Shown here piece by piece: positions 1 through 64,000 of a stretch of 64,000 nucleotides of DNA (positions are counted from its first letter, which is position 1; the number at the start of each line of letters is the position of its first letter). A program made the position numbers and the translations under genes. The DNA comes from Shinella sp. PSBB067. Lineage in GTDB: Bacteria > Pseudomonadota > Alphaproteobacteria > Rhizobiales > Rhizobiaceae. The stretch spans positions 2,976,001-3,040,000 of the forward strand of contig NZ_CP069303.1 in NCBI RefSeq assembly GCF_016839145.1, in the 5' to 3' direction. The notes under the pieces are model-generated. The model was given only the letters and a program-made list of their open reading frames with translations, searched no databases and was not told where the DNA came from.

Positions 1-652
1 GCATCGAGATGAAGCTCAAGCCTTCCGCCTTCAGTTCCTGCGAATCCACGCCAAGGGCCGCCGCCTTGCGATTGAACACCGCATTGCCGCGCTCGTTGTC
101 TATCCAACCCGGCAATATGGAATTCACTCGGATGTTGGATGGACCCAATTCGCGGGCAAGGGTTTCCGTCATGCCGAGAACGCCCACCTTGGAAACCGTG
201 TAAGGCAAACGCATGGGCAGAGCGGTGCGAGCGCTCGTCGATGACACATTCAGTATGGTGCCGCCGCCCGCCTGCTTCAGCAGCGGAATGGCGAGCCGGA
301 CGCAGTAGAAGAAACCAGACAGATTGACCGCGATCGTTCTGTCCCAGTCCTGCGTCGTAACGTCCTCGGCGAGCGCCGTGGGGCCGGCGATCCCAACGTT
401 GTTGATGAGAACATCCAGCCCGCCGAGCCTTGCGAGCGCATCGTCGAAAAGGCGCGCGACGTCATCCACGTTCCCGCAGTCGCAGATGCTGCCTGATATC
501 CCGGCGTCAGGCGATACGACCGATGCCACTGCAGCGGAATTGATATCGCATATGTGCACGCGCGCTCCGGCCGACGAGAACTTTTGCGATAAAACCACAC
601 CTGCGCCTCCCGCGGCACCAGTGATCACTACTCTTTTCCCCTGAAGTTCCAT
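1..652 (-). CDS. SDR-family NAD(P)-dependent oxidoreductase, C-terminus cut by window edge
   Basis: Classical short-chain dehydrogenase/reductase; 217 residues are visible and roughly 30 C-terminal residues lie beyond base 1. The cofactor motif TGAAGGAG is at residues 11-18, NNVG at 84-87, and the catalytic serine, Tyr151 and Lys155 (YTVSK) are present, so the visible part looks active. The ATG at 650-652 was chosen because AGAGG sits five bases upstream and the cofactor motif then falls at the usual distance from the start. That ribosome site is inside a perfect inverted repeat (657-686). The substrate cannot be told from sequence. It lies downstream of the FAD monooxygenase on the same strand, about 90 bp away, so a separate promoter is likely. 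Confidence 0.9.
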   Translation of the reverse strand, partial: MELQGKRVVITGAAGGAGVVLSQKFSSAGARVHICDINSAAVASVVSPDAGISGSICDCGNVDDVARLFDDALARLGGLDVLINNVGIAGPTALAEDVTTQDWDRTIAVNLSGFFYCVRLAIPLLKQAGGGTILNVSSTSARTALPMRLPYTVSKVGVLGMTETLARELGPSNIRVNSILPGWIDNERGNAVFNRKAAALGVDSQELKAEGLSFISM

Positions 653-656
653 GTCG

Positions 657-686
657 ACCTCTATTCTGTGATCTCAGAATAGAGGT
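657..686. promoter_or_regulatory. Perfect 12-bp inverted repeat over the SDR ribosome-binding site
   Basis: Arms ACCTCTATTCTG and CAGAATAGAGGT are exact reverse complements around a 6-base centre. The proximal arm supplies the AGAGG ribosome site of the SDR gene and ends four bases before its ATG. It could be an operator for a dimeric repressor or an RNA hairpin hiding the ribosome site. There is no T-tract, so termination of the upstream monooxygenase gene is less likely. Confidence 0.6.
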
Positions 687-745
687 GTGCGACCTGTTGT
701 CAATGGGCATGTCGCAAATATTGATGCACTGACGTGAACCGCCTG

Positions 746-1963
746 CTATGCGCCCTCCTGGTCGAATGACGCCGAAAGAGCCGCATAGCGGTCCAGATCC
801 GGGGACGTCGGTTCGCGGGCGAAGCTCTTCGTGGCTATGTCGCGGATCAGAGGCTGGCTGGCAATGTTGAGCACCCCGTGCAGCAGGTGAATGCCGAGCC
901 TGCTATGGGGGTTCATCATCCGGGGACCGATCTTCGGCACAGCTTGAGCCTCCGCAACCATCGGCCTCATCGCCGCTTCATAGGCAGCCAGCGCCGAAGA
1001 TACATCATCGGCGCGCTGCAACTCGCCCGCCAGCACATAGGCGCCCACGACGGCCAGCGTCGTGCCGATGCCGGCCAGAGGCGTGGCGCACCAGGCCGCA
1101 TCGCCCGTGAGCACCACATGTCCCTTCGACCAGCGTTTCATCCGGACCTGCCGCAAGACGTCAAAGTAGAAGTCGTCGGTCGCCTCCATTCCCGAAAGGA
1201 CGCGGGATGCCTGCCAGCCGGCGTCGGCAAACCGATCGCGCATATAAGCTTTTTGACGATCCGGATCCCAATCCTGCTCCCCGTTCGCTGGCTGCTGTAT
1301 CGTGAGATTGGCGCGCGTCGTGCCGTGCGTGTCCGGACGCAGGGAGATGCTTCGGCCCTCCGTCGCATTGTACCAGCGCCACATCTGGTCATCGTCAGCG
1401 ACACGGGGAATGGTGAAATAGGCGATCATGAGGTCCATCCAGCGCGGATCGTTCTCGCCTTCGAACACAAGCTCGCGGGTATGCGACCCCACGCCCTCCG
1501 CAACGATCACCAGGTCGTAGGTTGCCGTGCGTCCGCTGGCGAACGTGACCGTGGCGCCGTCATCGGCGTCATCCACCTGCTGGATGGTATCGCCAAAGCG
1601 GAAGTCCACATGCTCGCGCGCCGCATCGTAAAGCAAGCGGGCAAGGTCGCCGCGGAGTATTTCCATTTCGGCGGTCGGTCCGTCGCCTTCCAGGTCATCG
1701 GTGACGAACTGCGCGGCGACCTCGCCGTCGCTGTCGATCCAGGCGGTTCCCTTCTCCCCGGTGCCCCGATCGAGTGCGGCCTGTTCAAGTCCCATTCGGC
1801 GGAGCACTTCACGGCCTACCCCGCGCACATCGACGTTCTGGCCACCATCGCGGAACTCGGGTGCACGCTCCACCACCGTCACCTCATAGCCGAAGCGCCC
1901 GAGCCACCAGGCTGTGGTTGTGCCCGCAATGCTGGCGCCGGAGATGAGAATACGATGGTGCAT
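746..1963 (-). CDS. FAD-dependent aromatic-type monooxygenase (TetX/PHBH superfamily)
   Basis: 405-residue flavoprotein monooxygenase. The N-terminal ISGASIAG is the dinucleotide-binding loop, followed by VVERAP at the end of beta-2. The later GDAAWCATPLAGIGTTLA matches the GD motif that contacts the FAD ribityl chain. These proteins use NAD(P)H and O2 to hydroxylate small hydrophobic or aromatic molecules; the closest remembered relatives are annotated TetX-like, but I do not claim antibiotic inactivation. The ATG at 1961-1963 follows a strong AAAGGAGG site; an upstream in-frame extension is rejected. The MarR gene directly upstream on the same strand is its probable regulator. Confidence 0.85.
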   Translation of the reverse strand: MHHRILISGASIAGTTTAWWLGRFGYEVTVVERAPEFRDGGQNVDVRGVGREVLRRMGLEQAALDRGTGEKGTAWIDSDGEVAAQFVTDDLEGDGPTAEMEILRGDLARLLYDAAREHVDFRFGDTIQQVDDADDGATVTFASGRTATYDLVIVAEGVGSHTRELVFEGENDPRWMDLMIAYFTIPRVADDDQMWRWYNATEGRSISLRPDTHGTTRANLTIQQPANGEQDWDPDRQKAYMRDRFADAGWQASRVLSGMEATDDFYFDVLRQVRMKRWSKGHVVLTGDAAWCATPLAGIGTTLAVVGAYVLAGELQRADDVSSALAAYEAAMRPMVAEAQAVPKIGPRMMNPHSRLGIHLLHGVLNIASQPLIRDIATKSFAREPTSPDLDRYAALSASFDQEGA

Positions 1964-2012
1964 GAGCGCGGCCTCCTTTCGCGCATAAACATCATACGTG
2001 ATATATTGTTCC

Positions 2013-2471
2013 CTACTCCCTCTCGAAATTTGCGACGAGGCGTTGCAGCAACAGCACCAGATGGGCGGCGTCTTCGGCTGAAAAGCCGTCAAGCCCCCTT
2101 TGATTGGCCTCGATCAGAGCCTCCCCTCCGATTCGTGCCGCCTCACGACCTTGATCAGTCAGGTCGACCAACGCCGCGCGCCGATCCGCCATCGAGGCCG
2201 TGCGTTTGATCAGTCCCATTGCGTCCAGCTTGTCGAGCAGCGCCGCCATTGCCGGCTGCTTGACCGCCGAGGAGCGAACGAGGTCGCGCTGGAGCATGGC
2301 CCCCTTCCACGACAGCAGCAGGAGCGGCCCCAGCAGCGCCAGCGTCAGGCCATGCGGCCGCAAGGCGACGTCCATCCCGCGGTTGAACAGACGCGCCGCA
2401 TGATTGACCAGGTAACCCGGCGCGATCGCCGCTTCCGGATGGGTGTCGACCTTTTTGGGTTTGATATCCAT
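2013..2471 (-). CDS. MarR-family transcriptional regulator
   Basis: 152-residue winged-helix repressor of the MarR type. The recognition region AVKQPAMAALLDKLDAMGLIKR is followed by the wing with the characteristic DRRAALVDLTDQG. It lies 49 bp upstream of the FAD monooxygenase on the same strand, so autoregulation together with that enzyme is the simple reading. The gap between them holds an AT-rich stretch with a weak ATCA-TGAT dyad (1991-2002) that could be an internal operator. The ligand is unknown. Confidence 0.88.
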   Translation of the reverse strand: MDIKPKKVDTHPEAAIAPGYLVNHAARLFNRGMDVALRPHGLTLALLGPLLLLSWKGAMLQRDLVRSSAVKQPAMAALLDKLDAMGLIKRTASMADRRAALVDLTDQGREAARIGGEALIEANQRGLDGFSAEDAAHLVLLLQRLVANFERE

Positions 2472-2812
2472 GGGGCCGATTTTAACGCCCGAAGCTCACA
2501 ACATCCAGGCCGGATCGACATCTAGGACTGCCGGCCCGACTGCCGGCGGCTCTGCCAAGCAGCTCGGTTGTGCGTTGCCATTTCAATATCCTTCGATGTC
2601 GCTGGCCGTTCTTCCGCCCTGACGGTCAGCAGATATTTGGCAAGACGGTTGATCACAAGACGCATTAATGGCGATGCGCTGTCGCACAGGGGGCGCACTT
2701 TCCTCGACGACATCGTCGCGGGTGCACAGGCCGGTAAGAGAAACAGGCGCGCATCGCACGCCTTAGCTCCAGGCCCTTCCAGAAACACGGCGCTTCTCTC
2801 GCTACCTGGCCT
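2472..2812. other. Intergenic stretch without a recognisable gene
   Basis: 341 bp between the MarR and HxlR genes. Both strands have short open frames, the longest an 88-codon frame on the minus strand, but none has a convincing ribosome site, motif or family resemblance. It probably contains the MarR promoter. No repeats or hairpins stood out. Confidence 0.5.
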
Positions 2813-3202
2813 TCATCTTCCTCGGCCCGCAGATGTATCGGGGTGGGTATCGTCGTACCGTTCCCTGTGGGCGTAAATCGTGCCGAGGTGCGCGACAGAC
2901 CATTCCGCCAGTTGCCGAACCGGCTCCGCCAGAGAGCGGCCAAGATCAGTCAAAGCGTACTCGACCTGTGGAGGAGCCCTGTCATGAACCTTGCGAGAAA
3001 CCATCCCGTCACGTTCAAGGCTTTTAAGGGTGCGCGTCAGCATCTGCTGCGAGATACCATTGATATGTCGTTTCAGTTCGTTGAAACGGCGAGGATGCTC
3101 GCGAAGGGCGACCACAACTTGAACGCTCCACTTGTCACCTACTCTGCTGAGTATTTCGCTTACGCCGCAACAACTGCGGGCAGTTCTCGTTTCGGTGGGC
3201 AT
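2813..3202 (-). CDS. HxlR-family winged-helix regulator
   Basis: 129 residues. The family hallmarks are in order: a near-N-terminal cysteine pair (SCCG), ILSRVGDKWSVQVVVAL, RFNELKRHINGISQQMLTRTLKSLERDGMVSR as the HTH and wing, and VEYALTDLGRSL. Members of this family often sense electrophiles or aldehydes through the N-terminal cysteine. The alpha/beta hydrolase and the amidohydrolase remnant lie upstream on the same strand. An 8-bp element TGTAGGTC occurs upstream of both this gene and the hydrolase, suggesting shared control, weakly. Confidence 0.88.
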   Translation of the reverse strand: MPTETRTARSCCGVSEILSRVGDKWSVQVVVALREHPRRFNELKRHINGISQQMLTRTLKSLERDGMVSRKVHDRAPPQVEYALTDLGRSLAEPVRQLAEWSVAHLGTIYAHRERYDDTHPDTSAGRGR

Positions 3203-3394
3203 ATCGATGGGACCTGCTCCTAAAAAATATCTTCTTGTCGATGCTTATACGGTTCCATATGTAGGTCGAGTCAGCGTTGTTGACCGGATTTCCTGCGGCT
3301 TTCAATCCTCGGAAACTCCATCCCACCCTGCCGACCTTCGAACTGCCAGGTCGCCTGCAATCCGACGTCGAGCGAATGAATCAGGGGCCTTCGG

Positions 3395-3577
3395 TTAAGC
3401 AGGCGCTGTCAGAAGAAGACCTGGCCTGAGCCCCGCTTGGCAAGGGCGATCGGGGTGGCGCTGGACTGCCGCCGCGATTATATCGTTTGCCTGGCTCTGG
3501 ACAGCGACCGCTTCGTCCGGCTCCAGGTTCTGCAGGCCCGGCGTCGCCATATGCTCTTCAAGGCAGACGATCGTCAT
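3395..3577 (-). pseudogene. Remnant of an amidohydrolase (ACMSD / resorcylate-decarboxylase type)
   Basis: A 60-residue frame with a good ribosome site (AAGGACGG before ATG). It begins MTIVCLEEHMATPGL, like the metal-binding N-terminus of amidohydrolase-2 enzymes (usual form: ALEEHFATPE). It then jumps directly to QNLEPDEAVAVQSQAND and AAAVQRHPDR, a segment that in intact relatives lies about 80-100 residues further in. After HPDR the similarity stops. The normal family length is about 320-350 residues, so most of the barrel and the catalytic site are missing. It follows the hydrolase gene by 82 bp on the same strand. Confidence 0.7.
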
Positions 3578-3659
3578 CGGTCCGTCCTTGTCGCGTGTTC
3601 CGCTTCGCCCATCCGGAGCGAGCGGTCTCCAAGGCGCCGTCGCGCGGGTCAGTCGGCCG

Positions 3660-4604
3660 TCAACCCGTCTTGCACTGAAGAAAACCCTGCGATGCATATT
3701 CGTCAGCCATCGCGGCGGAGACACGGAGCCACGCATCTTCATCGCCGAGCAGCTTTGCGCGCAGGTAGGCCTGTGTGACCGTCTGGATGACGGCGACACG
3801 CTGCGGATCCTCATCGGTGGTCTCGGTGACCTCGTATCCCGAGATGCCGCCGAGCATATGCTCGCCGCCGTAGAGCGTAAGCAGGGCCTTGTCGCCCGGC
3901 GCAAGGTTGAACGGGTCATAGAACCAGTCGGGTCCGCGCGTGGTCAGCGGGGACTTGTCCTGATCGCCTGCGACGATGAGGGTCGGCACCCGCATGTGAT
4001 CGAACGCGGTATCGAGATAGGGCGTCACTTGGCGACCGATGTCGCTGAGGTCGTCGCCACCCTTGCCGCCCGAGGCGAACAGAACACCTGCCTTGATCCG
4101 CGGATCCGACATGTCTTCCCCCTCGCCGCCTCCGGCGACCATGCGGGCGCCGAGGAGCATGCTGGTGGTTTGACCGCCGAAGGAATGGCCGGCAGCGGCG
4201 ACCTGCGAGAGGTCGATACGATCCTTCAGTCCGGGAACGGCTCGCGCGATCCCGGAAAGGTCGTCCAGAACGCGCTTGGCGTCCTCCACCCGAACCTTCC
4301 AGATGGACGTCCGCCGCGGATCATCGGGCGCCAGACCAAGCCGGCGCGCGTCCAGATAGGTCGGTTGAACAACGACGAAACCGTGCGAGGCCCAGTACTC
4401 GGCCAGCGGCGAATAGCCGTCCATCGATGAGCCAAACCCGTGGGAAAACAGGATGACCGGCAGCTTGTCGCCGCTCATCGGCGCAGAGACGCGCAACTGG
4501 ATATCTTCGCCGCGCGCGGGAGCCGGGAGGCGGACCGGCCGGACGGAGATGATCGGCGTCGGCGCGTCCATATTAGCGTCGCGGGGGATCCATTCGCCAG
4601 GCAT
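3660..4604 (-). CDS. Alpha/beta-hydrolase (dienelactone hydrolase / PAF-acetylhydrolase-like)
   Basis: 314 residues. The oxyanion-loop motif LFSHGFGSS (about residues 52-60) and the nucleophile elbow GHSFGG (about 139-144) mark a serine hydrolase. A late VAGDQDKSP supplies an acid candidate and GGEHMLGG the histidine. The closest type is the large predicted dienelactone-hydrolase/lipase group; there is no signal peptide, so it is cytoplasmic. The start at 4602-4604 has AAAAGGAGC upstream. The broken amidohydrolase downstream suggests the pair once acted in a common ester or lactone degradation step. Confidence 0.85.
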   Translation of the reverse strand: MPGEWIPRDANMDAPTPIISVRPVRLPAPARGEDIQLRVSAPMSGDKLPVILFSHGFGSSMDGYSPLAEYWASHGFVVVQPTYLDARRLGLAPDDPRRTSIWKVRVEDAKRVLDDLSGIARAVPGLKDRIDLSQVAAAGHSFGGQTTSMLLGARMVAGGGEGEDMSDPRIKAGVLFASGGKGGDDLSDIGRQVTPYLDTAFDHMRVPTLIVAGDQDKSPLTTRGPDWFYDPFNLAPGDKALLTLYGGEHMLGGISGYEVTETTDEDPQRVAVIQTVTQAYLRAKLLGDEDAWLRVSAAMADEYASQGFLQCKTG

Positions 4605-4917
4605 CTCTGCTCCTTTTCAAGTGGTGGAAAGACTGGCGCGAAGACGCCCGTTCGCAGTCTTGATCGTAGACCTACACAAGATATGAGACGCGAATAGCGT
4701 CCTCAAGAACGCATTTTTTTAGGGCGTAGTCACATGGACATGACCGGGTGTTCGGTCCTTCTTCCGGATGGCATCGGCGTCGGCGACGTCCCGAGCTGGC
4801 AAGCGGCATGTGCCCGGAAGTTCGCAGAAGATGCTCATGCGCATCGGCCGAAACGCCTTGAGCGGCGGGCACGGGTGGTCGCCATCGCGCCCGGTGCGAC
4901 AGCCAACCCGATCTCCA
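4605..4917. other. Hydrolase promoter region and unreadable decayed DNA
   Basis: The left part should contain the promoter of the minus-strand hydrolase; GTAGACCTAC at 4666-4675 is a near-palindrome. From about 4735 to 4917 the sequence is GC-rich with several overlapping open frames in all phases but no motif I can place. It may be the decayed 5' part of the transposase fossil that follows. Confidence 0.4.
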
Positions 4918-5180
4918 TCCGGCCATCGACGAGCCCGGCCTGTCGGCCAAGACTGCGCGCCCTGCGGTGAGCGCCGTCGGGCCGGCGTGCCGCCACGGCC
5001 ACTGGAAAACCGCCGCCTTCGCCGGCACGCAGGCTGTCCGGCATGACCACTCCGTTCGTCTACGACGGCGCCATGCACGGCAACGTGTTGCGCGCCTGTG
5101 TCGAGCGGGTGCTGGCTCCACCGCGTGCATCCGGGAACGTCGCTATCACGGCCTGTGCCTCGGGCACCACCGAGCGCGGC
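4918..5180 (+). pseudogene. Decayed IS630-family transposase fragment
   Basis: Pieces of an IS630-type DDE transposase appear in order but in different frames. First is IDEPGLSAKTAR (usual IDETGLSTKMAR, holding the second catalytic Asp), then GERRRAGVPP, then GHWKTAAF, then GMTTPFVYDGAMHGNV and RACVERVLAP. At least two frameshifts separate them, and the third catalytic residue and the DNLPAHK-type segment are unrecognisable. No terminal inverted repeats or target duplication could be defined. It is a fossil directly in front of the gentisate operon promoter, so the insertion or a rearrangement set the left boundary of that operon. Confidence 0.65.
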
Positions 5181-5301
5181 GGCAAAGCGTTAGCGTCTCC
5201 GCCATAGCGCACTGCCTGCGGACGAAACATCGCACTCTCCCGGACCTGCCAGCCCGCGGGGAATGGCGAAAGAGAAAAGCCAACGTTTGACACGCATACA
5301 C

Positions 5302-5318
5302 ATGATACGTATACGTAT
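5302..5318. promoter_or_regulatory. Palindromic operator before the gentisate operon
   Basis: ATGATACGTATACGTAT; its right 14 bases (5305-5318) are a perfect palindrome. It lies about 30 bp upstream of the dioxygenase start, a position suited to repression. The same 17-mer with three C/T changes occurs at 13052-13068 before the MarR gene, which points to that MarR protein as the regulator of this operon. Confidence 0.65.
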
Positions 5319-5347
5319 TAATAATCGTCAATTGGGAGGAGGATGAA

Positions 5348-6427
5348 ATGGAGAACGCGATGCAGCCGGAGGAAACGCCTGCCCTGCGCAAGCTGTATGC
5401 CGATTTCAAGGCGCAGCATCTCAATCCGCTGTGGACGCAGATCGGTGATCTGATGCCGCGTCATCCGAAGCCGAGGGCGGTGGCGCATCTCTGGAAATGG
5501 ACGGAGCTTTATCCCCTGGCGCGGGCGTCGGGCGATCTGGTTCCCGTCGGGCGCGGCGGAGAGCGGCGGGCGATCGGCCTGGCGAACCCCGGACTGGGGG
5601 GCGATACCTACGTCTCTCCGACGCTGTGGTGCGCGATCCAGTATCTCGGCCCGAAGGAGACCGCACCCGAGCATCGTCATTCGCAGAACGCTTTCCGCTT
5701 CGTCGTCGAGGGCGAAGGGGTCTGGACGGTCGTGAACGGCGATCCGGTGAGAATGAGCCGGGGCGATTTCCTGCTGACGCCGGGCTGGAACTTCCACGGC
5801 CATCACAACAAGACCGACCGGCCGATGGCCTGGATCGACGGGCTGGACATTCCCTTCAGCTTCCAGAACGACGTCGGCTTCTTCGAATTCGGCTCCGATC
5901 GCGTCACCGACTATGCCACCCCGAATTTCTCGCGCGGCGAGCGCCTCTGGTGCCATCCGGGCCTGCGGCCGCTCTCGGGGCTGCAGAACACCGTCTCCTC
6001 TCCGATCGGCGCCTATCGCTGGGAACATACCGATCGCGCCCTGACCGAACAGCTTCTGCTCGAAGAGGAAGGGCAGCCCGCCACCGTCGCCCGGGGCCAT
6101 GCAGCGGTGCGCTATGTCAATCCGACCACCGGCGGCGACGTGATGCCGACGATCCGCGCCGAGTTCCATCGTCTTCGGCCGGGCGTCGAAAGCGCGCCGC
6201 GCCGCGATGTCGGATCGACCGTGTTCCAGGTGTTCGAGGGGACCGGCGCCGTGGTGATGGCGGGAACGCGCCACACGGTCGAGAAGGGCGACATCTTCGT
6301 CATCCCGTCGTGGATCGCATGGTCCCTTCAGGCCGAGACGCAACTGGACCTGTTCCGGTTCTCGGATGCGCCGATCATGGAGCGGCTTAACTTCGATCGC
6401 AGCAAGGTCGAGGAAATCCCGGCATGA
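5348..6427 (+). CDS. gtdA: Gentisate 1,2-dioxygenase
   Basis: 359-residue bicupin that cleaves gentisate with Fe(II) and O2 to maleylpyruvate. The N-terminal cupin carries PEHRHSQNAFRF (His109, His111) and GWNFHGHHN (about 147-154), the usual iron-ligand pattern of the family. The opening HLNPLW and later WIDGLDIPF are also typical gentisate-dioxygenase segments. The ATG at 5348 was picked over the out-of-frame ATG at 5343; GGAGGAGG lies about six bases upstream. It is first in a four-gene operon, overlapping the next gene by four bases (ATGA). Another cupin ring-cleaving dioxygenase is the only realistic alternative, but the following genes argue for gentisate. Confidence 0.95.
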   Translation: MENAMQPEETPALRKLYADFKAQHLNPLWTQIGDLMPRHPKPRAVAHLWKWTELYPLARASGDLVPVGRGGERRAIGLANPGLGGDTYVSPTLWCAIQYLGPKETAPEHRHSQNAFRFVVEGEGVWTVVNGDPVRMSRGDFLLTPGWNFHGHHNKTDRPMAWIDGLDIPFSFQNDVGFFEFGSDRVTDYATPNFSRGERLWCHPGLRPLSGLQNTVSSPIGAYRWEHTDRALTEQLLLEEEGQPATVARGHAAVRYVNPTTGGDVMPTIRAEFHRLRPGVESAPRRDVGSTVFQVFEGTGAVVMAGTRHTVEKGDIFVIPSWIAWSLQAETQLDLFRFSDAPIMERLNFDRSKVEEIPA

Positions 6428-6984
6428 GCCGGCTCGACGACGCGCGCGAGGCGTTGCGGGCGCGGCAGGGACAGGGCGCGCGTTACGACGCGCCCGAGGC
6501 TCCGGCGGCGGAGCTTGCACAGGCAAGGCTCGGGACGGCTTTCTTCGCGCGCAAGCTCAACGAGTTGCCGGACGGCGGTCTGTACGGGCCCTCGCTCCTG
6601 CCCGGCCTTGCACGGGCGCATCTGATCTGCGAGGTCGCCTATCAGGCGCGGGCGATCTGCCGTCAGGCCGAAGCGATAACCGGGGGCGATCCGGCGCCGG
6701 CCATGTATGACGACCGGCACGCGGCGATAGAGCTCGGCGCGACGCTGCCGCCGCGCGCTCTACGCCACCTTTTCGATCATGCGGCGGTGCATCTGAACGT
6801 CGTCTGGCGCGACCTGCCGGGCCCTGGATGGGATGCAGTGGCCCCGGACGATACCGGCGTGCTGCGGCCGTTGCGGGCGACGGCCGGCGAGCGGGCGCGC
6901 CTGCTCTGGCAGCGCGCCTATCATTTGGGAAACGGGGCAAGGCTCCGCGATCTGCCCGCCGATTTCAGACCTGACACAGATTGA
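6424..6984 (+). CDS. Maleylpyruvate-isomerase-like (MDMPI/DinB fold) protein, metal site apparently lost
   Basis: 186 residues. The middle resembles the N-terminal domain of mycothiol-dependent maleylpyruvate isomerases: GPSLLPGLARAHL (family form APSLLPGWTRGHV), MYDDRHAAIELGA (MYPS..RDAEIEAGA) and a C-terminal LPADF. The expected metal ligands are not evident. The family's second helix-1 His is Glu here (AHLICEVAY), and the family EVxVHHVDLG block reads LLWQRAYHLG. It overlaps gtdA by four bases and precedes the fumarylpyruvate hydrolase by 12 bp, so it is in the ring-cleavage operon. The operon also encodes a glutathione-type isomerase, so this protein may be redundant, repurposed or structural. 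The alignment is from memory. Confidence 0.6.
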   Translation: MSRLDDAREALRARQGQGARYDAPEAPAAELAQARLGTAFFARKLNELPDGGLYGPSLLPGLARAHLICEVAYQARAICRQAEAITGGDPAPAMYDDRHAAIELGATLPPRALRHLFDHAAVHLNVVWRDLPGPGWDAVAPDDTGVLRPLRATAGERARLLWQRAYHLGNGARLRDLPADFRPDTD

Positions 6985-6996
6985 AGGAACATCGTC

Positions 6997-7698
6997 ATGA
7001 CCACTGCCACCCTGTTTTCCTCGCCCGCCTGGCCGGCCGTGCCCGTGAAGGGTGAAACGGCCGCCTATCCGGTGCACCGCATCTTCTGCGTCGGCCGCAA
7101 CTATGCCGCCCATGCCGCCGAGATGGGCGTGGAGGTCGATCGCGAGGCCCCGTTCTACTTCACGAAATCCGCGCTGACGGCGCAGCCGACGGACACGACC
7201 GTCGCATACCCGCCGGGCACCGAGAACTTTCACTATGAAATGGAGTTGGTCATCGCCATCGGCGCGCCCGTCTTCAAGGCGGACAAGGCCACGGCCGCCG
7301 CCGCGATCTACGGCTACGCCTGCGGCCTGGACATGACCCGGCGCGACCTGCAGCTCGAGGCGCGCGCCAAGCAGCGCCCCTGGGATCTCGGCAAGGACGT
7401 GGAGCAGTCGGCGGTCTTCGCCGCGATCACCAGGGCGGCCGACCTTGGCGCCGTCGGTCCGCAGCGCATCCATCTGGAGGTCAACGGTGCGGTAAAGCAG
7501 GAGGCGCGTCTCTCCGACCTCATCTGGAAGGTCGAGGAGATCGTCTCGCATCTGTCGCACTACTATCACCTCGCGCCCGGCGACCTGATCATGACCGGCA
7601 CGCCGGCCGGCGTCGGCGCGGTGGTGCCCGGCGACGTGATCACCGGCGGCATCGATGGGCTGGAGCCGGTGCGGCTGACCGTGGGGGCGGCGGAATGA
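6997..7698 (+). CDS. nagK: Fumarylpyruvate hydrolase (FAH family)
   Basis: 233-residue fumarylacetoacetate-hydrolase-fold enzyme that splits fumarylpyruvate into fumarate and pyruvate, the last step of the gentisate pathway. FCVGRNYAAHAAEMG, HYEMELVIAIG with its metal-binding acidic residues, GLDMTRRDLQ and IMTGTPAGVGAV follow the family order. The length is that of the short bacterial form. Its stop overlaps the start of the zeta-GST gene by four bases, indicating translational coupling. Confidence 0.93.
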   Translation: MTTATLFSSPAWPAVPVKGETAAYPVHRIFCVGRNYAAHAAEMGVEVDREAPFYFTKSALTAQPTDTTVAYPPGTENFHYEMELVIAIGAPVFKADKATAAAAIYGYACGLDMTRRDLQLEARAKQRPWDLGKDVEQSAVFAAITRAADLGAVGPQRIHLEVNGAVKQEARLSDLIWKVEEIVSHLSHYYHLAPGDLIMTGTPAGVGAVVPGDVITGGIDGLEPVRLTVGAAE

Positions 7699-8339
7699 TC
7701 TTTCACGGTTATTTCCGCAGCTCGTCGGCCTATCGCTGCCGGATCGCCTTCAACCTGAAGGGCGTGGGCTACGATTTCGTCTCGGTGCATCTGCGAAAGG
7801 ACGGTGGCCAGCAGAAGACCCCGGGCTATCGCGCGCTCAATCCGCAGGCGCTGGTGCCGACGATCGAGGACGGCGATTTCCGCCTGACCCAATCGCTGGC
7901 CATCATCGAATGGCTGGACGAAACGCAGGACGGGCCTAAGCTGATGCCGGCGGACGCCGACCTGCGGGCCGAGGTGCGCGCCTTCGCACAGATCATCGCC
8001 TGCGATATCCACCCGTTGCAGAACCTGCGGGTGCTGGATTACCTCAAGGCGAACTTCTCCGCCCAACAGGCCGCGCTTGACGCCTGGTGCCAGCGCTGGA
8101 TTCTCGACGGGCTCGGCGCATGCGAGGCTTTGCTGGCACGCCGGGCACGTTCGACCTTCTGCTTCGGCGAAGAGCCGACGCTGGCCGATATCTGCCTGGT
8201 TCCGCAGGTGTTTTCCGCCGGCCGCTTCGGCGCCGACCTGAGCGCGATGCCGCGGGTGCGTGCCGTGGCCGAAGCCTGCGAGGCGCTACCCGCCTTCATC
8301 GCCGCGCAGCCACGAAACCAGCCCGATTGGGAAGCCTGA
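7695..8339 (+). CDS. nagL: Maleylpyruvate (maleylacetoacetate) isomerase, zeta-class GST
   Basis: 214 residues. The N-terminal thioredoxin-like domain begins FHGYFRSSSAYRCRIAFNLK, carrying the zeta-class active-site serine motif (residues 9-11) for glutathione. NPQALVPTIEDGDFRLTQSLAIIEWL is the glutathione-binding cis-Pro and SNAIL-like segment. The C-terminal helical domain has the usual DICLVPQVF. It should convert maleylpyruvate to fumarylpyruvate using glutathione as cofactor. It is the last gene of the gentisate operon, followed at once by a terminator hairpin. Confidence 0.92.
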   Translation: MIFHGYFRSSSAYRCRIAFNLKGVGYDFVSVHLRKDGGQQKTPGYRALNPQALVPTIEDGDFRLTQSLAIIEWLDETQDGPKLMPADADLRAEVRAFAQIIACDIHPLQNLRVLDYLKANFSAQQAALDAWCQRWILDGLGACEALLARRARSTFCFGEEPTLADICLVPQVFSAGRFGADLSAMPRVRAVAEACEALPAFIAAQPRNQPDWEA

Positions 8340-8354
8340 TCGCCGCGTCGGAAA

Positions 8355-8389
8355 GGCCGTAGCCCTTGTCCGGGTTACGGCCTTTTTTT
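8355..8389. terminator. Intrinsic terminator between converging operons
   Basis: An 11-bp stem GGCCGTAGCCC / GGGTTACGGCC with a 6-base loop (one G-U pair) is followed by seven T residues. It sits 15 bp after the isomerase stop and touches the stop of the oppositely oriented alcohol dehydrogenase gene. It is clearly rho-independent for the plus strand; the minus-strand direction is less certain. Confidence 0.9.
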
Positions 8390-9524
8390 ATTGCGCCGCG
8401 CCGGTCAGCAGGACCGGCTTGATCGTCGCGCCGCTCTTCATATCGGCAACGGCCTCGTTGATCTGGTCGAGCCGGTAGAACCGCTCAAGCTTGTCGATGG
8501 GAAAGCGCCCCTCGCGGAACAGCTCGATCAGGCGCGGAATGAACTGCTTCGGCGCGCTGTCGCCCTGCAGGATGCCGCGGACGGTGCGGCCGAACAGGAT
8601 ATGGGTCATGTCGAGGGAGACCTCGGTGCCGAGCTTCGCCCCGCCGATCAGTCCGCACACGCCCCTGACCTGCAGGATGTCCACGGCGGCGCGGAACACC
8701 TTTGGATGCGCCGTCGTCTCGATCGAGAATTTCACGCCGTCCGGCGCGATCGCCTTGACGGCCTCGACGAGATCGCCGTCGGCCGGATTGATCGCATGCG
8801 TGGCGCCCAGCTCCATCGCCAGACGCAGCCGGTCGGGATTGGTGTCGATCGCGATGATCGGGTCGCATCCGGCGATCCGGGCCGCCATGATCGCCGCAAG
8901 GCCGACGGTTCCAGCGCCCGTTACGGCAAGGCTGTCGCCGGGGCCGGGTTTCAGCGAATTGAGCACGGCGCCCGCGCCGGTCTGCAATCCGCAGCCGAGA
9001 GGCGCCAGAACGTCGAGCGGCAGGTCGCCCTCCACCACGACCGCGTTCTCCTCCGTGCAGATCGCGTGGCTGGCGAAGGAGGACTGGCAGAAGAACGCCC
9101 CGCCGATGGGCCGCTCCTCGCCGTCTTCGCAGGTCATGCTGATCGGCGAGGGTATGTCCCAGGCCTTGCCGGAATAGCGCAGCCCGGAAAAATTCATCTC
9201 CATGTGATGCCAGCAATAGGCGACGTCGCCCGTCTTGCAGCTCGGGCAGTCGCCGCACGATCCGAAGGACATCAGCACATGATCGCCGGGCTTGATCGAG
9301 GAAACGGCGGGTCCGACGGCCTCCACCACGCCGGCCCCTTCATGGCCCAGCACGGCGGGAAGGGGCATCGGATAGAACTGGTCGCGGCTGTTGAGGTCCG
9401 TATGGCAGATGCCGACCGCGACGACGCGTACCCGCAATTCGTTCCCCATCGGTTCGGCCAGGGACAGTTCGCGCATGACGAAAGGGGCCCCCTTCTCGGG
9501 GGTCAGGGCGGCTTTGATTTTCAT
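8388..9524 (-). CDS. Zinc-dependent alcohol dehydrogenase, aryl-alcohol (XylB-like) type
   Basis: 378-residue medium-chain dehydrogenase. Catalytic-zinc residues appear as GICHTD and GHEGAGVVE plus a Cys in APLGCGLQTGAG. The structural-zinc lobe CGDCPSCKTGDVAYC keeps four cysteines. The nucleotide fold is VTGAGTVGLAAIMAA, with the acidic residue of AIDTNPDR favouring NAD. The overall sequence resembles benzyl-alcohol dehydrogenases. The start at 9522-9524 has AGAGG upstream; a longer in-frame start is rejected. It is 56 bp downstream of an aldehyde dehydrogenase and likely co-transcribed: alcohol to aldehyde to carboxylate, possibly (hydroxy)benzyl alcohol feeding gentisate. The ring hydroxylase that step would need is not in the window. 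Confidence 0.9.
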   Translation of the reverse strand: MKIKAALTPEKGAPFVMRELSLAEPMGNELRVRVVAVGICHTDLNSRDQFYPMPLPAVLGHEGAGVVEAVGPAVSSIKPGDHVLMSFGSCGDCPSCKTGDVAYCWHHMEMNFSGLRYSGKAWDIPSPISMTCEDGEERPIGGAFFCQSSFASHAICTEENAVVVEGDLPLDVLAPLGCGLQTGAGAVLNSLKPGPGDSLAVTGAGTVGLAAIMAARIAGCDPIIAIDTNPDRLRLAMELGATHAINPADGDLVEAVKAIAPDGVKFSIETTAHPKVFRAAVDILQVRGVCGLIGGAKLGTEVSLDMTHILFGRTVRGILQGDSAPKQFIPRLIELFREGRFPIDKLERFYRLDQINEAVADMKSGATIKPVLLTGAAQ

Positions 9525-9580
9525 GAGCTTGCCTCTCGCAAAAGGGCGGGCGGCGAGACGATCTCTCCGCCCGGGACAGG

Positions 9581-11059
9581 TTAGAACGGATAGGGAGGGA
9601 CGGTTTCGTTGACCGTCACCCATTGCCACTGGCTATACTCGTCCATCACCGAGGGGCCGCCCGAGCGGGCGCCGTTGCCGGACGCGCCCGTGCCGCCGAT
9701 CGGCCCGAAGACCTCATGGATGACCGTCTGGTCATTGATATGGACGATCCCGGTCTTCATCTGCGCCGCGATCCGCATCGCCCGCGTCTGGTTGGCCGTA
9801 AAGATCGATGCCGCCAGCCCGTATTCGGTGTCGTTCGCAAGGGCTATCGCTTCTTCCTCGGTCTTGAAGGTGACGATGGGAGCGACCGGTCCGAAGATCT
9901 CTTCCTTGTAGACCGGCATGTCCGGCGTCACGCCGTCAAGCACGGTCGGCTTGAAGAACAGGCCGTCCCGCGATCCGCCGGCAACGGCCGTCGCGCCTGC
10001 CGCCAGGCTGTCCGTGACGAGCTTCTCGACCTTTGCGGCCTGCTTCTCGTTGATGATCGGGCCGAGATGGACCTGCGCCTTGTTCGGATCGCCGACATGG
10101 AGGTTCGCCGCGCGCCGGGCGAGCTTCTCCGTGTACGCCGCCGCGATGCTTTCATGCACCAGATGCCGGCCGATGGTGAAGCAGATCTGGCCCTGATGGA
10201 AGAACGAGCCGAAGGCGGTGGCGGAGGTGGCCGCATCCAGATCGGCGTCGTCGAAGATAATCGCCGCGTTGTTGCCGCCGAGTTCGAGGGCGACCTTCTT
10301 CAAGGTCTTGCCGGCATTCTCGGCCACCTTGCGGCCGGCAAGGGTCGAGCCGGTGAAGGAGATCATGTTGACGTTCGGGTCGAGCGTCAGGGCCTCGCCC
10401 GCCTCGACGCCGCCGGGTACGACAGTGAAGACGCCCGCCGGCACGCCCGCCATCGCGAAGAGCCGCGCCAGCGCATAGCCGCCGCAGACCGGGCTTTGCA
10501 GGTCGGGCTTCAGCACCACGGCATTGCCCATGGCAAGGGCGGGAAGAACGACCCGCGCCGCCAGGATGAAGGGCGAGTTCCACGGCGTGATGACCCCGAC
10601 GACGCCGAGCGGAATGCGGCGGGCATAGCTCGCGCGGGTCAGCGACGACGACAGGATGTGGCCGGTCGGCTGGCCGGTCAGGCCGGCGATCTCGATGGCC
10701 TCGCGGGCCGAGGTCATGATCTCGAAGGGCGCCTTGGGCGGGATGGAGCCCGTCTCGCGAACGATCCAGCCGCCGATCTCCTCCGCGTGCTGCTCGCAGA
10801 GAGCGGCGAACTTGCGCAGGATGTCGCCCCGGGCGACGGGCGTCAGCGCCGCCCAGGCCGGCTGCGCCGCCTTTGCGGCGGCCGCCGCCCTCGCGACATC
10901 GGCGGCGTTGCCGGCGACCGAGGTGAAGATTTCCTCGCCGGTGGCCTTGTCGGTCACCGGAACGACCCGGCCGGAGGCCGCTTCATAGGTTCCCGTGAAG
11001 ATCGTGCCGGCCATCTCGGCGGTGATCACCGGGCCTTGGGGTGCCTGATTGTCTGACAT
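9581..11059 (-). CDS. Aldehyde dehydrogenase (benzaldehyde/vanillin type)
   Basis: 492 residues. TPWNSPFILAARVVLPALAMGN and VLKPDLQSPVCGG belong to the NAD-binding domain, LELGGNNAAIIFDDAD carries the general-base Glu, and FFHQGQICFTIGR the nucleophilic Cys. FGPIGGTGASGNGARSGG near the C-terminus is typical of the benzaldehyde/salicylaldehyde dehydrogenase branch. GGAGGAAAC directly precedes the ATG. It is paired with the aryl-alcohol dehydrogenase downstream and lies just after a truncated livM, which suggests the pair once followed an ABC importer. Confidence 0.9.
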   Translation of the reverse strand: MSDNQAPQGPVITAEMAGTIFTGTYEAASGRVVPVTDKATGEEIFTSVAGNAADVARAAAAAKAAQPAWAALTPVARGDILRKFAALCEQHAEEIGGWIVRETGSIPPKAPFEIMTSAREAIEIAGLTGQPTGHILSSSLTRASYARRIPLGVVGVITPWNSPFILAARVVLPALAMGNAVVLKPDLQSPVCGGYALARLFAMAGVPAGVFTVVPGGVEAGEALTLDPNVNMISFTGSTLAGRKVAENAGKTLKKVALELGGNNAAIIFDDADLDAATSATAFGSFFHQGQICFTIGRHLVHESIAAAYTEKLARRAANLHVGDPNKAQVHLGPIINEKQAAKVEKLVTDSLAAGATAVAGGSRDGLFFKPTVLDGVTPDMPVYKEEIFGPVAPIVTFKTEEEAIALANDTEYGLAASIFTANQTRAMRIAAQMKTGIVHINDQTVIHEVFGPIGGTGASGNGARSGGPSVMDEYSQWQWVTVNETVPPYPF

Positions 11060-11077
11060 GTTTCCTCCTACTGGATG

Positions 11078-11480
11078 TCAAAGCCTGCGCCGGCGTGTCG
11101 GGAACAGTTCCCAGCCGGTGCGCGTGTGGATCAGCCCCCAGAGACCACCGGGGGCGAACAGCATGCCTGCGATGGCGACGGCGCCGAGAAGGACCAGATA
11201 GATCGGTCCGAATCCCGCCAGAAGCGCCCGCAGGACGAAGAAGACTATCGTGCCGACGAAAGGCCCTCCGATCTTGCCGCTGCCGCCGACGATGAAAGGC
11301 ACATAGGCCGTCCAGTCGAGCACGCTGAAGGCGGCGTCGGGGGTCATGTGCAGCTTCATGACGAAGATCGGCGCCCCGGGAAGCGCGGTCGCGAAACCGA
11401 CGCCGATCGCCTCGGCCCGCCGGTCCTCGTCAGTCCCCAAGCGCTCGCGCCGGATTGCAACGGTGCGCGCCGGGAGATTC
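11078..11480 (-). pseudogene. Truncated LivM-type branched-chain ABC permease
   Basis: The last ~90 codons are a good LivM C-terminus: MTPDAAFSVLDWTAYV, GGSGKIGGPFVGTIVFF and VAIAGMLFAPGGLWG. Upstream, only scraps remain (VAIRRER and EAIGVGFA, resembling the VAIRDN..AAEALGVN loop), then a jump straight to FVMKLHM. About 200 residues of membrane segments that should precede are absent, and no start codon with a ribosome site is visible. It ends 18 bp before the aldehyde dehydrogenase start. The usual Liv partners are absent from the window, so it is a deletion scar. Confidence 0.75.
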
Positions 11481-11567
11481 CCGTCAATGTCCTCGCCCTC
11501 ATGATCGTCCTCCCTACGAGGAGGCAACATTATGCGGCGGGGCGGAGGCCCGCTTTCACGTGCAGGT

Positions 11568-12455
11568 CTAAAGTTTTTGCCGTGGAGGCACAGGGCCGCC
11601 TTCCTGCCGCAGCCCGGTCGGCATCTTTCCGAAGTGCTGGCGGAACCGCCTGGCGAAATGCGCGCTGTTCTTGAAGCCCCAGCGGAAGGCGATCTCGGTG
11701 ATGCTCGCGCCTCGCTGCACCGGGCTGGCGAGATCGCGCGCGGCCTGTTCGAGACGCTCGACGAAGATGTATTCCATCGGCCCGATGCCGTGCAGTTCAA
11801 ACAGCTTGTTCAGCGTCCGGCGGGACATGCGCAGTCCGGCGGCGATGCCGTCGGGCGTAAGATCGGGGTCGTGAAGACGGGCCTGCGCCACCGCGCGGGC
11901 GCGGGCGAAATTGACGGCGGCCGTCCGCCCGTCGCTCGGCGCGGTCTCTGGACAGGCCTTGCTCGCGCCGGCGCAAAACAGGTCGATGACGTTCCCGATG
12001 GCGGTGGAGAGATCGTCCACCGACAGGCGCTGGATGCTGTTGGCGCTCTCGTCCAGCGCGGCGGCGGCGATCCGGCTGAGGGGCTCCCCGGGCGTAAGCT
12101 GAAAGCAGCCCGATTTTGCAATGTCCGCCAGTTGCGGCTGACCGAGGCATGGGGAACCCGGACGGCGATATGCTCGAACGGCTCGCCGAAGATGAGCCGG
12201 TGCGGAACGCTCGCGTCGTAGAAGAAGAAATCCCCGCCGGTGCGCCGGATGCAGGACGGGTCACGCGCCGCGACATGACCCTCGCAGGCTCGCCAGGCCG
12301 CATTCGCCGGTGGAGAAGACGGAGAAGGATCCGGTGAACGGCTCGTTGCGACCCGGCCGGCAGTCGATTTCCACGAGATTTTCCGCTACCGCCGCACGCC
12401 AGTTACCGATCCGATGAGGGACCTGCAGTCCGCTCGTATCGAATTCCCTGAGCAT
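11568..12455 (-). pseudogene. AraC-family activator broken by two frameshifts
   Basis: It starts well: GGGAGGATGGC before ATG at 12453-12455, then MLREFDTSGLQVPHRIGNWR, an AraC-binding-like (FeaR/XylS-type) N-terminus. The frame is lost near 12270-12290 and continues in another as IRRTGGDFFFYDASVPHR. It is lost again near 12110-12140 and resumes as SGCFQLTPGEPLSRIAAAAL through an intact C-terminal double HTH (GIAAGLRMSRRTLNKLF and SITEIAFRWGFKNSAHFARRF). With the frames joined it gives about 295 residues, normal for the family. It was probably the activator of the aryl-alcohol/aldehyde genes. Either a true pseudogene or sequencing error. Confidence 0.75.
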
Positions 12456-12500
12456 GCCATCCTCCCCATGACTGTTCCGGAATGCCGTTCTCCCTTCCGG

Positions 12501-12986
12501 CTAACGGACACCCGTCGTAGGGGCGCCGGCACCGGATCCGGGATCGTTCCCGTCCCCGCTCGCCGGAAGGCCGAGCATTCCGTTCAGCAGGGCGATGAGG
12601 CTCTGCCTCTCGCCTTCGCCGAGCTGGCCGAGAATATCGTCCTGAAGGGCGGCCACGACGGGCATGAGTTCGCCAAGAACCGCCTTGCCTGCAGGCGTCA
12701 GGGTCAGCATCCGCGCCCGCCGGTCCCTCGCGCTGATCGACCGCTTCACCAGCCCCTTGCTTTCCAGGCGATCCACGACACCGCCGATCGTCACGCGGTC
12801 ATAAGCGACCATGTCCGCGAGCACCGCCTGCCCGACGCCCGGATATTCGCCGATCACGCAAAGCGCGCCGAACTGGACAGGGGTGATATCGTGGCCCAGC
12901 GCGGCCATCCGCTCCGTGAAGAGCGCCGTCGATTGCTGGTGGGCTCGCCGGATCAGGTAACCCGGCATCGTAAGTATCGGTAGCAT
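12501..12986 (-). CDS. MarR-family regulator, likely of the gentisate operon
   Basis: 161 residues from the ATG at 12984-12986, chosen for AAGGCGCAGG just upstream and for length agreement with the related MarR at 24025. Upstream in-frame ATG and TTG starts exist. The core reads PGYLIRRAHQQS, DITPVQFGALCVI, VLADMVAYDRVTIGGVVDRLESKGLVKR, then the wing SARDRRARMLTLTPAG. The VAYDRVTIG recognition helix is shared with the 24025 protein (IAYDKATIG). A 17-bp palindromic site upstream (13052-13068) recurs before gtdA, so autoregulation plus control of gentisate breakdown is inferred. The ligand may be gentisate or a precursor. Confidence 0.88.
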   Translation of the reverse strand: MLPILTMPGYLIRRAHQQSTALFTERMAALGHDITPVQFGALCVIGEYPGVGQAVLADMVAYDRVTIGGVVDRLESKGLVKRSISARDRRARMLTLTPAGKAVLGELMPVVAALQDDILGQLGEGERQSLIALLNGMLGLPASGDGNDPGSGAGAPTTGVR

Positions 12987-13051
12987 CCTGCGCCTTGCTG
13001 TAAACTTCGGGGGAAGCATATGCTCGAAGCCGAAAATATGCAATTATGCTT

Positions 13052-13068
13052 ATGATATGTACACGCAT
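13052..13068. promoter_or_regulatory. Probable MarR operator, twin of the gentisate-promoter site
   Basis: ATGATATGTACACGCAT matches the site at 5302-5318 (ATGATACGTATACGTAT) at 14 of 17 positions; all three differences are C/T. It lies between the MarR gene and the divergent SnoaL-like gene, within an AT-rich stretch, and so could control both. Confidence 0.65.
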
Positions 13069-13223
13069 CATATTTCTTCGATGACCGCCATGCGGCCTGT
13101 CTCGTCCAGATCTGCCGAGGTTTCGAGGACGTGTCTCATGCAGCAACGATTTCGTTCCTGCTCGGACAAGACGCGGGCTCTTGGCTGAACAAGACTGGAT
13201 GCAGACACCAATGGAGGCCCACC

Positions 13224-13658
13224 ATGTCAGTCGTGACACAAACTATGACCGACGAGCAGCGCAAGTCGGTGGCGTTGGACTATCTGAAACGCCTGGATCG
13301 CGGAGATGACATCTTCGCGCTGTTCGCCCCTGACGCACAGGCGTATTTCCCCAAATTCGGTATTGCAAACGGTATCGATCAGATTCGCCGGCTGTTTGCT
13401 TCGACGGGCAAGATAATCGCATCGATCTCCCACGATTACGCATATTTCAACTACGTCATCCAGGGCGATATGGTCGTGGTTGAAGGCACCAGCTCGGGCT
13501 CCACAACGTCGGGCCGCACATGGCAAGCCGGGGTGACGCATGCCGGCCGCTGGTGCGATGTTTTCGAAATCAGTGATTTCAAGATACAGCGGTTGTTCAT
13601 CTATCTCGACCCGGACTACGGCGATGAGGATTTGGCGCGATATCCCTGGATCGAATGA
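13224..13658 (+). CDS. SnoaL/NTF2-like protein (copy 1)
   Basis: 144-residue NTF2-fold protein. It opens MTDEQRKSVALDYLKRLDRG after a short leader, followed by FALFAPDAQAYFPKFGIANG and the C-terminal WCDVFEISDFKIQRL with YLDPDYG. Proteins of this fold act as small isomerases, cyclases or hydratases in polyketide and steroid routes, or as binding proteins; the catalytic group cannot be assigned here. GGAGG sits before the ATG at 13224, which fixes the start. It is a clear paralog of the protein at 14696-15181. It is followed by a terminator and then an SDR gene on the same strand. Confidence 0.82.
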   Translation: MSVVTQTMTDEQRKSVALDYLKRLDRGDDIFALFAPDAQAYFPKFGIANGIDQIRRLFASTGKIIASISHDYAYFNYVIQGDMVVVEGTSSGSTTSGRTWQAGVTHAGRWCDVFEISDFKIQRLFIYLDPDYGDEDLARYPWIE

Positions 13659-13711
13659 TCTGCGCTCGCGGTCGGGCCGAAGAGGTTTCCGGCCATGTCG
13701 AACCAACGGGA

Positions 13712-13744
13712 GGCGGCATCCAGGCTTTGGGTGCCGCCCTTCTT
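13712..13744 (+). terminator. Probable intrinsic terminator after SnoaL copy 1
   Basis: GGCGGCATCC pairs with GGGTGCCGCC (one G-U pair) around a 7-base loop, followed by CTTCTTGT. The stem is strong and the T content moderate. It separates the SnoaL-like gene from the SDR gene 170 bp further on, so the SDR probably has its own promoter. Confidence 0.6.
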
Positions 13745-13916
13745 GTATTGAAGGGATGGCATGGTCCCGGCATCGGTTTGCCGGTGCCGGAGGACACGAA
13801 CGTTACCCCTTAACGTGCTCATTCATCCAAGTAATTCTGCTGCGCCAAGCAAGCCCCTCTCCGCCCGCTTCATAAGCTGGGAGCGCTGCGCTCAATGCAG
13901 CGCGAAAGGAGAGTCA

Positions 13917-14642
13917 ATGCCCAAGCTTGAAGGCAAGATAGCGATCGTGACCGGCGCTAGCCGAGGGATCGGAAGAGCGGTTTGCGATCGATTTTCCGAT
14001 GAAGGCGCAATCGTGGTCATGTGCGACCGGAACGAGCCGGATGCGGCGCTTTTGCACCGGCAGCATTTCCGGCGATTGGACGTTACGCAGCAGGACGATT
14101 GGCAAGCGCTCGCCCAGGAGGTTTCGTCGACTTTCGGTACGGCCCGCATCCTCGTCAACAATGCGGGTATCGTCGACTACGCGCCAATCATCGAAGTGAC
14201 GCCGGATGCCTGGAAGCGGATCATGTCCGTCAACGTCGACGGGGTTCTCTTCGGAATGCAGGCTTTCCTTCCGCAGATGATCGCGGCCGGCGGCGGGGCG
14301 ATTGTCAACGTGTCGTCGATCTGGGGCAGTGTCGCCGTTCCCGGAGCGGCGGCATATCACGCCAGCAAAGGGGCGGTCCGGACGCTGTCGAAGAATGCGG
14401 CAATGACCTATGCGCGGCAGGGCATTCGCGTGAATTCGATACACCCCGGCATTATCGCCACTCCCCACGTCGTCGATGTGCAGGAGCGCTCGATCACGGA
14501 CGCCGTCATAGCGAAGACGCCGATGGGACGGATGGCGGATCCAAGGGAACTGGCGAACGGGGTGCTGTTCCTGGCTTCCGACGAGTCGAGCTTCGTCACG
14601 GGGATCGAGCTCTACGTCGACGGCGGCTATACGGCACAATGA
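13917..14642 (+). CDS. SDR-family oxidoreductase (copy 1)
   Basis: 241 residues. TGASRGIG lies near the N-terminus, NNAG in the middle, then VNVSSIWGS, YHASK (catalytic Tyr and Lys) and DGGYTAQ at the end: a complete classical SDR. It ends in a domain typical of 3-oxoacyl-ACP-reductase or hydroxysteroid-dehydrogenase-like SDRs. AAAGGAGAG precedes the ATG at 13917. It is paralogous to the SDR at 21824, and both belong to the cluster around the sugar-type ABC importer. The substrate is unknown. Confidence 0.9.
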   Translation: MPKLEGKIAIVTGASRGIGRAVCDRFSDEGAIVVMCDRNEPDAALLHRQHFRRLDVTQQDDWQALAQEVSSTFGTARILVNNAGIVDYAPIIEVTPDAWKRIMSVNVDGVLFGMQAFLPQMIAAGGGAIVNVSSIWGSVAVPGAAAYHASKGAVRTLSKNAAMTYARQGIRVNSIHPGIIATPHVVDVQERSITDAVIAKTPMGRMADPRELANGVLFLASDESSFVTGIELYVDGGYTAQ

Positions 14643-14646
14643 AAAT

Positions 14647-14675
14647 GGCGCTGCCGGGTTTGCCCCGGCAGCGCC
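14647..14675. terminator. GC-rich stem-loop between converging genes
   Basis: A perfect 12-bp stem GGCGCTGCCGGG / CCCGGCAGCGCC with a 5-base loop begins four bases after the SDR stop. No T-tract follows, so it is either a weak bidirectional terminator or an mRNA 3'-end stabiliser for both converging genes. Confidence 0.6.
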
Positions 14676-14695
14676 ACGTGACCGTTGGATCGGGG

Positions 14696-15181
14696 CTATT
14701 TGCGATTGAGGATGCGCTTTCCGTCCGAGCCCAGCCACGGATAGCGCGCGGTGTCGGCGCCTTCGTAATCCGGATCGATGTAGATCGACAGGCGCTGGAT
14801 CTTGAAGTTTCTGATTTCGAAGACGTCGCACCAGTAACCCGCATGGCTGTCCGGCCCGGCGCGCCAGCTCACGCCGCCTTTCGTGGTGCCGGCCGTCGTG
14901 CCTTCGATGACGACCATGTCGCCCTGGACAAGGAAGTTGAAATGCACGTTGTGGTGTTCGATGCTTTCCAGGAGCCCACCGAGGTCCTTGAAAAGAAGTT
15001 CGATCTCCTCCGTGCCGCGGGCGAAGCCCCATTTGGGCAGGTAGACCTGCGCGTTCTTGTCGAAAAGCTCCATGTAGTCGTTGCTTCCGCGGTCCATGCG
15101 CAAAAGATATTCAAGGGCAACCGCCTTGCGCTGTTCGTCGGTCATCGGCTCCACACGGAAACCTGCTGATGTGTCGTTCAT
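14696..15181 (-). CDS. SnoaL/NTF2-like protein (copy 2)
   Basis: 161 residues. PMTDEQRKAVALEYLLRMDRG, ELFDKNAQVYLPKWGFARG, VQGDMVVIEGTTAGTT and WCDVFEIRNFKIQRLSIYIDPDY match copy 1 over nearly the whole length, with a longer N- and C-terminus. GGGAGGATTGAA precedes the ATG. It lies 14 bp downstream of the flavoprotein gene on the same strand, so the two are one transcript. That pairing suggests it binds or isomerises the substrate or product of the flavoprotein. Confidence 0.85.
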   Translation of the reverse strand: MNDTSAGFRVEPMTDEQRKAVALEYLLRMDRGSNDYMELFDKNAQVYLPKWGFARGTEEIELLFKDLGGLLESIEHHNVHFNFLVQGDMVVIEGTTAGTTKGGVSWRAGPDSHAGYWCDVFEIRNFKIQRLSIYIDPDYEGADTARYPWLGSDGKRILNRK

Positions 15182-15195
15182 TTCAATCCTCCCGA

Positions 15196-16893
15196 TTATT
15201 CGGCCGCCTGGGCGGCCGTTGAAAACGTTCTGACAGGCTGCGCATTCGCCGCGCCGGCTGCCCGGTAGGCGAATGCGAGGATCGGCCCCAGGGTCGCTCC
15301 GCCGGCCCAATAGGATCGGCCGGACGCGGAGGCCACGCAGTTGCCGACCCCGAAGAGGCCGGGGATCGGCATGCCGGTGTCGTCGAGAATGTGGCCGTCG
15401 ACCGTCGTCATCGGTCCGCCCTTGGTGTCGAGCGTCGCGCCGGTCATCAGGGTCGCATAGTAAGGCCCCGTATCGCTGATCGGATACATGGTCGGGTTGC
15501 TTCCGGCGTCGTCTCCGACCGGCCCGTTGAACTGCACTTCGATCTTTCGCTCGCCGCGTCTGAAGTCGTCGTCCTTGCCGGCTTCGGCGAACCGATTGAA
15601 ACGTTCGATCGTGGCGTCGAGGTTCTTCAAGAAGTCCTTGTCCAGGCTCAGGCCGCCGGTGAGCGCCTTGTGCTTTTCCAGCCTGTCGGCGATCGCGGTC
15701 TTCAGGCCTTCGAGGGTATCGGCCTTGATCACGTGCCGATCGTCCGTGCCTTCCGGAACGATGTAGCGGCCGTAGTCGACACTTGCGCAGTTCTTCTGGC
15801 TGTGCCGGTCCCAGATCGCGATCAGTGCGAGATTGGGATAGGAACTGGTCGCGCCGTCCCATTGAAAGAAGACCTGCGCCATTTCGTTATAGGCCAGTTT
15901 CTCGTTGGCGACGCGCTTGCCCGCCGTGTTGACCCATATCATCGAGTCCCCCGGAGAAGAGAACGTTCCGATCAGGCCGGGATTGTTATCCAGGATCCGC
16001 TCCAGCGGAGCAGGGCACATCCAGGCGTAATTCATGTTCCGGAGCTGCGCGCCGAGGCTTGTCGCGATGGGAATGAGGTCGCCCTCGTTCGATCGCGCCC
16101 CGCAGCCGGGAAAGACCGGCGCGTGCAGATAGTTGCGCCGGAAGGTGGTGTCGTGCGTGAAGCCTCCGGTGACGAAGATCACCGCCTTGCGGGCGCGAAT
16201 TCTTGTCGTTCCGCCCGGCGTCGACGCTTCGACGCCCACGATCTCGCCGTCCTCGCGACGAATGACGCGCTGGACGCGATGCGCGGTACGGATTTCCACA
16301 CCGTCGCGGACCGCAGCCGCGGACATCGTCTCGATGGCGACCTTGCCGCCGTCGGACATCGTCTCGTTGGCGCCGAGCGGAAGAAGAACGCGCCCCTTGG
16401 TGGCCTTGTTCTCCGGCAGTTCGGCCCAGTAGTCCACGACGTCGGGGCAATGCCGATACGGCAGGGCGTTTCGTTCCGCCAGCAGTTCCGCCGCGGGGGA
16501 GGCACTGTCGTAGATGGCCTCGAACGCCGCATATTCCCAATCGGTCATGCCGAATTTCGGGTCATCGGGATTGTAACCCTGAGGACGCGACAGTCTCGCC
16601 ATCAGGCGGATGGCGTCTTCCTTGGGGTCGGCAATGCCGAGCTCGCGCATGGGCCTGTTGTTCGGAACCCAGTACCAGAAGGCGGCCTTGCGTGCCGTGC
16701 CTCCGATCTCGTCCGCCTTCTCCAGAATCACCACGCTGTTGCCCAGCCAGCGGGAGAACAGCGCAGTCGGCAGTCCGCCGCCGCCTGCACCCACGACGAC
16801 CACGTCGTACTCGGATTGATACGGGCGTTCCGGGGGGCTCGGCCTGGCCGTCTCCCTTGGCCCGGCACTGCTGATTGGCTTGTTCACCGTCAT
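15196..16893 (-). CDS. FAD-dependent dehydrogenase/reductase (ketosteroid Delta1-dehydrogenase / fumarate-reductase superfamily)
   Basis: 565-residue flavoprotein. VVVVGAGGGGLPTALFSRWLG is the FAD-binding loop, VVILEKADEIGGTARKAAFWYW the characteristic second strand, and VFVTGGFTHD a mid-protein motif. PYYATLMTGATLDTKGGPMTTVDGHIL with the C-terminal GLFGVGNCVASASGRSYWAGG is a standard C-terminal signature of this superfamily. Members reduce or desaturate C-C bonds next to a carbonyl, including 3-oxosteroids and 2-enoates. No Tat or secretion signal is seen. GGAGGA precedes the ATG at 16891-16893. It is divergent from the ABC importer operon and paired with SnoaL copy 2. Confidence 0.85.
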   Translation of the reverse strand: MTVNKPISSAGPRETARPSPPERPYQSEYDVVVVGAGGGGLPTALFSRWLGNSVVILEKADEIGGTARKAAFWYWVPNNRPMRELGIADPKEDAIRLMARLSRPQGYNPDDPKFGMTDWEYAAFEAIYDSASPAAELLAERNALPYRHCPDVVDYWAELPENKATKGRVLLPLGANETMSDGGKVAIETMSAAAVRDGVEIRTAHRVQRVIRREDGEIVGVEASTPGGTTRIRARKAVIFVTGGFTHDTTFRRNYLHAPVFPGCGARSNEGDLIPIATSLGAQLRNMNYAWMCPAPLERILDNNPGLIGTFSSPGDSMIWVNTAGKRVANEKLAYNEMAQVFFQWDGATSSYPNLALIAIWDRHSQKNCASVDYGRYIVPEGTDDRHVIKADTLEGLKTAIADRLEKHKALTGGLSLDKDFLKNLDATIERFNRFAEAGKDDDFRRGERKIEVQFNGPVGDDAGSNPTMYPISDTGPYYATLMTGATLDTKGGPMTTVDGHILDDTGMPIPGLFGVGNCVASASGRSYWAGGATLGPILAFAYRAAGAANAQPVRTFSTAAQAAE

Positions 16894-17135
16894 TCCTCCT
16901 TCGTCTGCAAGACGAGCGAAGGATGTCGCAGCGGTCCGCAGGACTCTTGCCTGATCCGGAATAAAGTCTTGTTCGACCGAGCATTCGCGGACGGCGTCCT
17001 TGTGCTCTGCAAGCAATGAATTGGTTCTCTCACAGCAAAGCCGGCAGGACGATCAACCGGCACCATCCTCACCGTATCTGCACGCCTGCTTGGCCAGGGG
17101 CCGAGCTGCCTAATGATGTCTGGGAGGACATGATA

Positions 17136-18227
17136 ATGAGAGGAACTGCGCTAACATCGATGGTGGCTGTCGGTCTTGCCATGGCGCCGGGTGCGTTCGC
17201 GGCGGACGTGTCGCCGAAGAAGGTCGGCTCCGTCGACGAGCTTCAGGACATGAAGGATTTCTGCGGCACGAAGCCGATCCGGGTTGCTCTGTCCGACGGC
17301 AATGGCGGGAACTCCTGGCGCCGCATCACCCTTGCGGAGCTGCGCGACGAGGCGTCGAAATGCCCCAACATCACGGAAGTGAAGTACACCGACGGGCAGG
17401 GCAATCCGCAGAAGCAAATCGCCGACATCCAGGGCCTCGCCGCGCAGAAATACGACGTCATCGTCGTCAATCCGGATTCCGGCGAGGCGCTCATCCGCAC
17501 CATGCGCCAGGCGACGAAGGCCGGGTCGGCCGTCGTGCCCTTCACCGTGGGCGAAACCTTCGCCGGGGAGCCGGGTAAGGACTATCTGGCGGCCGTGACC
17601 GAAAGCGTCGTCAACGGTGGGAAGCTGAACGCGGAGTGGGTCGCAAAGCAGCTGAGCGGCAAGGGCAACGTGATCGTCTTCGGCGGCTCGCCGGGGAACA
17701 ACTTCACGAACACGCTGAAGGCCGCCTGGACCGAGGTCTGGGCGAAGTACCCCGGCATCAAGGTCCTCGAAGGGCCTATCGATACCAATTGGGATCCGGC
17801 ACAGTATCAGCAGATCATGGCAGGCCTGCTGGCCAAGTATCCGCAGATCGACGCGGTCTACAGCGACTACGGGACCGGCTCCGTCGGGGCGCTCAGAGCA
17901 TTCGTGGCCGCCGGCAGGAAGATTCCGGTCTGGTCGTCCGGCGACGCGAACGAGCTGGGTTGCTTCTGGAAGGACCATGTCGCCGACAACCCCGACTTCA
18001 AGCTCGCAACCTGGTCCTCCCGCACCTGGCTCTCGCGCCTTGCCCTGCGTAAGGGCGTGGCCGCGGCTGAGGGCATCGACAATGCCGAGCCCTCGATCCT
18101 GAACCTGCCGATGGAAGAAGACAGCACGGACCCGGCGCTGCAGCCCAAATGCGACGCGTCGCTTCCGCCGGATGCGATTCTCTCCTCCAAGCTCAGCAAG
18201 GAACAGTTGGCGGAACTCTTCAAGTGA
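17136..18227 (+). CDS. Periplasmic binding protein of a ribose-type (CUT2) ABC importer
   Basis: 363 residues. The N-terminus has a signal peptide (MRGTALTSMVAVGLAMAPGAFA, predicted cut before ADV). The body follows the RbsB-like fold: IRVALSDGNGGNSWRR at strand 1, IADIQGLAAQKYDVIVVNPDS, GKGNVIVFGGSPGNNFTN, and AVYSDYGTGSVGALRAF. The ATG at 17136 is preferred to the one six bases earlier because GGGAGG is then eight bases upstream. The usual RbsB size is about 290-300 residues; this one is longer with a C-terminal tail. It is first gene of the importer operon, followed by a stable stem-loop. The ligand may not be a sugar, given the neighbours. Confidence 0.85.
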   Translation: MRGTALTSMVAVGLAMAPGAFAADVSPKKVGSVDELQDMKDFCGTKPIRVALSDGNGGNSWRRITLAELRDEASKCPNITEVKYTDGQGNPQKQIADIQGLAAQKYDVIVVNPDSGEALIRTMRQATKAGSAVVPFTVGETFAGEPGKDYLAAVTESVVNGGKLNAEWVAKQLSGKGNVIVFGGSPGNNFTNTLKAAWTEVWAKYPGIKVLEGPIDTNWDPAQYQQIMAGLLAKYPQIDAVYSDYGTGSVGALRAFVAAGRKIPVWSSGDANELGCFWKDHVADNPDFKLATWSSRTWLSRLALRKGVAAAEGIDNAEPSILNLPMEEDSTDPALQPKCDASLPPDAILSSKLSKEQLAELFK

Positions 18228-18235
18228 GGGCTGAA

Positions 18236-18260
18236 GGGAGGCGGCGCCGAGCCGCCTCCC
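18236..18260 (+). promoter_or_regulatory. Intercistronic stem-loop after the binding-protein gene
   Basis: A perfect 10-bp stem GGGAGGCGGC / GCCGCCTCCC with a 5-base loop lies eight bases after the stop codon, without a T-tract. Hairpins in this position commonly stabilise the binding-protein mRNA or cause partial termination, so that the binding protein exceeds the permease. Confidence 0.6.
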
Positions 18261-18273
18261 CTTCCGGAGGACA

Positions 18274-19287
18274 ATGATCATGCTCACCAGATCCGCGTTA
18301 TCGCTCAAGACGCCGGAGGGGACCGGAATGCAGCGGAAAGTTCCGCAGTCCGCACAGATTATCGCGCTGACGGTACTGCTTATCGCCATCGGATCGCTCG
18401 TCGCGCCGGCGACCATCTCCACGACGGCCGTGCTGTCCATGCTGCCCTTCGCGGCAATTCTCGCACTCGCCTCATTGGGGCAACACCTGATTATCCAGCA
18501 GCGCGGGCTCGATCTTTCCGTGGCGGGCTGCATCTCGCTGATCGCCGTGCTCGTCACGATCGGGCCGGGTCCAGGCGCGGATGGCTGGTCCGTTCTGCTC
18601 TATGTGATCCTGAGCCTTTGTGCGGGATTGGCGATAGGAGCGGCAAACGGACTCGTCATCACATTCCTTCGGGTGCCGCCGCTTGTCACCACCATCGCCA
18701 TGAACTCGATCCTGATCGGCCTTGCGCTCGTGCTTTCCGGCGGAAGGCCGACAGCCGCCGATCAAAAGCTGGTCGCCGTCTCGTTCGGAGCGACCCTCGG
18801 AGCCCCGAATACGATCTGGATCCTTGCGTTGGCCGCCGCGGCCATGATCTTCATCATGTCTTCGACTGTCATCGGCCGACGCTTTATCGCCGTTGCGGTC
18901 AACGACCGGGCGGCCCATGCGATCGGTGTCAACGTTTCCCGCTACAGGATCGCAACCTACATGGTGGCGGGCCTCTGCTATGCAGTCGCGGCTATCGTGC
19001 TCGCGGGATATCTTAGCCTGCCGGGCATCTTCGTCGGCAACAGCTATATGCTGGCAACCGTCGCGGCATATGTCATCGCGGGCAACGACGTGGCCGGAGG
19101 CCGCCGGGGCAGTTTCCTTGCCACTGTGGTAGGAGCGCTTTTCCTCACCTATCTCGATCAGTTTCTGCTCGCGCTGAATTTCACGCGTTCGTCGCAGCTC
19201 ATCCTGCAGGCGGTCATCGTCCTGGCGGGCGTAGGCATTCCCGTCTTGATCAAGATGGCATCGGTAATGAAGGGGGCGGCACGATGA
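18274..19287 (+). CDS. ABC importer permease, ribose/xylose (RbsC) type
   Basis: 337 residues (two fewer if the second ATG at 18280, better spaced from GGAGG, is used). It has eight to ten hydrophobic segments and the family-typical QHLIIQQRGLDLSVAG near the second helix, plus GRRFIAVAVNDRAAHAIGVNVSRYR as the cytoplasmic coupling loop. It ends by overlapping the ATPase gene by four bases. The operon encodes a second permease domain fused to the ATPase, so the importer would have a heterodimeric membrane part. Confidence 0.9.
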   Translation: MIMLTRSALSLKTPEGTGMQRKVPQSAQIIALTVLLIAIGSLVAPATISTTAVLSMLPFAAILALASLGQHLIIQQRGLDLSVAGCISLIAVLVTIGPGPGADGWSVLLYVILSLCAGLAIGAANGLVITFLRVPPLVTTIAMNSILIGLALVLSGGRPTAADQKLVAVSFGATLGAPNTIWILALAAAAMIFIMSSTVIGRRFIAVAVNDRAAHAIGVNVSRYRIATYMVAGLCYAVAAIVLAGYLSLPGIFVGNSYMLATVAAYVIAGNDVAGGRRGSFLATVVGALFLTYLDQFLLALNFTRSSQLILQAVIVLAGVGIPVLIKMASVMKGAAR

Positions 19288-21806
19288 ACGGTCTCAACCT
19301 GGAAAAACGAAATGTCGCCAACGATGCTGCGCCGGTCTTGGCGCTCGAGGGCATCGAGAAATCCTATGGCGCCGTCCGTGCGCTCAGGGGTGTCGATCTT
19401 CAGCTCAAGCCAGGCGAGATCCATGCGATCGTCGGGGAGAACGGCGCCGGGAAATCGACGCTCATCGGAGTCGCGGCCGGTGTGGTGCAGGCGAATGCCG
19501 GCCGGATTCTCGTGAATGGCGCGGCAGTCTCCGAGCCCGATCCGCTCGCGATGCGAGACGCCGGGATTTCCGTGGTCTTCCAGCATCCGGCATTGGCACG
19601 AGATTTGACGGTCCTTGAGAATTTGCGGCTCGGAGTGAAATCGGACCGTCCCGTTCCGACCAAGGCTTCCGCACAGGCGCTGATCGACAGGGTTTCAAGC
19701 GATGCGCTGCGCGTCGGCGTCGATACGCGCGTAAGCGATCTGAACCTTGCGCAGATGCACGTGGTGGAAATCGCCCGCGCGCTTGTCTCCGAACCGTCTG
19801 TCGTCGTTTTCGACGAGCCGACCGAACCCTTCCAGCAAGCGGACGTCCAAAGGCTTTTCGACGTCATACGCCGACTGAAGGTGGAAAACGTCGCGATCGC
19901 CTACATCTCCCACCGGCTCCACGAAGTGATGGAGATCGCGGATTGCGTGACGGTCCTGCGAGACGGGGAAATGGTAGGGCACGACCGGGCCGGCGATCTT
20001 GATATCGACAAGGTGATCACGCTCATCGCCGGCCGGCCGCTGGATCAGATCTTCCCCGCGAAGGGCCGTTCGCCCGGGTCGGCCGTTCTGTCCGTCGCGG
20101 AACTGACCGGCAAGGGATTCGCGGGAATCAACATCGCCGTCCGATCGGGGGAAATCCTGGGATTGGCGGGCGTGGAAGGACAGGGACAGCGAGACTTCCT
20201 TCGCGCCCTGGCAGGTCTGAGCCGGCACGAGGGATCCGTTGTCGTCGACGGACGGCAGAGGCGCATCACTTCGCCTTCGGCCGCGCAGGAGGCCGGTATG
20301 GCCTTTCTTTCCGATGACCGGCACGGTGAGGGATTGTTCCTCGGGCTGGATATCCAGGAAAATATCGGCCTTCGGATCCTTGAGCGGATCTCGTCATGGG
20401 GTGTCGTCAGCAGCGTGTCTGAAGCCCGCGCGGCGAAGGATGCCACCAGCCGGCTTGCGGTGAAGGCGCCGTCGCTGGGCACGAGGATCGCCAACCTCTC
20501 AGGCGGAAACCAGCAGAAGGTGCTGTTTGCCCGTGAGACCTATGCCGGCGCGCGTGTCTATCTGATCGACGAGCCGACGAAGGGCGTGGATATCGGCTCG
20601 CGCTCCGAGATCTACCAGCAGATCCGGGCGCTGGCGAACGAAGGCGCCGCGGTGATTGTCCTGTCGTCGGACGGGGTCGAGCTGGAAGGCCTCTGCGATC
20701 GGGTCCTGGTGTTCGCGCGAGGGCAGGTCGTCGCCGAGTTGACCGGCGAGGCGGTGAACGATGACAGGATTACCGGCGCGTCGTTGACGGCGACGGTATT
20801 GCGGCGCGATGCGCAAGGGGGACCAGCGAGGACCAAGCACTCGTTCTTCCGCAGCGATTATTTTCCCATCCTGGTGCTTTGCGCGATGATCGCGCTCGTG
20901 GTCGGCATGACGGCGGCAGGCAACCCGTATTTCCTCGACGCGTCGAATGTCACCAACCTGCTGGTCCTCGTTTCGGTGCTCGCGATGGTGTCGTGCGCCC
21001 AGCTCGGCCCGATCCTCACCGGCGGCATCGATCTCTCCGTCGGGCCGATGGCCGGCTTCTCGCTGATACTGGCCTCGTTCTTTCTCGGCCCCGATATTCC
21101 GGCATCGTCCCTGATCGGATACTCGCTGATGATCCTGGCGATCGGCGGGGCTGTCGGCGTCGCGCAAGGAGCGTTGATCGCTTTCGCGGGTTTGCCGGCG
21201 ATCGTCGTCACCCTTGCGTCCTTCATCGGCCTGCAGGGCGTCTCGCTTATCCTGCGGCCGCAGCCGACGGGCGACATCACGGAGACGCTCGGCGAGTTGG
21301 CGTCCGCCAGTCTGTTCGGGCTGCCCGTCGCGTTCGCGTTCGCGGTCTCGATCGTCCTGCTTCTGGAGATCGCGCTCTTCAGGACATCGGCCGGCCGCAA
21401 GATCCGGGCAGTGGGGTCCGATCCGGACGCGGCGTTCAGGCTGGGTACCAGCAGGATCAAAAGCCAGCTCTCCGCCTACGGCGTTTCCGGGATGCTGGCG
21501 GCCCTCGCAGGACTTATCCTTGCCGGTCAGATCGGCTTGGGCTCCGCAAGCGTCGGAACGGACTACACCCTTCTGAGCGTGACGGTCGTCGTCCTTAGCG
21601 GAGCGAGCATTACGGGCGGCCGCGGCTCGTTCCTGTGCGTCCTTTTCAGCGCCCTGCTCGTCCAGTCGACGACCAGCGCATCCTCGTTCGTCCAGATCGA
21701 CCCGGCCTGGCAGTACGTCGTCGTCGGCGTCATCGCCATCGTGGCGGCGTCGCTGTTCGGCCTCTCGCGCGCAGGCGGCGCGCAAAATTCATCCAGTCAC
21801 GCATAG
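19284..21806 (+). CDS. Fused ABC ATPase (two nucleotide-binding domains) and permease
   Basis: 840 residues, where the ribose-type ATPase alone is about 500. Domain 1 (about 17-240) has Walker A GENGAGKST and Walker B VVVFDEPTE, but LNLAQ in place of the LSxxQ signature. Domain 2 (about 260-490) has a degenerate Walker A (GVEGQGQRDFLRALAG) but canonical LSGGNQQK and YLIDEPTKGVD. So one composite site is consensus and the other degenerate. Residues about 530-835 form an RbsC-like permease with GGIDLSVGPMAG and GRKIRAVGSDPDAAFRLG. The reading frame is continuous through the linker near 510-530. It works with the separate permease and binding protein upstream. Confidence 0.9.
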   Translation: MNGLNLEKRNVANDAAPVLALEGIEKSYGAVRALRGVDLQLKPGEIHAIVGENGAGKSTLIGVAAGVVQANAGRILVNGAAVSEPDPLAMRDAGISVVFQHPALARDLTVLENLRLGVKSDRPVPTKASAQALIDRVSSDALRVGVDTRVSDLNLAQMHVVEIARALVSEPSVVVFDEPTEPFQQADVQRLFDVIRRLKVENVAIAYISHRLHEVMEIADCVTVLRDGEMVGHDRAGDLDIDKVITLIAGRPLDQIFPAKGRSPGSAVLSVAELTGKGFAGINIAVRSGEILGLAGVEGQGQRDFLRALAGLSRHEGSVVVDGRQRRITSPSAAQEAGMAFLSDDRHGEGLFLGLDIQENIGLRILERISSWGVVSSVSEARAAKDATSRLAVKAPSLGTRIANLSGGNQQKVLFARETYAGARVYLIDEPTKGVDIGSRSEIYQQIRALANEGAAVIVLSSDGVELEGLCDRVLVFARGQVVAELTGEAVNDDRITGASLTATVLRRDAQGGPARTKHSFFRSDYFPILVLCAMIALVVGMTAAGNPYFLDASNVTNLLVLVSVLAMVSCAQLGPILTGGIDLSVGPMAGFSLILASFFLGPDIPASSLIGYSLMILAIGGAVGVAQGALIAFAGLPAIVVTLASFIGLQGVSLILRPQPTGDITETLGELASASLFGLPVAFAFAVSIVLLLEIALFRTSAGRKIRAVGSDPDAAFRLGTSRIKSQLSAYGVSGMLAALAGLILAGQIGLGSASVGTDYTLLSVTVVVLSGASITGGRGSFLCVLFSALLVQSTTSASSFVQIDPAWQYVVVGVIAIVAASLFGLSRAGGAQNSSSHA

Positions 21807-21823
21807 AAGCATGGGAGAAAACG

Positions 21824-22537
21824 ATGAGACTTGAAGGAAAGCGGGCAATCGTCACGGGATCCGCCGACGGGATAGGGCGAGCGATCGCTGACGGTCTGAG
21901 CCGCGAAGGTGCAAGGGTGGTTCTGATCGACGTCAAGGAGCCTGCAGGGCGGCTACTTGAAGGCCAGATCTTCGAGCGCATGGACATTTCCAACCCCGCC
22001 GATTGGCAGCGTGTCGTCGCTGACGCCGTAGAGCGATGGAGCGGCGTCGACGTTCTGGTGAACAACGCGGCCATCATCAATTATCAGTCCGTTCACGAGA
22101 TCGTTCTCGATGACTGGAACAGGTCGATCGCCGTCAACCAGACGGGTCCGATGCTCGGGATGCGGGAGGTCATTCCGGTCATGCAGAAACTCGGCGGCGG
22201 CTCCATCATCAATGTGACGTCGAGCTGGGCGCTCGTGGCGGCTCCGGGTGTCGCGGCCTACCATGCCACCAAGGGCGCGTTGCGGATGATGACGAGGAAT
22301 GCGGCCGTAACCTATGCCGGGGATCGCATCAGGGTGAATGCGATCGTGCCGGGAATCGTGCGCACGCCGCTGACCGACGCTCAACCGGACGTCACGGCCA
22401 GCGTGGTCGCGAAGACCCCGTTGGGCCTGTCCGAGCCGCACGAGATCGCGGCGGGTGCCGTATTCCTGGCCAGTGACGAATCCTCGGCGGTGACCGGCGC
22501 GGATTTCATGATGGACGGCGGATACACCGTTCAATGA
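21824..22537 (+). CDS. SDR-family oxidoreductase (copy 2)
   Basis: 237 residues. TGSADGIG cofactor loop, VLVNNAAIIN, NVTSSWALV, YHATK as the catalytic Tyr and Lys, and DGGYTVQ at the C-terminus. It closely resembles the SDR at 13917, including the unusual short segment ...PAG/DAA-RLL/ALL between beta-2 and alpha-3 and the shared ending. GGGAGAAAACG precedes the ATG. It follows the fused ABC gene by 17 bp, so the imported compound or a product is probably its substrate. Confidence 0.9.
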   Translation: MRLEGKRAIVTGSADGIGRAIADGLSREGARVVLIDVKEPAGRLLEGQIFERMDISNPADWQRVVADAVERWSGVDVLVNNAAIINYQSVHEIVLDDWNRSIAVNQTGPMLGMREVIPVMQKLGGGSIINVTSSWALVAAPGVAAYHATKGALRMMTRNAAVTYAGDRIRVNAIVPGIVRTPLTDAQPDVTASVVAKTPLGLSEPHEIAAGAVFLASDESSAVTGADFMMDGGYTVQ

Positions 22538-22541
22538 ATGA

Positions 22542-22576
22542 CTGAGGGGAAGCGCTTGAGGAGCGCTTCCCCTCAG
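22542..22576. terminator. Long perfect stem-loop between converging genes
   Basis: A 15-bp perfect stem CTGAGGGGAAGCGCT / AGCGCTTCCCCTCAG with a 5-base loop lies four bases after the SDR stop and overlaps the stop codon of the opposing AraC gene. It is a probable bidirectional terminator, with no long T-tract on either side. Confidence 0.75.
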
Positions 22577-23526
22577 TCCGCGTGGGCGTCGCGAACATCG
22601 CGGGCGGATCGCCCGTATCTGGACTTGAACGTCCGGCTGAAATGGGACAGGTCGTTGAAGCCATTCTCGAAAGCGATCTCGGTGATCCTTCGTCGACCGA
22701 GCCGCCTGTCCCTCAGTTGCTCGTGGCAACGCTCCAGCCTCTTCTCCAGAAGCAGTCTCCCGAAGCTCGTATTGATCGTCGACAGCAGCCGGTCGATATA
22801 GCGACGGGAGATGCCGACGTCAGCGGCGAGGTCGTTGCAGCAATAGCCAGGGTTCGCGCAGTTTGCATCCAGTGTTTTGAGGATGCGGGCGAGCAACTTG
22901 TCTTGGCTGTTGAGGCCAAGTGCCGTTCCCGGCACGCAGCTGTTGACCAACTGGTCTGCAAGCGTTTTTACCACGCTCTCGAATGCGGTGAGTGCGGCGT
23001 AGTCGCTGACCTCTTTTGCCGACATGACCGCCTCCAACATCCTGGACGCGAGATATCCGTCACCGTCTATCCCGTCGACAGGCTGTCCAACCAGTGCGGT
23101 CACAGCGCGATGCATCGCTATGATCCGTGACCTCGACGTGCGAAGTGCAAGGTGCTCGAAATCGTCTTCCATCTCCAGCATGTGGGGCCTGGTGCCATCG
23201 ATCAGGAAAAACGAGCCGGTCTTCACGCGGCCTTCGAAGTTGCCGTGCGAAATGAGAACGGAGCCCTTTTTGATGTATAGCAACAGCATGAAGTCGCTGT
23301 CGACTTGCTTCAACAGACGCATCGAACGGGTCGTCCGGTGCGCATCCCCCGAAAGCCGACAGAATGTCGCGTCATCAAAGGAGGCGTGCGTGAAGCTTCC
23401 CTCGAACTCAGGTCCCCCTCGTGCGAAATCGAGGTTGATAAGTTTTTCGCGAATGAGATGTCCCCAGTTGTTGAAGGACTTCAAGTACGTGGACGGCGGG
23501 CGAACCGCGTCAGGTATCATTACCAT
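22573..23526 (-). CDS. AraC-family transcriptional regulator
   Basis: 317 residues from the ATG at 23524-23526, which has GGGAGG seven bases upstream; longer in-frame starts are rejected. The N-terminal half is a cupin-like sensory domain (FMLLLYIKKGSVLISHGNFEGRV, GSFFLIDGTRPHM). The C-terminal half has two HTHs: CNDLAADVGISRRYIDRLLS and RITEIAFENGFNDLSHFSRTFKSRYG. It converges on the end of the ABC/SDR operon and is the obvious candidate regulator of the 13-23 kb cluster. The inducer is unknown. Confidence 0.9.
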   Translation of the reverse strand: MVMIPDAVRPPSTYLKSFNNWGHLIREKLINLDFARGGPEFEGSFTHASFDDATFCRLSGDAHRTTRSMRLLKQVDSDFMLLLYIKKGSVLISHGNFEGRVKTGSFFLIDGTRPHMLEMEDDFEHLALRTSRSRIIAMHRAVTALVGQPVDGIDGDGYLASRMLEAVMSAKEVSDYAALTAFESVVKTLADQLVNSCVPGTALGLNSQDKLLARILKTLDANCANPGYCCNDLAADVGISRRYIDRLLSTINTSFGRLLLEKRLERCHEQLRDRRLGRRRITEIAFENGFNDLSHFSRTFKSRYGRSARDVRDAHAD

Positions 23527-24024
23527 CTGTCTTCCTCCCAAGATCAGAAACGCCTCCACGTTCCCGTGCGCTCCATTCCAGTCAGGCAAAAGCCGAGCGA
23601 GAAGCAGATATAGCATACTGCAAGCACGCCGGGTAAATACGTCCGCCACCTGAATAAATACATGTTGATTCTAGATTAAACCAAGAGTATATTTAATTAT
23701 ACTTGGATTTTGGGCGATTTCCTAGGAATTGTTAATGTCTCAAGCCACTCGGTATCTTACGAAGCGTTTTGTGAAGTGTCAGGTAGCGATGCTGCCGAGC
23801 CGGATCGATGCCGTTCAAGTGCGTTTGGAATATCGCTCGTGTCCCTCGATTATCCACGGGCTGGCCGGTGCGGCGCTAATGGGTTCCATCGCGTTTTCCT
23901 CCCATTCCGATAATCGTAAGGACGCTTACTAATTAATGTGTATCCCCAGTAATTGATGACTGTCAAATGGAATTGCAACGGGCTACGTGATGAGACTTCT
24001 GCAGATGCTGCTGGGATGGGCTGA
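23527..24024. other. AT-rich divergent intergenic region
   Basis: 498 bp between the AraC and MarR genes, visibly more AT-rich than its surroundings around 23640-23800. It should hold both promoters and contains an inverted repeat at 23681-23706. A plus-strand open frame of about 65 codons near 23735-23932 (MSQATRYLTKRFVK...) has a weak AGGAA site but no recognisable family; I leave it uncalled. Confidence 0.5.
23681..23706. promoter_or_regulatory. AT-rich inverted repeat upstream of the AraC gene
   Basis: AGTATA-TTTAAT-TATACT is perfect and is extended by CCAA / TTGG with one bulged base. It is positioned about 155 bp upstream of the AraC start and 320 bp upstream of the MarR start. A regulator binding site is the likeliest reading. 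Confidence 0.45.
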
Positions 24025-24507
24025 ATGAGGCGGTATGAGTTCGACGACGACCTATACGACGCGCCGGGCCATCTGATCCGCCGTCTTCAGCAGGCTGCTG
24101 TCTCGATGTTTATGACGGAAACGGCATCGGCGGGACTTGACCTGACGCCGGTCCAGTTCGGCGCGCTGACCATGACAAAACATCATCCCGGCATAGACCA
24201 AGTCACGCTGGCCGGTCTTATCGCCTATGACAAGGCCACCATCGGCGAGGTGGTGTCGAGACTAATTGCCAAGGGTTTACTAACCCGCATCGTAAGCAGC
24301 GCCGATCGGCGCTCCCGTGAATTATATGTCACCGACGCGGGCTCACGTCAACTGACGAAAATGACCCCTGGAGTCTGGCGAGTTCAGCAGCAGCTCCTCG
24401 CGGCGCTGTCCGAATCGGAACAGGTCCAGTTCCTCGATCTCCTGAAAAAAGTAACGGAGAGCGTGAACGAAAGGAGCCGAGCTCCACTGCGTACGGCCGA
24501 TAGTTAG
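24025..24507 (+). CDS. MarR-family transcriptional regulator
   Basis: 160 residues. YDAPGHLIRRLQQAAVSMF, DLTPVQFGALTM, VTLAGLIAYDKATIGEVVSRLIAKGLLTR and the wing SSADRRSRELYVTDAGS give a complete MarR fold. It is closely related in design to the MarR at 12501-12986 (IAYDKATIG against VAYDRVTIG), so the DNA sites may be similar. Its own upstream region lacks an obvious copy of the 17-bp site. The neighbours are transposon fragments downstream, so its target is unclear. Confidence 0.88.
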   Translation: MRRYEFDDDLYDAPGHLIRRLQQAAVSMFMTETASAGLDLTPVQFGALTMTKHHPGIDQVTLAGLIAYDKATIGEVVSRLIAKGLLTRIVSSADRRSRELYVTDAGSRQLTKMTPGVWRVQQQLLAALSESEQVQFLDLLKKVTESVNERSRAPLRTADS

Positions 24508-24841
24508 CGGCGACCTGAAAAGCATTCTATAGACCGTGATCAGGCCTCTGGCCCGTCTTGGCAAGCACCGGGCCAACCAAACTGTCTCGAACGACGCGTG
24601 GGACTTGGGTCATCGGACGTTGACTGCGGATCCGCTTCTACGGCGGGCATGCAACGCTCGACTTGACGTCCTCCGCTGCTCGTCCGCGTTTATAAGTTAG
24701 CCCTGTTCTGGTTTTGGTCCCGTCTGGACCGGGTTGCAAACTCATAAGGCGTCAAGCCGTCCGGGCTGGGATAGGGACCTTATCAAATAATTGTCTTTAT
24801 TGGCTGATTCTCTGCTTTTTGAGTTTTAGAGGCAGAGGTTC
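24508..24841. other. Region between MarR gene and IS5-type fragment
   Basis: 334 bp with no convincing gene. The right half is AT-rich and should include the left end and promoter of the IS5-type element, but I could not define its terminal inverted repeat. A short GC-rich dyad, GTCCCGTCTGGACCGGG, lies near 24718. Confidence 0.4.
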
Positions 24842-25070
24842 ATGATGAGCGATCTTTTCTGGCTTTCGGACGCGGCATGGTCAGCCATTGAGCCGCATCT
24901 GCCGAAGAACCAGCCGGGGGCTCGACGCGTCGATGATCGGCGCGTCATTTCCGGCATTCTCCATGTGTTGAAAGCAGGCTGCCGCTGGCGCGACGTTCCG
25001 ATCGAATACGGCCCTGCCAAAACCATCTACAACATCTGCGGGAAAGCCACGACGATGGCCTCCTCGGCCG
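24842..25070 (+). mobile_element. IS5-family transposase, 5' fragment
   Basis: About 75 readable residues: MSDLFWLSDAAWSAIEPHLP, then RRVDDRRVISGILHVLKAG, CRWRDVPIEYGPAKTIYN. This is the standard N-terminal DUF4096-like part of IS5-group transposases (start at 24842, or 24845 for the second Met). After IYN the family resemblance fades, and the catalytic DDE domain is missing because unrelated transposase sequence on the opposite strand begins. No right-hand end was found; it is inactive. Confidence 0.8.
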
Positions 25071-25082
25071 GTTTCAGCACCC

Positions 25083-25257
25083 GTGCTCTTGGGAGACTTT
25101 GGCCCCATCGGTTCGGCGGCCGTCGTGGTCCTCTCGTGCCATCTGGCCACCGTCCTCGGATTCAGCGGGCGGCAATGGACCGAGTGTTTTCTTGCAAGGC
25201 CTGGATTTCGGCTCAAAGTCGCGGCTTCGTGCAGTCGCTGCCAAGGCACGTCCTCTG
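25083..25257 (-). mobile_element. IS481-like transposase N-terminal fragment
   Basis: On the minus strand AEIQALQENTRSIAAR is followed, after a one-base frame change, by LNPRTVARWHERTTTAAEPMGPKSPKST. This matches the N-terminal HTH region of IS481-type transposases (usual form: AARYGLNPKTVAKWRKRTTT..PMGPK.P.ST). The rve catalytic domain is absent. It directly abuts the IS5 fragment in opposite orientation, so one element inserted into or recombined with the other. Confidence 0.6.
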
Positions 25258-25407
25258 ACGAACAAGGATGAACACACCCGGGACGGGGAAGGCCCCTGGT
25301 GAAGGCGTCAATCATATAGGGGGAGAGCCTTGTCGGACGGCCGCCCCCCGATCTGGCCAGCCGGCATGCCGCCGCGCCGCTCTCCAAAGCACGGCTTGTT
25401 TTCAGCC

Positions 25408-26037
25408 TCAGCCCTTCAGAATCCGGCCGAACAATTGGCGAAGCAGGCGGCAGAGGGGCGCGGGGTCGCGCCGACCGGCGGCGATCGCGTCGTCGACCAC
25501 CCCGTGCATGCCATCGAACAGCACGATGGCGGTGGCGCGGGCATCGGGCAGCGACCAGGCACCCGCTTGCATTCCGTCAGACAGGATCCCGGCGAGCTGG
25601 TCGATCACCGCGTCCTTCTCGTCGGACCGCCGGCGGTCATGCCGAAAGTCGTGGAACACGACGTCGTGGAGCTCGAAGTTGCCGAGATAGGCCCCGACGG
25701 CGCCGGAGAGCCATGCCTCGAACCGCGCGTGATGGTCGCCGGGAGGACAAGCCTCCACCGCTGCACCGACCTCGTCGAGGAACCTCCGGGTAAACCGCTC
25801 GCGCAGCGCCAGCACCGCATCCGTCTTGGTCGCGAAATAATGATAGAAGGTCCCCTTGCCCACGCCCGCCGCGGCGGTGATGTCGTCGACCGTCGTCGTC
25901 TCCACGCCGCGGGCGATGAAGAGCGCGGCTGCCGCGTTCATCAGCGCGTCGATGCGCACCTCGGCAGGCAGGACACGGCGCGTTCGGCCTGCGCGGGACG
26001 CGCTGGATCTGGCGGTGGACCGGATCGACGCGGCCAT
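25408..26037 (-). CDS. TetR-family repressor of the adjacent MFS exporter
   Basis: 209 residues. The N-terminal HTH reads IDALMNAAAALFIARGVETTTVDDITAAAGVGKGTFYHYFATKTD, a textbook TetR DNA-binding domain. The C-terminal ligand domain is unremarkable and has LHDVVFHDFRHDRRR. GGAGGAACAG precedes the ATG. It is divergent from the DHA2 transporter, with a 15-bp palindrome in the 134-bp spacer, so it should repress both genes until a toxic ligand binds. Confidence 0.92.
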   Translation of the reverse strand: MAASIRSTARSSASRAGRTRRVLPAEVRIDALMNAAAALFIARGVETTTVDDITAAAGVGKGTFYHYFATKTDAVLALRERFTRRFLDEVGAAVEACPPGDHHARFEAWLSGAVGAYLGNFELHDVVFHDFRHDRRRSDEKDAVIDQLAGILSDGMQAGAWSLPDARATAIVLFDGMHGVVDDAIAAGRRDPAPLCRLLRQLFGRILKG

Positions 26038-26113
26038 GCTGTTCCTCCTTCCTCAATCGACTGCCGGTCGGTATCGCATTTTCCGGCGAGAACCGCAACG
26101 CGGCAAACATATT

Positions 26114-26128
26114 GACCGACCGTCGGTC
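26114..26128. promoter_or_regulatory. TetR-type operator
   Basis: GACCGAC-C-GTCGGTC is a perfect palindrome around one central base, lying between the divergent TetR and MFS genes. Size and position fit a TetR-family operator. Confidence 0.75.
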
Positions 26129-26171
26129 GATAGTGTAGGCATGCCCTCGTCAAGCTGAACGGTTGCATCCC

Positions 26172-27692
26172 ATGTCTCCTTCCCGCAGAACCAGGGCCGT
26201 CGTCGCCGTCTATCTCGGCACCTTCATGGCCACGCTCGCAATCAGCATCGTCACCGTCGCTCTCCCGGCTATCCAGGCGGGCCTTCATATCGACTTTGCC
26301 GGGCTGCAATGGGTGGTCGGCTCCTATGCGCTCTGCCTGTCGGCCTGCATGCTTTCGACGGGGCCGCTCGGCGACCGCTACGGGCGCAAGCGAGCCTGGC
26401 TCGCCGGCGTCGGCCTGTTCGTGCTGGGTTCGGCGGTAAGCGCGCTCGCCACCTCGCTTGCGGTGCTGATCGTCGGCTGTGCCGTTCAGGGCATTGCCGG
26501 CGCCCTTGTCATTCCGGGCGCGCTGTCCATTCTCACCCAGGCCTTTCCGGACCCTGCCGCACGCTCCCATGTCATCGGCGGCTGGTCCTCCTTCAGCGGG
26601 GTGTCCCTGATCCTCGGGCCGATGATCGGCGGCGTGCTGGTCGATCATTTAGGCTGGCCCAGCATATTCCTCGTCAACCTGCCTGTCGGCCTGCTAGCGC
26701 TCGGCCTCGGCCTTGCCGGGATCGACGAAAGCGCCGACCCCGATCATGCGGCGCTGGACCCGGCCGGGCAGATACTCTCCATCGCCCTCCTCGGCAGCCT
26801 CACCTATGGGCTGATCGGCGCCGGCCGGAACGGATGGGCGGCGGCGGACGTGCTGGCGGCCTTCGGGATCGCGCTTGCGAGCGCTATCCTGTTCATCGCC
26901 GTCGAGCGCCGTGTCGAGCGGCCGGTGCTGCCGGTCGACCTCTTCCGCGACAGGGGCTTCGCGCTCGTCAACCTCGCCTCCTTCGTGCTCGGCTTCTGCG
27001 GCTATTCGAGCCTGTTCCTATTCTCGCTCTTCCTGCAGCAGGCCCAGGGGTGGTCCGCTTCCGAGGCCGGCGGACGCATGGCGCCGGTCTTCGCCGCCAT
27101 GGCGATCGTCGCCGCGCAGTTCGGTCGCCTGGCGAAGCGGTACGGGCAGACGCGCCTCATGGTCACAGGCTACCTCCTGCTCGGCATCTCCATGCTGGCG
27201 ATGACGGTCTTTTCCCCGGACACGGCCTATTGGATGATCGCTCCCGCCTTCACCCTTCTCGGGATCGGCATGGGGCTCGCCGTGCCCGCAACCGGCGCGG
27301 CGGCAATGCAGGCGGCGCCGCGGCAGCGGACAGGTGCGGCCTCGGCGACGATGAACGCGCTGCGCCAGAGCGGCATGACGATCGGCATCGCGCTGCTGGG
27401 TGCGGTCATGGTGGCCGGGGCCTCGGGCGACATGGCCCTGCGCCTTGCCGCCGCCGGCATGGACGACGCGCTCGCCCTCGCGGACAGCGCCGTCCGCAGC
27501 CACGCCCTGCCCGAAGGTCTTGTCATGGATCCCGCAGCCTTCAAGGCGCTGCTCGAGGCCGGCTTCGCGCACGGTTTCGCCCTCGCGGCCGGCATCGCGG
27601 GCCTCTGCGGCGTGGCCATGGCGCTGGCACTGGCCATGATGCCGCGCACCGGGACTGCCGGCCCGGCCGCTGCCGCGCCCGACGAAAACTGA
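26172..27692 (+). CDS. MFS transporter, DHA2 (14-TM drug:H+ antiporter) family
   Basis: 506 residues with about 14 hydrophobic segments. Motif A is GPLGDRYGRKRAWLAG (loop 2-3), and ILGPMIGGVLVDHLGW is the antiporter motif C in helix 5. The length and RHS of helices 7-8 fit the DHA2 group (EmrB/QacA-like) of multidrug exporters in the inner membrane. The ATG at 26172 is preferred; a TTG nine bases upstream is possible. It is paired with the divergent TetR repressor, and no membrane-fusion partner is encoded next to it. Confidence 0.92.
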   Translation: MSPSRRTRAVVAVYLGTFMATLAISIVTVALPAIQAGLHIDFAGLQWVVGSYALCLSACMLSTGPLGDRYGRKRAWLAGVGLFVLGSAVSALATSLAVLIVGCAVQGIAGALVIPGALSILTQAFPDPAARSHVIGGWSSFSGVSLILGPMIGGVLVDHLGWPSIFLVNLPVGLLALGLGLAGIDESADPDHAALDPAGQILSIALLGSLTYGLIGAGRNGWAAADVLAAFGIALASAILFIAVERRVERPVLPVDLFRDRGFALVNLASFVLGFCGYSSLFLFSLFLQQAQGWSASEAGGRMAPVFAAMAIVAAQFGRLAKRYGQTRLMVTGYLLLGISMLAMTVFSPDTAYWMIAPAFTLLGIGMGLAVPATGAAAMQAAPRQRTGAASATMNALRQSGMTIGIALLGAVMVAGASGDMALRLAAAGMDDALALADSAVRSHALPEGLVMDPAAFKALLEAGFAHGFALAAGIAGLCGVAMALALAMMPRTGTAGPAAAAPDEN

Positions 27693-27736
27693 GGCGCGAG
27701 GTCGAAATATCCGAAAATGGACCGGCTCATTGGATA

Positions 27737-27765
27737 AGCCTCGGACGCAACCGGCGTCCGAGGCT
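27737..27765. terminator. Stem-loop between converging MFS genes
   Basis: A perfect 12-bp stem AGCCTCGGACGC / GCGTCCGAGGCT with a 5-base loop lies 44 bp after the DHA2 stop and 46 bp before the opposing MFS stop. No T-tract on the plus side; it may serve both directions. Confidence 0.65.
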
Positions 27766-27811
27766 CGAAAGTGGCGGCATCGAGCGGCTCCAGGAGGAGC
27801 AGTCGACGCTT

Positions 27812-29464
27812 CTAGAACAGTGCAGCCGTGCTTTTCAGCGTCACCCAGATACCCCAGAGCAGCGGCAGGCCCACGATAGCCCAGGCGAGGACCGCCTTGC
27901 CGTCGAGGCTGCCCTTGCCGATGCCGAACGAGCCGGTGGGGCCGGCATTGGCCGCCGCCGTCTTCGCCTGAAGGGAGGCGACCTCCTCGTCCGACATGAA
28001 CCACTTCTCCGAAAGCGGCCGCACCAGCACATTGGCGACGAGGCCGAGCGCCAGCATGCCGGCGAGGATGTACATCGTGCCGCTGTAGAGCTCCGGTCCC
28101 GGCGCCACGCCGGCGGCGATCTGCGCCTCCCGGATATAGTTGACCACGACCGGCCCGACGATGCCGGCGGTAGCCCAGGCCGTCAGCAGGCGCCCGTGGA
28201 TCGCGCCCACGAACTGCGTGCCGAAGATGTCCGCAAGATAGGCCGGGACGGTGGCGAAGCCGCCGCCATACATGGACAGGATGATGCCGAAGGACAAGAC
28301 GAAGAGCGCCTTGCTGCCCATGTCGGCGAGCGTCGGCGCGGCCATGTAGAGCACGATGCCGAGGATGAAGAACGTGTAATAGGTGTTCTTGCGACCGATC
28401 TTGTCGGAAAGCGAGGCCCAGAAGAAGCGTCCGCCGATGTTGAACAGCGAGATGAGGCCGGTGAAGCCTGCCGCAATGGCCGCGATCGCCGCCTTCTGCT
28501 CCGTGTCGAGCTGGCTGAAGGTAAGGTCTGGCTGACCGATGAGGCGTCCGCCGAAGATTTCCTGCAGCATGGGCGAGGCCATGCCGATCACGCCGATGCC
28601 GGCCGATACGTTGAGGCAGAGCACCAGCCAGATCAGCCAGAACTGCGCCGTCTTGTGCGCGTCGCGCAGATGCACATGCCGGTTGGTGATCATCGTCGAC
28701 TTGGAGACCGGCGGTGTCCAGCCCTCCGGCCGCCAGCCGGCGGGCGGGATGCGGTAGCCGAAGGCGCCGCCCATCATGAAGCAGAAATAGATCGCCGCCA
28801 TCACGAGGAAGGTCTGCCAGACGCCGACCGACGTGTCGGTCTTGAAGACGTTCATCAAGAGGTTGGCGAGCGGGGCACCGATCATCGCGCCGCCGCCGAA
28901 GCCCATGATCGCCATCCCGGTCGCCATGCCGCGCCGGTCCGGGAACCACTTGATCAGCGTGGAGACCGGCGAGATATAGCCGAGGCCGAGGCCGATGCCG
29001 CCGATGACGCCCGCGCCGAGCCACATCAGCCACAACTGGTGCGTCATGACGCCGATCGCCGCCACGACGATACCGCCGCACCAGCAGCAGGCAGAGACGA
29101 AGCCGGCCTTGCGCGGGCCGACGCGCTCCAGCCAGCCGCCCCAGATGGCCGCCGAACAGCCGAGCAGCACGAAGAACAGCGTGTAGATCCAGCCGAGGTC
29201 GGCGACGCGCCAGTTGCAGCTCGTGGTGAAGAGCGCGGACACGAGGTTGAGATCGGCGCAGGCCGGATCGGCAGCACCGGAAATGGCCCTGGAGAGCGGC
29301 AGCCAGAACACGCTGAAGCCGTAGGCCATGCCGATGCACAGATGGATGGCGAGCGCGGCCGGCGGAACGAGCCAGCGGTTGAAGCCGGGCCTGGCGATGA
29401 TGCGCTCCCGGTCGAGGATGCTGCCGGAATAGCCGCCGGCATAGGTCTCGGTCGATACAGTCAT
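27812..29464 (-). CDS. MFS transporter, oxalate/formate antiporter (OFA) family, long form
   Basis: 550 residues, about 12 membrane segments. It opens RPGFNRWLVPPAALAIHLCIGMAYGFSVFWLPL, diagnostic of OFA transporters, and has GLGLGYISPVSTLIKWFPDRRGMATGMAIMGFGGGAMIG in the first half and NIGGRFFWASLSDKIGRKNTYY at the central loop. It is longer than OxlT (about 420) because of an extended loop and tail. The ATG at 29462-29464 follows GGAGGAGAC. It has its own sigma-54 promoter and enhancer pair upstream and lies right after the two-component genes. Carboxylate transport is expected; oxalate itself is not shown. Confidence 0.9.
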   Translation of the reverse strand: MTVSTETYAGGYSGSILDRERIIARPGFNRWLVPPAALAIHLCIGMAYGFSVFWLPLSRAISGAADPACADLNLVSALFTTSCNWRVADLGWIYTLFFVLLGCSAAIWGGWLERVGPRKAGFVSACCWCGGIVVAAIGVMTHQLWLMWLGAGVIGGIGLGLGYISPVSTLIKWFPDRRGMATGMAIMGFGGGAMIGAPLANLLMNVFKTDTSVGVWQTFLVMAAIYFCFMMGGAFGYRIPPAGWRPEGWTPPVSKSTMITNRHVHLRDAHKTAQFWLIWLVLCLNVSAGIGVIGMASPMLQEIFGGRLIGQPDLTFSQLDTEQKAAIAAIAAGFTGLISLFNIGGRFFWASLSDKIGRKNTYYTFFILGIVLYMAAPTLADMGSKALFVLSFGIILSMYGGGFATVPAYLADIFGTQFVGAIHGRLLTAWATAGIVGPVVVNYIREAQIAAGVAPGPELYSGTMYILAGMLALGLVANVLVRPLSEKWFMSDEEVASLQAKTAAANAGPTGSFGIGKGSLDGKAVLAWAIVGLPLLWGIWVTLKSTAALF

Positions 29465-29579
29465 GTGTCTCCTCCGCAGCGCACCCCTCTGATGCGCGGT
29501 ATGGTATTTGCGGGAACGAACGCGAAACCTTCCGCATCTGCGTGCGGACGAATGCCGGCGATCCTCCCGCCGGGTCCGT

Positions 29580-29595
29580 TGCAAGGCGCGTGCCA
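29580..29595 (-). promoter_or_regulatory. Sigma-54 (-24/-12) promoter of the OFA transporter
   Basis: On the minus strand CTGGCACGCGCCTTGCA contains TGGCAC and TTGCA separated by five bases, with exactly ten bases between the GG and GC doublets: a consensus sigma-54 element. It is about 115 bp upstream of the transporter start, leaving a 5' leader of roughly 100 bases. Confidence 0.85.
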
Positions 29596-29646
29596 GGGCC
29601 TGCGGCTTTACAAATCAATAAGTTGCGAGTGACGACGGGAAGAAAA

Positions 29647-29685
29647 GCCGGACATTTTGTCCGGCCGACAGACAAAATGTCCGGC
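29647..29685. promoter_or_regulatory. Paired enhancer sites for the NtrC-type regulator
   Basis: GCCGGACATTTTGTCCGGC (29647-29665) is a perfect palindrome of 8-bp arms around TTT. A second site, AGACAAAATGTCCGGC, ends at 29685 and repeats the minus-strand form of the first at 15 of 16 positions. They sit about 55-90 bp upstream of the -24 element and overlap the end of the kinase gene, the expected place for a bacterial enhancer. Confidence 0.75.
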
Positions 29686-31694
29686 TATTCCGCTTCCGGC
29701 AGCCAAACCGTGAAGGTGGCGCCCTCGCCAGGGCGGCTGGCGCAGGCGATGGTCCCGCCCTGCCGCCGCACCAGCGTCTGGCTGATGGAGAGGCCGAGGC
29801 CCGTGCCGTCCTGCCGCTTGGTGGTGAAGAACGGGTCGAACACCTTCGCCGCCACGTCGGGATCCATGCCGATGCCGGTGTCGCTGACGACGATCTCGAC
29901 GCCGGGCCTCCCGTCGCGGTCGCTGTCGCGCGTCGTCATGGCTAGCCTGCCGCCGTCGGGCATGGCGTGGATGGCGTTCACCACGAGGTTGACGACCACC
30001 TGCTGGAGCTCCGTGCGGTTCATCAGCACCAGCCGTCCGGCCGTGTCCGTGAGCGTCACCTCGATGGCCGCCCGGGCGAGCAGGTGCTGGACGAGCGGCA
30101 GGCAATCGGCCACCGCCGCGCCCGGCGCGTGCCGGTCGACGAAGCCGGCGAATTCCTCCGGCTTGGCGAATTGCAGGAGCTTCGTCACGATCTGGCTGAT
30201 GCGCTGGATCTGCTCGTCGAGAAGCTGGAACTCGACCTTGGCGAGCTCCGCCCTGTCACCCACCACGGCGCGCACGACCTCCAGGTTGCCCTGCATGACG
30301 GCGATGGGATTGTTGATCTCGTGGGCGACGCCTGCCGTGATCTCGCCGATTGCCGCCAGTTTCTCCGACATGATGAGCTGCTTCGTCGTCGCCTCGAGCT
30401 GCCGGTTGGCGAGTTGCAGCTCCCGGGTGCGCTCGTCGACGCGGGCGTTCAGCTCCTCGTTCCAGCGCCGCAACTGCCGGTCGCTCCGTTCGAGCTGGTC
30501 GAGGAGATCGTCGAGATGCACGGCGACGCGGCCGATCTCGTCCCGGCTGCCGACCGGGCCGGTGCGGGCACCAAGATCGCCGCTCTCCACCTTGGCGATG
30601 GTCGCATCGACGCGCTCCAGCGGCTCGAAGATGCCGCGCGCCCAGCGCAGGAAGATCGGCACGCTCGCCGCCGTGATCGCGAGGAACGCGGCGACGATGG
30701 TCAGCACCGTCTGGTGCTTGGCCGCGGTGAAGGGCGCCTCCAGAAACCCGACATAGAGCATGCCGACCCGCTTGCCGCGGCTGTCCTCGATAGGCTCGTA
30801 GGCGGAGATGTACCAGTCGTTGACCACGAAGGCGCTGTCGAGCCAGGTCTGCCCCTCGCCGAGCACGGCCGAGCGGACGGCCGCCGACACGCGCGTGCCG
30901 AGTGCCCGGCGCCCCTCGAAGAGGCGTACATTCGTGCTGATGCGCACGTCGTCGAGAAACAGCGTCGCCGTGCCCTGGCTGCCCTCCGGCAGGCTCGCCT
31001 CGCGGTAGACGAGATCGTTGATCGTATCGATGAAAACGAGGTTCTGGTTGAGCAGGATGCCGCCGACAAGCACGGCCTCGCGTCCATCTCCAAGGTTCAC
31101 CGGGCTGGCGCTCTGCACGACCATGCCGCGCGTCTCCTCGGTTCGCTCGGTCGGAACGGCGTTCGGCGTCGGGACGAGCGGCACGCGCGCGCGGGCGGCA
31201 AGGTCGAGGGAGAGCGTCTGCAGGTCGGCATTGTCGAAAATGTCGATGCCCGTCGAGGGCCGGCCCGCAAGCGCATCGCGGATGACGGGCCAGTCGGTGC
31301 GAAGCGCGCCTGCGGTCTGTCCCGTGACGGACGCCATGAGCCGGCCCTCCCTGTCGATCACATAGAGGAAATCGAGCTCCAGCCGCGCCCGCGCCTCGTC
31401 GAGGAGGGCGTCGAGCGCGGCCCCGTCGCCGGCGGCCTCCCGGAAGCGTACCGAGCCACCGAGCGCGGTGACATGCTCGCCGGTATTGTCGAGGATATGG
31501 GCGAGATACTGATGTGCGATGGTGAGGTCGCCGTTGACCTTCGAGATCAGCGCCGCATCGAACTTCGCGTTCCAGCGATAGACCGTGACGCCGAGCAGCA
31601 GCGGCAGGATGACCAGCATGGGCAGGAGCGCGATGGCCAGCAGCCGGTAGCGGACGGACCGCGCCGGGCGGATGCTATGCCCGCGGTCACCCAT
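29685..31694 (-). CDS. Membrane sensor histidine kinase
   Basis: 669 residues. One helix near residues 18-40, a periplasmic Cache-like sensor domain (about 40-320, with FLYVIDREGRLMASV), a second helix near 325-345, HAMP, a coiled linker, then HisKA (AIGEITAGVAHEINNPIAVMQGN, phospho-His in the H box). HATPase follows with N box, DTGIGMD, FFTTK and GTGLGLSIS. The start at 31692-31694 overlaps the regulator's stop by eight bases, so the two are translationally coupled. It presumably senses a periplasmic carboxylate and signals to the NtrC-type partner. The last bases of the gene contain one enhancer site. Confidence 0.93.
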   Translation of the reverse strand: MGDRGHSIRPARSVRYRLLAIALLPMLVILPLLLGVTVYRWNAKFDAALISKVNGDLTIAHQYLAHILDNTGEHVTALGGSVRFREAAGDGAALDALLDEARARLELDFLYVIDREGRLMASVTGQTAGALRTDWPVIRDALAGRPSTGIDIFDNADLQTLSLDLAARARVPLVPTPNAVPTERTEETRGMVVQSASPVNLGDGREAVLVGGILLNQNLVFIDTINDLVYREASLPEGSQGTATLFLDDVRISTNVRLFEGRRALGTRVSAAVRSAVLGEGQTWLDSAFVVNDWYISAYEPIEDSRGKRVGMLYVGFLEAPFTAAKHQTVLTIVAAFLAITAASVPIFLRWARGIFEPLERVDATIAKVESGDLGARTGPVGSRDEIGRVAVHLDDLLDQLERSDRQLRRWNEELNARVDERTRELQLANRQLEATTKQLIMSEKLAAIGEITAGVAHEINNPIAVMQGNLEVVRAVVGDRAELAKVEFQLLDEQIQRISQIVTKLLQFAKPEEFAGFVDRHAPGAAVADCLPLVQHLLARAAIEVTLTDTAGRLVLMNRTELQQVVVNLVVNAIHAMPDGGRLAMTTRDSDRDGRPGVEIVVSDTGIGMDPDVAAKVFDPFFTTKRQDGTGLGLSISQTLVRRQGGTIACASRPGEGATFTVWLPEAE

Positions 31695-33078
31695 CCCAGG
31701 CGGCCAGTTTCCGGTCGATGGTCTTGCGCGAAATGCCGAGCCGGCGCGCCGCCGCGTCGCGCTGCCCGTTGCAGGCGGCGAGCACGGAAAGAATATGCCG
31801 GCGCTCGACATCCGCCAGCGAGCCATCCTCGCCCTGCGTCGGCGCTGCCCCGCCCGGCCCGAAGCCCTCGGGAAAATGGCCGAGGATCAGCGTGCGCTCG
31901 ATGAGGTTGCGCAATTCGCGCACATTGCCCGGCCAGTCGTAGGCCGCAAGCGCCCGCCGCGCCGCCGCGTCGATGGGTACGGCCGGCATGGCAAGCTGCG
32001 CGGAAAGCTTCTTCATGAAGAGCGCGGCGAGTTCCACCGCATCACCGTCGCGCTCCTTCAGCGGCGGCAGATGGATCCGCATCACGTTGATGCGGAAGAA
32101 GAGATCGGCGCGGAAGCGCCCGGCCTGCACCTCCTTCTCCAGTTCCGCATTGGTGGCGAAGACGAAACGCAGGTCGACCGGCACCTCGCGTTCGGAGCCC
32201 ACCGGCCGGACCTTGCGATCCTCCAGTACGCGCAGCAGCTTGCTTTGCGTGGCCGGCGGCATCTCGCTGATCTCGTCGAGGAACAGCGTGCCGCCCTGCG
32301 CATGCAGGAACAGGCCCTCGCGCGCCCGCTCGGCGCCCGTAAAGGCCCCCTTCAGGTGGCCGAACAGCTCGCTTTCGATCATGTCGGGCGGGATCGCGCC
32401 ACAATTGACGGGAACGAAGGGTTTTTCCGCCCGGTCGGAGAGCGCATGCAGCGAGCGCGCCGCCACCTCCTTGCCGGTCCCGGACTGGCCGGTCAGCAGC
32501 ACGGAGGTCGGCAGCGGCGCGACCCGCGCGATCGTCTCGCGCACCCCGGCGATGGCGGCCGATTCGCCGATCAGCCGGTCGCGCAGCAGGATATGGTCGG
32601 ACGTCGTCTTCAGCTCGTAGCGAAGCACGTAGTTCTCGCGCTGCAGGCGGATGCGGTCGAGACAGCGCGCCACGGCATTGAGCAGTTGGTTCGAGCGGAA
32701 GGGCTTCAGGATGAAATCGACCGCGCCGGCCCGCAGCGCCTGGATCGCCGTTTCGAGGTCGGCATAGGCGGTCATCAGGATCGCATCGGAGAAGAAGCCG
32801 ATGGCGCGCTGCTCGGCCAGCCATTCCACGCCGTTCTTGCGCGGCATGATGTTGTCGAGGATGACGACGTCGAAATGGTGCTCGTCGAGCTTCCTCGACG
32901 CCTCCTGCGTATCGACCGCCAGTTCCAGCCGCTTGCAGCGCGGCCCGAGCGTGCGCATCAGGAAGTTGCGCATTCCAGGCTCGTCGTCGACGACGAGAAT
33001 GGACGCCTGCGCCAGCCAGGGGCCGAATTCCGGATCGGCGGACGTGTCGCGCAATGCGCGCACGGCTTCATTCGGCAC
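31687..33078 (-). CDS. NtrC-type sigma-54-dependent response regulator
   Basis: 463 residues with a GTG start at 33076-33078, chosen for GGGAGG seven bases upstream. Receiver domain: ILVVDDEPGMRNFL, phospho-acceptor in VVILDNIMPRKNG, and KPF. AAA+ domain: Walker A GQSGTGKE, ELFGHLKGAFTGAERA with the intact GAFTGA loop that contacts sigma-54, and GTLFLDEISEMP. C-terminal Fis-type HTH: RDAAARRLGISRKTIDRKLA. It should bind the paired palindromes at 29647-29685 and activate the OFA transporter. The organisation matches DctD/MifR-type systems. Confidence 0.94.
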   Translation of the reverse strand: MPNEAVRALRDTSADPEFGPWLAQASILVVDDEPGMRNFLMRTLGPRCKRLELAVDTQEASRKLDEHHFDVVILDNIMPRKNGVEWLAEQRAIGFFSDAILMTAYADLETAIQALRAGAVDFILKPFRSNQLLNAVARCLDRIRLQRENYVLRYELKTTSDHILLRDRLIGESAAIAGVRETIARVAPLPTSVLLTGQSGTGKEVAARSLHALSDRAEKPFVPVNCGAIPPDMIESELFGHLKGAFTGAERAREGLFLHAQGGTLFLDEISEMPPATQSKLLRVLEDRKVRPVGSEREVPVDLRFVFATNAELEKEVQAGRFRADLFFRINVMRIHLPPLKERDGDAVELAALFMKKLSAQLAMPAVPIDAAARRALAAYDWPGNVRELRNLIERTLILGHFPEGFGPGGAAPTQGEDGSLADVERRHILSVLAACNGQRDAAARRLGISRKTIDRKLAAWDG

Positions 33079-33324
33079 CTGCGATCCTCCCGACAGTCCA
33101 GCACCAGATGCGGTCACAATAGGAAACCGCTCACAAGAGCACAAGGCGCCCCAGGGTGTTGCAAGGGATGATGGCGCTTCACGCTCCAACGGCATCTTCC
33201 GCAACGCATTGAACCAATGCGGGCCCTCGACCGCGGGATTACCGTTGATAGCGGCAAGGCACCTGGTGAAAGCATCCGACCGGCACGGGCATTGGGTTGG
33301 CAGCCGCGGGACAAGAAAAGCCCC

Positions 33325-34788
33325 TCAATACGGCGCCTCGACCTTGCCCATGGACACATAGACCGTCTTCAGCTCCGAATAGTGCTCCAGCGCGGCAAGC
33401 GAGTTCTCCCGCCCGAAGCCGGATTGCTTGGAACCGCCGAAGGGGATTTCCACGGGGCAGAGATTGTAGGTGTTGATCCAGAGCGTGCCGGCTTCGAGCC
33501 GGTCGACGACGCGGTGTGCGCGGGTGATGTCCGACGTGAAGACGCCGCCGGAGAGGCCGAACTCCGTTGCGTTGCCGCGCGCGATCACCTCTTCCTCGTC
33601 GTCGAAGCCGAGCACGCACATGACCGGTCCGAAGATCTCTTCGCGTGCGATGGTCATGGTGTCGGTGACGTCGGCAAAGACGGTCGGCTGGATGTAATAG
33701 CCGTCACCCGAAACGTCGTTCGGGATCCCGCCGCCGGTGATGAGCGTCGCGCCCTCGGCCTTGCCCTTCTCGATAAAGTCGAGGACCTTGTCGCGCTGCG
33801 CCTTCGAGACCATCGGCCCGAGCTGCGTCGCCTCGTCCATCGGATCTCCGATCAGGATTTTTTCCGTCCGCTCCTTGAGGCGCGACAGGAACTTCTCCTT
33901 GATGCCCTTCTGCACGAAGACGCGCGTGCCGTTCGAGCAGACCTGTCCGGTGGAATAGAAGTTGCCGAGCATCGCCCCGCCGATGGCGCTTTCGAGGTCG
34001 GCGTCGTCGAAGACGATGAGCGGCGACTTGCCGCCGAGTTCCATCGTCACATGCTTGAGGTCGGCGCCCGCCGCGCCCGCCACCTTCTTGCCGGTCGGCA
34101 CCGAGCCGGTCAGCGAGACCTTGGCGACATCGGGGTGGTTGACGAGCAGCGGGCCGGTCGTCCGGTCGCCCTGGATGACGTTGTAGAGCCCCTTCGGCAG
34201 GCCGGCCTCGATGAGGATTTCCGCGATCTTCAGCGCGCCGAGCGGGGTGTTCTCCGAAGGCTTGAAGACCATGGCATTGCCGCAGACGAGCGCCGGCGCG
34301 CCCTTCCAGCAGGCGATCTGCTGCGGATAGTTCCACGCGCCGATGCCGACGCACACGCCGAGCGGCACGCGCTTGGTGAAGGCGAAGTCTCCCCCGAGCG
34401 GTATGTAATCCCCGTTGAGGCCGACCGCCGCGATGCCGCCGAAGAATTCGAAGGCGTCGGCGCCCGAGGTCGGGTCGGCGACGATGGTCTCCTGGATCGG
34501 CTTGCCGGTATCGAGCGTCTCCAGCTCGGAAAGCTCGCGGTTCCTCTCGCGCATGATCTTGGCGGCGCGCTTGAGCACGCGGCCGCGGGCCGTCGGGCTC
34601 ATCGCCGCCCATTCCTTCTGCGCGCGTTTCGCCGAGGCGACGGCCTTTTCCACGATGGCGGGCGTTGCGGCATGGAGGCGCGCGATCACCTCGCCGGTGG
34701 CGGGATAGAGGCTCTCGAAGGGCGTGCCGGCAACGTCTTCCACATAGTCGCCATCGATGAAGTGCGAGGCTTTCGGTTGGGCTCTCAT
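33325..34788 (-). CDS. Betaine-aldehyde-dehydrogenase-like ALDH
   Basis: 487 residues, the exact usual length of BetB, and BetB-like throughout: [61 protein letters not shown] (general base), [17 protein letters not shown] (nucleophilic Cys). The start is the ATG at 34786-34788, one base after the hydroxyacid oxidase stop and preceded by GGGGAGAATG. It is last gene of the importer/aldolase operon. The betA, betC and betI partners are absent, so it may act on a different omega-amino or trimethylammonio aldehyde; the symbol is withheld. Confidence 0.9.
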
Positions 34789-34789
34789 G

Positions 34790-35983
34790 TCATTCTCCCC
34801 GCGGATAGCGTCTGGTCTGTTCAAGGCCGTCGATCATGAAGGTTTCGAGCCCGGGTCCATCAAGGTCGAGGCATCCGAGCTGCCGCATCAGGCCTGCAAG
34901 CTCGTCGTTGAATATCTCCAACGCCCGGTCGACGCCGCCCTGGCCGAGGGCCGCGGCGCCATAGAGGAAGGGCCGGCCGGAAAAGACGTAGTCCACGCCG
35001 AGGCACAGGAGCGCGAGGATGTCCGATCCCCGGCGCACGCCACCGTCGAACATCATCGGAAAATCCGCCCCCACGGCCTCGCGGATCGCCGGCAGGTAAT
35101 CGATGGAGCGCACCGCGCGATCGAACTGCCGCCCGCCGTGATTGGAGACGATGATCGCGTCCACGCCCACCTCCCGCGCAAGGCGCGCATCGTCGGGATG
35201 CATGATGCCCTTGACGACGAGCGCGCCCGGCCAGAGCTGGCGGAACCGCCTGAGATGATCCCAGGTCTGCAGCGCATAACCATGCTCAATGGAGAATTTT
35301 GCCACATCGAGCCCCGAGGCCCCCTTGGGAAGATAGGGAGCCCAGTTTTCCATGACGGGCAGGCCGCCGGTGCGAAGGTAGAGCAGCGTCCAGGCCGGAT
35401 GAAGCAAGCCGTCGAGAACGGTCCGCGCGGAAAATTTCGGCGGGATGTCGATGCCGTTGCGGATATCGCGCTCGCGCCTGGCCGCCACGGGAATGTCCAC
35501 CGTGATCACTAGCGCACCGCAGCCGCAGGCCCTGGCGCGGCGGATCATGTCGGCGTTGATGGCATCGTCGGCGGTCGTATAGAGCTGATACCAGAGGTTT
35601 CCGCCGGCGATCTCCGCGGCCGTCTCCATCGAGGCGACGCTGACGCCGGACATGATGTAGGGCACGTCATGCCGCTTCGCCGTCCGCGCGAAGAAGAGCT
35701 CCGCCTGCGGCCGGAACAACCCCGCATAGCCCATCGGCGCAATACCCAGCGGCCCGCCGAAATCGCGGCCGAGCAGGCGCTTGGAGATCGAGCAGGCGCT
35801 CACATCGCGCAGATAGCGCGGCAGAAAGCGGAAGCGCTGGAAGGCGTCCCTGTTCTCGCGCAGGCCCAGCTCGTCGCCCGCTCCGCCGGCAATCCAGTCG
35901 TAGAGCATCTTCGGAAGGTAGCGCCTGGCCGAGCGCTCCAGGTCGCCAGTATTCACGATCTTGTCGGGCGGCAGCTTGAACAT
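34790..35983 (-). CDS. FMN-dependent alpha-hydroxyacid oxidase/dehydrogenase (LldD family)
   Basis: 397 residues. It begins with the family N-terminus ([26 protein letters not shown]), then [36 protein letters not shown], and the catalytic [16 protein letters not shown] with the active-site His and Arg. [12 protein letters not shown] binds the FMN phosphate. It oxidises L-2-hydroxyacids to 2-oxoacids. It lies between a D-2-hydroxyacid-type flavoprotein and the ALDH, so the operon can oxidise both stereoisomers. Confidence 0.92.
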
Positions 35984-36043
35984 CGTCTTCCACGGGCGGG
36001 TTCGAAATCGGGAGCGTCCAGCCTTCGAGGCCTCATCGGCACG

Positions 36044-37417
36044 TCAGATGACCTTGCCGGGATTGAGGATCCCCTTCGGGTCGAGCGCCTGCTTCAGCAC
36101 CCTCATGGTGGCGATCTCCGCCGCCGTGCGGGAATGGTGCAGATAATCACGCTTGGCAAGGCCGATGCCGTGCTCGGCGGAAATCGACCCGCCGTAGCCG
36201 GAAATCAGTTCGTAGACGAGCCTGCGGACCTCGCCCTTGCCCTCTGGCGTGGCAAGGCCCGTCGTGACATGCAGGTTGCCGTCGCCGAGATGGCCGAGAA
36301 CGTGAAGGCCGAGATTGCCCGGCACCTCCTCGTTCAGGCGGCGTTCGACCTCGCTCACGAAAGCTTCCATGCTTGCGACCGGAAGGGACACGTCGAAATC
36401 GATCATGGTCTTGAAAAGCTGCATCTCGGCCTCGAAATCCTCGCGGATCCTCCACAGCTCCTGCCGCTGGCGCGAGGAGGCTGCGATGACCGCGTCGGCG
36501 ACCAGCCCGTCCTCGATGGCCCGGCCGACGACCGTCTCGAAGAGCGCGGCATCCGCCTCCGCCTCGAAACCCTCGGATTCGCACAGGATGTAGAACGGAT
36601 AGCGGCCCTCGATGGGCGAACGGCTGTTCAAAACCGCATCGACGTTGAAATGGAAGAACTCGGCCCACATGATCTCGAAGGAGGAGAGCGTGCCATTGAG
36701 GTCCCGGCGCATCAGGCCGAGGGTCTCGGCCACGGCCTCGAAGGTCTCGAAGGCGAGCAGCGCGGTGTTGACCGATTGCGGCGCGGGATGCAGCCTGAGC
36801 ACGGCCCGCGTGATGACGCCGAGCGTGCCCTCCGAGCCGATGAACAGGTGCTTGAGGTCGTAGCCGGTATTGTCCTTCACAAACGAAGAGAGATGGCTCA
36901 GCACCGTTCCGTCGGCCAGCACGCATTCGAGGCCGAGCACCTGGTCGCGCGCGACCCCGTAGCGAAGGGCCTGGAAGCCGCCGGCATTGGTGGAGAGCGC
37001 CCCGCCCAGCGTCGCGCTGCCCCGCGCGCCGAAATCGAGGCCGAAGCGCAGGCCGTCCGTGGCGCAGCGCTGCTGGATGGTCTCGATGATCGCGCCGGCG
37101 CCGACCTCGACGGTCATCCCCTGCCGGTCCGGCGCGGCGATGTCGTTGAGGCGCTCGAGCGAGACGAGCAGCGTCTCGCCGGTCGATTGCGTCGCGCCGA
37201 CGAGGTTGGTGCGCCCGCCCTCGACGATGACCGGCTGGCCTTCCTGGTGGCAGAGCGCAAGCAGGGCGGAGAGCTCCTGCACGTCCTTCGGCTTTGCCAG
37301 CCCCAGCGCCGCGGTCGGCGTGTGGACCCAGAAATCCTGCGGCCGGCCCGAAAGCGCCGCGCCGTCCACGACGTGGCGCTCGCCCACGATCCGCCTTACA
37401 TCGTCGAGATCGACCAT
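36044..37417 (-). CDS. FAD-linked oxidase, D-2-hydroxyacid dehydrogenase (GlcD-like)
   Basis: 457 residues. The PCMH FAD domain has PVIVEGGRTNLVGATQST and SATLGGALSTNAGGFQALRYG, and the C-terminal oxidase domain has HVLGHLGDGNLHV and SAEHGIGLAKRDYL. Typical substrates are D-lactate, glycolate or D-2-hydroxyglutarate. No separate GlcE or GlcF subunits are nearby, so it should work alone or pass electrons to an ETF. The ATG at 37415-37417 has AAAGGTAGGG upstream. It is four bases after the aldolase stop. Confidence 0.9.
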   Translation of the reverse strand: MVDLDDVRRIVGERHVVDGAALSGRPQDFWVHTPTAALGLAKPKDVQELSALLALCHQEGQPVIVEGGRTNLVGATQSTGETLLVSLERLNDIAAPDRQGMTVEVGAGAIIETIQQRCATDGLRFGLDFGARGSATLGGALSTNAGGFQALRYGVARDQVLGLECVLADGTVLSHLSSFVKDNTGYDLKHLFIGSEGTLGVITRAVLRLHPAPQSVNTALLAFETFEAVAETLGLMRRDLNGTLSSFEIMWAEFFHFNVDAVLNSRSPIEGRYPFYILCESEGFEAEADAALFETVVGRAIEDGLVADAVIAASSRQRQELWRIREDFEAEMQLFKTMIDFDVSLPVASMEAFVSEVERRLNEEVPGNLGLHVLGHLGDGNLHVTTGLATPEGKGEVRRLVYELISGYGGSISAEHGIGLAKRDYLHHSRTAAEIATMRVLKQALDPKGILNPGKVI

Positions 37418-37421
37418 TTCC

Positions 37422-38201
37422 CTACCTTTCCGCGATGGCGGCCAGTTCACCGACAAGGCTGCGTCCGGATGCCTGGATGAAGCCCATGTCGGAGCCGACC
37501 GTGAAAAGCGAATAGCCCATATCGATCAGATCGGGAATGAGCGACGTGTTCGGTGCATCGATGGCGGCGCGCTTTCCGGCCTTTCTCGCGGCCCCGGCGA
37601 CGCGGGCCAGCACACCGCGCAGTTCGCCGTCGAAGCGGCCGATCGGCAGCCCGAGGGAGCTTGCAAGGTCGGCGGGCCCGACGAACAGGACGTCGAATCC
37701 CTCCACGGCGAGGATCTCCTCGACATTGGCGAGCCCCTGCCCGCTTTCGAGCTGCAGGATCAGCGTCGTCGCGTCGTTGGCGTCCGCGAGATAGGCCCCG
37801 AAGTCGTCATAGTAGCCCGAGGCGCGCCAGGGGCCGATGCCGCGCGTGCCCGCCGGGGCATACCGGCAATGGGAAACGACGGCGCGGGCTTCCTCCGCGC
37901 TCTCGATCATCGGCACCATGATGCCGGAGACGCCCGCATCGAGCGCCGCCTTGATGTCGTCCGGCGATTTCCAGCGCGTGCGGAAGATGGTCGGCGCGCC
38001 GTGCAGTTCGGCCGCCGGCAGCAGGCTTGCGAGCGCGTTCACGTCGATCGGCGAATGCTCGCCGTCGAGGAGCAGGAAATCGAACCGCGTCCGCGCCGTC
38101 AGTTCGATGACGATGGGATGGGGAATTCCAACCCAGGTGCCGAAGACCGGCTTTTCGGCGGAAAGCCGCGCTTTCAGGCGCTTGGCCAGGGGAAGTGACA
38201 T
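37422..38201 (-). CDS. HpcH/HpaI-family class II aldolase
   Basis: 259 residues. FDFLLLDGEHSPIDVNAL holds the catalytic acid-His pair, VPMIESAEEA follows, LILQLESGQGLANVEEI carries the metal-binding Glu, and VLFVGPADLASSLGLP the metal-binding Asp. These enzymes split 4-hydroxy-2-oxoacids into pyruvate (or another 2-oxoacid) and an aldehyde using a divalent metal. The start is given at 38199-38201 (AAAGAG upstream); an ATG at 38219 directly after the permease stop is possible. Its aldehyde product would be oxidised by the operon's ALDH. Confidence 0.9.
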   Translation of the reverse strand: MSLPLAKRLKARLSAEKPVFGTWVGIPHPIVIELTARTRFDFLLLDGEHSPIDVNALASLLPAAELHGAPTIFRTRWKSPDDIKAALDAGVSGIMVPMIESAEEARAVVSHCRYAPAGTRGIGPWRASGYYDDFGAYLADANDATTLILQLESGQGLANVEEILAVEGFDVLFVGPADLASSLGLPIGRFDGELRGVLARVAGAARKAGKRAAIDAPNTSLIPDLIDMGYSLFTVGSDMGFIQASGRSLVGELAAIAER

Positions 38202-38219
38202 GATGCGTGCTCTTTGCAT

Positions 38220-39050
38220 TCAGGATTTGCGGAAGGCGGTGTTGTCCCCGCTCCTGCCCGACAGGCGGGCGAAGACCTTGGTGATAACAACGGCAAGGAC
38301 GATGTAGATCGCGGAGATGAGGAGGAGGGGTTCATAGGTCAGGTAGGTCTGCTGGCGCACCTGCGCGGCGACCGAATAGACGTCGATCACCGTGATCGTC
38401 GCGACCAGCGGGGTCGCCTTGAGCTGGAGGATCGTCTCGCCGGCGAGCGTCGGCATCGCCCGCCGGAAGGCCTGCGGCAGCCAGATGCGGCGGAAGGTCA
38501 GGAAGCCGGACATTCCATAGGCCCGCGCCGCGTCGAGCTGGCCCTTGGGCACGCCCTTGAACGCGCCGCGGAAGACCTCGCCCTCATAGGCCGCGTAGGA
38601 CAGCGTCAGCCCGAGGAACGCATAGGGCCAGGCCTGCCGGAGGATCGGCCACAGCGCCGAGTCGCGGATCCAGGGGAACTGCGGGAACAGCGAGCCGAGG
38701 CCGTAATAGAGCAGCCAGAGCTGGAGCAGCAGCGGCGTTCCCCGGATGACGGTGCAGAACGCACGCGCCGGCAGCGCAAGCCATTTCGGGCCGACGACCT
38801 GCACCAGGCCGATGGGGATCGCCAGCAGCATGCCGAGCGAGGCGGTGACGACCACCAGCAGCACCGTCATGAAGAGCCCGCGGATGAGGAGCGGGTAATA
38901 ATCGCCGAGCCAGTCCCAGCGCATGCGCAAGGCGGCATAGGCGGCAAGGACGATCGCCGCGACGATGGGCGTCAGCGTGCCGGCATCCAGACGCAGGCGA
39001 CTGAACCCGGCCTTGCCGCCGCGGGCCATCTCATCCGACCGGCTAGACAT
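38220..39050 (-). CDS. Polar amino-acid-type ABC permease (HisM-like)
   Basis: 276 residues. It has an N-terminal helix, then YYPLLIRGLFMTVLLVVVTASLGMLLAIPIGLVQ and the coupling loop GAFKGVPKGQLDAARAYGMSGFLTFRRIWLPQAFRRAMP, the EAA-type signature of amino-acid permeases. The start overlaps the stop of the other permease by eight bases. The N-terminal extension before the first core helix makes it longer than typical 220-240-residue members. Confidence 0.9.
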   Translation of the reverse strand: MSSRSDEMARGGKAGFSRLRLDAGTLTPIVAAIVLAAYAALRMRWDWLGDYYPLLIRGLFMTVLLVVVTASLGMLLAIPIGLVQVVGPKWLALPARAFCTVIRGTPLLLQLWLLYYGLGSLFPQFPWIRDSALWPILRQAWPYAFLGLTLSYAAYEGEVFRGAFKGVPKGQLDAARAYGMSGFLTFRRIWLPQAFRRAMPTLAGETILQLKATPLVATITVIDVYSVAAQVRQQTYLTYEPLLLISAIYIVLAVVITKVFARLSGRSGDNTAFRKS

Positions 39051-39762
39051 GCGCCACGCCCTTCGTCGCCCAGGCTTCGAGCCGGCGGGAGAGGAGATTG
39101 GAGAGCATCGTCGCAAGCAGGTACATGCAGCCGGCGGCGATGAAGAAGGTGAAATAGGCCTTCGTGGTGCCCGCCGCCTGGCGGGTGACCTGGGTGAGCT
39201 CGCCGAAGCCGAGCACGGCGAGCAGCGCCGTGTCCTTCATCGCGATCAGCCAGAGATTGGAAAGCCCCGGCAGGGCGAAGGGAAGCATCGCCGGCAGCGT
39301 GATGCGCCGGAGCGTCAGCCAGGACGACATGCCATAGGCATGCGCCGCCTCGATCTGGCCGTAGGGGATGGACAGGATCGCGCCGCGGATCACCTCGGTG
39401 GAATAGGCGCCCTGGACGACGCCCAGCACGATGATGCCGGCAAACGCCCCGTTGAAGTCGATCTTCGCCTGGCCGAGCGCGGTGAGCACGCCGTTGATGA
39501 GGTCGGCGCCGGCGAAATAGACGATGAGGATCAGCACCAGCTCGGGCACCGAGCGGACGATCGTCGTATAGAGGTCGAGGGCCTGCCGCGTCACCGCGCC
39601 GCCGGCAAGCTTGCCGAGCGCGCCCGCAATGCCGATGACGAGGCCAAGGGCGAACGCGCCGAGCGCGATGGTCAGGGAGCGCGCCAGCCCGACGAGCATG
39701 GCGCTGCCCCATCCCCCCGCCGTCAGCAGCTCGACGCTTGCCGCGGCGGGAGACCAGATCAT
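39043..39762 (-). CDS. Polar amino-acid-type ABC permease (HisQ-like)
   Basis: 239 residues. AMLVGLARSLTIALGAFALGLVIG forms the first core helices, TTIVRSVPELVLILIVYFAG is typical of HisQ, and GAILSIPYGQIEAAHAYGMSSWLTLRRITLPAMLPFALPG is the EAA loop. It pairs with the HisM-like permease to form the membrane channel. It lies 66 bp after the binding-protein gene. Confidence 0.92.
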   Translation of the reverse strand: MIWSPAAASVELLTAGGWGSAMLVGLARSLTIALGAFALGLVIGIAGALGKLAGGAVTRQALDLYTTIVRSVPELVLILIVYFAGADLINGVLTALGQAKIDFNGAFAGIIVLGVVQGAYSTEVIRGAILSIPYGQIEAAHAYGMSSWLTLRRITLPAMLPFALPGLSNLWLIAMKDTALLAVLGFGELTQVTRQAAGTTKAYFTFFIAAGCMYLLATMLSNLLSRRLEAWATKGVAHV

Positions 39763-39828
39763 GTCGAACAGGTCGTTAATCGTCGTTCTCCAGCATCGAT
39801 GCGTGGAAAGGCGAACTCGGCCGCAGCC

Positions 39829-40605
39829 TCATTCGCCGCCGTAGATGTCGAAGTCGAAGTACTTCTTGGTGATGGCGTCATAGGTGCCGTTCTTGCGGAT
39901 CGCGGCGATGGCCTCGTTGATCTTCGCCTTGAACTCCGGCTCGTCCTTGCGCATGCCGACGCCGTAGCCCTCGCCGAGGGTCGCCGGATCGCGCTTGAGG
40001 ACACCCTTGGATTCGCAGCATTCGCCGGACGACGACTTGAGGAACTCGTTCATGGCGACCACGCCGTCGATCACCACGTCGATGCGGCCGGCGGCAAGGT
40101 CCTGGTAGGCCTCGTCCTGGGTGTTGTAGCCGCGGATTTCCGAGGCATTCGCGGCGAAGTTCTTCTCCGCATAGGCCTGCTGGCCGGTCGAGACCTGCAC
40201 GCCGATGACCTTGCCGTCCATGCTCTCCGGCGTCGTGTCGATGGCGGCGGACTTGGCCGCGACGACGACGGTCGGCACCTCGTAATACTTGTCGGAGAAG
40301 TCGATGACCTTGCGGCGCTCGTCGTTGATGCGCATGGAGTTCATGATCATGTCGATCTTGCCGCCGAGCAGCGCGGGGATGATCCCCTCCCAGGCGACGG
40401 GCACGCGCTCGCAGTCGAGCTTGGCCTCGGCGCAGACGGCGTCGATGATCTCGACTTCCCAGCCCGTCCAGTTGCCGTTCGCATCCGCCACCCAGAACGG
40501 CGGATAGGGCTCCGGCGCAAAGCCGACGCGGGTCTTTTCAGCATGGGCCGTCCCGGCCATCGCAAGCACCGCGCCGGCGACCAGCCCCAGTATGGATTTC
40601 TTCAT
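39829..40605 (-). CDS. Periplasmic solute-binding protein, polar amino-acid family
   Basis: 258 residues with a signal peptide (MKKSILGLVAGAVLAMAGTAHA, cut before EKT). PEPYPPFWVADANGNWTGWEVEI and AWEGIIPALLGGKIDMIMNSMRINDERRKVIDFSDKYYE follow the family-3 pattern; the C-terminus is TYDAITKKYFDFDIYGGE. A Cys-Cys pair (SSSGECCESKG) could form a disulfide with nothing else nearby, and the same CC feature occurs in the binding protein at 56203. AAAAAGGGG precedes the ATG. Ligand probably a zwitterionic compound. Confidence 0.92.
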   Translation of the reverse strand: MKKSILGLVAGAVLAMAGTAHAEKTRVGFAPEPYPPFWVADANGNWTGWEVEIIDAVCAEAKLDCERVPVAWEGIIPALLGGKIDMIMNSMRINDERRKVIDFSDKYYEVPTVVVAAKSAAIDTTPESMDGKVIGVQVSTGQQAYAEKNFAANASEIRGYNTQDEAYQDLAAGRIDVVIDGVVAMNEFLKSSSGECCESKGVLKRDPATLGEGYGVGMRKDEPEFKAKINEAIAAIRKNGTYDAITKKYFDFDIYGGE

Positions 40606-40629
40606 TTCATTCCCCTTTTTGTTGGAAGA

Positions 40630-41391
40630 CTAGTTGAAATTGCCCAGGAACCGCGCAAGGCGCTCGGACCTGGGATTGCCGAAGACCTCGGCCGGCGCCC
40701 CCGCCTCCTCGACACGGCCGCCGTGGAGGAAGAGGACCTCGGAGGACACTTCGCGGGCGAAGGACATTTCATGCGTGACGAGGATCATCGTCCTGCCCTC
40801 CTCGGCGAGCGCTCGGATGACCTTCAGCACCTCGCCGACGAGTTCGGGGTCCAGCGCCGAGGTCGGCTCGTCGAACAGCATGGCGAGCGGCTGCACCGCC
40901 AGCGCCCGTGCGATGGCCCCGCGCTGCTGCTGGCCGCCGGACAGGAAGGCCGGGTAGGCATCGCGCTTGTCGTAGAGGCCGACGCGCTCCAGCAGCCGCA
41001 GACCCTCGTCGACCGCCTGCTTGCGCTCGACGCCGAGCACGTGGACGGGTGCCTCGATGACGTTCTCGATGAGCGTCATGTGGCTCCACAGGTTGAAGCT
41101 CTGGAAGACCATCGCCAGCCGGGCGCGGATGCGGCGCATCTGCGCCTTCGACGCCGGCTCCATGTTGCCGTGGCCATCGGGCTTGAAGGCGATCGCCTCG
41201 CCGTCGACGCGGATCCTGCCGCCGGTCGGATGCTCCAGGCAGTTAAGACAGCGAAGGAGGGTCGACTTGCCCGAGCCGCTGCCGCCGATCAGCGAGATCA
41301 CGTCGCCCTTGTTGGCGGTGAGGCTGACATCGCGCAGGACTTCGAGATTGCCGAACGACTTGCGAATCCCTTCCGCGTGAAGCATCTCCAT
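40630..41391 (-). CDS. Polar amino-acid-type ABC importer ATPase (HisP-like)
   Basis: 253 residues. Walker A GGSGSGKST (about 37-45), Q-loop VFQSFNLWSHMTLIENVIEAP, signature LSGGQQQRGAIARAL, Walker B AMLFDEPTSALD and H-loop VTHEM are all intact. It is first gene of the minus-strand operon, divergent from the LysR gene. A second ATG two codons in has better ribosome spacing and may be the true start. Confidence 0.94.
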   Translation of the reverse strand: MEMLHAEGIRKSFGNLEVLRDVSLTANKGDVISLIGGSGSGKSTLLRCLNCLEHPTGGRIRVDGEAIAFKPDGHGNMEPASKAQMRRIRARLAMVFQSFNLWSHMTLIENVIEAPVHVLGVERKQAVDEGLRLLERVGLYDKRDAYPAFLSGGQQQRGAIARALAVQPLAMLFDEPTSALDPELVGEVLKVIRALAEEGRTMILVTHEMSFAREVSSEVLFLHGGRVEEAGAPAEVFGNPRSERLARFLGNFN

Positions 41392-41449
41392 CCTCGGCCG
41401 CCCTCCCGATCAGCGCGCTATCCTGCAAACAGGATTTGACTGTCGAAGA

Positions 41450-41484
41450 TTGCTAGTGCAAAGAAGCCGGGCTGTGACTAGCAA
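41450..41484. promoter_or_regulatory. Inverted repeat between ABC operon and LysR gene
   Basis: TTGCTAGT and ACTAGCAA are perfect 8-bp inverted arms separated by 19 bases, in the 122-bp divergent promoter region. The long spacing is like the two half-site regions bound by a LysR tetramer. The right arm is 29 bp before the LysR start. Confidence 0.55.
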
Positions 41485-41513
41485 AAAAACTCACATTTGA
41501 TTGAATTCAGCTC

Positions 41514-42443
41514 ATGCGAGACATGCGTCGCTTCATCCCCTCGGGGAACCTGCTCTATGTGTTCGACGCCGCCGCGCGGCTCGAGAGCTTCACGAAGGCC
41601 TCCGAGGAACTGAACGTCACGCCGGCGGCGATCAGCCATGCGATACGCCAGCTCGAGACCGGGCTCGGCGCCTCGCTGTTCCACCGCAAGCACCGGCAGT
41701 TGCAGCTCACCGACGACGGGGAAAAGCTCTACCGCTCGGTGGAAGGCGGGCTGGACCAGATCGAGCGCACCGCGGTGGAGATCCATTCGACGGCGGCCTC
41801 CGACATCAAGGTCTACGCCTCGATCACCGTCGGCACCTACTGGCTCCTGCCGCGCATCTCCACCTATCCGGGCAACGATGCGCGCATCGAGATGCAGCTC
41901 TACAATTCCGACAAGAAGCTCGAACTGCCGGCCGACGGCGTCTCCATGGCGATCACCAACGGGCGGGTGGACTGGCCGGGCTACGAGGTCCTGCCCTTCA
42001 CGCGCGAGACGATGTTCCCGGTATGCAGCCCCGCCTATCTGGAAAAGCACGGGCCGGTATCATCGCTCGACGCGCTGCCCGCACACAATCTCCTCCACCT
42101 CGACAGCCACTATCACGAGGGCGCGACGTGGCGGGAGTTCCTGGCGCATTACGGCGTGGACTATGCCGTGCCGGGGGGCGTCTCGACATTCAACAACTAT
42201 ATCCTCGTCGTTCACGCCGTCCTGTCCGGCGCGGGGATCGGCCTCGGCTGGCAGCATTCCGTCGGCGACCTGGTCACCGCCGGCGCCCTGGTCCGCCCGC
42301 TGGACGAAACCCAGACAACCAGCAACGATTTCCTGCTGGTTTACAGAAAAGGGCGCCCTCTGACCCCGAGAGCCGCCGCCGTACGCGACTGGCTCCTGAG
42401 CCTTGGTTCGCTTGAACCATTGCATCGTGATTTGAAGGACTGA
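41514..42443 (+). CDS. LysR-family regulator (GcvA-like)
   Basis: 309 residues. N-terminal HTH: RLESFTKASEELNVTPAAISHAIRQLETGLGASLFHRKHRQLQLT, with GcvA-type spacing. The substrate domain follows, with DIKVYASITVGTYWLLPRI and AHNLLHLDSHYHEGATWREFL. It is divergent from the importer/aldolase operon, which it most likely activates in response to the imported compound. It converges with the aldehyde dehydrogenase gene 15 bp away. Confidence 0.93.
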   Translation: MRDMRRFIPSGNLLYVFDAAARLESFTKASEELNVTPAAISHAIRQLETGLGASLFHRKHRQLQLTDDGEKLYRSVEGGLDQIERTAVEIHSTAASDIKVYASITVGTYWLLPRISTYPGNDARIEMQLYNSDKKLELPADGVSMAITNGRVDWPGYEVLPFTRETMFPVCSPAYLEKHGPVSSLDALPAHNLLHLDSHYHEGATWREFLAHYGVDYAVPGGVSTFNNYILVVHAVLSGAGIGLGWQHSVGDLVTAGALVRPLDETQTTSNDFLLVYRKGRPLTPRAAAVRDWLLSLGSLEPLHRDLKD

Positions 42444-42458
42444 ACCCGTCTGGTGCCG

Positions 42459-43889
42459 CTAGCCGCTTATCGCCTTCACCTCCATGAAGTCCTCAAGACC
42501 CCACTTGCCACCTTCGCGGCCATTGCCCGACTGCTTGAATCCGCCGAAGGGGCTTCCCGGAGCGCGGCTCTTGCCGTTTATCTGGATCATCCCCGCCCGG
42601 ATACGCCGCGCCACCCGCTGGGCCCTTTCCGCACTACCCGTCTGGACATAACCGGATAGTCCATAGGGTGTATCGTTGGCAATTCTGATGGCTTCGTCTT
42701 CCGTGTCGAAGGGGATCATGACCAGCACCGGCCCGAAGATCTCCTCCTGCGCGATCGTCATCGCGTTGTGGACGCCCGCGAAAACCGTGGGGCGGACAAA
42801 GTAACCGCGATCAAAACCATCGGGCCGGCCGGGGCCGCCGGCTACAACGACAGCACCCTCGGCGATTCCGGCTTCGATAAGCTGCTGCACCTTGCTGAAT
42901 TGCAGATCCGAGACCAGCGGTCCGATATGGTCGCCATCCTCGGCGGGATCGCCGACACTATAACCAGCCGCGATCCCGGCCGCGAGCCTCACCGCCTCGT
43001 CATAGACCGGGCGCTCCACGAGCATGCGCGTCGGCGCGTTGCAGGACTGGCCGGTGTTCTGGAAGCAATGGGCAAGGCCGCGGCCGATGGCGTCCTCGAG
43101 GTCGGCATCGGCGAAGACGAGGTTGGGGGACTTGCCGCCGAGCTCCAGCGAGACCCGCTTGATGTTCGCCGCCGCCGCCCGCGACACGGCCATGCCGGCA
43201 CGCGTCGAGCCGGTGAACGACATCATGTCCACGCCGGGATGGGCGGAAAGCGCCTCGCCGACGACATGGCCCTCGCCGTTCACGAGGTTGAAGACGCCGG
43301 CCGGCAGCCCCGCCTCGTCGACGATCTGCGCGAACAGCATGGCCGACATCGGGGCGATCTCGGAGGGCTTCAGGATGACGGTGCAGCCGGCGGCGATCGC
43401 CGGGATCACCTTCAGGGCGATCTGGTTCATCGGCCAGTTCCAGGGCGTGATCAGCCCGCAGACGCCGATGGGCTCGTAGACGATCCTTTCCTGCGGGTTC
43501 GCCTCGTCGAGCGGATGCTCGAAGGCGAAGGACCGCAGCGTCCTGACGAACGCCTCCATATGGAAGAGGCCTGCCGCCGCCTGCGCGTCCCGCGCCAGCC
43601 GGATCGGAGCGCCCATCTCCTTCGAGATGGTCTCGGCCATTTCCTCGCTGCGCGCCCGGTAGATCGAGACGATCCTCTCGATCGCGGAAAGGCGCTCCTC
43701 CCGCGTCGTGCGGCTCCAGGTCTCGAAAGCCCTGCGGGCCGCCGCGACCGCCTTGTCGATATCGGCGGCGGAGCCGGCCGAGATCGTGGCATAGGCTTCC
43801 TCCGTCGCGGGGTTGATCACCGGCAGCGGCCTTGCCGCCTCGGGCGCGACCCATTTGCCGTCGATGTAGAAATCCGTCCTGTCGATCAT
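42459..43889 (-). CDS. NAD(P)-dependent aldehyde dehydrogenase
   Basis: 476 residues. FYIDGKWVAPEAARPLPVINPATEEAYATI opens a standard ALDH. LITPWNWPMNQIALKVIPAIAAGC, LELGGKSPNLVFADAD (general-base Glu) and FQNTGQSCNAPTRM (nucleophilic Cys) are intact, and the GSPFGGFKQSGNGREGG tail is typical. The ATG at 43887-43889 has AAGGACCAAGG upstream. It is last in the aminotransferase/demethylase operon, 22 bp after the cyclodeaminase-like gene, and should oxidise an aldehyde from transamination or demethylation. Confidence 0.9.
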   Translation of the reverse strand: MIDRTDFYIDGKWVAPEAARPLPVINPATEEAYATISAGSAADIDKAVAAARRAFETWSRTTREERLSAIERIVSIYRARSEEMAETISKEMGAPIRLARDAQAAAGLFHMEAFVRTLRSFAFEHPLDEANPQERIVYEPIGVCGLITPWNWPMNQIALKVIPAIAAGCTVILKPSEIAPMSAMLFAQIVDEAGLPAGVFNLVNGEGHVVGEALSAHPGVDMMSFTGSTRAGMAVSRAAAANIKRVSLELGGKSPNLVFADADLEDAIGRGLAHCFQNTGQSCNAPTRMLVERPVYDEAVRLAAGIAAGYSVGDPAEDGDHIGPLVSDLQFSKVQQLIEAGIAEGAVVVAGGPGRPDGFDRGYFVRPTVFAGVHNAMTIAQEEIFGPVLVMIPFDTEDEAIRIANDTPYGLSGYVQTGSAERAQRVARRIRAGMIQINGKSRAPGSPFGGFKQSGNGREGGKWGLEDFMEVKAISG

Positions 43890-43911
43890 GGCCTTGGTCC
43901 TTCGTGTGGCA

Positions 43912-44871
43912 TCAATATTCGGTTTCCGACCGCACCCTACGCAGGAGTTCCTGCGCGGTGAAGAGGTCGAGATGGGCGCCGCCCGCATTCTTGAACAGCG
44001 TGATCTCGTCGGCGGACCGCCTCCCCTCGCCCGAGCCGCGGCACAGGTCGAACAGGTCCGCCCGGATGCTCGCCCAGGTCATCAGGCCCTTTTCGACCGG
44101 CTGGAGAAAGTCGCCGCAATCGCGGCAGAGATCGCGCGTATCGGCAAAAAGCGCGGCGCGGCGAATGACGTCGTCGTCGGATTCGCGCATGTCGGGCCGC
44201 CAGCCGCCGATGAGGTCGACATGGCAGCCCTCCTTCAGGAGCGCGCCCTTGACGAGCGGCGTCGTCGCCATGGTGGCGCTCGAGACGATGTCGGCCAGCG
44301 GCAGGACGGCGTCGGGATCGTCCACGGCCTCTATCCGCACGCCGTCCATGCGCATGCCGGTCGCGACCTGCCGGGCCTTGTCGGCGGTGCGGTTCCAGAT
44401 CCAGACGTGCCGGATCGCCGGGCGCACGCTGACGATGGCTTCGATGACATGGGGAACAAGCGCGCCCGCGCCGAAGACGAGCAGCGTGGCGGCGTCCGGC
44501 CTTGCGAGAAGATCGACGCCAAGGGCGGAATCGGCGGCGGTCTTGCGCAGCGTCAGCGCGGTTCCGTCGGCGACCAGGGCCGGCGCGCCGGTCACGCCGT
44601 CGAAGGCGACATAGAGGCCCTGGTTGGCGGGATGCGGCGGCGTCGCCTGAGGATTGCCGGGGAAGATGCTGACGAGCTTGGCCCCCAGCATTTCCCCGCG
44701 GCTCCAGGCCGGCAGCAGGATAAGCCCACGGCCGCCGTCCGGCGCGCCGGGCTCGCCCATATAGAGCTCGCCGGCCTCGGGCATGGCGCCGCCATGGGCC
44801 TTGCGAAGCGCCGCGACGAGCGACGGATAATCGAGAAGGCTATGAACGTCGTGACCGTCGACTAGGCGCAT
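43912..44871 (-). CDS. Ornithine cyclodeaminase / mu-crystallin family protein
   Basis: 319 residues. MRLVDGHDVHSLLDYPSLVAALRKAH is the family N-terminus, LILLPAWSRGEMLGAKLVSIFPGNP the active-site strand with the Lys, LTLRKTAADSALGVDLLARPDAATLLVFGAGALVPHVIEAI the NAD fold, and NRTADKARQVA follows. Members include ornithine cyclodeaminase, alanine dehydrogenase and Delta1-pyrroline/piperideine-2-carboxylate reductases. The latter fits an operon with an N-methyl-amino-acid demethylase. The start overlaps the upstream flavoprotein stop by ten bases. Confidence 0.88.
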   Translation of the reverse strand: MRLVDGHDVHSLLDYPSLVAALRKAHGGAMPEAGELYMGEPGAPDGGRGLILLPAWSRGEMLGAKLVSIFPGNPQATPPHPANQGLYVAFDGVTGAPALVADGTALTLRKTAADSALGVDLLARPDAATLLVFGAGALVPHVIEAIVSVRPAIRHVWIWNRTADKARQVATGMRMDGVRIEAVDDPDAVLPLADIVSSATMATTPLVKGALLKEGCHVDLIGGWRPDMRESDDDVIRRAALFADTRDLCRDCGDFLQPVEKGLMTWASIRADLFDLCRGSGEGRRSADEITLFKNAGGAHLDLFTAQELLRRVRSETEY

Positions 44872-46397
44872 GGCTCCCCCACTCCGAAATCTTGCGCGAC
44901 CTGCGCGCGGTAGCGCCGGACCTGCGCGCCGACCTCTGCGGGCGACCAGCCCATGACGCCGCTGACGCCTTCGGCCACCGCCTCGGCAACATCGAGCCCC
45001 ATGCCCTCCGACCAGCCGATGGGAAAGCGGCGGAACATCAGGTCGTCGAGATTGACGACCTGTTCGTGCGCGGCGGAAAACCGCAGGTGATCCAGCGGGA
45101 TCGCCTCTCCGCCTGTGGAGATGCCGGCGCCGGCCGCCTGCGGAAACTGCCGGGCGGCATGGGAGATCGCCCGCGCGGGGCCGCTCGGCGCCATCCGGCC
45201 GGAGAGCGCCTTCGCGATGCTCGCGCCGGCATGGCGGTGCGTCATGATGAGGCCGCCGGTATAGACGAAATAGCCGGGCGCGCCGTGCTGCGCCATGTCG
45301 TGCAGCAGCACCGCCTCGCAGCCATCCGGGTGCCCGGCGCGGGCCGTGCGCGGGCGCACCCCGGCCCAGCTGTAGAGCACGTCCTTGCGGCTCAGCGCGA
45401 TATCCGGGAAGACCGAGTTGAAGTCGTCGAGGAGCCCCCGGATGGTCGCCTCGTCGGCCCTGAAGCCGGCGGCTTCGGGCTCGTGCGGCTCGTCGCGCGG
45501 GCCGAAATAGTGGAGGTCCCGCCAGGGAATGACATAGAAGGGATCGCCGTTCGGCAATGCCGTCTCGATGGCGATGCCGCGGAATTCCGGCGGCAGGCGG
45601 ACCACGACATTCGTTCCCTTGAGGCCCTGGTTGATTTTCGGCACCGGCAGGCCAGAGGCCGCGGCGATGCCATCGACCCAGGCCCCGGCGGCATTGACGA
45701 CGGCGCGCGCCTCCAGCGTCTCGCGGGCCTGCGTGCGCCTGTCCAGGAGTTCCAGCCGCCAGCGTCCGTCCGGCTGGCAGCGAACGGACGTGACCTCGGT
45801 ATAGTTGCGGGTGACGGCGCCGAGGTCGCGGGCATTCAGCACGGTATCGACGCATATGCGCTCGGGCCAGTCGAACTGGTATTCGGTGAAACGGATGACG
45901 CCGGAAAGGTCCTTCCGGTCGCGCAGATGCGAAAGCGCCGGCATCGCCGCGATCTCCCGCGCCGACATCGGCTTGAAATCGAGCGGCACGCCGCCGGGAT
46001 CGAGCGCGCGCAGCAGGGCGAAGCCGAGACGGGCCTTCCAGAGCGGAATGCCTTCGCGCCGGTAGAGCGGCATGTAGAAGCCGATCGCCCTCGCCCGCGC
46101 GGGCGTCGCCCTGACGAAGCCGGAGCGGTCGCGCATCGCGCGCCGCGCCAGCTCCATATGCTCGATGGCCATGCGGGGGTTTCGCAGGAAATTCCAGATC
46201 GACCGCCCCGGCGAGAAATAGGTCAGCCCGCAATGCTGGAGCCGGCTGGAACGGCTCGACGTTCCCCCGGCGAAATCCGCGCGTTCGAGCAGGACCGTGG
46301 AGAAGCCCGCGGCGGCGAGATGGTTTACGGCGCTCGCCCCGGTGATGCCGCCGCCGATGACCGCGACGTCGAACGGCACGGTTTGCGGCCCGCCCAT
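44862..46397 (-). CDS. GlpD-like FAD-dependent oxidoreductase (DAO superfamily)
   Basis: 511 residues. FDVAVIGGGITGASAVNHLAAAGFSTVLLERADFAGGTSSRSSRLQHCGLTY is the FAD-binding N-terminus in the form used by glycerol-3-phosphate dehydrogenase (GTSSxS..HGGLRY), and RAVVNAAGAWVDGIAAASG the second FAD motif. HYFGPRDEPHEPEAAGF is the equivalent of GlpD's active-site region. Given the neighbours, an amine or N-alkyl amino acid is a more likely substrate than glycerol phosphate. The ATG overlaps the upstream stop (TGATG), showing coupling. Confidence 0.88.
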   Translation of the reverse strand: MGGPQTVPFDVAVIGGGITGASAVNHLAAAGFSTVLLERADFAGGTSSRSSRLQHCGLTYFSPGRSIWNFLRNPRMAIEHMELARRAMRDRSGFVRATPARARAIGFYMPLYRREGIPLWKARLGFALLRALDPGGVPLDFKPMSAREIAAMPALSHLRDRKDLSGVIRFTEYQFDWPERICVDTVLNARDLGAVTRNYTEVTSVRCQPDGRWRLELLDRRTQARETLEARAVVNAAGAWVDGIAAASGLPVPKINQGLKGTNVVVRLPPEFRGIAIETALPNGDPFYVIPWRDLHYFGPRDEPHEPEAAGFRADEATIRGLLDDFNSVFPDIALSRKDVLYSWAGVRPRTARAGHPDGCEAVLLHDMAQHGAPGYFVYTGGLIMTHRHAGASIAKALSGRMAPSGPARAISHAARQFPQAAGAGISTGGEAIPLDHLRFSAAHEQVVNLDDLMFRRFPIGWSEGMGLDVAEAVAEGVSGVMGWSPAEVGAQVRRYRAQVAQDFGVGEPCA

Positions 46398-48463
46398 CAC
46401 AGCACCATGCACAGACGCATCGCGTCGTAGATCGAGGCATGGACGTTCCGGCTGGCGATGGCGTCGCCGATCCGGTGCAGCTCGAAGGTGCCGGCGCCGC
46501 CCTGCCGGGGCTGCGGCGTGCCGGCGAGCAACGCTTCGAGGTCCGTCACGCCTTCGTTGACCGCTCCTTCCTTAAGGTCTTGGAACACCTCGTCGAGCGG
46601 CATGGTGCCCCGCTCGACGACCACCTGCGAGGCGGCCATGTCGAGAAGATCGCCCGTCAGTTCGTGGCGGAAGGTGGCGGTCAGCGCATTGGCGCCGTTG
46701 CGGCTCACCCTGACGAGGTGATGATCCATCGTCGCCGTGATGCCGCTCTCGTGGAACTGCTTGCGATAGATGGCGCGCGTCGAATATTCGACCTCCTGCG
46801 CCAGGCTGTCGTCGATGGTCACGAGATGCACGTTGCAGCCCTGTTCCTTCAGGTGCAGCGTCGTGGAAATGCCCTCGTGCCGGCCGGTACCGTCATAGAC
46901 GATGATGTCGCCCGAGCGCTCGGTCGTCGCGCTGAGGACGTCCCAGACGGTCTGGCAATGCTCCGCGCCGTCGAGCCAGTCGACATCCGGCAGGCCGCCC
47001 GTCGCGACGATGACGACGTCCGGGTTTTCGGCGAGCACGTCGTCCGCGGTCGCATAGGTGTCGCAGCGCATCTCCACGCCGAGCCGGGCGAGTTCGGCGG
47101 TCCGCCAGTCGATGATGCCGATCAGGTCGCGGCGCTGGCGGGCGCGGCAGGCGAGGAGCAGTTGCCCGCCCGGCTGGCTTCCGGCCTCGAACAGCAGGAC
47201 CTCGTGGCCGCGCTCGGCCGAGACGCGCGCCGCCTCCAGCCCCGCCGGCCCGCCGCCGACGACCACCACCCGGCGCTTTCGCGCGGCGGGAGCGATGATC
47301 TGCGGCATCGTGGTCTCCCGCCCGGAGGCGGGATTGTGGATGCAGTTCACCTTCTTGTGCATGCAATAGGACGCGCCGACGCAGGGCCTTATCCGGTCCT
47401 CCTCGCCGCGCATGATCTTGTTGACGATCTGGGGATCGGCCATGTGCGCGCGGGTCATCGCCACCATGTCGAGCAGGCCGTCGCGGATCGCGTGGCGCGC
47501 GGTGGCGATATCCGTGATGCGCGCGGCGTGGAAAACCGGCAGCTTCGTATGCCGGCGGAAGGCGCCGACCCGCGACAGGAACGGCGCCAGCGGCTGGGAC
47601 ATGCCCGGCATGTTGTGTTCGGCGAGCGCGATGACGGTATCCATCCGGCCGAAGATGCAGTTGAAGACGTCCACCAGTCCCTCGCGCTCGAAGATCGCCG
47701 CGATCTCCAGACAGTCCTCGAAGCCAAGGCCGTCCTCGCTGGCCTCGTCGATGACGAAGCGCATGCTGACGATCATCTCGTCGCCGAGCCGGCGCCGGAT
47801 CTCCTCGTGGACCATGAGGCCGAAGCGCACGCGGTTCTCCACCGAGCCGCCGAAGCGGTCGGAGCGGAAATTGGTGCGCGGGGAAAAGAACTGGCCGATG
47901 AGGTGGCCGCCCGTCAGCGTCTCGACACCGTCGAGGCCGCCCTCGCGGCATCGCTCGGCGGCCGCGCCATAGGCCTTGACGATCCGCCGGATGTCGTGCT
48001 CGTCCATCTCGCGCGAGAATGCACGGTGCTGCGTTTCGCGCGAGCGGGAGGGGGCGAGCGCCGGCAGCCAGTTGAGGGTGGTGGCATCCGCCCGGCGGCC
48101 GAGATGCGAGATCTGGCACATCAGCGCGGCGCCATGCGCGTGGATGCGCTGCGAGAACGCCTGCAGGTGGGGGATCACCGCGTCCGTGGCGAGGTTGAGC
48201 TGGCCGCCATTGCCCCAGCTCGAATCCACGTCCACCATCGAGGAGCCGCCGAAACTGGTCAGCGCAAGCCCGCCCTTGGCCTTTTCCTCATGATAGCGCT
48301 GGTAGCGCTCCATCGGCATTCCGCCGTCGTCGAGGAAGGACGCGTGGCTGGTGCTCATGATGCGGTTGCGCAGGGTGAGCCCCTTGATGCGCAGCGGCTG
48401 GAGCAGCGGGTCCTTGCTGGCGGTAGCGGCTGCGGCGGCGGGCGAGGCGTGGGTTGCGGCCAT
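46397..48463 (-). CDS. FMN/Fe-S/FAD old-yellow-enzyme-type oxidoreductase (N-methylproline-demethylase or dienoyl-CoA-reductase like)
   Basis: 688 residues in two parts. The N-terminal TIM barrel (about 20-365) has PLRIKGLTLRNRIMSTSHASF, HLGRRADATTLNW and GLDGVETLTGGHLIGQFFSPRTNFRSDRFGGSVENR. The C-terminal half has the FAD/NAD Rossmann domain with VVVVGGGPAGLEAARVSAERGHEVLLFE. The cluster loop reads CVGASYCMHKKVNC, so one of the four usual Cys ligands (CxxC) appears to be Ala. Relatives include trimethylamine dehydrogenase, 2,4-dienoyl-CoA reductase and stachydrine-pathway demethylases. The start at 48461-48463 has GGGGATA upstream. Confidence 0.88.
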   Translation of the reverse strand: MAATHASPAAAAATASKDPLLQPLRIKGLTLRNRIMSTSHASFLDDGGMPMERYQRYHEEKAKGGLALTSFGGSSMVDVDSSWGNGGQLNLATDAVIPHLQAFSQRIHAHGAALMCQISHLGRRADATTLNWLPALAPSRSRETQHRAFSREMDEHDIRRIVKAYGAAAERCREGGLDGVETLTGGHLIGQFFSPRTNFRSDRFGGSVENRVRFGLMVHEEIRRRLGDEMIVSMRFVIDEASEDGLGFEDCLEIAAIFEREGLVDVFNCIFGRMDTVIALAEHNMPGMSQPLAPFLSRVGAFRRHTKLPVFHAARITDIATARHAIRDGLLDMVAMTRAHMADPQIVNKIMRGEEDRIRPCVGASYCMHKKVNCIHNPASGRETTMPQIIAPAARKRRVVVVGGGPAGLEAARVSAERGHEVLLFEAGSQPGGQLLLACRARQRRDLIGIIDWRTAELARLGVEMRCDTYATADDVLAENPDVVIVATGGLPDVDWLDGAEHCQTVWDVLSATTERSGDIIVYDGTGRHEGISTTLHLKEQGCNVHLVTIDDSLAQEVEYSTRAIYRKQFHESGITATMDHHLVRVSRNGANALTATFRHELTGDLLDMAASQVVVERGTMPLDEVFQDLKEGAVNEGVTDLEALLAGTPQPRQGGAGTFELHRIGDAIASRNVHASIYDAMRLCMVL

Positions 48464-48531
48464 CGGAATATCCCCGAGAAGGAACGAGGGCGCCGGGCGG
48501 GCGCCCGGCGCGACTGCATGCGGCGGGCGCC

Positions 48532-49932
48532 CTACCAGCGCCCTTCCGCCTTGAGCTCGTCCTGCACGCGGACGATGCTGCCGCGCAGGATGGCCATCAT
48601 GTCGTCGATCTGCTCGCACGTGATGATCAGCGCCGGCGACAGGACGCACATGCTGCCGATGGGCCGGACGATGAGGCCGCCTTCGTAGCAGTAGCGGTCG
48701 ACGCGCAGCGCCACCTCCTTGTCGAAGTCCGTCGCCTCCTCCGCATCGGGGTCCGTGACGCATTCGACGCAGGCGACGAGGCCCGTGCCGCGGGCATCGC
48801 CGATCAGGGGAAGCTCGCCGAGCTTGCGGATCTCTTCCTGGAAATAGGGCGCTATCTCGCGGACATGGGCGAGAAGGCCCTTCTCCTCGATGATGTCGAT
48901 ATTGGCCAGCGCCGCCGCGCAGCTCACCGGATGGCCGCTATAGGTATAGCCGTTGGTGTAGAAGCTGCCCCTGGCGTTCTCGCCGCTGACGCGGGCGAGC
49001 ACGGCGTCGGAGATGACGAAGCCGCCGAGCGGGACATAGCCCGACGTGACGCCCTTCGCGAAGGTGATGATATCGGGCACGATGTCGAACACCTCCTCGG
49101 AGGCGAACCAGTGGCCGCAGCGGCCGAAGCCCGTCACCACCTCGTCCGAGATGTAGAGGATGTCGTGCCTGCGGCAGATCTCGAGGATGCGGCGGTGGTA
49201 GCCCTTCGGCGGGATGAGGATGCCGCCGGAGGCCAGCAGCGGTTCGGCAAGGAACGCGCCGACATTTTCCGGGCCGAGCGTCTCGACCCGCTCCTCGAAT
49301 TCCGCCACCAGCATGTCGAGGAAGGCCTCTTCGCTCATACCGCGCGGACGGCGGAAGACGTTGGGCGCGGAGATGAAGGAGACGTTGTCGAGCGCGAGGT
49401 CGAAGTTCGGCCGGTTGCCGGCCCGGCCGGAGCAGGCCGCCGTCAGGTGCGTGCTGCCGTGATAGCCGTCGATGCGGCAGATGATGGCCTTCTTGTCCGG
49501 ACGGCCGAGCACGTTGTTGTAGAACTGCATGAAGCGCAGGGCCGAATCCACCGCCGACGAGCCGCCGGTGGTGAAGAACACATGGTCCAGATCGCCCGGC
49601 GCGAAGGCGGCGATCCGCCGCGCGAGCTCCGATGCCGGGCCGTTGATCGAATACCAGGGGGAATTGTAGCAGATGCGCAGGGCCTGGGCGGCGATGGCGT
49701 CGGCGATCGGCTGGCTGTTGTAGCCGACCTGCGTGCACCACATGCCGCCGGGGCCGTCGATCAGCGTGCGGCCGTGGCTGTCGCGGATATAGATGCCGTC
49801 GGCCGAGGTAAAGAGCGGCCGGCCGCCGGAGGTGCCCAGCTTCGACATCTCCTCGGCGGGACTGATCAGATGACGATGCGCCGCATCTTCGAGTTCGGCG
49901 ACGTTCCACTGCGATCCGGTCTCGGCATACAT
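48532..49932 (-). CDS. Class III PLP aminotransferase (omega-transaminase)
   Basis: 466 residues. FFTTGGSSAVDSALRFMQFYN is the PLP phosphate-binding region, IICRIDGYHGSTHLTA the ring-stacking segment, ISDEVVTGFGRCGHWFA carries the PLP-nitrogen Asp, and ITFAKGVTSGYVPLGG the Schiff-base Lys. It belongs with beta-alanine/omega-amino-acid:pyruvate transaminases. TAGGAAAAC precedes the ATG. It is first gene after the BetI-like repressor, and is followed by the demethylase-type flavoprotein 68 bp on. Confidence 0.92.
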   Translation of the reverse strand: MYAETGSQWNVAELEDAAHRHLISPAEEMSKLGTSGGRPLFTSADGIYIRDSHGRTLIDGPGGMWCTQVGYNSQPIADAIAAQALRICYNSPWYSINGPASELARRIAAFAPGDLDHVFFTTGGSSAVDSALRFMQFYNNVLGRPDKKAIICRIDGYHGSTHLTAACSGRAGNRPNFDLALDNVSFISAPNVFRRPRGMSEEAFLDMLVAEFEERVETLGPENVGAFLAEPLLASGGILIPPKGYHRRILEICRRHDILYISDEVVTGFGRCGHWFASEEVFDIVPDIITFAKGVTSGYVPLGGFVISDAVLARVSGENARGSFYTNGYTYSGHPVSCAAALANIDIIEEKGLLAHVREIAPYFQEEIRKLGELPLIGDARGTGLVACVECVTDPDAEEATDFDKEVALRVDRYCYEGGLIVRPIGSMCVLSPALIITCEQIDDMMAILRGSIVRVQDELKAEGRW

Positions 49933-50023
49933 GATGTTTTCCTATTCGATAGTTCGGGCCGGCATGGTGGTGCGCGGCCGCTGGCTTCGTCTTTGCTTGT
50001 CGTCGTGCCCCGGCGCGGCGCGC

Positions 50024-50671
50024 CTAGGCCGGAACGGCCTGCCCGGCCTCGGCGAAGTCGGACGGGAAGAACGCGGAAAGGAAGGCGAGGCAGACCTGGC
50101 GCGAGCGCTCGCGCATCTGCGGGCTGTTCTCGCCGGTCACGTGGCTGAAGATCCAGCAGCCGTCCGTAATGGCATAGAGCCCCCGGGCGATCGCCATCGC
50201 ATCGACCGTGACCGCGCGCTCGGCGGCAAGCTCGGTGACCAGGGTCACCATGGTGTCGAGCGAGCGGTATTTCAGCTCGCTGCACCGCTTCTTGTAGGCG
50301 GGAACGCGGGGCGCCTCCGCCCAGAACGCCATCCAGACCGCAAGATGCTTGGTCTTGGCGACGCGCGGATCGAAATCCACGTCGATGAGGAGCCGCAGCC
50401 TTTCGGCCGGGGAGGCCGCCGCGGAGGCCATCGCGTCGAGCCAGATCTTCTCGTAGTTGCTGGCCAGCAGATCCAGCACGGCAAGCAGCAGGCGCTCCTT
50501 CGTCTTGAAGTGAAACGCGATCACCCCGTAGCTGCATCCGGCCTCGTCGGCGATGTCGTTGACCGTGATGCCCGAGAGCCCCCGGCGCGCCACGACACTG
50601 AGCGCCGCATCCAGAAGCTGCTGGCGCCGCACCGAACTTTGACTTGATATCTCTTTTATTTTTTTCGCCAT
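50024..50671 (-). CDS. TetR-family regulator, BetI-like
   Basis: 215 residues. SSVRRQQLLDAALSVVARRGLSGITVNDIADEAGCSYGVIAFHFKTKERLL is the HTH. The C-terminal half resembles BetI (VAKTKHLAVWMAFWAEA against MKAWLAFWAS; GLYAITDGCWI against GLAALIDGLWL), a repressor that senses choline. It is upstream of the aminotransferase operon and divergent from the peptide-type importer, with paired TTGAT/ATCAA palindromes between, so it probably controls both. The ligand may be a quaternary amine. Confidence 0.88.
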   Translation of the reverse strand: MAKKIKEISSQSSVRRQQLLDAALSVVARRGLSGITVNDIADEAGCSYGVIAFHFKTKERLLLAVLDLLASNYEKIWLDAMASAAASPAERLRLLIDVDFDPRVAKTKHLAVWMAFWAEAPRVPAYKKRCSELKYRSLDTMVTLVTELAAERAVTVDAMAIARGLYAITDGCWIFSHVTGENSPQMRERSRQVCLAFLSAFFPSDFAEAGQAVPA

Positions 50672-50732
50672 GTATTTTTTCTTAATGACCTAACTGACTG
50701 TCGTCAAATAGTTTTTTGAATCATAAAATTGA

Positions 50733-50764
50733 TTGATCGATCAAAATCTTATTGACCAATCAAT
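50733..50764. promoter_or_regulatory. Tandem palindromes, probable BetI-like operators
   Basis: TTGATCGATCAA (50733-50744) is a perfect 12-bp palindrome. ATTGA-CCAA-TCAAT (50751-50764) is a second dyad 6 bases on, using the same half-site. They lie in the AT-rich divergent region 60-95 bp upstream of the TetR gene, about 190-220 bp before the importer gene. Confidence 0.65.
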
Positions 50765-50950
50765 CTAGTGCAATAATAGTGGCCCCGGATGGAGCGGTCA
50801 GCCGGCGTTTCCTTCGCAAGGAAGTGCGGAGATTGGCGGCATCGGAAGCTCCCCCGGCCCCGGCCGAAAAATACCGGCGCCCGATGCCTCGCATCGAGGT
50901 CGTCCGCCGCATTGCCGCATCAGGCTTATCGTCAGAAAAAGGGGAACGAG

Positions 50951-52540
50951 ATGCAGGACAAGAAAGACTTTCCGCAGCAGGCCGGCCTTCCGCCGGCCAC
51001 GCGCCGTCAATTCATCGGCGGGGTCGGCGCCCTGGTCCTCGGCGCATCGTTGCTGCCGGTGGGCATGCGCGCCGCCCATGCCGCGCCGAAGCAGGGCGGA
51101 TCGGTCCGCTTCGCCATCAACGACGGCGCGCAGACGGACTCGCTCGATCCGGCCACCTGGCAGAGCTCGTTCACCCAGGTCGTCTTCGGCGGCACGCTTT
51201 GCAACGCGCTGACCGAGCTTGCCGCCGACGGAACGGCGACGCCCGACCTCGCGGAGAGCTTCTCGGCATCCGACGACCTCAAGGTCTGGACCTTCAAGCT
51301 GCGGCAGAACCTGCAGTTCCACGATGGCAAGCCGGTCACGGCGAACGACGTGATCGAGTCCTTCCGCCATCACATGGGGCCGTCGTCGAGCTCGGCGGCG
51401 AAGGCGTTGGTCGAGGGGATCGCCGACATCAAGGACGGCGGCGACGACACGATCGTCTTCACCCTCACCGGCGGGAATGCGGATTTCCCCTACCTCGTCT
51501 CCGACTGCCACCTCGTCGTGCTGCCGGCCAAGGACGGCGGCGGGCTGGACTGGGCGCGCGGCGTCGCGACGGGGCCCTACATCATCGAGGATTCCCAGCC
51601 GGGCGTCAGCGTCCGGATGAAGCGCAACCCGAACTACCACAAGCCCGGCCAGCCCTATTTCGACACCGTCGAATTCGTCAACATCATCGATGTCGCGGCG
51701 CGCACCAACGCCCTCCTGACGGGCGAGATCGACTACATGGTCGACGCCGACATCAAGACGCTGAAGCTTCTGGAGCGCAATGCGGAGATCGAGATCTCGA
51801 AGGTCAGCGGCCTCAGGCACTTCAGCTTCAGCATGAACACCTCGGTCGCCCCCTTCGACAATCCCGACGTGCGGATGGCGATCAAATACGCGATCGACCG
51901 CGAGGATATCGTCAACAAGGCTTTCCTCGGCAATGCCAAGGTGGCGAACGACAATCCCGTCGCCCCGCAGATCGCCTTCGCCGTCAACCCGGAGCCGGTG
52001 CACAGCTACGATATCGAGAAGGCCAAGGAGCATCTGGCGAAGGCCGGCCTGACCAGCCTCACGCTCGACCTCTCCGTCGCCGAGACGGCGTTCCCCAATG
52101 CCATCGACGCCGCCCTCCTCTTCAAGGAGCATGCGGCCAAGGCCGGCATCGAGATCAACGTCATCCGCGAGGCCGACGACGGCTACTGGGACAATGTCTG
52201 GCAGCACAAGCCCTTCGTCGGCGTGGACTGGCTGGGCAAGCCGACCTGCGATTCCCTCTTCACGACCACCTATGCCAGCAATGCGCCGTGGAACGACACG
52301 GCCTGGAAGAACGCGCGCTTCGACGAGCTTCTGGTGCTCGGACGGGCCGAGCCGGACACGGCCAAGCGCCAGGCGATCTATGCCGAGATGCAGCAATTGC
52401 TGCACGACGACGGCGGCGCGCTCGTCATCGCCTATGCGCTGTTCATCGACGCCATGTCGAAGAAGATCGGCCACGGGCCGATCGGCAACATGCTGCAATG
52501 CGACAACTTCCGGATGGCCGAAAGGTGGTGGCTGGCCTGA
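50951..52540 (+). CDS. Family-5 (peptide/nickel/opine type) ABC solute-binding protein
   Basis: 529 residues from the ATG at 50951 (AAAAAGGGGAACG upstream). The N-terminus is Tat-like: TRRQFIGGVGALVLGASLL before an AHA-A cleavage site. Body motifs: ALTELAADGTATPDLAESF, WTFKLRQNLQFHDGKPVTANDVIESF (the family signature), GVATGPYIIED and VRMAIKYAIDREDIV. It binds the imported compound in the periplasm. It is first gene of the importer operon, divergent from the BetI-like gene. Confidence 0.93.
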   Translation: MQDKKDFPQQAGLPPATRRQFIGGVGALVLGASLLPVGMRAAHAAPKQGGSVRFAINDGAQTDSLDPATWQSSFTQVVFGGTLCNALTELAADGTATPDLAESFSASDDLKVWTFKLRQNLQFHDGKPVTANDVIESFRHHMGPSSSSAAKALVEGIADIKDGGDDTIVFTLTGGNADFPYLVSDCHLVVLPAKDGGGLDWARGVATGPYIIEDSQPGVSVRMKRNPNYHKPGQPYFDTVEFVNIIDVAARTNALLTGEIDYMVDADIKTLKLLERNAEIEISKVSGLRHFSFSMNTSVAPFDNPDVRMAIKYAIDREDIVNKAFLGNAKVANDNPVAPQIAFAVNPEPVHSYDIEKAKEHLAKAGLTSLTLDLSVAETAFPNAIDAALLFKEHAAKAGIEINVIREADDGYWDNVWQHKPFVGVDWLGKPTCDSLFTTTYASNAPWNDTAWKNARFDELLVLGRAEPDTAKRQAIYAEMQQLLHDDGGALVIAYALFIDAMSKKIGHGPIGNMLQCDNFRMAERWWLA

Positions 52541-52621
52541 GGCCGTCCTGCATGCCCTGACCATCGTCGGTCGCCGCCCCTTCGGGGGCGGTGACGCGCA
52601 GCTTCACCGGAAGGTCGTCCA

Positions 52622-53608
52622 TTGCATCCAGGCATCCTGTCAAACCCGCTGTTTCGAACGATCCTCGCCCGGCTGGGCTCGGGTTTCGTGACGCTGTTCG
52701 TCGTGTCGCTCATCATTTTCGCCGCCATCGCCGTCCTGCCCGGCGATTTCGCGAAGAAGACGCTCGGGCGCGCGGCGACACCGGAAACGGTCGCGAACTT
52801 CCAGAAGGCGCTGGGGCTCGACCAGCCGGCCATCCAGCGCTACGCGATCTGGATCGGCGGGGCAGTCACCGGCGATCTCGGCCTGTCGTTCTCTTCGGGA
52901 AGCGGAACGCCGCGCACCGTGACGGGCATTATCGGCCCGCGCCTGGAAAACACCCTGTTCCTCGCCGGCATCACCGCGCTCTTCGCCGTGCCCATCGCGC
53001 TGACGCTCGGCATCGTCGCGGCCATCCGGCGCAACAGCTGGCTGGACAAGGCGCTCAACGCGGCGACGCTCGCCAGCATCTCCTTTCCGGAATTCTTCGT
53101 CGCCTATGTCCTGATGCTGCTTCTGGCCGTCAAGATCCCCGTCTTCTATTCGCTCGCCCGCATCACGCCCGACATGGGCGCGGTCGAGATATTCCAGCGC
53201 ATCGCACTGCCGGTCCTCACGCTCAGCTTCGGCATCATCGCCCACATGATGCGCATGACGCGGGCCGCCATCATCGGCCTGCTCGCCCATCCCTATATCG
53301 AGATGGCGAAGCTCAAGGGTGTTCCGCCGTGGCGCATCGTGCTGCGGCACGCGCTGCCCAACGCCTGGGCGCCGATCGCGGCGGTCGTGGCGTTCAACCT
53401 TGCCTATCTCATTGTCGGCGTCGTCGTGGTCGAGGTCGTCTTCGTCTATCCCGGCATCGGCCAGGCGATGGTCGATGCGGTGCGCACGCGCGACATCCCC
53501 GTGGTGCAGGGCTGCGCCCTGATCTTCGCGGCCTCCTACATCCTGCTCAATCTCCTGGCCGACATCATCGCGATCGCGACCAATCCCCGGCTGGCGCATC
53601 CGCGATGA
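52622..53608 (+). CDS. DppB-type ABC permease, apparent TTG start
   Basis: 328 residues. RTILARLGSGFVTLFVVSLIIFAAIAVLPGD is the first helix, LGLDQPAIQRYAIWIGGAVTGDLGLSF the periplasmic loop, and RAAIIGLLAHPYIEMAKLKGVPPWRIVLRHALPNAWAP the EAA coupling loop. No ATG precedes the first helix in frame. TTG at 52622 has GGAAGG seven bases upstream and is taken as the start. It overlaps the next permease gene by four bases. Confidence 0.88.
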   Translation: MHPGILSNPLFRTILARLGSGFVTLFVVSLIIFAAIAVLPGDFAKKTLGRAATPETVANFQKALGLDQPAIQRYAIWIGGAVTGDLGLSFSSGSGTPRTVTGIIGPRLENTLFLAGITALFAVPIALTLGIVAAIRRNSWLDKALNAATLASISFPEFFVAYVLMLLLAVKIPVFYSLARITPDMGAVEIFQRIALPVLTLSFGIIAHMMRMTRAAIIGLLAHPYIEMAKLKGVPPWRIVLRHALPNAWAPIAAVVAFNLAYLIVGVVVVEVVFVYPGIGQAMVDAVRTRDIPVVQGCALIFAASYILLNLLADIIAIATNPRLAHPR

Positions 53609-54510
53609 GGGACCCGATGCAGACAAGCCAAACGTCCCCGCCCGTCCGCATCGTCCGCTACCGGCGCTCCCGCATGGAATGGCTGCGCGCCGGGCTGAAG
53701 AAGGCATCCTGGACCACCTGGCTCGGCCTTGCCGTCATCCTGCTCTATGCCGTCCTTGCGATCTTCGCGCCGCTGCTCGCGCCCTATGGCGAGGCGGACG
53801 TCGTTTCGAACGAGCCGTTTTCGGCCTGGAGCCTGACGTTTCCGCTCGGCACCGACCAGCTCGGCCGCGACGTGCTGAGCCGCCTCATCTACGGCGCGCG
53901 CAACTCCGTCGGCATCGCCTTCGTCACCACCGCCATCGCCTTCCTGCTCGGCGGGACGCTCGGCATCTTGTCCGCCATATCGCCGGCCTGGCTCGATCAT
54001 CTCCTGTCGGGCCTTGCCGATACGCTGATGGCCATTCCGCAGCTCATCTTCGCGCTCATCCTGCTGGCGCTGTTCGGCTCGTCCATCCCGAGCATCATCC
54101 TGATCATCGCCGTCCTGAACGCCACGCAGATCTTCCGCCTCGCGCGCTCCTCGGCCCGCAATGTCGCGGCCATGGAGTTCATCGAGGTCGCCAGCCTTCG
54201 CGGCGAAGGGACGGCCTGGGTCATCGTCCGCGAGATCCTGCCGAACATCCTTCCCATGCTGATCGCCGAATTCGGGCTTCGCTTCTGCTTCGTCTTCCTC
54301 ACCATCTCGGCGCTTTCCTTCCTCGGCCTCGGCATCCAGCCGCCCTCGGCCGACTGGGGCACGATGGTCCGGGAAAGCGCGACCTTCATCAGCTACGGCG
54401 ATATCACGCCGCTCCTGCCGGCCGCGGCCATCGCCCTCCTGACGATCAGCATCAATTTCGTCGTCGACTGGTTCCTCGACATTGCAAGCGGACTGCGCAA
54501 TGACCAATAG
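53605..54510 (+). CDS. DppC-type ABC permease
   Basis: 301 residues from the ATG at 53605, which overlaps the DppB stop (ATGA). An ATG at 53617 with GAGGGA upstream is an alternative. It has the DppC N-terminal domain, then FPLGTDQLGRDVLSRLIYGARNS, and RSSARNVAAMEFIEVASLRGEGTAWVIVREILPNILP as the EAA loop. It forms the channel with the DppB-type permease. Its end overlaps the ATPase gene by 11 bases. Confidence 0.93.
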   Translation: MRDPMQTSQTSPPVRIVRYRRSRMEWLRAGLKKASWTTWLGLAVILLYAVLAIFAPLLAPYGEADVVSNEPFSAWSLTFPLGTDQLGRDVLSRLIYGARNSVGIAFVTTAIAFLLGGTLGILSAISPAWLDHLLSGLADTLMAIPQLIFALILLALFGSSIPSIILIIAVLNATQIFRLARSSARNVAAMEFIEVASLRGEGTAWVIVREILPNILPMLIAEFGLRFCFVFLTISALSFLGLGIQPPSADWGTMVRESATFISYGDITPLLPAAAIALLTISINFVVDWFLDIASGLRNDQ

Positions 54511-56143
54511 CCCCGCCGCCGACGGCCGCCGCAGCGGCGAGACCCTGCTGGATATCCGCAACCTCACCATAGAGGCCGAGCGCGACGGGGCATGGCAGCC
54601 GATCGTCCGCGACATCAGCCTCACCCTCAAGCGCGGCGAGGTGCTCGGCATCATCGGGGAATCGGGCGCCGGGAAATCGACGCTCGGGCTCTCCGCCCTC
54701 GGCTTCGCGCGGGCCGGCTGCCGCTTTTCTGCCGGCAGCGTCGTCTTCGACGGGCGCGACCTCCTCAAGGAGAGCGAGGAATACCGCCGGCAGCTTCGCG
54801 GCAACCGGATCGCCTATGTGGCGCAAAGCGCGGCCGCCTCCTTCAACCCGGCGCACAGGCTGATCGACCAGACGATCGAATGCGCGATGCGGGAGGGGCT
54901 GACCTCGCGCGCCGCCGCCATCGGTAATGCGAAGGACCTTTATGCGCAGATGCAGCTTCCTGACCCGGACAGCATCGGCGCGCGCTTCCCGCACCAGGTT
55001 TCCGGCGGCCAGCTGCAGCGCGCGATGACCGCCATGGCGATGACCTGTCGGCCGGACCTCATCGTCTTCGACGAGCCGACGACGGCGCTCGACGTGACGA
55101 CGCAGGTGGAGGTCCTCGCCTCGATCCGCCGGATCGTCGAGGAGCACCACACGGCCGCCCTCTACATCACCCACGACCTTGCCGTGGTGGCGCAGATGGC
55201 GCACCGGATCATGGTGCTGCGCCATGGCGCGCTGGTCGAGGAGGCGGATACGCAAATCATGCTCTCGGCGCCGAAGCAGCCCTATACGCGCTCGCTCTGG
55301 GCCGTGCGCACCATGGAGAAGCAGGCGGAGCCGCCCGCCGCGCCGATGCTCGAGATCTCCGGCATCGAGGCCCATTACGGCACGTTCAAGGTGCTCGACG
55401 ACATCTCCGTCACGCTGCCGGCCGGCCGGACCGTCGCCGTCGTCGGGGAATCGGGCTCGGGGAAATCGACGCTCGCCCGCGTCATCGCGGGCCTGCTCCC
55501 GCAGACCGCGGGCAGCGTGAGCCTGAACGGAACCGCGCTTGCGCCCTCCCTCAAGCAGCGCAGCCGCGACCAGCTGCGCCGCATCCAGATGATCTACCAG
55601 TCGGCCGATACCTCGCTCAATCCGCGGCAGACCGTGCTCGACCTCGTCGGCCGGCCGCTGGCGTTCCATCTCGGCCTGCGCGGGCGCGCCCGGGACCTTC
55701 GCGTCGCCGAGCTGCTCGACATGGTCGAATTGTCCGACCGCCATATCGTCAGCTTTCCCTCCGAGCTTTCGGGCGGGCAGAAGCAGCGCGTCTCCATCGC
55801 CCGGGCGATCGCGGCCGATCCCGACGTGTTCATCTGCGACGAGATCACCTCGGCGCTCGACCAGCTTGTGCAGGAGCAGATCCTCAAGCTGATCCTCAAG
55901 CTCCAGAAGGAGATGAACAAGTCCTACCTCTTCATCACCCACGACATCGCCACCGTGAACGCCATCGCGGACCATGTCGTGGTGATGCACCGGGGCCGGA
56001 TCGTGCAGCAGGGTCCGAAGGCCTCCGTCATGTCCGCCCCCGATCATCCCTATACGCGCCAGCTCCTCTCCGCGGTGCCGCAAATGGATGCGGGATGGCT
56101 CGACGCCGCCATCGCCGGCAGCCGGGCGGCGAGCGGCCACTAG
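54500..56143 (+). CDS. Fused DppD-DppF-type ABC ATPase
   Basis: 547 residues holding two complete ATPases. Domain 1 (about 15-265): Walker A GESGAGKST, signature VSGGQLQRAMTAMAM, Walker B LIVFDEPTTALD, H-loop ITHDLAV. Domain 2 (about 285-535): GESGSGKST, LSGGQKQRVSIARAI, VFICDEITSALD (Pro of the usual DEPT replaced by Ile), ITHDIAT. The GDEPYTRQL-type tail DHPYTRQLL appears after each. The start at 54500 follows the DppC frame overlap. One chain thus replaces the two separate ATPases. Confidence 0.93.
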   Translation: MTNSPAADGRRSGETLLDIRNLTIEAERDGAWQPIVRDISLTLKRGEVLGIIGESGAGKSTLGLSALGFARAGCRFSAGSVVFDGRDLLKESEEYRRQLRGNRIAYVAQSAAASFNPAHRLIDQTIECAMREGLTSRAAAIGNAKDLYAQMQLPDPDSIGARFPHQVSGGQLQRAMTAMAMTCRPDLIVFDEPTTALDVTTQVEVLASIRRIVEEHHTAALYITHDLAVVAQMAHRIMVLRHGALVEEADTQIMLSAPKQPYTRSLWAVRTMEKQAEPPAAPMLEISGIEAHYGTFKVLDDISVTLPAGRTVAVVGESGSGKSTLARVIAGLLPQTAGSVSLNGTALAPSLKQRSRDQLRRIQMIYQSADTSLNPRQTVLDLVGRPLAFHLGLRGRARDLRVAELLDMVELSDRHIVSFPSELSGGQKQRVSIARAIAADPDVFICDEITSALDQLVQEQILKLILKLQKEMNKSYLFITHDIATVNAIADHVVVMHRGRIVQQGPKASVMSAPDHPYTRQLLSAVPQMDAGWLDAAIAGSRAASGH

Positions 56144-56202
56144 CGGCGGCGCGGGCAGGAGCGAGGCGCGCCTCGAAAGAAATCCACAGTGAAAAAAGGG
56201 GA

Positions 56203-56988
56203 ATGAAAATGAAGACTCTCACTGCCGCCCTCGTTTCCGCCGCGCTGGCCATCGGCCTCCAGGCCGCCGGGCCGGCCGCCGCGCAGGATTCCGACTGGAA
56301 GGAGATCCATATTGCGACGGAAGGCGCCTATCCGCCCTTCAACTTCGTCGATGCCGCCGGCAAGCTCCAGGGCCTCGACGTCGACATCGCCAATGCGCTC
56401 TGCGCCGAGATGAAGGCGACATGCACCATCGTCGCGCAGGACTGGGACGGCATCATCCCCGGGCTGAAGGCCAGGAAATTCGACGCCATCGTCGCCTCCA
56501 TGTCGATCACGGAGGAGCGGCTGAAGGAAATCGACTTCTCCAGGAAATACTACAGCTCCAAGCTTTCCGTCATGACCAAGGCCGACAGCGGGATAGAGGA
56601 CATCAGGCCGGAAAGCTTCGAAGGCAAGACGATCGGCGCCCAGTCCTCCACGCCGCAGGCCGAGCAGGCCGAAGCGCTGTTCGGCAGGCATGGCGCCACG
56701 GTGAAGCTCTACCCGTCGCAGGACGAGGCCGACATGGACCTCGTGAACGGCCGGCTGGATGGGATCGTCGCCGACAAGTTCTACCTCGCCGCCTGGATGA
56801 AAACCAACGGCAACGGCTGCTGCAAGCTCGTCGGCGACCTTGCCGAGGGCCAGACCGAGATCGGCGTCGGCCTGCGCAAGGAGGACAAGGCGCTGAAGCA
56901 GAAATTCGACGCCGCGATGGACGCCATCGTCGCGAACGGCACCTACAAGTCCATCGTCGCGAAGTACTTCGACTTCGACATCTACTGA
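56203..56988 (+). CDS. Polar amino-acid-family solute-binding protein without its own permease
   Basis: 261 residues (two fewer with the second ATG at 56209). Signal peptide MKMKTLTAALVSAALAIGLQ ending AAA-QDS. ATEGAYPPFNFVDAAGKLQGLDVDI, AQDWDGIIPGLKARKFDAIVASMSITEERLKEIDFSRKYY and the C-terminal KYFDFDIY are family-3 features. It shares the GNGCCKLVGD Cys-Cys segment and the ending with the binding protein at 39829. AAAAGGGGAATG precedes it. It is 59 bp after the dipeptide-type ATPase, and no HisQM/P genes follow, so it may deliver ligand to the importer at 38-41 kb. Confidence 0.9.
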   Translation: MKMKTLTAALVSAALAIGLQAAGPAAAQDSDWKEIHIATEGAYPPFNFVDAAGKLQGLDVDIANALCAEMKATCTIVAQDWDGIIPGLKARKFDAIVASMSITEERLKEIDFSRKYYSSKLSVMTKADSGIEDIRPESFEGKTIGAQSSTPQAEQAEALFGRHGATVKLYPSQDEADMDLVNGRLDGIVADKFYLAAWMKTNGNGCCKLVGDLAEGQTEIGVGLRKEDKALKQKFDAAMDAIVANGTYKSIVAKYFDFDIY

Positions 56989-57011
56989 GGCGCTCTCGAT
57001 CGACCTGGACG

Positions 57012-57055
57012 CCCCAAGGTATCGTCGACGGGTTTCCGCCGGCGACACCTTGGGG
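57012..57055. terminator. Terminator-like hairpin after the importer operon
   Basis: CCCCAAGGT pairs with ACCTTGGGG, with an inner GTCG / CGAC helix, followed by TTTG only. It lies 24 bp after the last binding-protein stop. The stem is good but the T-tract poor. Confidence 0.55.
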
Positions 57056-57494
57056 TTTGCTGACCTGAACTTGTAGCATGCAGGGAGTGCCGATCGATTT
57101 GGGGGGTCGGCACAAGCACGAAGAAGACGATTGGACGGTTGCGCTTCCCGGTTGGACAGTCCGGGTCACGGGCGGCAGGGGCTGCGCATCTGGAGCGCGG
57201 TATCAAGGCCATGCTCCGTTCCGGGGACGCGCCTTCATCCCGTTCCGAACCACTCCGGCCATCTCCAGGCTGGCGCGCGGCCGCGTTGAGTGAGGCGCCG
57301 AAACCGCCTGCATCCAGACGCGCCTGGCGCCATCCAGCAAAGCCCGCAACAGCACCTACCCGAACTCCATTCGATGCTGACGATCGCGATTGCTGTCTCG
57401 GTCGTTGGTGTTCCTGTTGGCTAAAGAAAACGATGCCGGGCAGATGGGCCGCCGGTGTGCAGGCACTGCTCGATCGAAGCATCCTCTGACCGCA

Positions 57495-57512
57495 TTGACA
57501 ATTGTTGACAAT
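57495..57512. promoter_or_regulatory. GntR-type operator region
   Basis: TTGACAAT occurs twice, at 57495-57502 and 57505-57512, and the overlap creates the dyad ATTGT-TG-ACAAT (57501-57512). It is about 30 bp upstream of the GntR start. FCD-type GntR proteins often bind TTGT-N-ACAA-like sites, so autoregulation is likely. Confidence 0.6.
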
Positions 57513-57543
57513 CAGCAATGATGCCTGGCAGAAGGAGACGGCG

Positions 57544-58215
57544 ATGGAACTCGAAAAACTCAGCCTGGTGGACCGTGCCGCCCAGCAACTCCGCGGGATG
57601 ATCATCGGCGCCGCGCTGCCCCCTGGCTTGAGGCTCACCGAACAGGACCTGTCCGACAAGATGCAGGTTGCGCGCGGCACGATCCGGGCGGCCCTGTCCG
57701 CCATGACGGCCGAAAATCTTGTCGTACGGCGGCCTTACTCGGGTTGGGCGGTGCAGACGGTCGATGAAGCAATCCTTCGCGAGAACTATCAGGTTCGCGG
57801 GGCGCTCGAGGAGCTTTCGGTGCGGCTTCTTGCCGAGCGGCTTGATGACGACGAACGGATGAAGCTGGTCGCTTCCTACGAGCGGCTTGCCGCCGCCGAG
57901 GCGGCCGGGGGCGCTGAAGAGCGCCTTCAGGCGGATCTGGGTTTCCATGCGGATATCGTGCGGGCCAGCGGCAACAGGCTGCTGCTCCATCGATACAACA
58001 GCATCTGCGGGCTGACCGAATGGCTTTACAGGTGGTCGGAAAAAAACTGGCCGAGACGCATCAACCTTCTGGAATGGCACAAGCCGATCTTCGAGGCGAT
58101 CCTCGCCCGGGATGGAGACGCCGCGGCGAGAGCCATGCGCATCCACACACAGCGCAGTCTGCACGACGACATGCAGGACCTGCGGAACAATCTCTCCGGA
58201 CAACACGAGCAATAG
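57544..58215 (+). CDS. GntR-family (FCD) transcriptional regulator
   Basis: 223 residues. HTH: RAAQQLRGMIIGAALPPGLRLTEQDLSDKMQVARGTIRAALSAMTAENLVVRRPYSGWAVQ. FCD ligand domain: YQVRGALEELSVRLLAERL, DLGFHADIVRASGNRLL and the final HKPIFEAILARDGDAAARAMRIH, with the histidines that bind a metal in this family. AGAAGGAGACG precedes the ATG at 57544. It is followed by a gutted binding-protein gene, so its original target operon is probably destroyed. Confidence 0.92.
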   Translation: MELEKLSLVDRAAQQLRGMIIGAALPPGLRLTEQDLSDKMQVARGTIRAALSAMTAENLVVRRPYSGWAVQTVDEAILRENYQVRGALEELSVRLLAERLDDDERMKLVASYERLAAAEAAGGAEERLQADLGFHADIVRASGNRLLLHRYNSICGLTEWLYRWSEKNWPRRINLLEWHKPIFEAILARDGDAAARAMRIHTQRSLHDDMQDLRNNLSGQHEQ

Positions 58216-58228
58216 AAAGCGATCAACC

Positions 58229-58602
58229 ATGTCGAATAGCCTATCGTCGCTTACCAGGCGCGGCTTCCTGGCAGGAAGCACCGCCGCCGGACTGCTGTTG
58301 CCCCTCGGTGTGAGCTGGGCTGCCGCCCCGCGAAAAGGTGGTGAACTTCGCATTTCGATGGCAGGGGGCAGTTCGGACAACTCGCTCGACCCACGCGCCT
58401 TTACCCAGCAGATGCAGCGGGTCGTCGGCGTGGCGGTGTGCAATCAGCTCGTCGAAATTCTTCCGGACGGAACCCTCGTGCCCGAACTTGCCGAGAGCTG
58501 GGAGAGCACGGATGCGGTCCGATGGTCTCTTCGTATCCGCAAGGATGTCCTGTTCCACAACGGGAAATCGCTGGATGCCGAGGACGTCGTCTATTCCGTG
58601 AA
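58229..58602 (+). pseudogene. N-terminal fragment of a family-5 solute-binding protein
   Basis: About 125 residues: Tat-type signal (TRRGFLAGSTAAGLLLPLGVSW) then GGELRISMAGG, NQLVEILPDGTLVPELAESWES, VRWSLRIRKDVLFHNGKSLDAEDVVYSVN. This matches the start of the protein at 50951 and its family (normally about 500 residues). At about 58603 the resemblance ends exactly where IclR-type sequence begins in another frame. The start codon and 13-bp spacing to the GntR stop look intact; the gene is a deletion remnant. Confidence 0.85.
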
Positions 58603-58947
58603 CTCGAAAACATCGACGAGAGCGACTACGTGCTGCGCGATGGCTCGGTGATGACGCCCGACGACTTCATGGCCTCGATCGAATCCGCGCGCGGCAGCGA
58701 CGTCTTCGCCCTTCACGGCCAGGTCGACCCGCATCTCGCCTGCATCGCCTCGCCCGTCCTGAACGAGGAAGGGCGCTGCCTGGCGACCATGAGCCTCGTC
58801 GTTCCGCTGGTCGATTTCGAGGGCCGGTTCGATTTCTATGCGGATCATACGCGCCGCATGGCAAAGGCCGTGTCCGAACAGCTTTCGCTGATCCCTGCCG
58901 GACGGGAAGATATCCTCGGGCTTCTGCTGAAAGCACGGACCAACTGA
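58603..58947 (+). pseudogene. C-terminal fragment of an IclR-family regulator
   Basis: 114 residues in a frame different from the upstream fragment: LENIDESDYVLRDGSVMTPDDF, FALHGQVDPHLACIASPVLNEEGRCLATMSLVVPL, ending NLLL-type tail GLLLKARTN. The pattern (ACIASPV.NEEGRC.A.MSL) is that of the IclR effector-binding domain. The N-terminal HTH, roughly 140 residues, is missing and no start codon serves it. It was brought next to the binding-protein fragment by a deletion or recombination. Confidence 0.7.
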
Positions 58948-59171
58948 GCCACGGTCCCTGCGCCTGTCAGAGATAAGCCAGCGGCTCATCGGCCCGCGAA
59001 TTGCCGAGCCGGGCACCTGTCGCCACCTGTTGTTCCAGGCGACCCCTGGCGGCCGCTATCTCCAGCAGCACACCATCATTGCAGGCCTGGAGCGCCCGAT
59101 GTCGGAAAGGGATTTGAACCGTCGTCCCCTAATTCCAGGGCGTGACTGTTCCGACCGCCGATAAAGGGCGA

Positions 59172-59978
59172 TCAAAGAGCCGCGCTTGCATGCGGCAGGC
59201 TGTCATAGGCGCCCCAGACCGCCTGGTCGAAATTGATGATAGCGCCCGTCATCAGGCCCGATTCTTCCGATGCGAGAAACGCGATTGCCCGGGCAACCTC
59301 CTCAGGCTCGATCAGCCGGCCATTCGGTTGCGCGACCACCGCCTTGGCGAGCCAATCGGCCGGCTGGCCGTCCAGCTCCCGTTGCGTCCTGTCCTCGCCT
59401 TCGGATGCCATCCAGCCGATGTTGAGGCTGTTCACGCGGATACGGTTTCTAAGCGCAGCATAGGCCGTATTGCGCGTCAGCGTATCGAGCGCGCCCTTCG
59501 AGGCGCTATAAGCGGCGAGGAACGGCTGTCCGCCCATCGAGGACATGGTCGATATGTTGACGATGGTCCCGGCAATGCCGTCGCGCTTGAAAAGCTCGAT
59601 TGCGCCTTGCATCAGGAAAAACGGCGCGCGGATGTTGACCGCGAACAACTGGTCGAAGAGTTCCGGGCTGGTGTTCAGGATGGTGCCGCGATTCGTCATT
59701 CCGGCCGCATTGACCAGGCTGTCGAGCCGGCCAAACGACGTGTCGGCCGCGGCGATGACAGCCTTGCAGTCGTCCACCTTCGACAGGTCGGCTTTGACGA
59801 AGACCGCTTCCGTGCCCAAAGCCGCCAGCCGGGCCGCCTGCGCCTTGCCCTTCTCCTCGGAGCGCCCGCAGATGACGAGGCCCTTCGCGCCGCGTTGCGC
59901 AAGAAGCGTCGCGGTCGCGGCACCAAGGCCCTGGGTGCCGCCGGTCACGACGATGATCTTGTTTTCGAACTGTGCCAT
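59172..59978 (-). CDS. SDR-family oxidoreductase in the inositol-type operon
   Basis: 268 residues from the ATG at 59976-59978 (GAGAGGAAC upstream). VVTGGTQGLG cofactor loop, NAAGMTNRG, NISTMSSMGG and YSASKGALDTL with the catalytic Tyr and Lys are complete. MAQFENKIIVVTGG and the GWMASEGEDRTQRELDG loop are typical of an SDR subgroup found with sugar-isomerase and Gfo/Idh genes. It is last gene of the operon. It probably oxidises a cyclitol or keto-sugar intermediate. Confidence 0.9.
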   Translation of the reverse strand: MAQFENKIIVVTGGTQGLGAATATLLAQRGAKGLVICGRSEEKGKAQAARLAALGTEAVFVKADLSKVDDCKAVIAAADTSFGRLDSLVNAAGMTNRGTILNTSPELFDQLFAVNIRAPFFLMQGAIELFKRDGIAGTIVNISTMSSMGGQPFLAAYSASKGALDTLTRNTAYAALRNRIRVNSLNIGWMASEGEDRTQRELDGQPADWLAKAVVAQPNGRLIEPEEVARAIAFLASEESGLMTGAIINFDQAVWGAYDSLPHASAAL

Positions 59979-60039
59979 TTGCGGTTCCTCTCGCATGCCT
60001 GTGCGTTATTCTTGCGGTCCGGCTTGTCCAGCGTGCGCG

Positions 60040-61221
60040 TCAAGCGAACTGCAACGGCAACCATCCGCCATTGTGCTTTTCATGGCTGTCCACGACGGCA
60101 TCGACGAAGGCCACGCCTTTCAGCCCGTCGTAGGATGAGGGCATTCCCTCCCCGAGCGGCCCGGCCGGCGCGCCGCTCTGCCTCGACCGGATGACGGCCG
60201 CGAAGCCGGAATAGAGGTTCGTGAACGCTTCGATATAGCCTTCCGGGTGGCCCGGCGGTGTGCGGGTTCGCACGCGCGCACCGTCGGTGAGATCGTCGCG
60301 GCCGCGCTTGATCGCCTCCGGGGCGCCGAAGAGCCCCGTGAAGACCAGTTCGTTCGGCTGCTCCTGGTGCCAAACCAGGCTGCCCTTCTCGCCGAAGACC
60401 CGCAACCGCAAGCCGTTCGACTGGCCGATCGCGACCTGGGAGGACCACAGAAGGCCACGCGCGCCGCCTTCGTAGCGGATCATCACATGGGCGTTGTCAT
60501 CCAGCGCGCGGCCCTCGACGAATGTCGCAAGGTCCGCGGCGACGGCTTCCGCCTTCAATCCCGTCACGAAGCCGGCGAGGTGATAGGCGTGCGTGCCGAT
60601 GTCGCCGATGGAACCGCCGCGTCCGTTCTTCTTCGGATCGGTGCGCCAGGCCGCCTGCTGGTTGCCCTGCAGTTCGATGCCCGTCGCCATCCACTCCAGC
60701 GGATACTCGACCTGCACGACGCGGATCTTGCCGAGGTCTCCGCGCGCAACCATGGCCCGCGCCTCGTGGATCATCGGATAGCCGCTATAGGTGTAGGTCA
60801 CCCCGAGGAAACGCCCGGTCGCCTGCGCCAGGTCGTGCAGCGCGATCGCGTCCTGCACGGTCGTCGTCATCGGCTTCTCGCAAATGACGTCGAACCCCGC
60901 TTCGAGAAACGCCTTGGCGATCGGGAAATGGGTGTGGTTCGGCGTGCAGATCGCCACCACGTCGATCCGGTCGTCGCGCATGCGCTCTCCCGTCACCATG
61001 GCGAGATAGTCGCCGTAGGAGCGGTCGCGGTCGATGAAATTCTTCGCGGCGAAGCCGTGGCCCCGTTCGGCATCGACGTCGAACGCGCCCGCCACGAGGT
61101 CATAGTGGTTGTCGAGGCGGGCGGCGAAGCGGTGGATGCCGCCGATATAGGCGCCCTCGCCTCCGCCCACCATGCCGAGGCGAAGACGACGGTCGGGCAG
61201 GTTTCTGTTCGGCACGGCCAT
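60040..61221 (-). CDS. Gfo/Idh/MocA-family oxidoreductase
   Basis: 393 residues. RLRLGMVGGGEGAYIGGIHRFAARL is the NAD-binding start, VVAICTPNHTHFPIAKAFLEAGFDVICEKPMTTT contains the catalytic EKP lysine, and GGSIGDIGTHAYHLAGFVTG the substrate His-Asp segment. Members oxidise inositols or sugars with NAD(P). It is six bases downstream of the isomerase/epimerase gene. The pairing of these two with iolD suggests an inositol or related cyclitol route. Confidence 0.92.
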   Translation of the reverse strand: MAVPNRNLPDRRLRLGMVGGGEGAYIGGIHRFAARLDNHYDLVAGAFDVDAERGHGFAAKNFIDRDRSYGDYLAMVTGERMRDDRIDVVAICTPNHTHFPIAKAFLEAGFDVICEKPMTTTVQDAIALHDLAQATGRFLGVTYTYSGYPMIHEARAMVARGDLGKIRVVQVEYPLEWMATGIELQGNQQAAWRTDPKKNGRGGSIGDIGTHAYHLAGFVTGLKAEAVAADLATFVEGRALDDNAHVMIRYEGGARGLLWSSQVAIGQSNGLRLRVFGEKGSLVWHQEQPNELVFTGLFGAPEAIKRGRDDLTDGARVRTRTPPGHPEGYIEAFTNLYSGFAAVIRSRQSGAPAGPLGEGMPSSYDGLKGVAFVDAVVDSHEKHNGGWLPLQFA

Positions 61222-61226
61222 TGTCC

Positions 61227-62279
61227 TTAGATTCCGAGGATTTCACTGTTGACGGATCGGTCCGCGCCGGACTTCACGAAGTCATCGAAGGCGCGCTCCG
61301 AGACCTGAATGATATGGTCGCGTATGAAGCGCGCGCCCTCGGCCGCGCCGTCTTCCGAATTCTTCAGGCAGCATTCCCATTCGAGAACGGCCCATCCGTC
61401 GAAACCGTAGCCGGTCAGCTTAGAGAAGATGGCGCCGAAATCGACCTGCCCGTCTCCGGGCGAACGGAAGCGACCGGCGCGGCTGACCCACGGCTGATAC
61501 CCGCCATAGGCGCCCGTCTTGCCGGTCGGCCGGAACTCCGCGTCCTTGACGTGGAAGGTCTTGATGCGCTGGTGGTAGTGGTCGATATAGGCGAGATAGT
61601 CGATCGACTGGAGAACCAGATGGCTCGGGTCGTACATGATGTTGCAGCGCGGATGGTTGTCGACGCGCTCCAGGAACATCTCGAACGTCAGACCGTCATG
61701 CAGGTCTTCCGTCGGATGAATTTCGTAGCAGACGTCGACCCCCTCGTGATCGAACGCATCGAGGATCGGCCGCCAGCGCCGTGCCAGTTCATCGAAGCCG
61801 TCTGAAATCAGCCCGTCCGGCCACTGCGGGTAAGGGTAGAAATAGGGCCACAGAAGCGTTCCGCTGAAGGTCGTATGGCGATCGACACCGAAACGGCGCG
61901 AGGCCTTGGCAGCGCACAGCAACTGGTTGACGGCCCATTCCTGCCGCGCCCCGGGATCACGGTGCACCTTGGCAGGCGCAAAGGAATCGGCCGGCAGGTT
62001 GAACGACGGATGAAGGGCGACGAGCTGTCCCTGCAGATGGCTGGCGAGATCCGTCACGACGAGGCCGTGCTCCCCGAGCGTTCCCTTGATCTCCTCGACA
62101 TAGTCCTGGCTTTCCGCCGCACGTTCGAGATCGATCACGCGGCGGTCCCAGGTGGGGATCTGCACGCCCTTGAACCCCTTGTCGGCGGCCCAGCCGGCCA
62201 GCCCCTCCAACGAGTCGAAGGGTGCCTCATCGCCGGCAAATTGCGCGAGGAACACGCCGGGACCCTTGATGGTTCTCAT
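61227..62279 (-). CDS. Sugar phosphate isomerase/epimerase-like TIM-barrel protein
   Basis: 350 residues from the ATG at 62277-62279 (AAGGA seven bases upstream). GPGVFLAQFAGDEAPFDSL, KGVQIPTWDRRVIDL, VCYEIHPTEDLHDG, NIMYDPSHLVLQSIDYLAYIDHY, FHVKDAEF and VLEWECCL supply the Glu/Asp/His metal ligands of the xylose-isomerase-like fold. At 350 residues it is longer than IolE or IolI (about 280-300), so the exact step (dehydration, isomerisation or epimerisation) is open. Confidence 0.88.
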   Translation of the reverse strand: MRTIKGPGVFLAQFAGDEAPFDSLEGLAGWAADKGFKGVQIPTWDRRVIDLERAAESQDYVEEIKGTLGEHGLVVTDLASHLQGQLVALHPSFNLPADSFAPAKVHRDPGARQEWAVNQLLCAAKASRRFGVDRHTTFSGTLLWPYFYPYPQWPDGLISDGFDELARRWRPILDAFDHEGVDVCYEIHPTEDLHDGLTFEMFLERVDNHPRCNIMYDPSHLVLQSIDYLAYIDHYHQRIKTFHVKDAEFRPTGKTGAYGGYQPWVSRAGRFRSPGDGQVDFGAIFSKLTGYGFDGWAVLEWECCLKNSEDGAAEGARFIRDHIIQVSERAFDDFVKSGADRSVNSEILGI

Positions 62280-62324
62280 GCTTGTCATCCTTCAGATGGA
62301 TTGGTTGCCGTAGTCTTGCCGCGA

Positions 62325-64000
62325 TCAGACGCCGACGCGCTGTTTCCTGCGACCTTCCGCCTGGTCCCTGGCCGCGGCGTTGACTTCGGCCCGCGCGCTC
62401 ACCTGCGGCACGCCGACATCCCACCAGGCATCGCCCGGCGTCCAGGTGAAGGCGTCGGAGACGATGGTGATGACGGTGGTGCGGTCGTTCGCCTGCGCCC
62501 ATTCGACGGCCTCGCCGAGGTCGGCAAGGCTTTCGACATGGCGCGTCAGCGCACCCATCGCCTCGGCATGCTTGGCGAAGTCGACGGCGAAGGGTTCCTT
62601 GACGCGGCAATCCCTGATCAGGTTGTTGAAGGAGGCGCCGCCCTTGCCGTTCTGCAGGCGGTTGATGACGGCATAGCCGCCGTTGTCGCAGACGATGAGG
62701 ATCATCTTGTGGCCGGAAAGAACGGTCGAATAGATGTCCGAGTTCATCATCATGTAGGTGCCGTCGCCGATCATGACGATGGGCGTGCGGGTGGGATCGG
62801 CCATGGCCGCGCCCCAGCCGGCGGCGATCTCGTAGCCCATGCAGGAGAAGCCGAACTCGCAGTCGAAGGTGTTCGGCGCCTTGACGCGCCAGTTCTTCAT
62901 CACCTCGCCCGGCAGGCCTCCGGCGGCGGTGATGAGAAGGTCACGCTCCTTCGCCCTGGAATTGACGATGCCGACGACCTGGGCATAGGTCGGCACCGGC
63001 ACGTTGGTCGGCTTCTGGTAGCCGTCGAGCGCCGCGTTCCACTTGGCGAATTCCTGCCGGCCCTTTTCCGTCCAGCCGGCGTCCGCCTTGTAGCCGCCGA
63101 TGGCGGCCTCAAGCTCGGCCACCGTCTCCAGCGCATCGCCGACGACGGCGACGGCGCGGTGCTTGTTGGCGTCCCAGCGGGCCGCGTTGATCGCGACGAA
63201 GCGGGCGTCGGGAGAAAAGGCCGTCCAGGACCCGGTGGTGAAATCCATGAGGCGCGTGCCGACCGCCAGCACCACGTCGGCCTCGCCGGCCAGCGCATTG
63301 GCCGAGGTCGAGCCGACGATGCCGATCGGGCCGACATGGGCCGGGTGGTCATGGGTGACGGTGCCCTTGCCGGCGATGGTCTCGCAGAGGGGAATGCCGT
63401 GCTTTTCGGCAAACGCGGCGAGCGCCGCCTCGGCGCCGGAATAGCGCACGCCGCCACCGGAGATGATCAGCGGGCGCTTCGCCGCCTTCAGCACGCGCAC
63501 GGCCTCGGCGAGGCTTTCACGGTCCGGCCGCGGACGCGGGATCCTGTGCACGGTCGGCTCGAAGAACCGTTCGGGATAGTCCCAGGCAATCTCCTGTGCG
63601 TCCTGCGGCAGGGCAAGGAACGCCGGGCCGCAATCGGCCGGGTCCAGCATGACGGCGACGGCCTGCGGCAGCGAGGAGAGGATCTGTTCGGGATGGACGA
63701 TACGGTCCCAGAAGCGCGTGACGGCCTTGAAGGCATCGTTGACGGTGATGGTCGGATCGCCGAAATGCTCGACCTGCTGCATGACTGGGTCGGGCCGGCG
63801 GCTGACGAAGCTGTCGCCGGCCAGGAGCAGGATGGGAAGGCGATTGGTATGCGCCACGCCCGCGGCTGTCACCATGTTCAGCGCACCCGGACCGATGGAA
63901 CTGCACGCAACCATGATCTGGCGCCGGCGTGTCGCCTTCGCAAAGCCGATCGCGGCGAGCGCCATGGACTGCTCGTTCTGGCCGCGCCATGTCGGCAGCG
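62325..64000 (-). CDS. iolD: IolD, 3D-trihydroxycyclohexane-1,2-dione hydrolase (5' end beyond window)
   Basis: 558 residues visible; the N-terminal ~60 are outside the right edge. LPTWRGQNEQSMALAAIGFAK at the edge and SSIGPGALNMVTAAGVAHTNRLPILLLAGD are IolD-specific. The ThDP site is MIGDGTYMMMNSDIYSTV (GDG...N) and the domain order is Pyr, central, ThDP-binding. It opens the ring of the dehydrated inositol intermediate to 5-deoxyglucuronate. It is the most upstream gene seen of an operon continuing leftward with the isomerase, Gfo/Idh and SDR genes. Confidence 0.94.
   Translation of the reverse strand, partial: LPTWRGQNEQSMALAAIGFAKATRRRQIMVACSSIGPGALNMVTAAGVAHTNRLPILLLAGDSFVSRRPDPVMQQVEHFGDPTITVNDAFKAVTRFWDRIVHPEQILSSLPQAVAVMLDPADCGPAFLALPQDAQEIAWDYPERFFEPTVHRIPRPRPDRESLAEAVRVLKAAKRPLIISGGGVRYSGAEAALAAFAEKHGIPLCETIAGKGTVTHDHPAHVGPIGIVGSTSANALAGEADVVLAVGTRLMDFTTGSWTAFSPDARFVAINAARWDANKHRAVAVVGDALETVAELEAAIGGYKADAGWTEKGRQEFAKWNAALDGYQKPTNVPVPTYAQVVGIVNSRAKERDLLITAAGGLPGEVMKNWRVKAPNTFDCEFGFSCMGYEIAAGWGAAMADPTRTPIVMIGDGTYMMMNSDIYSTVLSGHKMILIVCDNGGYAVINRLQNGKGGASFNNLIRDCRVKEPFAVDFAKHAEAMGALTRHVESLADLGEAVEWAQANDRTTVITIVSDAFTWTPGDAWWDVGVPQVSARAEVNAAARDQAEGRRKQRVGV

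Follow-up and report, generated by a model that had tools for sequence, protein, structure and literature searches.

A probably acquired gene cluster of Shinella sp. PSBB067 with a cyclohexanone-dehydrogenase-type flavoprotein, SnoaL-like proteins and a fused importer, and its possible route to hydroquinone

Which ring compound is processed by a gene block that joins a sugar-type importer to short-chain dehydrogenases (SDRs), SnoaL-like proteins and a flavoprotein is the question raised by positions 13224 to 23526 of the window, the stretch of 64,000 nucleotides analyzed here. All genes listed in a preliminary description could be identified: a pair each of SnoaL/NTF2-like proteins and SDRs, the flavoprotein, one AraC gene and a CUT2-type importer whose ATPase and permease are fused. 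The block starts on the plus strand with SnoaL1 (144 aa, SnoaL_2/NTF2-like; 13224 to 13658; PF12680, 40.9 bits), a homologue of the gene that follows cyclohexanone dehydrogenase (CDH) elsewhere. It is followed by a terminator-like inverted repeat (13712 to 13738; 11-base arms, one mismatch) and SDR1 (241 aa; 13917 to 14642, plus strand; adh_short_C2, 220 bits). The minus strand carries the flavoprotein gene (565 aa; 15196 to 16893) and, directly downstream of it, SnoaL2 (14696 to 15181). The plus strand then encodes the CUT2-type periplasmic binding protein (17136 to 18227; Peripla_BP_4, 132.7 bits), a CUT2-type permease (18280 to 19287; BPD_transp_2, 92 bits), an 840 aa protein in which two ABC_tran stretches are fused to a permease (19284 to 21806; BPD_transp_2 at residues 556-821) and SDR2 (237 aa; 21824 to 22537; adh_short_C2, 203 bits). 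A terminator-like hairpin (22546 to 22572; 12-base arms, one mismatch) separates SDR2 from the convergent AraC-type regulator (22573 to 23526, minus strand), for which the nearest named model, FeaR, scored below its cut-off.

The paralogues noted earlier are 56% (SnoaL1 and SnoaL2) and 49% (SDR1 and SDR2) identical and, as also described, none of the nine block genes belongs to a kinase, sugar isomerase or aldolase family in Pfam. Two flanking MarR genes had been overlooked. The first (12501 to 13043, minus strand, start perhaps at 12968; Pfam MarR, 41 bits) is divergent from SnoaL1, the second lies at 24025 to 24507 on the plus strand (MarR_2, 38 bits), and the two are 44% identical. Between the genes lie terminator-like hairpins and, at 23686, a single palindrome; no shared operator could be called. 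No family was assigned to 27018 to 29675 of the window.

The flavoprotein had been called steroid-type, and SDR, NTF2-fold and KstD-like families are indeed used in steroid and terpenoid degradation. Its best PDB match, in contrast, was CDH (8am3) with 708 bits, compared to 144 bits for the best KstD and 58 bits for flavocytochrome c fumarate reductase, and it is 59.5% identical to the CDH of Alicycliphilus denitrificans K601. All eight catalytic and pocket residues compared with the K601 enzyme are kept: Y195, Y376, Y570 and G574 of the catalytic site correspond to Y155, Y335, Y528 and G532, the pocket residues W113, F352 and L530 to W73, F311 and L488, and C305 at the FAD to C264. These residues were identical throughout 82 aligned proteins, apart from one gap at each of L530, Y570 and G574 (81 identical). 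The exchange of W113 for alanine was reported to admit the bulkier dihydrocoumarin (PMC10966990), and W113 itself is kept in 82 of 82 proteins. The models for 3-ketosteroid dehydrogenase did not reach their cut-offs (PRK12844, 238.5 versus 789 bits; PRK07843, 205.7 versus 788 bits). Judged by its sequence, the flavoprotein is of the CDH kind (EC 1.3.99.14) and not a steroid dehydrogenase; polycyclic or sterol substrates are therefore unlikely, and degradation of a steroid or terpenoid, as suggested by the family names, is considered highly improbable. Related flavoproteins often carry the database name '3-oxosteroid 1-dehydrogenase'.

For the analysis of recurrence, the best 80 of 110 CDH loci were compared, a sample weighted to Caballeronia (16), Paraburkholderia (12), Pseudomonas (10) and Variovorax (10). 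A SnoaL gene follows CDH in 73 of these loci, in the position that SnoaL2 takes in the window, and the seven counted as lacking it include L073 and L077, which end 66 and 1423 bases past CDH. Genera with the pair include Pseudomonas, Caballeronia, Variovorax, Labrys and Pseudonocardia. In L067, L009 and L014 the pair is directly followed by an SDR with 50-59% identity to SDR1. The importer with its fusion stands next to CDH in six of the 80 loci (L003, L004, L006, L008, L026 and L044) and in two further genomes, L117 with importer, CDH and SnoaL and L113 with the importer and the first part of a CDH cut by the contig end. Since CDH and SnoaL are linked this tightly and the importer recurs beside CDH, the arrangement is more than a chance grouping. 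The preliminary description would have been contradicted by a gene set confined to this genome; instead, importer, CDH and SnoaL stand together in six other loci and in L117, and its catabolic unit for a carbonyl-bearing ring proves recurrent. A motif search identified an RR leader in 44 of the 80 CDH proteins, although it misses L057 and probably L069. By eye, no twin-arginine leader was seen in the window flavoprotein.

The linkage was also examined from the SnoaL side. In nine of nine CDH genomes searched whole SnoaL was present, and all 10 copies lie inside CDH loci. Among the 30 best-scoring SnoaL proteins with a locus, 10 have no CDH within 1.5 kb; one of the 30 (L083) comes from a genome picked for its CDH, which leaves 19 of 29 unselected loci with CDH, one of these (L145) showing only 83 CDH residues at its edge. 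Of the 10 genomes concerned, six have no CDH at E 1e-60, two only a 38% identical relative and two a CDH elsewhere. A strict dependence of SnoaL on CDH is ruled out by the genomes that have SnoaL without CDH.

At least one hydroquinone/hydroxyquinol-type gene was found in 59 of the 80 CDH loci, spread over 18 of 25 taxon groups that were assigned by hand from record titles. The counts, which combine calls of a crude GC3-based ORF caller with tblastn, are 34 loci for a PnpCD-type dioxygenase, 47 for maleylacetate reductase, 46 for an intradiol dioxygenase and 15 for an HbpA-like hydroxylase. Not counting the hydroxylase, 54 loci remain; five loci count through it alone, some of which have extradiol and FAA-hydrolase genes instead. 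PnpD was named by Pfam PF18191 (hydroquinone dioxygenase large subunit, 295 bits), whereas a Caballeronia record labels the PnpC/PnpD-like genes hydroxyquinol 1,2-dioxygenase. Annotated Caballeronia genes, 62% and 51% identical, gave the names of maleylacetate reductase and the intradiol enzyme, the latter being called hydroxyquinol dioxygenase from its neighbours, with chlorocatechol/catechol dioxygenases as the nearest NCBIfam models, below cut-off. The hydroxylase was named after its relative in the home genome (633 bits to HbpA). Other neighbours (CoA-transferase, thiolase, Mo-dehydrogenase subunits and some MMPL, DUF1302 and YCF48 proteins) were named by eye from their first residues. No locus among the 80 has both PnpCD and the hydroxylase, which two alternative exits from hydroquinone would predict, but by taxon group this exclusion is not significant (P 0.08). 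For the remaining 21 loci the DNA examined shows no lower-pathway gene; they include five of the six importer loci, two of which are contigs of just 7 and 10 kb.

Our preferred reading, held tentatively and just short of even confidence, is a probably acquired cluster in which an oxygenated cyclohexane (a cyclic diol, polyol or hydroxyketone) is imported, oxidised, desaturated and converted to hydroquinone by an acid-base step of SnoaL. The CUT2 importer would bring the substrate into the cell, one or both SDRs would oxidise a ring alcohol to the ketone, and the cytosolic CDH-type flavoprotein would introduce an alpha,beta double bond by removing hydrogen beside the carbonyl. SnoaL1 and SnoaL2 would then act on the ring ketone, most likely by water loss from a beta-hydroxyketone or by keto-enol tautomerisation, and hydroquinone may pass to a lower pathway whose genes lie in other parts of the genome, such as one through hydroxyquinol, intradiol cleavage and maleylacetate reductase. 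We infer the substrate, the order of the steps, the hydroquinone intermediate, the SnoaL chemistry and the service of any particular lower-pathway set to the cluster. Contrary to the earlier proposal, the pathway is probably not self-contained: the lower-pathway genes that lie near CDH in most relatives are here elsewhere in the genome.

The only annotation of the SnoaL family is 'nuclear transport factor 2 family protein', and SnoaL2 alone stays just below the Pfam cut-off (25.6 versus 27 bits). SnoaL1 is 45-64% identical to the 40 other members of a 41-sequence alignment, SnoaL2 among them; in the tree the two are not sisters, with weak support (0.85). An alternative places SnoaL after ring cleavage, where it would isomerise or tautomerise maleylacetate or hydroxymuconic semialdehyde, or makes it a binding protein without catalysis; CDH alone would then do the ring chemistry. 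SnoaL lies near maleylacetate reductase even without CDH, which favours this alternative. On the other hand, the surroundings of SnoaL showed no recognisable ring-cleavage genes in four cases: the window, L017 and L024 of Pseudomonas, and L158, the last of which has a CHMO-type monooxygenase (498 bits). Moreover, 23 columns of the alignment are invariant, and they appear catalytic, the charged positions D25, K44, H70, D82, E87 and R123 included. We regard this alternative as quite unlikely.

The importer was assigned to the CUT2 type by its Peripla_BP_4 binding protein, BPD_transp_2 permease and double ABC ATPase. All three proteins scored below every equivalog cut-off of the named sugar transporter models among the matches listed, and the PDB relatives of the binding protein (best 84 bits) tell no ligand. 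The CUT2-type binding-protein family has 61 matches in the genome, of which 54 exceed the cut-off, so that a sugar importer nearby means little alone. In a sample of 385 genomes of the class, the fused importer was found at E 1e-135 in two, the home genome and one other, both with an adjoining CDH; this is a lower bound, as two candidates were scored per genome. The importer would fit the polyol-like substrate suggested earlier as one possibility. It also fits an inositol- or polyol-type oxidation without an aromatic stage, in which importer, SDRs and SnoaL act on a cyclitol and the enone made by the flavoprotein is opened by enzymes encoded elsewhere. The importer loci that lack aromatic lower-pathway genes agree with such a pathway, whereas the preserved hydrophobic pocket of the cyclohexanone enzyme speaks against it. 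So does one of the importer loci, L044, where genes for an intradiol dioxygenase and Liv proteins lie alongside, as do ORFs that resemble by eye a CoA-transferase and a thiolase. We consider the polyol oxidation unlikely.

Returning to the route via hydroquinone, lower-pathway genes are present in the home genome at a distance from the cluster. In favour of this route, one SnoaL locus that lacks CDH carries a PcpA-type hydroquinone dioxygenase. In Labrys, CDH, SnoaL and an SDR adjoin a dioxygenase-hydroxylase-Liv-reductase set, a colinear relative of which lies on the home contig C3. A specific link between the cluster and this set looked good, but was weakened by the many Rhizobium plasmids that have the set: 119 plasmid records match, and a CDH search of the same plasmids yielded no Rhizobium. 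The set thus works without CDH and its tie to the cluster is weak, a point that also favours the polyol oxidation. Resorcinol instead of hydroquinone would fit the home genome as well.

The block was probably acquired by transfer from another bacterium. This is suggested by its low GC3, 0.76 for the 11 genes described compared to 0.86 for 31 other window genes hand-picked from the ORF list (Mann-Whitney P 2.6e-5), and by the CDH: a search of 60 relatives gave no match at E 1e-100, and the 20 of them that belong to the genus gave none at E 1e-120.

K601 is described as degrading cyclohexanol via 1,3-cyclohexanedione (PMC3692508). An aerobic version of this route would lead from cyclohexanol to cyclohexanone (SDR), 2-cyclohexenone (CDH), 3-hydroxycyclohexanone (SnoaL as enone hydratase) and 1,3-cyclohexanedione (second SDR). 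It agrees with the CDH kinship, the two SDRs and the SnoaL after CDH, and K601 has an SDR 4.5 kb from its CDH that is 43% identical to SDR1. In addition, the Mo enzyme of K601 is doubted as the hydratase in PMC4052635. That SnoaL is the missing K601 hydratase was dropped, because a search of the K601 genome at E 0.01 gave no SnoaL. Against the dione route, furthermore, a dione-cleaving hydrolase is absent among the cluster genes, SnoaL occurs in genomes without CDH, and the CDH neighbours favour hydroquinone over a 1,3-dione; hydration may also be spontaneous according to PMC4052635. We judge the dione route unlikely. No maleylacetate reductase was matched in K601 at E 1e-20, and an organism with the 1,3-cyclohexanedione route and neither SnoaL nor this reductase counts against the hydroquinone explanation in turn.

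More broadly, and more tentatively than for the window itself, CDH and SnoaL may be partners in a widespread and as yet undescribed aromatising module, a desaturase with an NTF2-fold dehydratase or tautomerase that turns oxygenated cyclohexanones or cyclitols into hydroquinone. Two forms of it are envisaged, one exported, with an RR leader, PnpCD and often a cytochrome c, the other cytosolic, with importer, SDR and ring hydroxylase; the cluster of the window would belong to the second. A superficial literature search found no description of a joint CDH-SnoaL role, or of cyclohexanone dehydrogenase, cyclitol or cyclohexanediol tied to hydroquinone. If the reading is true, some soil bacteria eat cyclitol-like compounds through hydroquinone, which would give a route from alicyclic ring compounds to this intermediate and offer enzymes that desaturate ring ketones and make them aromatic. 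It would provide a likely setting for the SnoaL family and for the flavoproteins named as oxosteroid dehydrogenases, and bears on a question raised in PMC4052635, namely whether an enzyme hydrates or dehydrates cyclohexenones and, if so, which one.

Among known systems, the K601 CDH (PDB 8AM3; PMC10966990) resembles that of the window in 60% identity, the residues kept and an SDR within 5 kb. It differs in an RR-type leader seen by eye, in the SnoaL-free genome and in its Mo-dehydrogenase neighbours, which were reported near CDH (PMC3692508), seen by eye in our K601 locus (L096) and absent among the window cluster genes. The window importer had no match in 20 kb around the K601 CDH, and it differs from a CUT2 sugar importer in the fusion of ATPase and permease. 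Scytalone dehydratase and ketosteroid isomerase have the NTF2 fold and act on ring ketones (PMC3924330); SnoaL has this broad fold class and proposed substrate type in common with them. The SnoaL profile matched five PDB sequences at E 0.1, weak NTF2-like and designed-protein matches with neither enzyme among them. A SnoaL-like domain fused to a monooxygenase has been reported (PMC10028610). The cyclohexanone monooxygenase pathway likewise starts with an SDR on a ring alcohol, whereas the cluster encodes a desaturase but lacks a Baeyer-Villiger enzyme.

In para-nitrophenol degradation the hydroquinone branch is formed by PnpCDEFG. PnpC/PnpD-like, aldehyde dehydrogenase, maleylacetate reductase and intradiol genes lie near CDH-SnoaL in 34 beta- and gammaproteobacterial loci, not all in each, so that the lower part alone is common to the CDH loci, and it is not in the window. 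For the desaturases ChcC1 and ChcC2 (NCBIfam NF053676 and NF053677) the flavoprotein scored 200.6 and 146.6 bits, compared to cut-offs of 1000 and 900. The literature search gave nothing relevant on the 4-oxocyclohexanecarboxylate pathway, and the comparison draws on NCBIfam. In the conversion of cyclohexanecarboxylate to 4-hydroxybenzoate, an alcohol dehydrogenase step is followed by desaturation of the ring ketone until a phenol is reached; the likeness to the cluster lies in this idea of desaturating a ring ketone to a phenol after an alcohol dehydrogenase.

The top solved relative of the flavoprotein (15196-16893, minus strand) was 8am3, the cyclohexanone dehydrogenase (CDH) of Alicycliphilus denitrificans, with 708 bits. 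The best 3-ketosteroid dehydrogenase reached 144 bits, so that the name "steroid-type" given in the preliminary description had to be abandoned; "3-oxosteroid 1-dehydrogenase" is the database name of many relatives. The identity to the CDH of strain K601 was 59.5% over 531 residues. The four catalytic residues named in the available part of PMC10966990 are kept, as are W113, F352 and L530 of the pocket and C305 at the flavin. These positions are identical in 82 aligned proteins, except for one gap at three positions. By sequence membership, the flavoprotein is classified as a putative cyclohexanone dehydrogenase.

All nine genes of the preliminary description were found at their location (approximately 13224-23526), with one MarR gene on either side. 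SnoaL1 and SDR1 are on the plus strand, CDH and SnoaL2 on the minus strand, followed by the binding protein, the permease, the fused ATPase-permease and SDR2 (plus) and by AraC (minus). Hairpins were found between SDR2 and AraC and 3' of SnoaL1. A near-perfect palindrome, AGTATATTTAATTATACT (23686-23703), between AraC and MarR2 is a possible regulator site.

For the linkage between CDH and SnoaL, one genome per species was scanned, which yielded 110 CDH relatives, and the best 80 of these were taken as loci. In 73 of the 80, a SnoaL homologue starts at most 1.5 kb downstream of CDH on the same strand. Among the remaining seven, SnoaL was 7 kb away in one (L041), the contig ends soon after CDH in two, and SnoaL was absent in four (L029, L052, L057 and L072), of which the last three combine CDH with an intradiol dioxygenase. 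Nine CDH genomes searched as a whole all contained SnoaL, and each of the ten copies was within a CDH locus. Starting from SnoaL, 40 of 349 genomes in the family of a Paraburkholderia carried it (E 1e-20), and 20 of 30 examined loci had CDH within 1.5 kb. Of the ten genomes without a nearby CDH, two hold CDH elsewhere, adjoining another SnoaL copy, two hold just a 38% relative and six had none at E 1e-60. In K601, CDH is present and SnoaL is absent from the genome. The occurrence of either gene without the other lowers the confidence in a single fixed role of SnoaL.

The recurrence of the gene set, left as a check by the preliminary description, was borne out for the importer (17136-21806), since the fused ATPase-permease and its binding protein adjoin CDH in six loci (L003, L004, L006, L008, L026 and L044). 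Both also adjoin CDH in L117, and in L113 binding protein and fusion are followed by the first part of a CDH cut by the contig end. At E 1e-135, the fusion was found only in the home genome and that of L113 (385-genome class sample, two candidates scored per genome). As relatives at 52-54% show, the fusion is no rarity among database proteins, which means that relatives closer than those examined exist. The importer was absent from the other alphaproteobacterial CDH loci (L007, L009, L012 and L014); the two Labrys loci, L009 and L014, carry Liv genes in its place.

The record of a Caballeronia plasmid annotates the genes at CDH, in this sequence, as a transporter, an FAD oxidoreductase, a cytochrome c, an NTF2 protein, a pair of "hydroxyquinol 1,2-dioxygenase" genes, an ALDH, a maleylacetate reductase and an intradiol dioxygenase. 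The two dioxygenase genes match the PnpC and PnpD sets with 50% and 78%. As PnpD matched the Pfam model for the large subunit of hydroquinone dioxygenase (295 bits), they are called hydroquinone type, contrary to the name in the record; PnpC matched no family. ORF clustering across the 80 CDH loci was followed by a count of four kinds of lower-pathway gene: 47 loci had maleylacetate reductase, 46 had intradiol dioxygenase, 34 had PnpCD and 15 had an HbpA-like ring hydroxylase. One or more of them occurred in 59 of 80 loci and 18 of 25 taxon groups. In five loci (L010, L034, L041, L048 and L064) the hydroxylase is the sole qualifying gene; in L010 its neighbours are an FAA hydrolase and a dioxygenase of the glyoxalase fold, which may represent a different route of ring cleavage. 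No locus contains both PnpCD and the hydroxylase, for which the chance is 8e-5 by locus and just 0.08 by taxon group. In all 27 loci with cytochrome c the CDH carries an RR leader, which is missing in 14 of the 15 hydroxylase loci. This is read as two predicted CDH editions, exported and cytosolic, with the window holding the cytosolic one. None of the lower-pathway genes was found in 21 of the 80 CDH loci and in five of six importer loci (the contigs of L006 and L026 are just 7 and 10 kb long), which reduces the confidence in an aromatic exit.

The home genome has four intradiol dioxygenase and two good maleylacetate reductase matches. At the end of its contig C3 (L111, 4928-13374) are an intradiol dioxygenase, an HbpA-like hydroxylase (633 bits to 2-hydroxybiphenyl 3-monooxygenase), Liv-type genes and a maleylacetate reductase, colinear with the genes adjoining CDH-SnoaL-SDR in Labrys L014 (identity 57% for the dioxygenase, 74-80% for the remaining genes). 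The Labrys locus shows that the CDH module and such a set can be joined, which does not imply their joining in the home genome. The C3 set is common on plasmids (119 matching records, 58 of them Rhizobium), whereas CDH was found in 11 records of the same collection, none from Rhizobium. The set thus works without CDH in most holders, and this lack of specificity lowers the odds of an aromatic exit.

Among SnoaL loci without CDH, L163 has a hydroquinone dioxygenase of the PcpA type (252 bits against 4huz) and a maleylacetate reductase, followed by SnoaL with DUF1329, DUF1302, MMPL and YCF48-type genes. In L158 (3409-8157), SnoaL lies near a cyclohexanone-monooxygenase-type enzyme (498 bits), an Abhydrolase_3 alpha/beta hydrolase and an SDR; this genome had no CDH at E 1e-60. 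YCF48, MMPL, DUF1302 and DUF1329 genes (single copies named by search, others by eye) recur near SnoaL in L041, L154 and others, chiefly without a nearby CDH, and may form a system that takes up hydrophobic ring compounds. Hydroquinone would be the simplest intermediate common to the exits at CDH and SnoaL loci.

The GC3 of the cluster is 0.76, compared to 0.86 in 31 other, hand-picked genes of the window. CDH was restricted to the home genome among 61 genomes (own and 60 relatives, E 1e-100) and among 21 of the genus (E 1e-120); within the order, four of 397 genomes had it (E 1e-150, scoring three candidates per genome). The low GC3 and this rarity indicate that the cluster was probably acquired. 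An IS4/5-family transposase fragment (DUF4096; 24842-25258) lies right of MarR2 and was noted together with the lower GC3. A short ORF (11568-12020) encodes an AraC-type HTH alone, without sensor domain, and is perhaps a truncated gene. Approximately 5 kb left of the cluster is a gentisate-type cluster (5348-8339) with a gentisate 1,2-dioxygenase-like cupin (268 bits, under the cut-off of the model), an MDMPI_N protein, an FAA hydrolase and a maleylacetoacetate isomerase (over its cut-off). Since gentisate is a carboxy-hydroquinone, a tie between both clusters is conceivable.

In the proposed mechanism, the substrate would be imported, a ring alcohol oxidised by an SDR and the product desaturated by CDH, after which SnoaL would dehydrate or tautomerise it to hydroquinone for the lower pathway. 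As arithmetic and not as evidence, two SDR oxidations and one CDH desaturation would bring cyclohexane-1,4-diol to the oxidation level of hydroquinone; a 1,2,4-triol would need no more than a single SDR step, a dehydration and a single CDH step. Scytalone dehydratase and ketosteroid isomerase act on ring ketones. The SnoaL profile matched neither of the two in the PDB. Both are NTF2-fold enzymes (PMC3924330, available part).

No description of the CDH-SnoaL pair was found in the literature searched, a coverage with few subscription papers. The cluster is a genuine catabolic module that recurs and is largely unexplored. The desaturases of cyclohexanecarboxylate aromatisation differ from its CDH. 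In K601, an ORF judged CoxG-like by eye lies between CDH and the Mo-enzyme genes (L096, 10047-16416). A Mo hydroxylase could add water-derived oxygen straight onto the enone, an idea by which a hydratase would be unnecessary. As far as described in the available parts of PMC3692508 and PMC4052635, the K601 pathway has CDH and an SDR in common with the cluster, but differs from it in the Mo dehydrogenase and the 1,3-dione.
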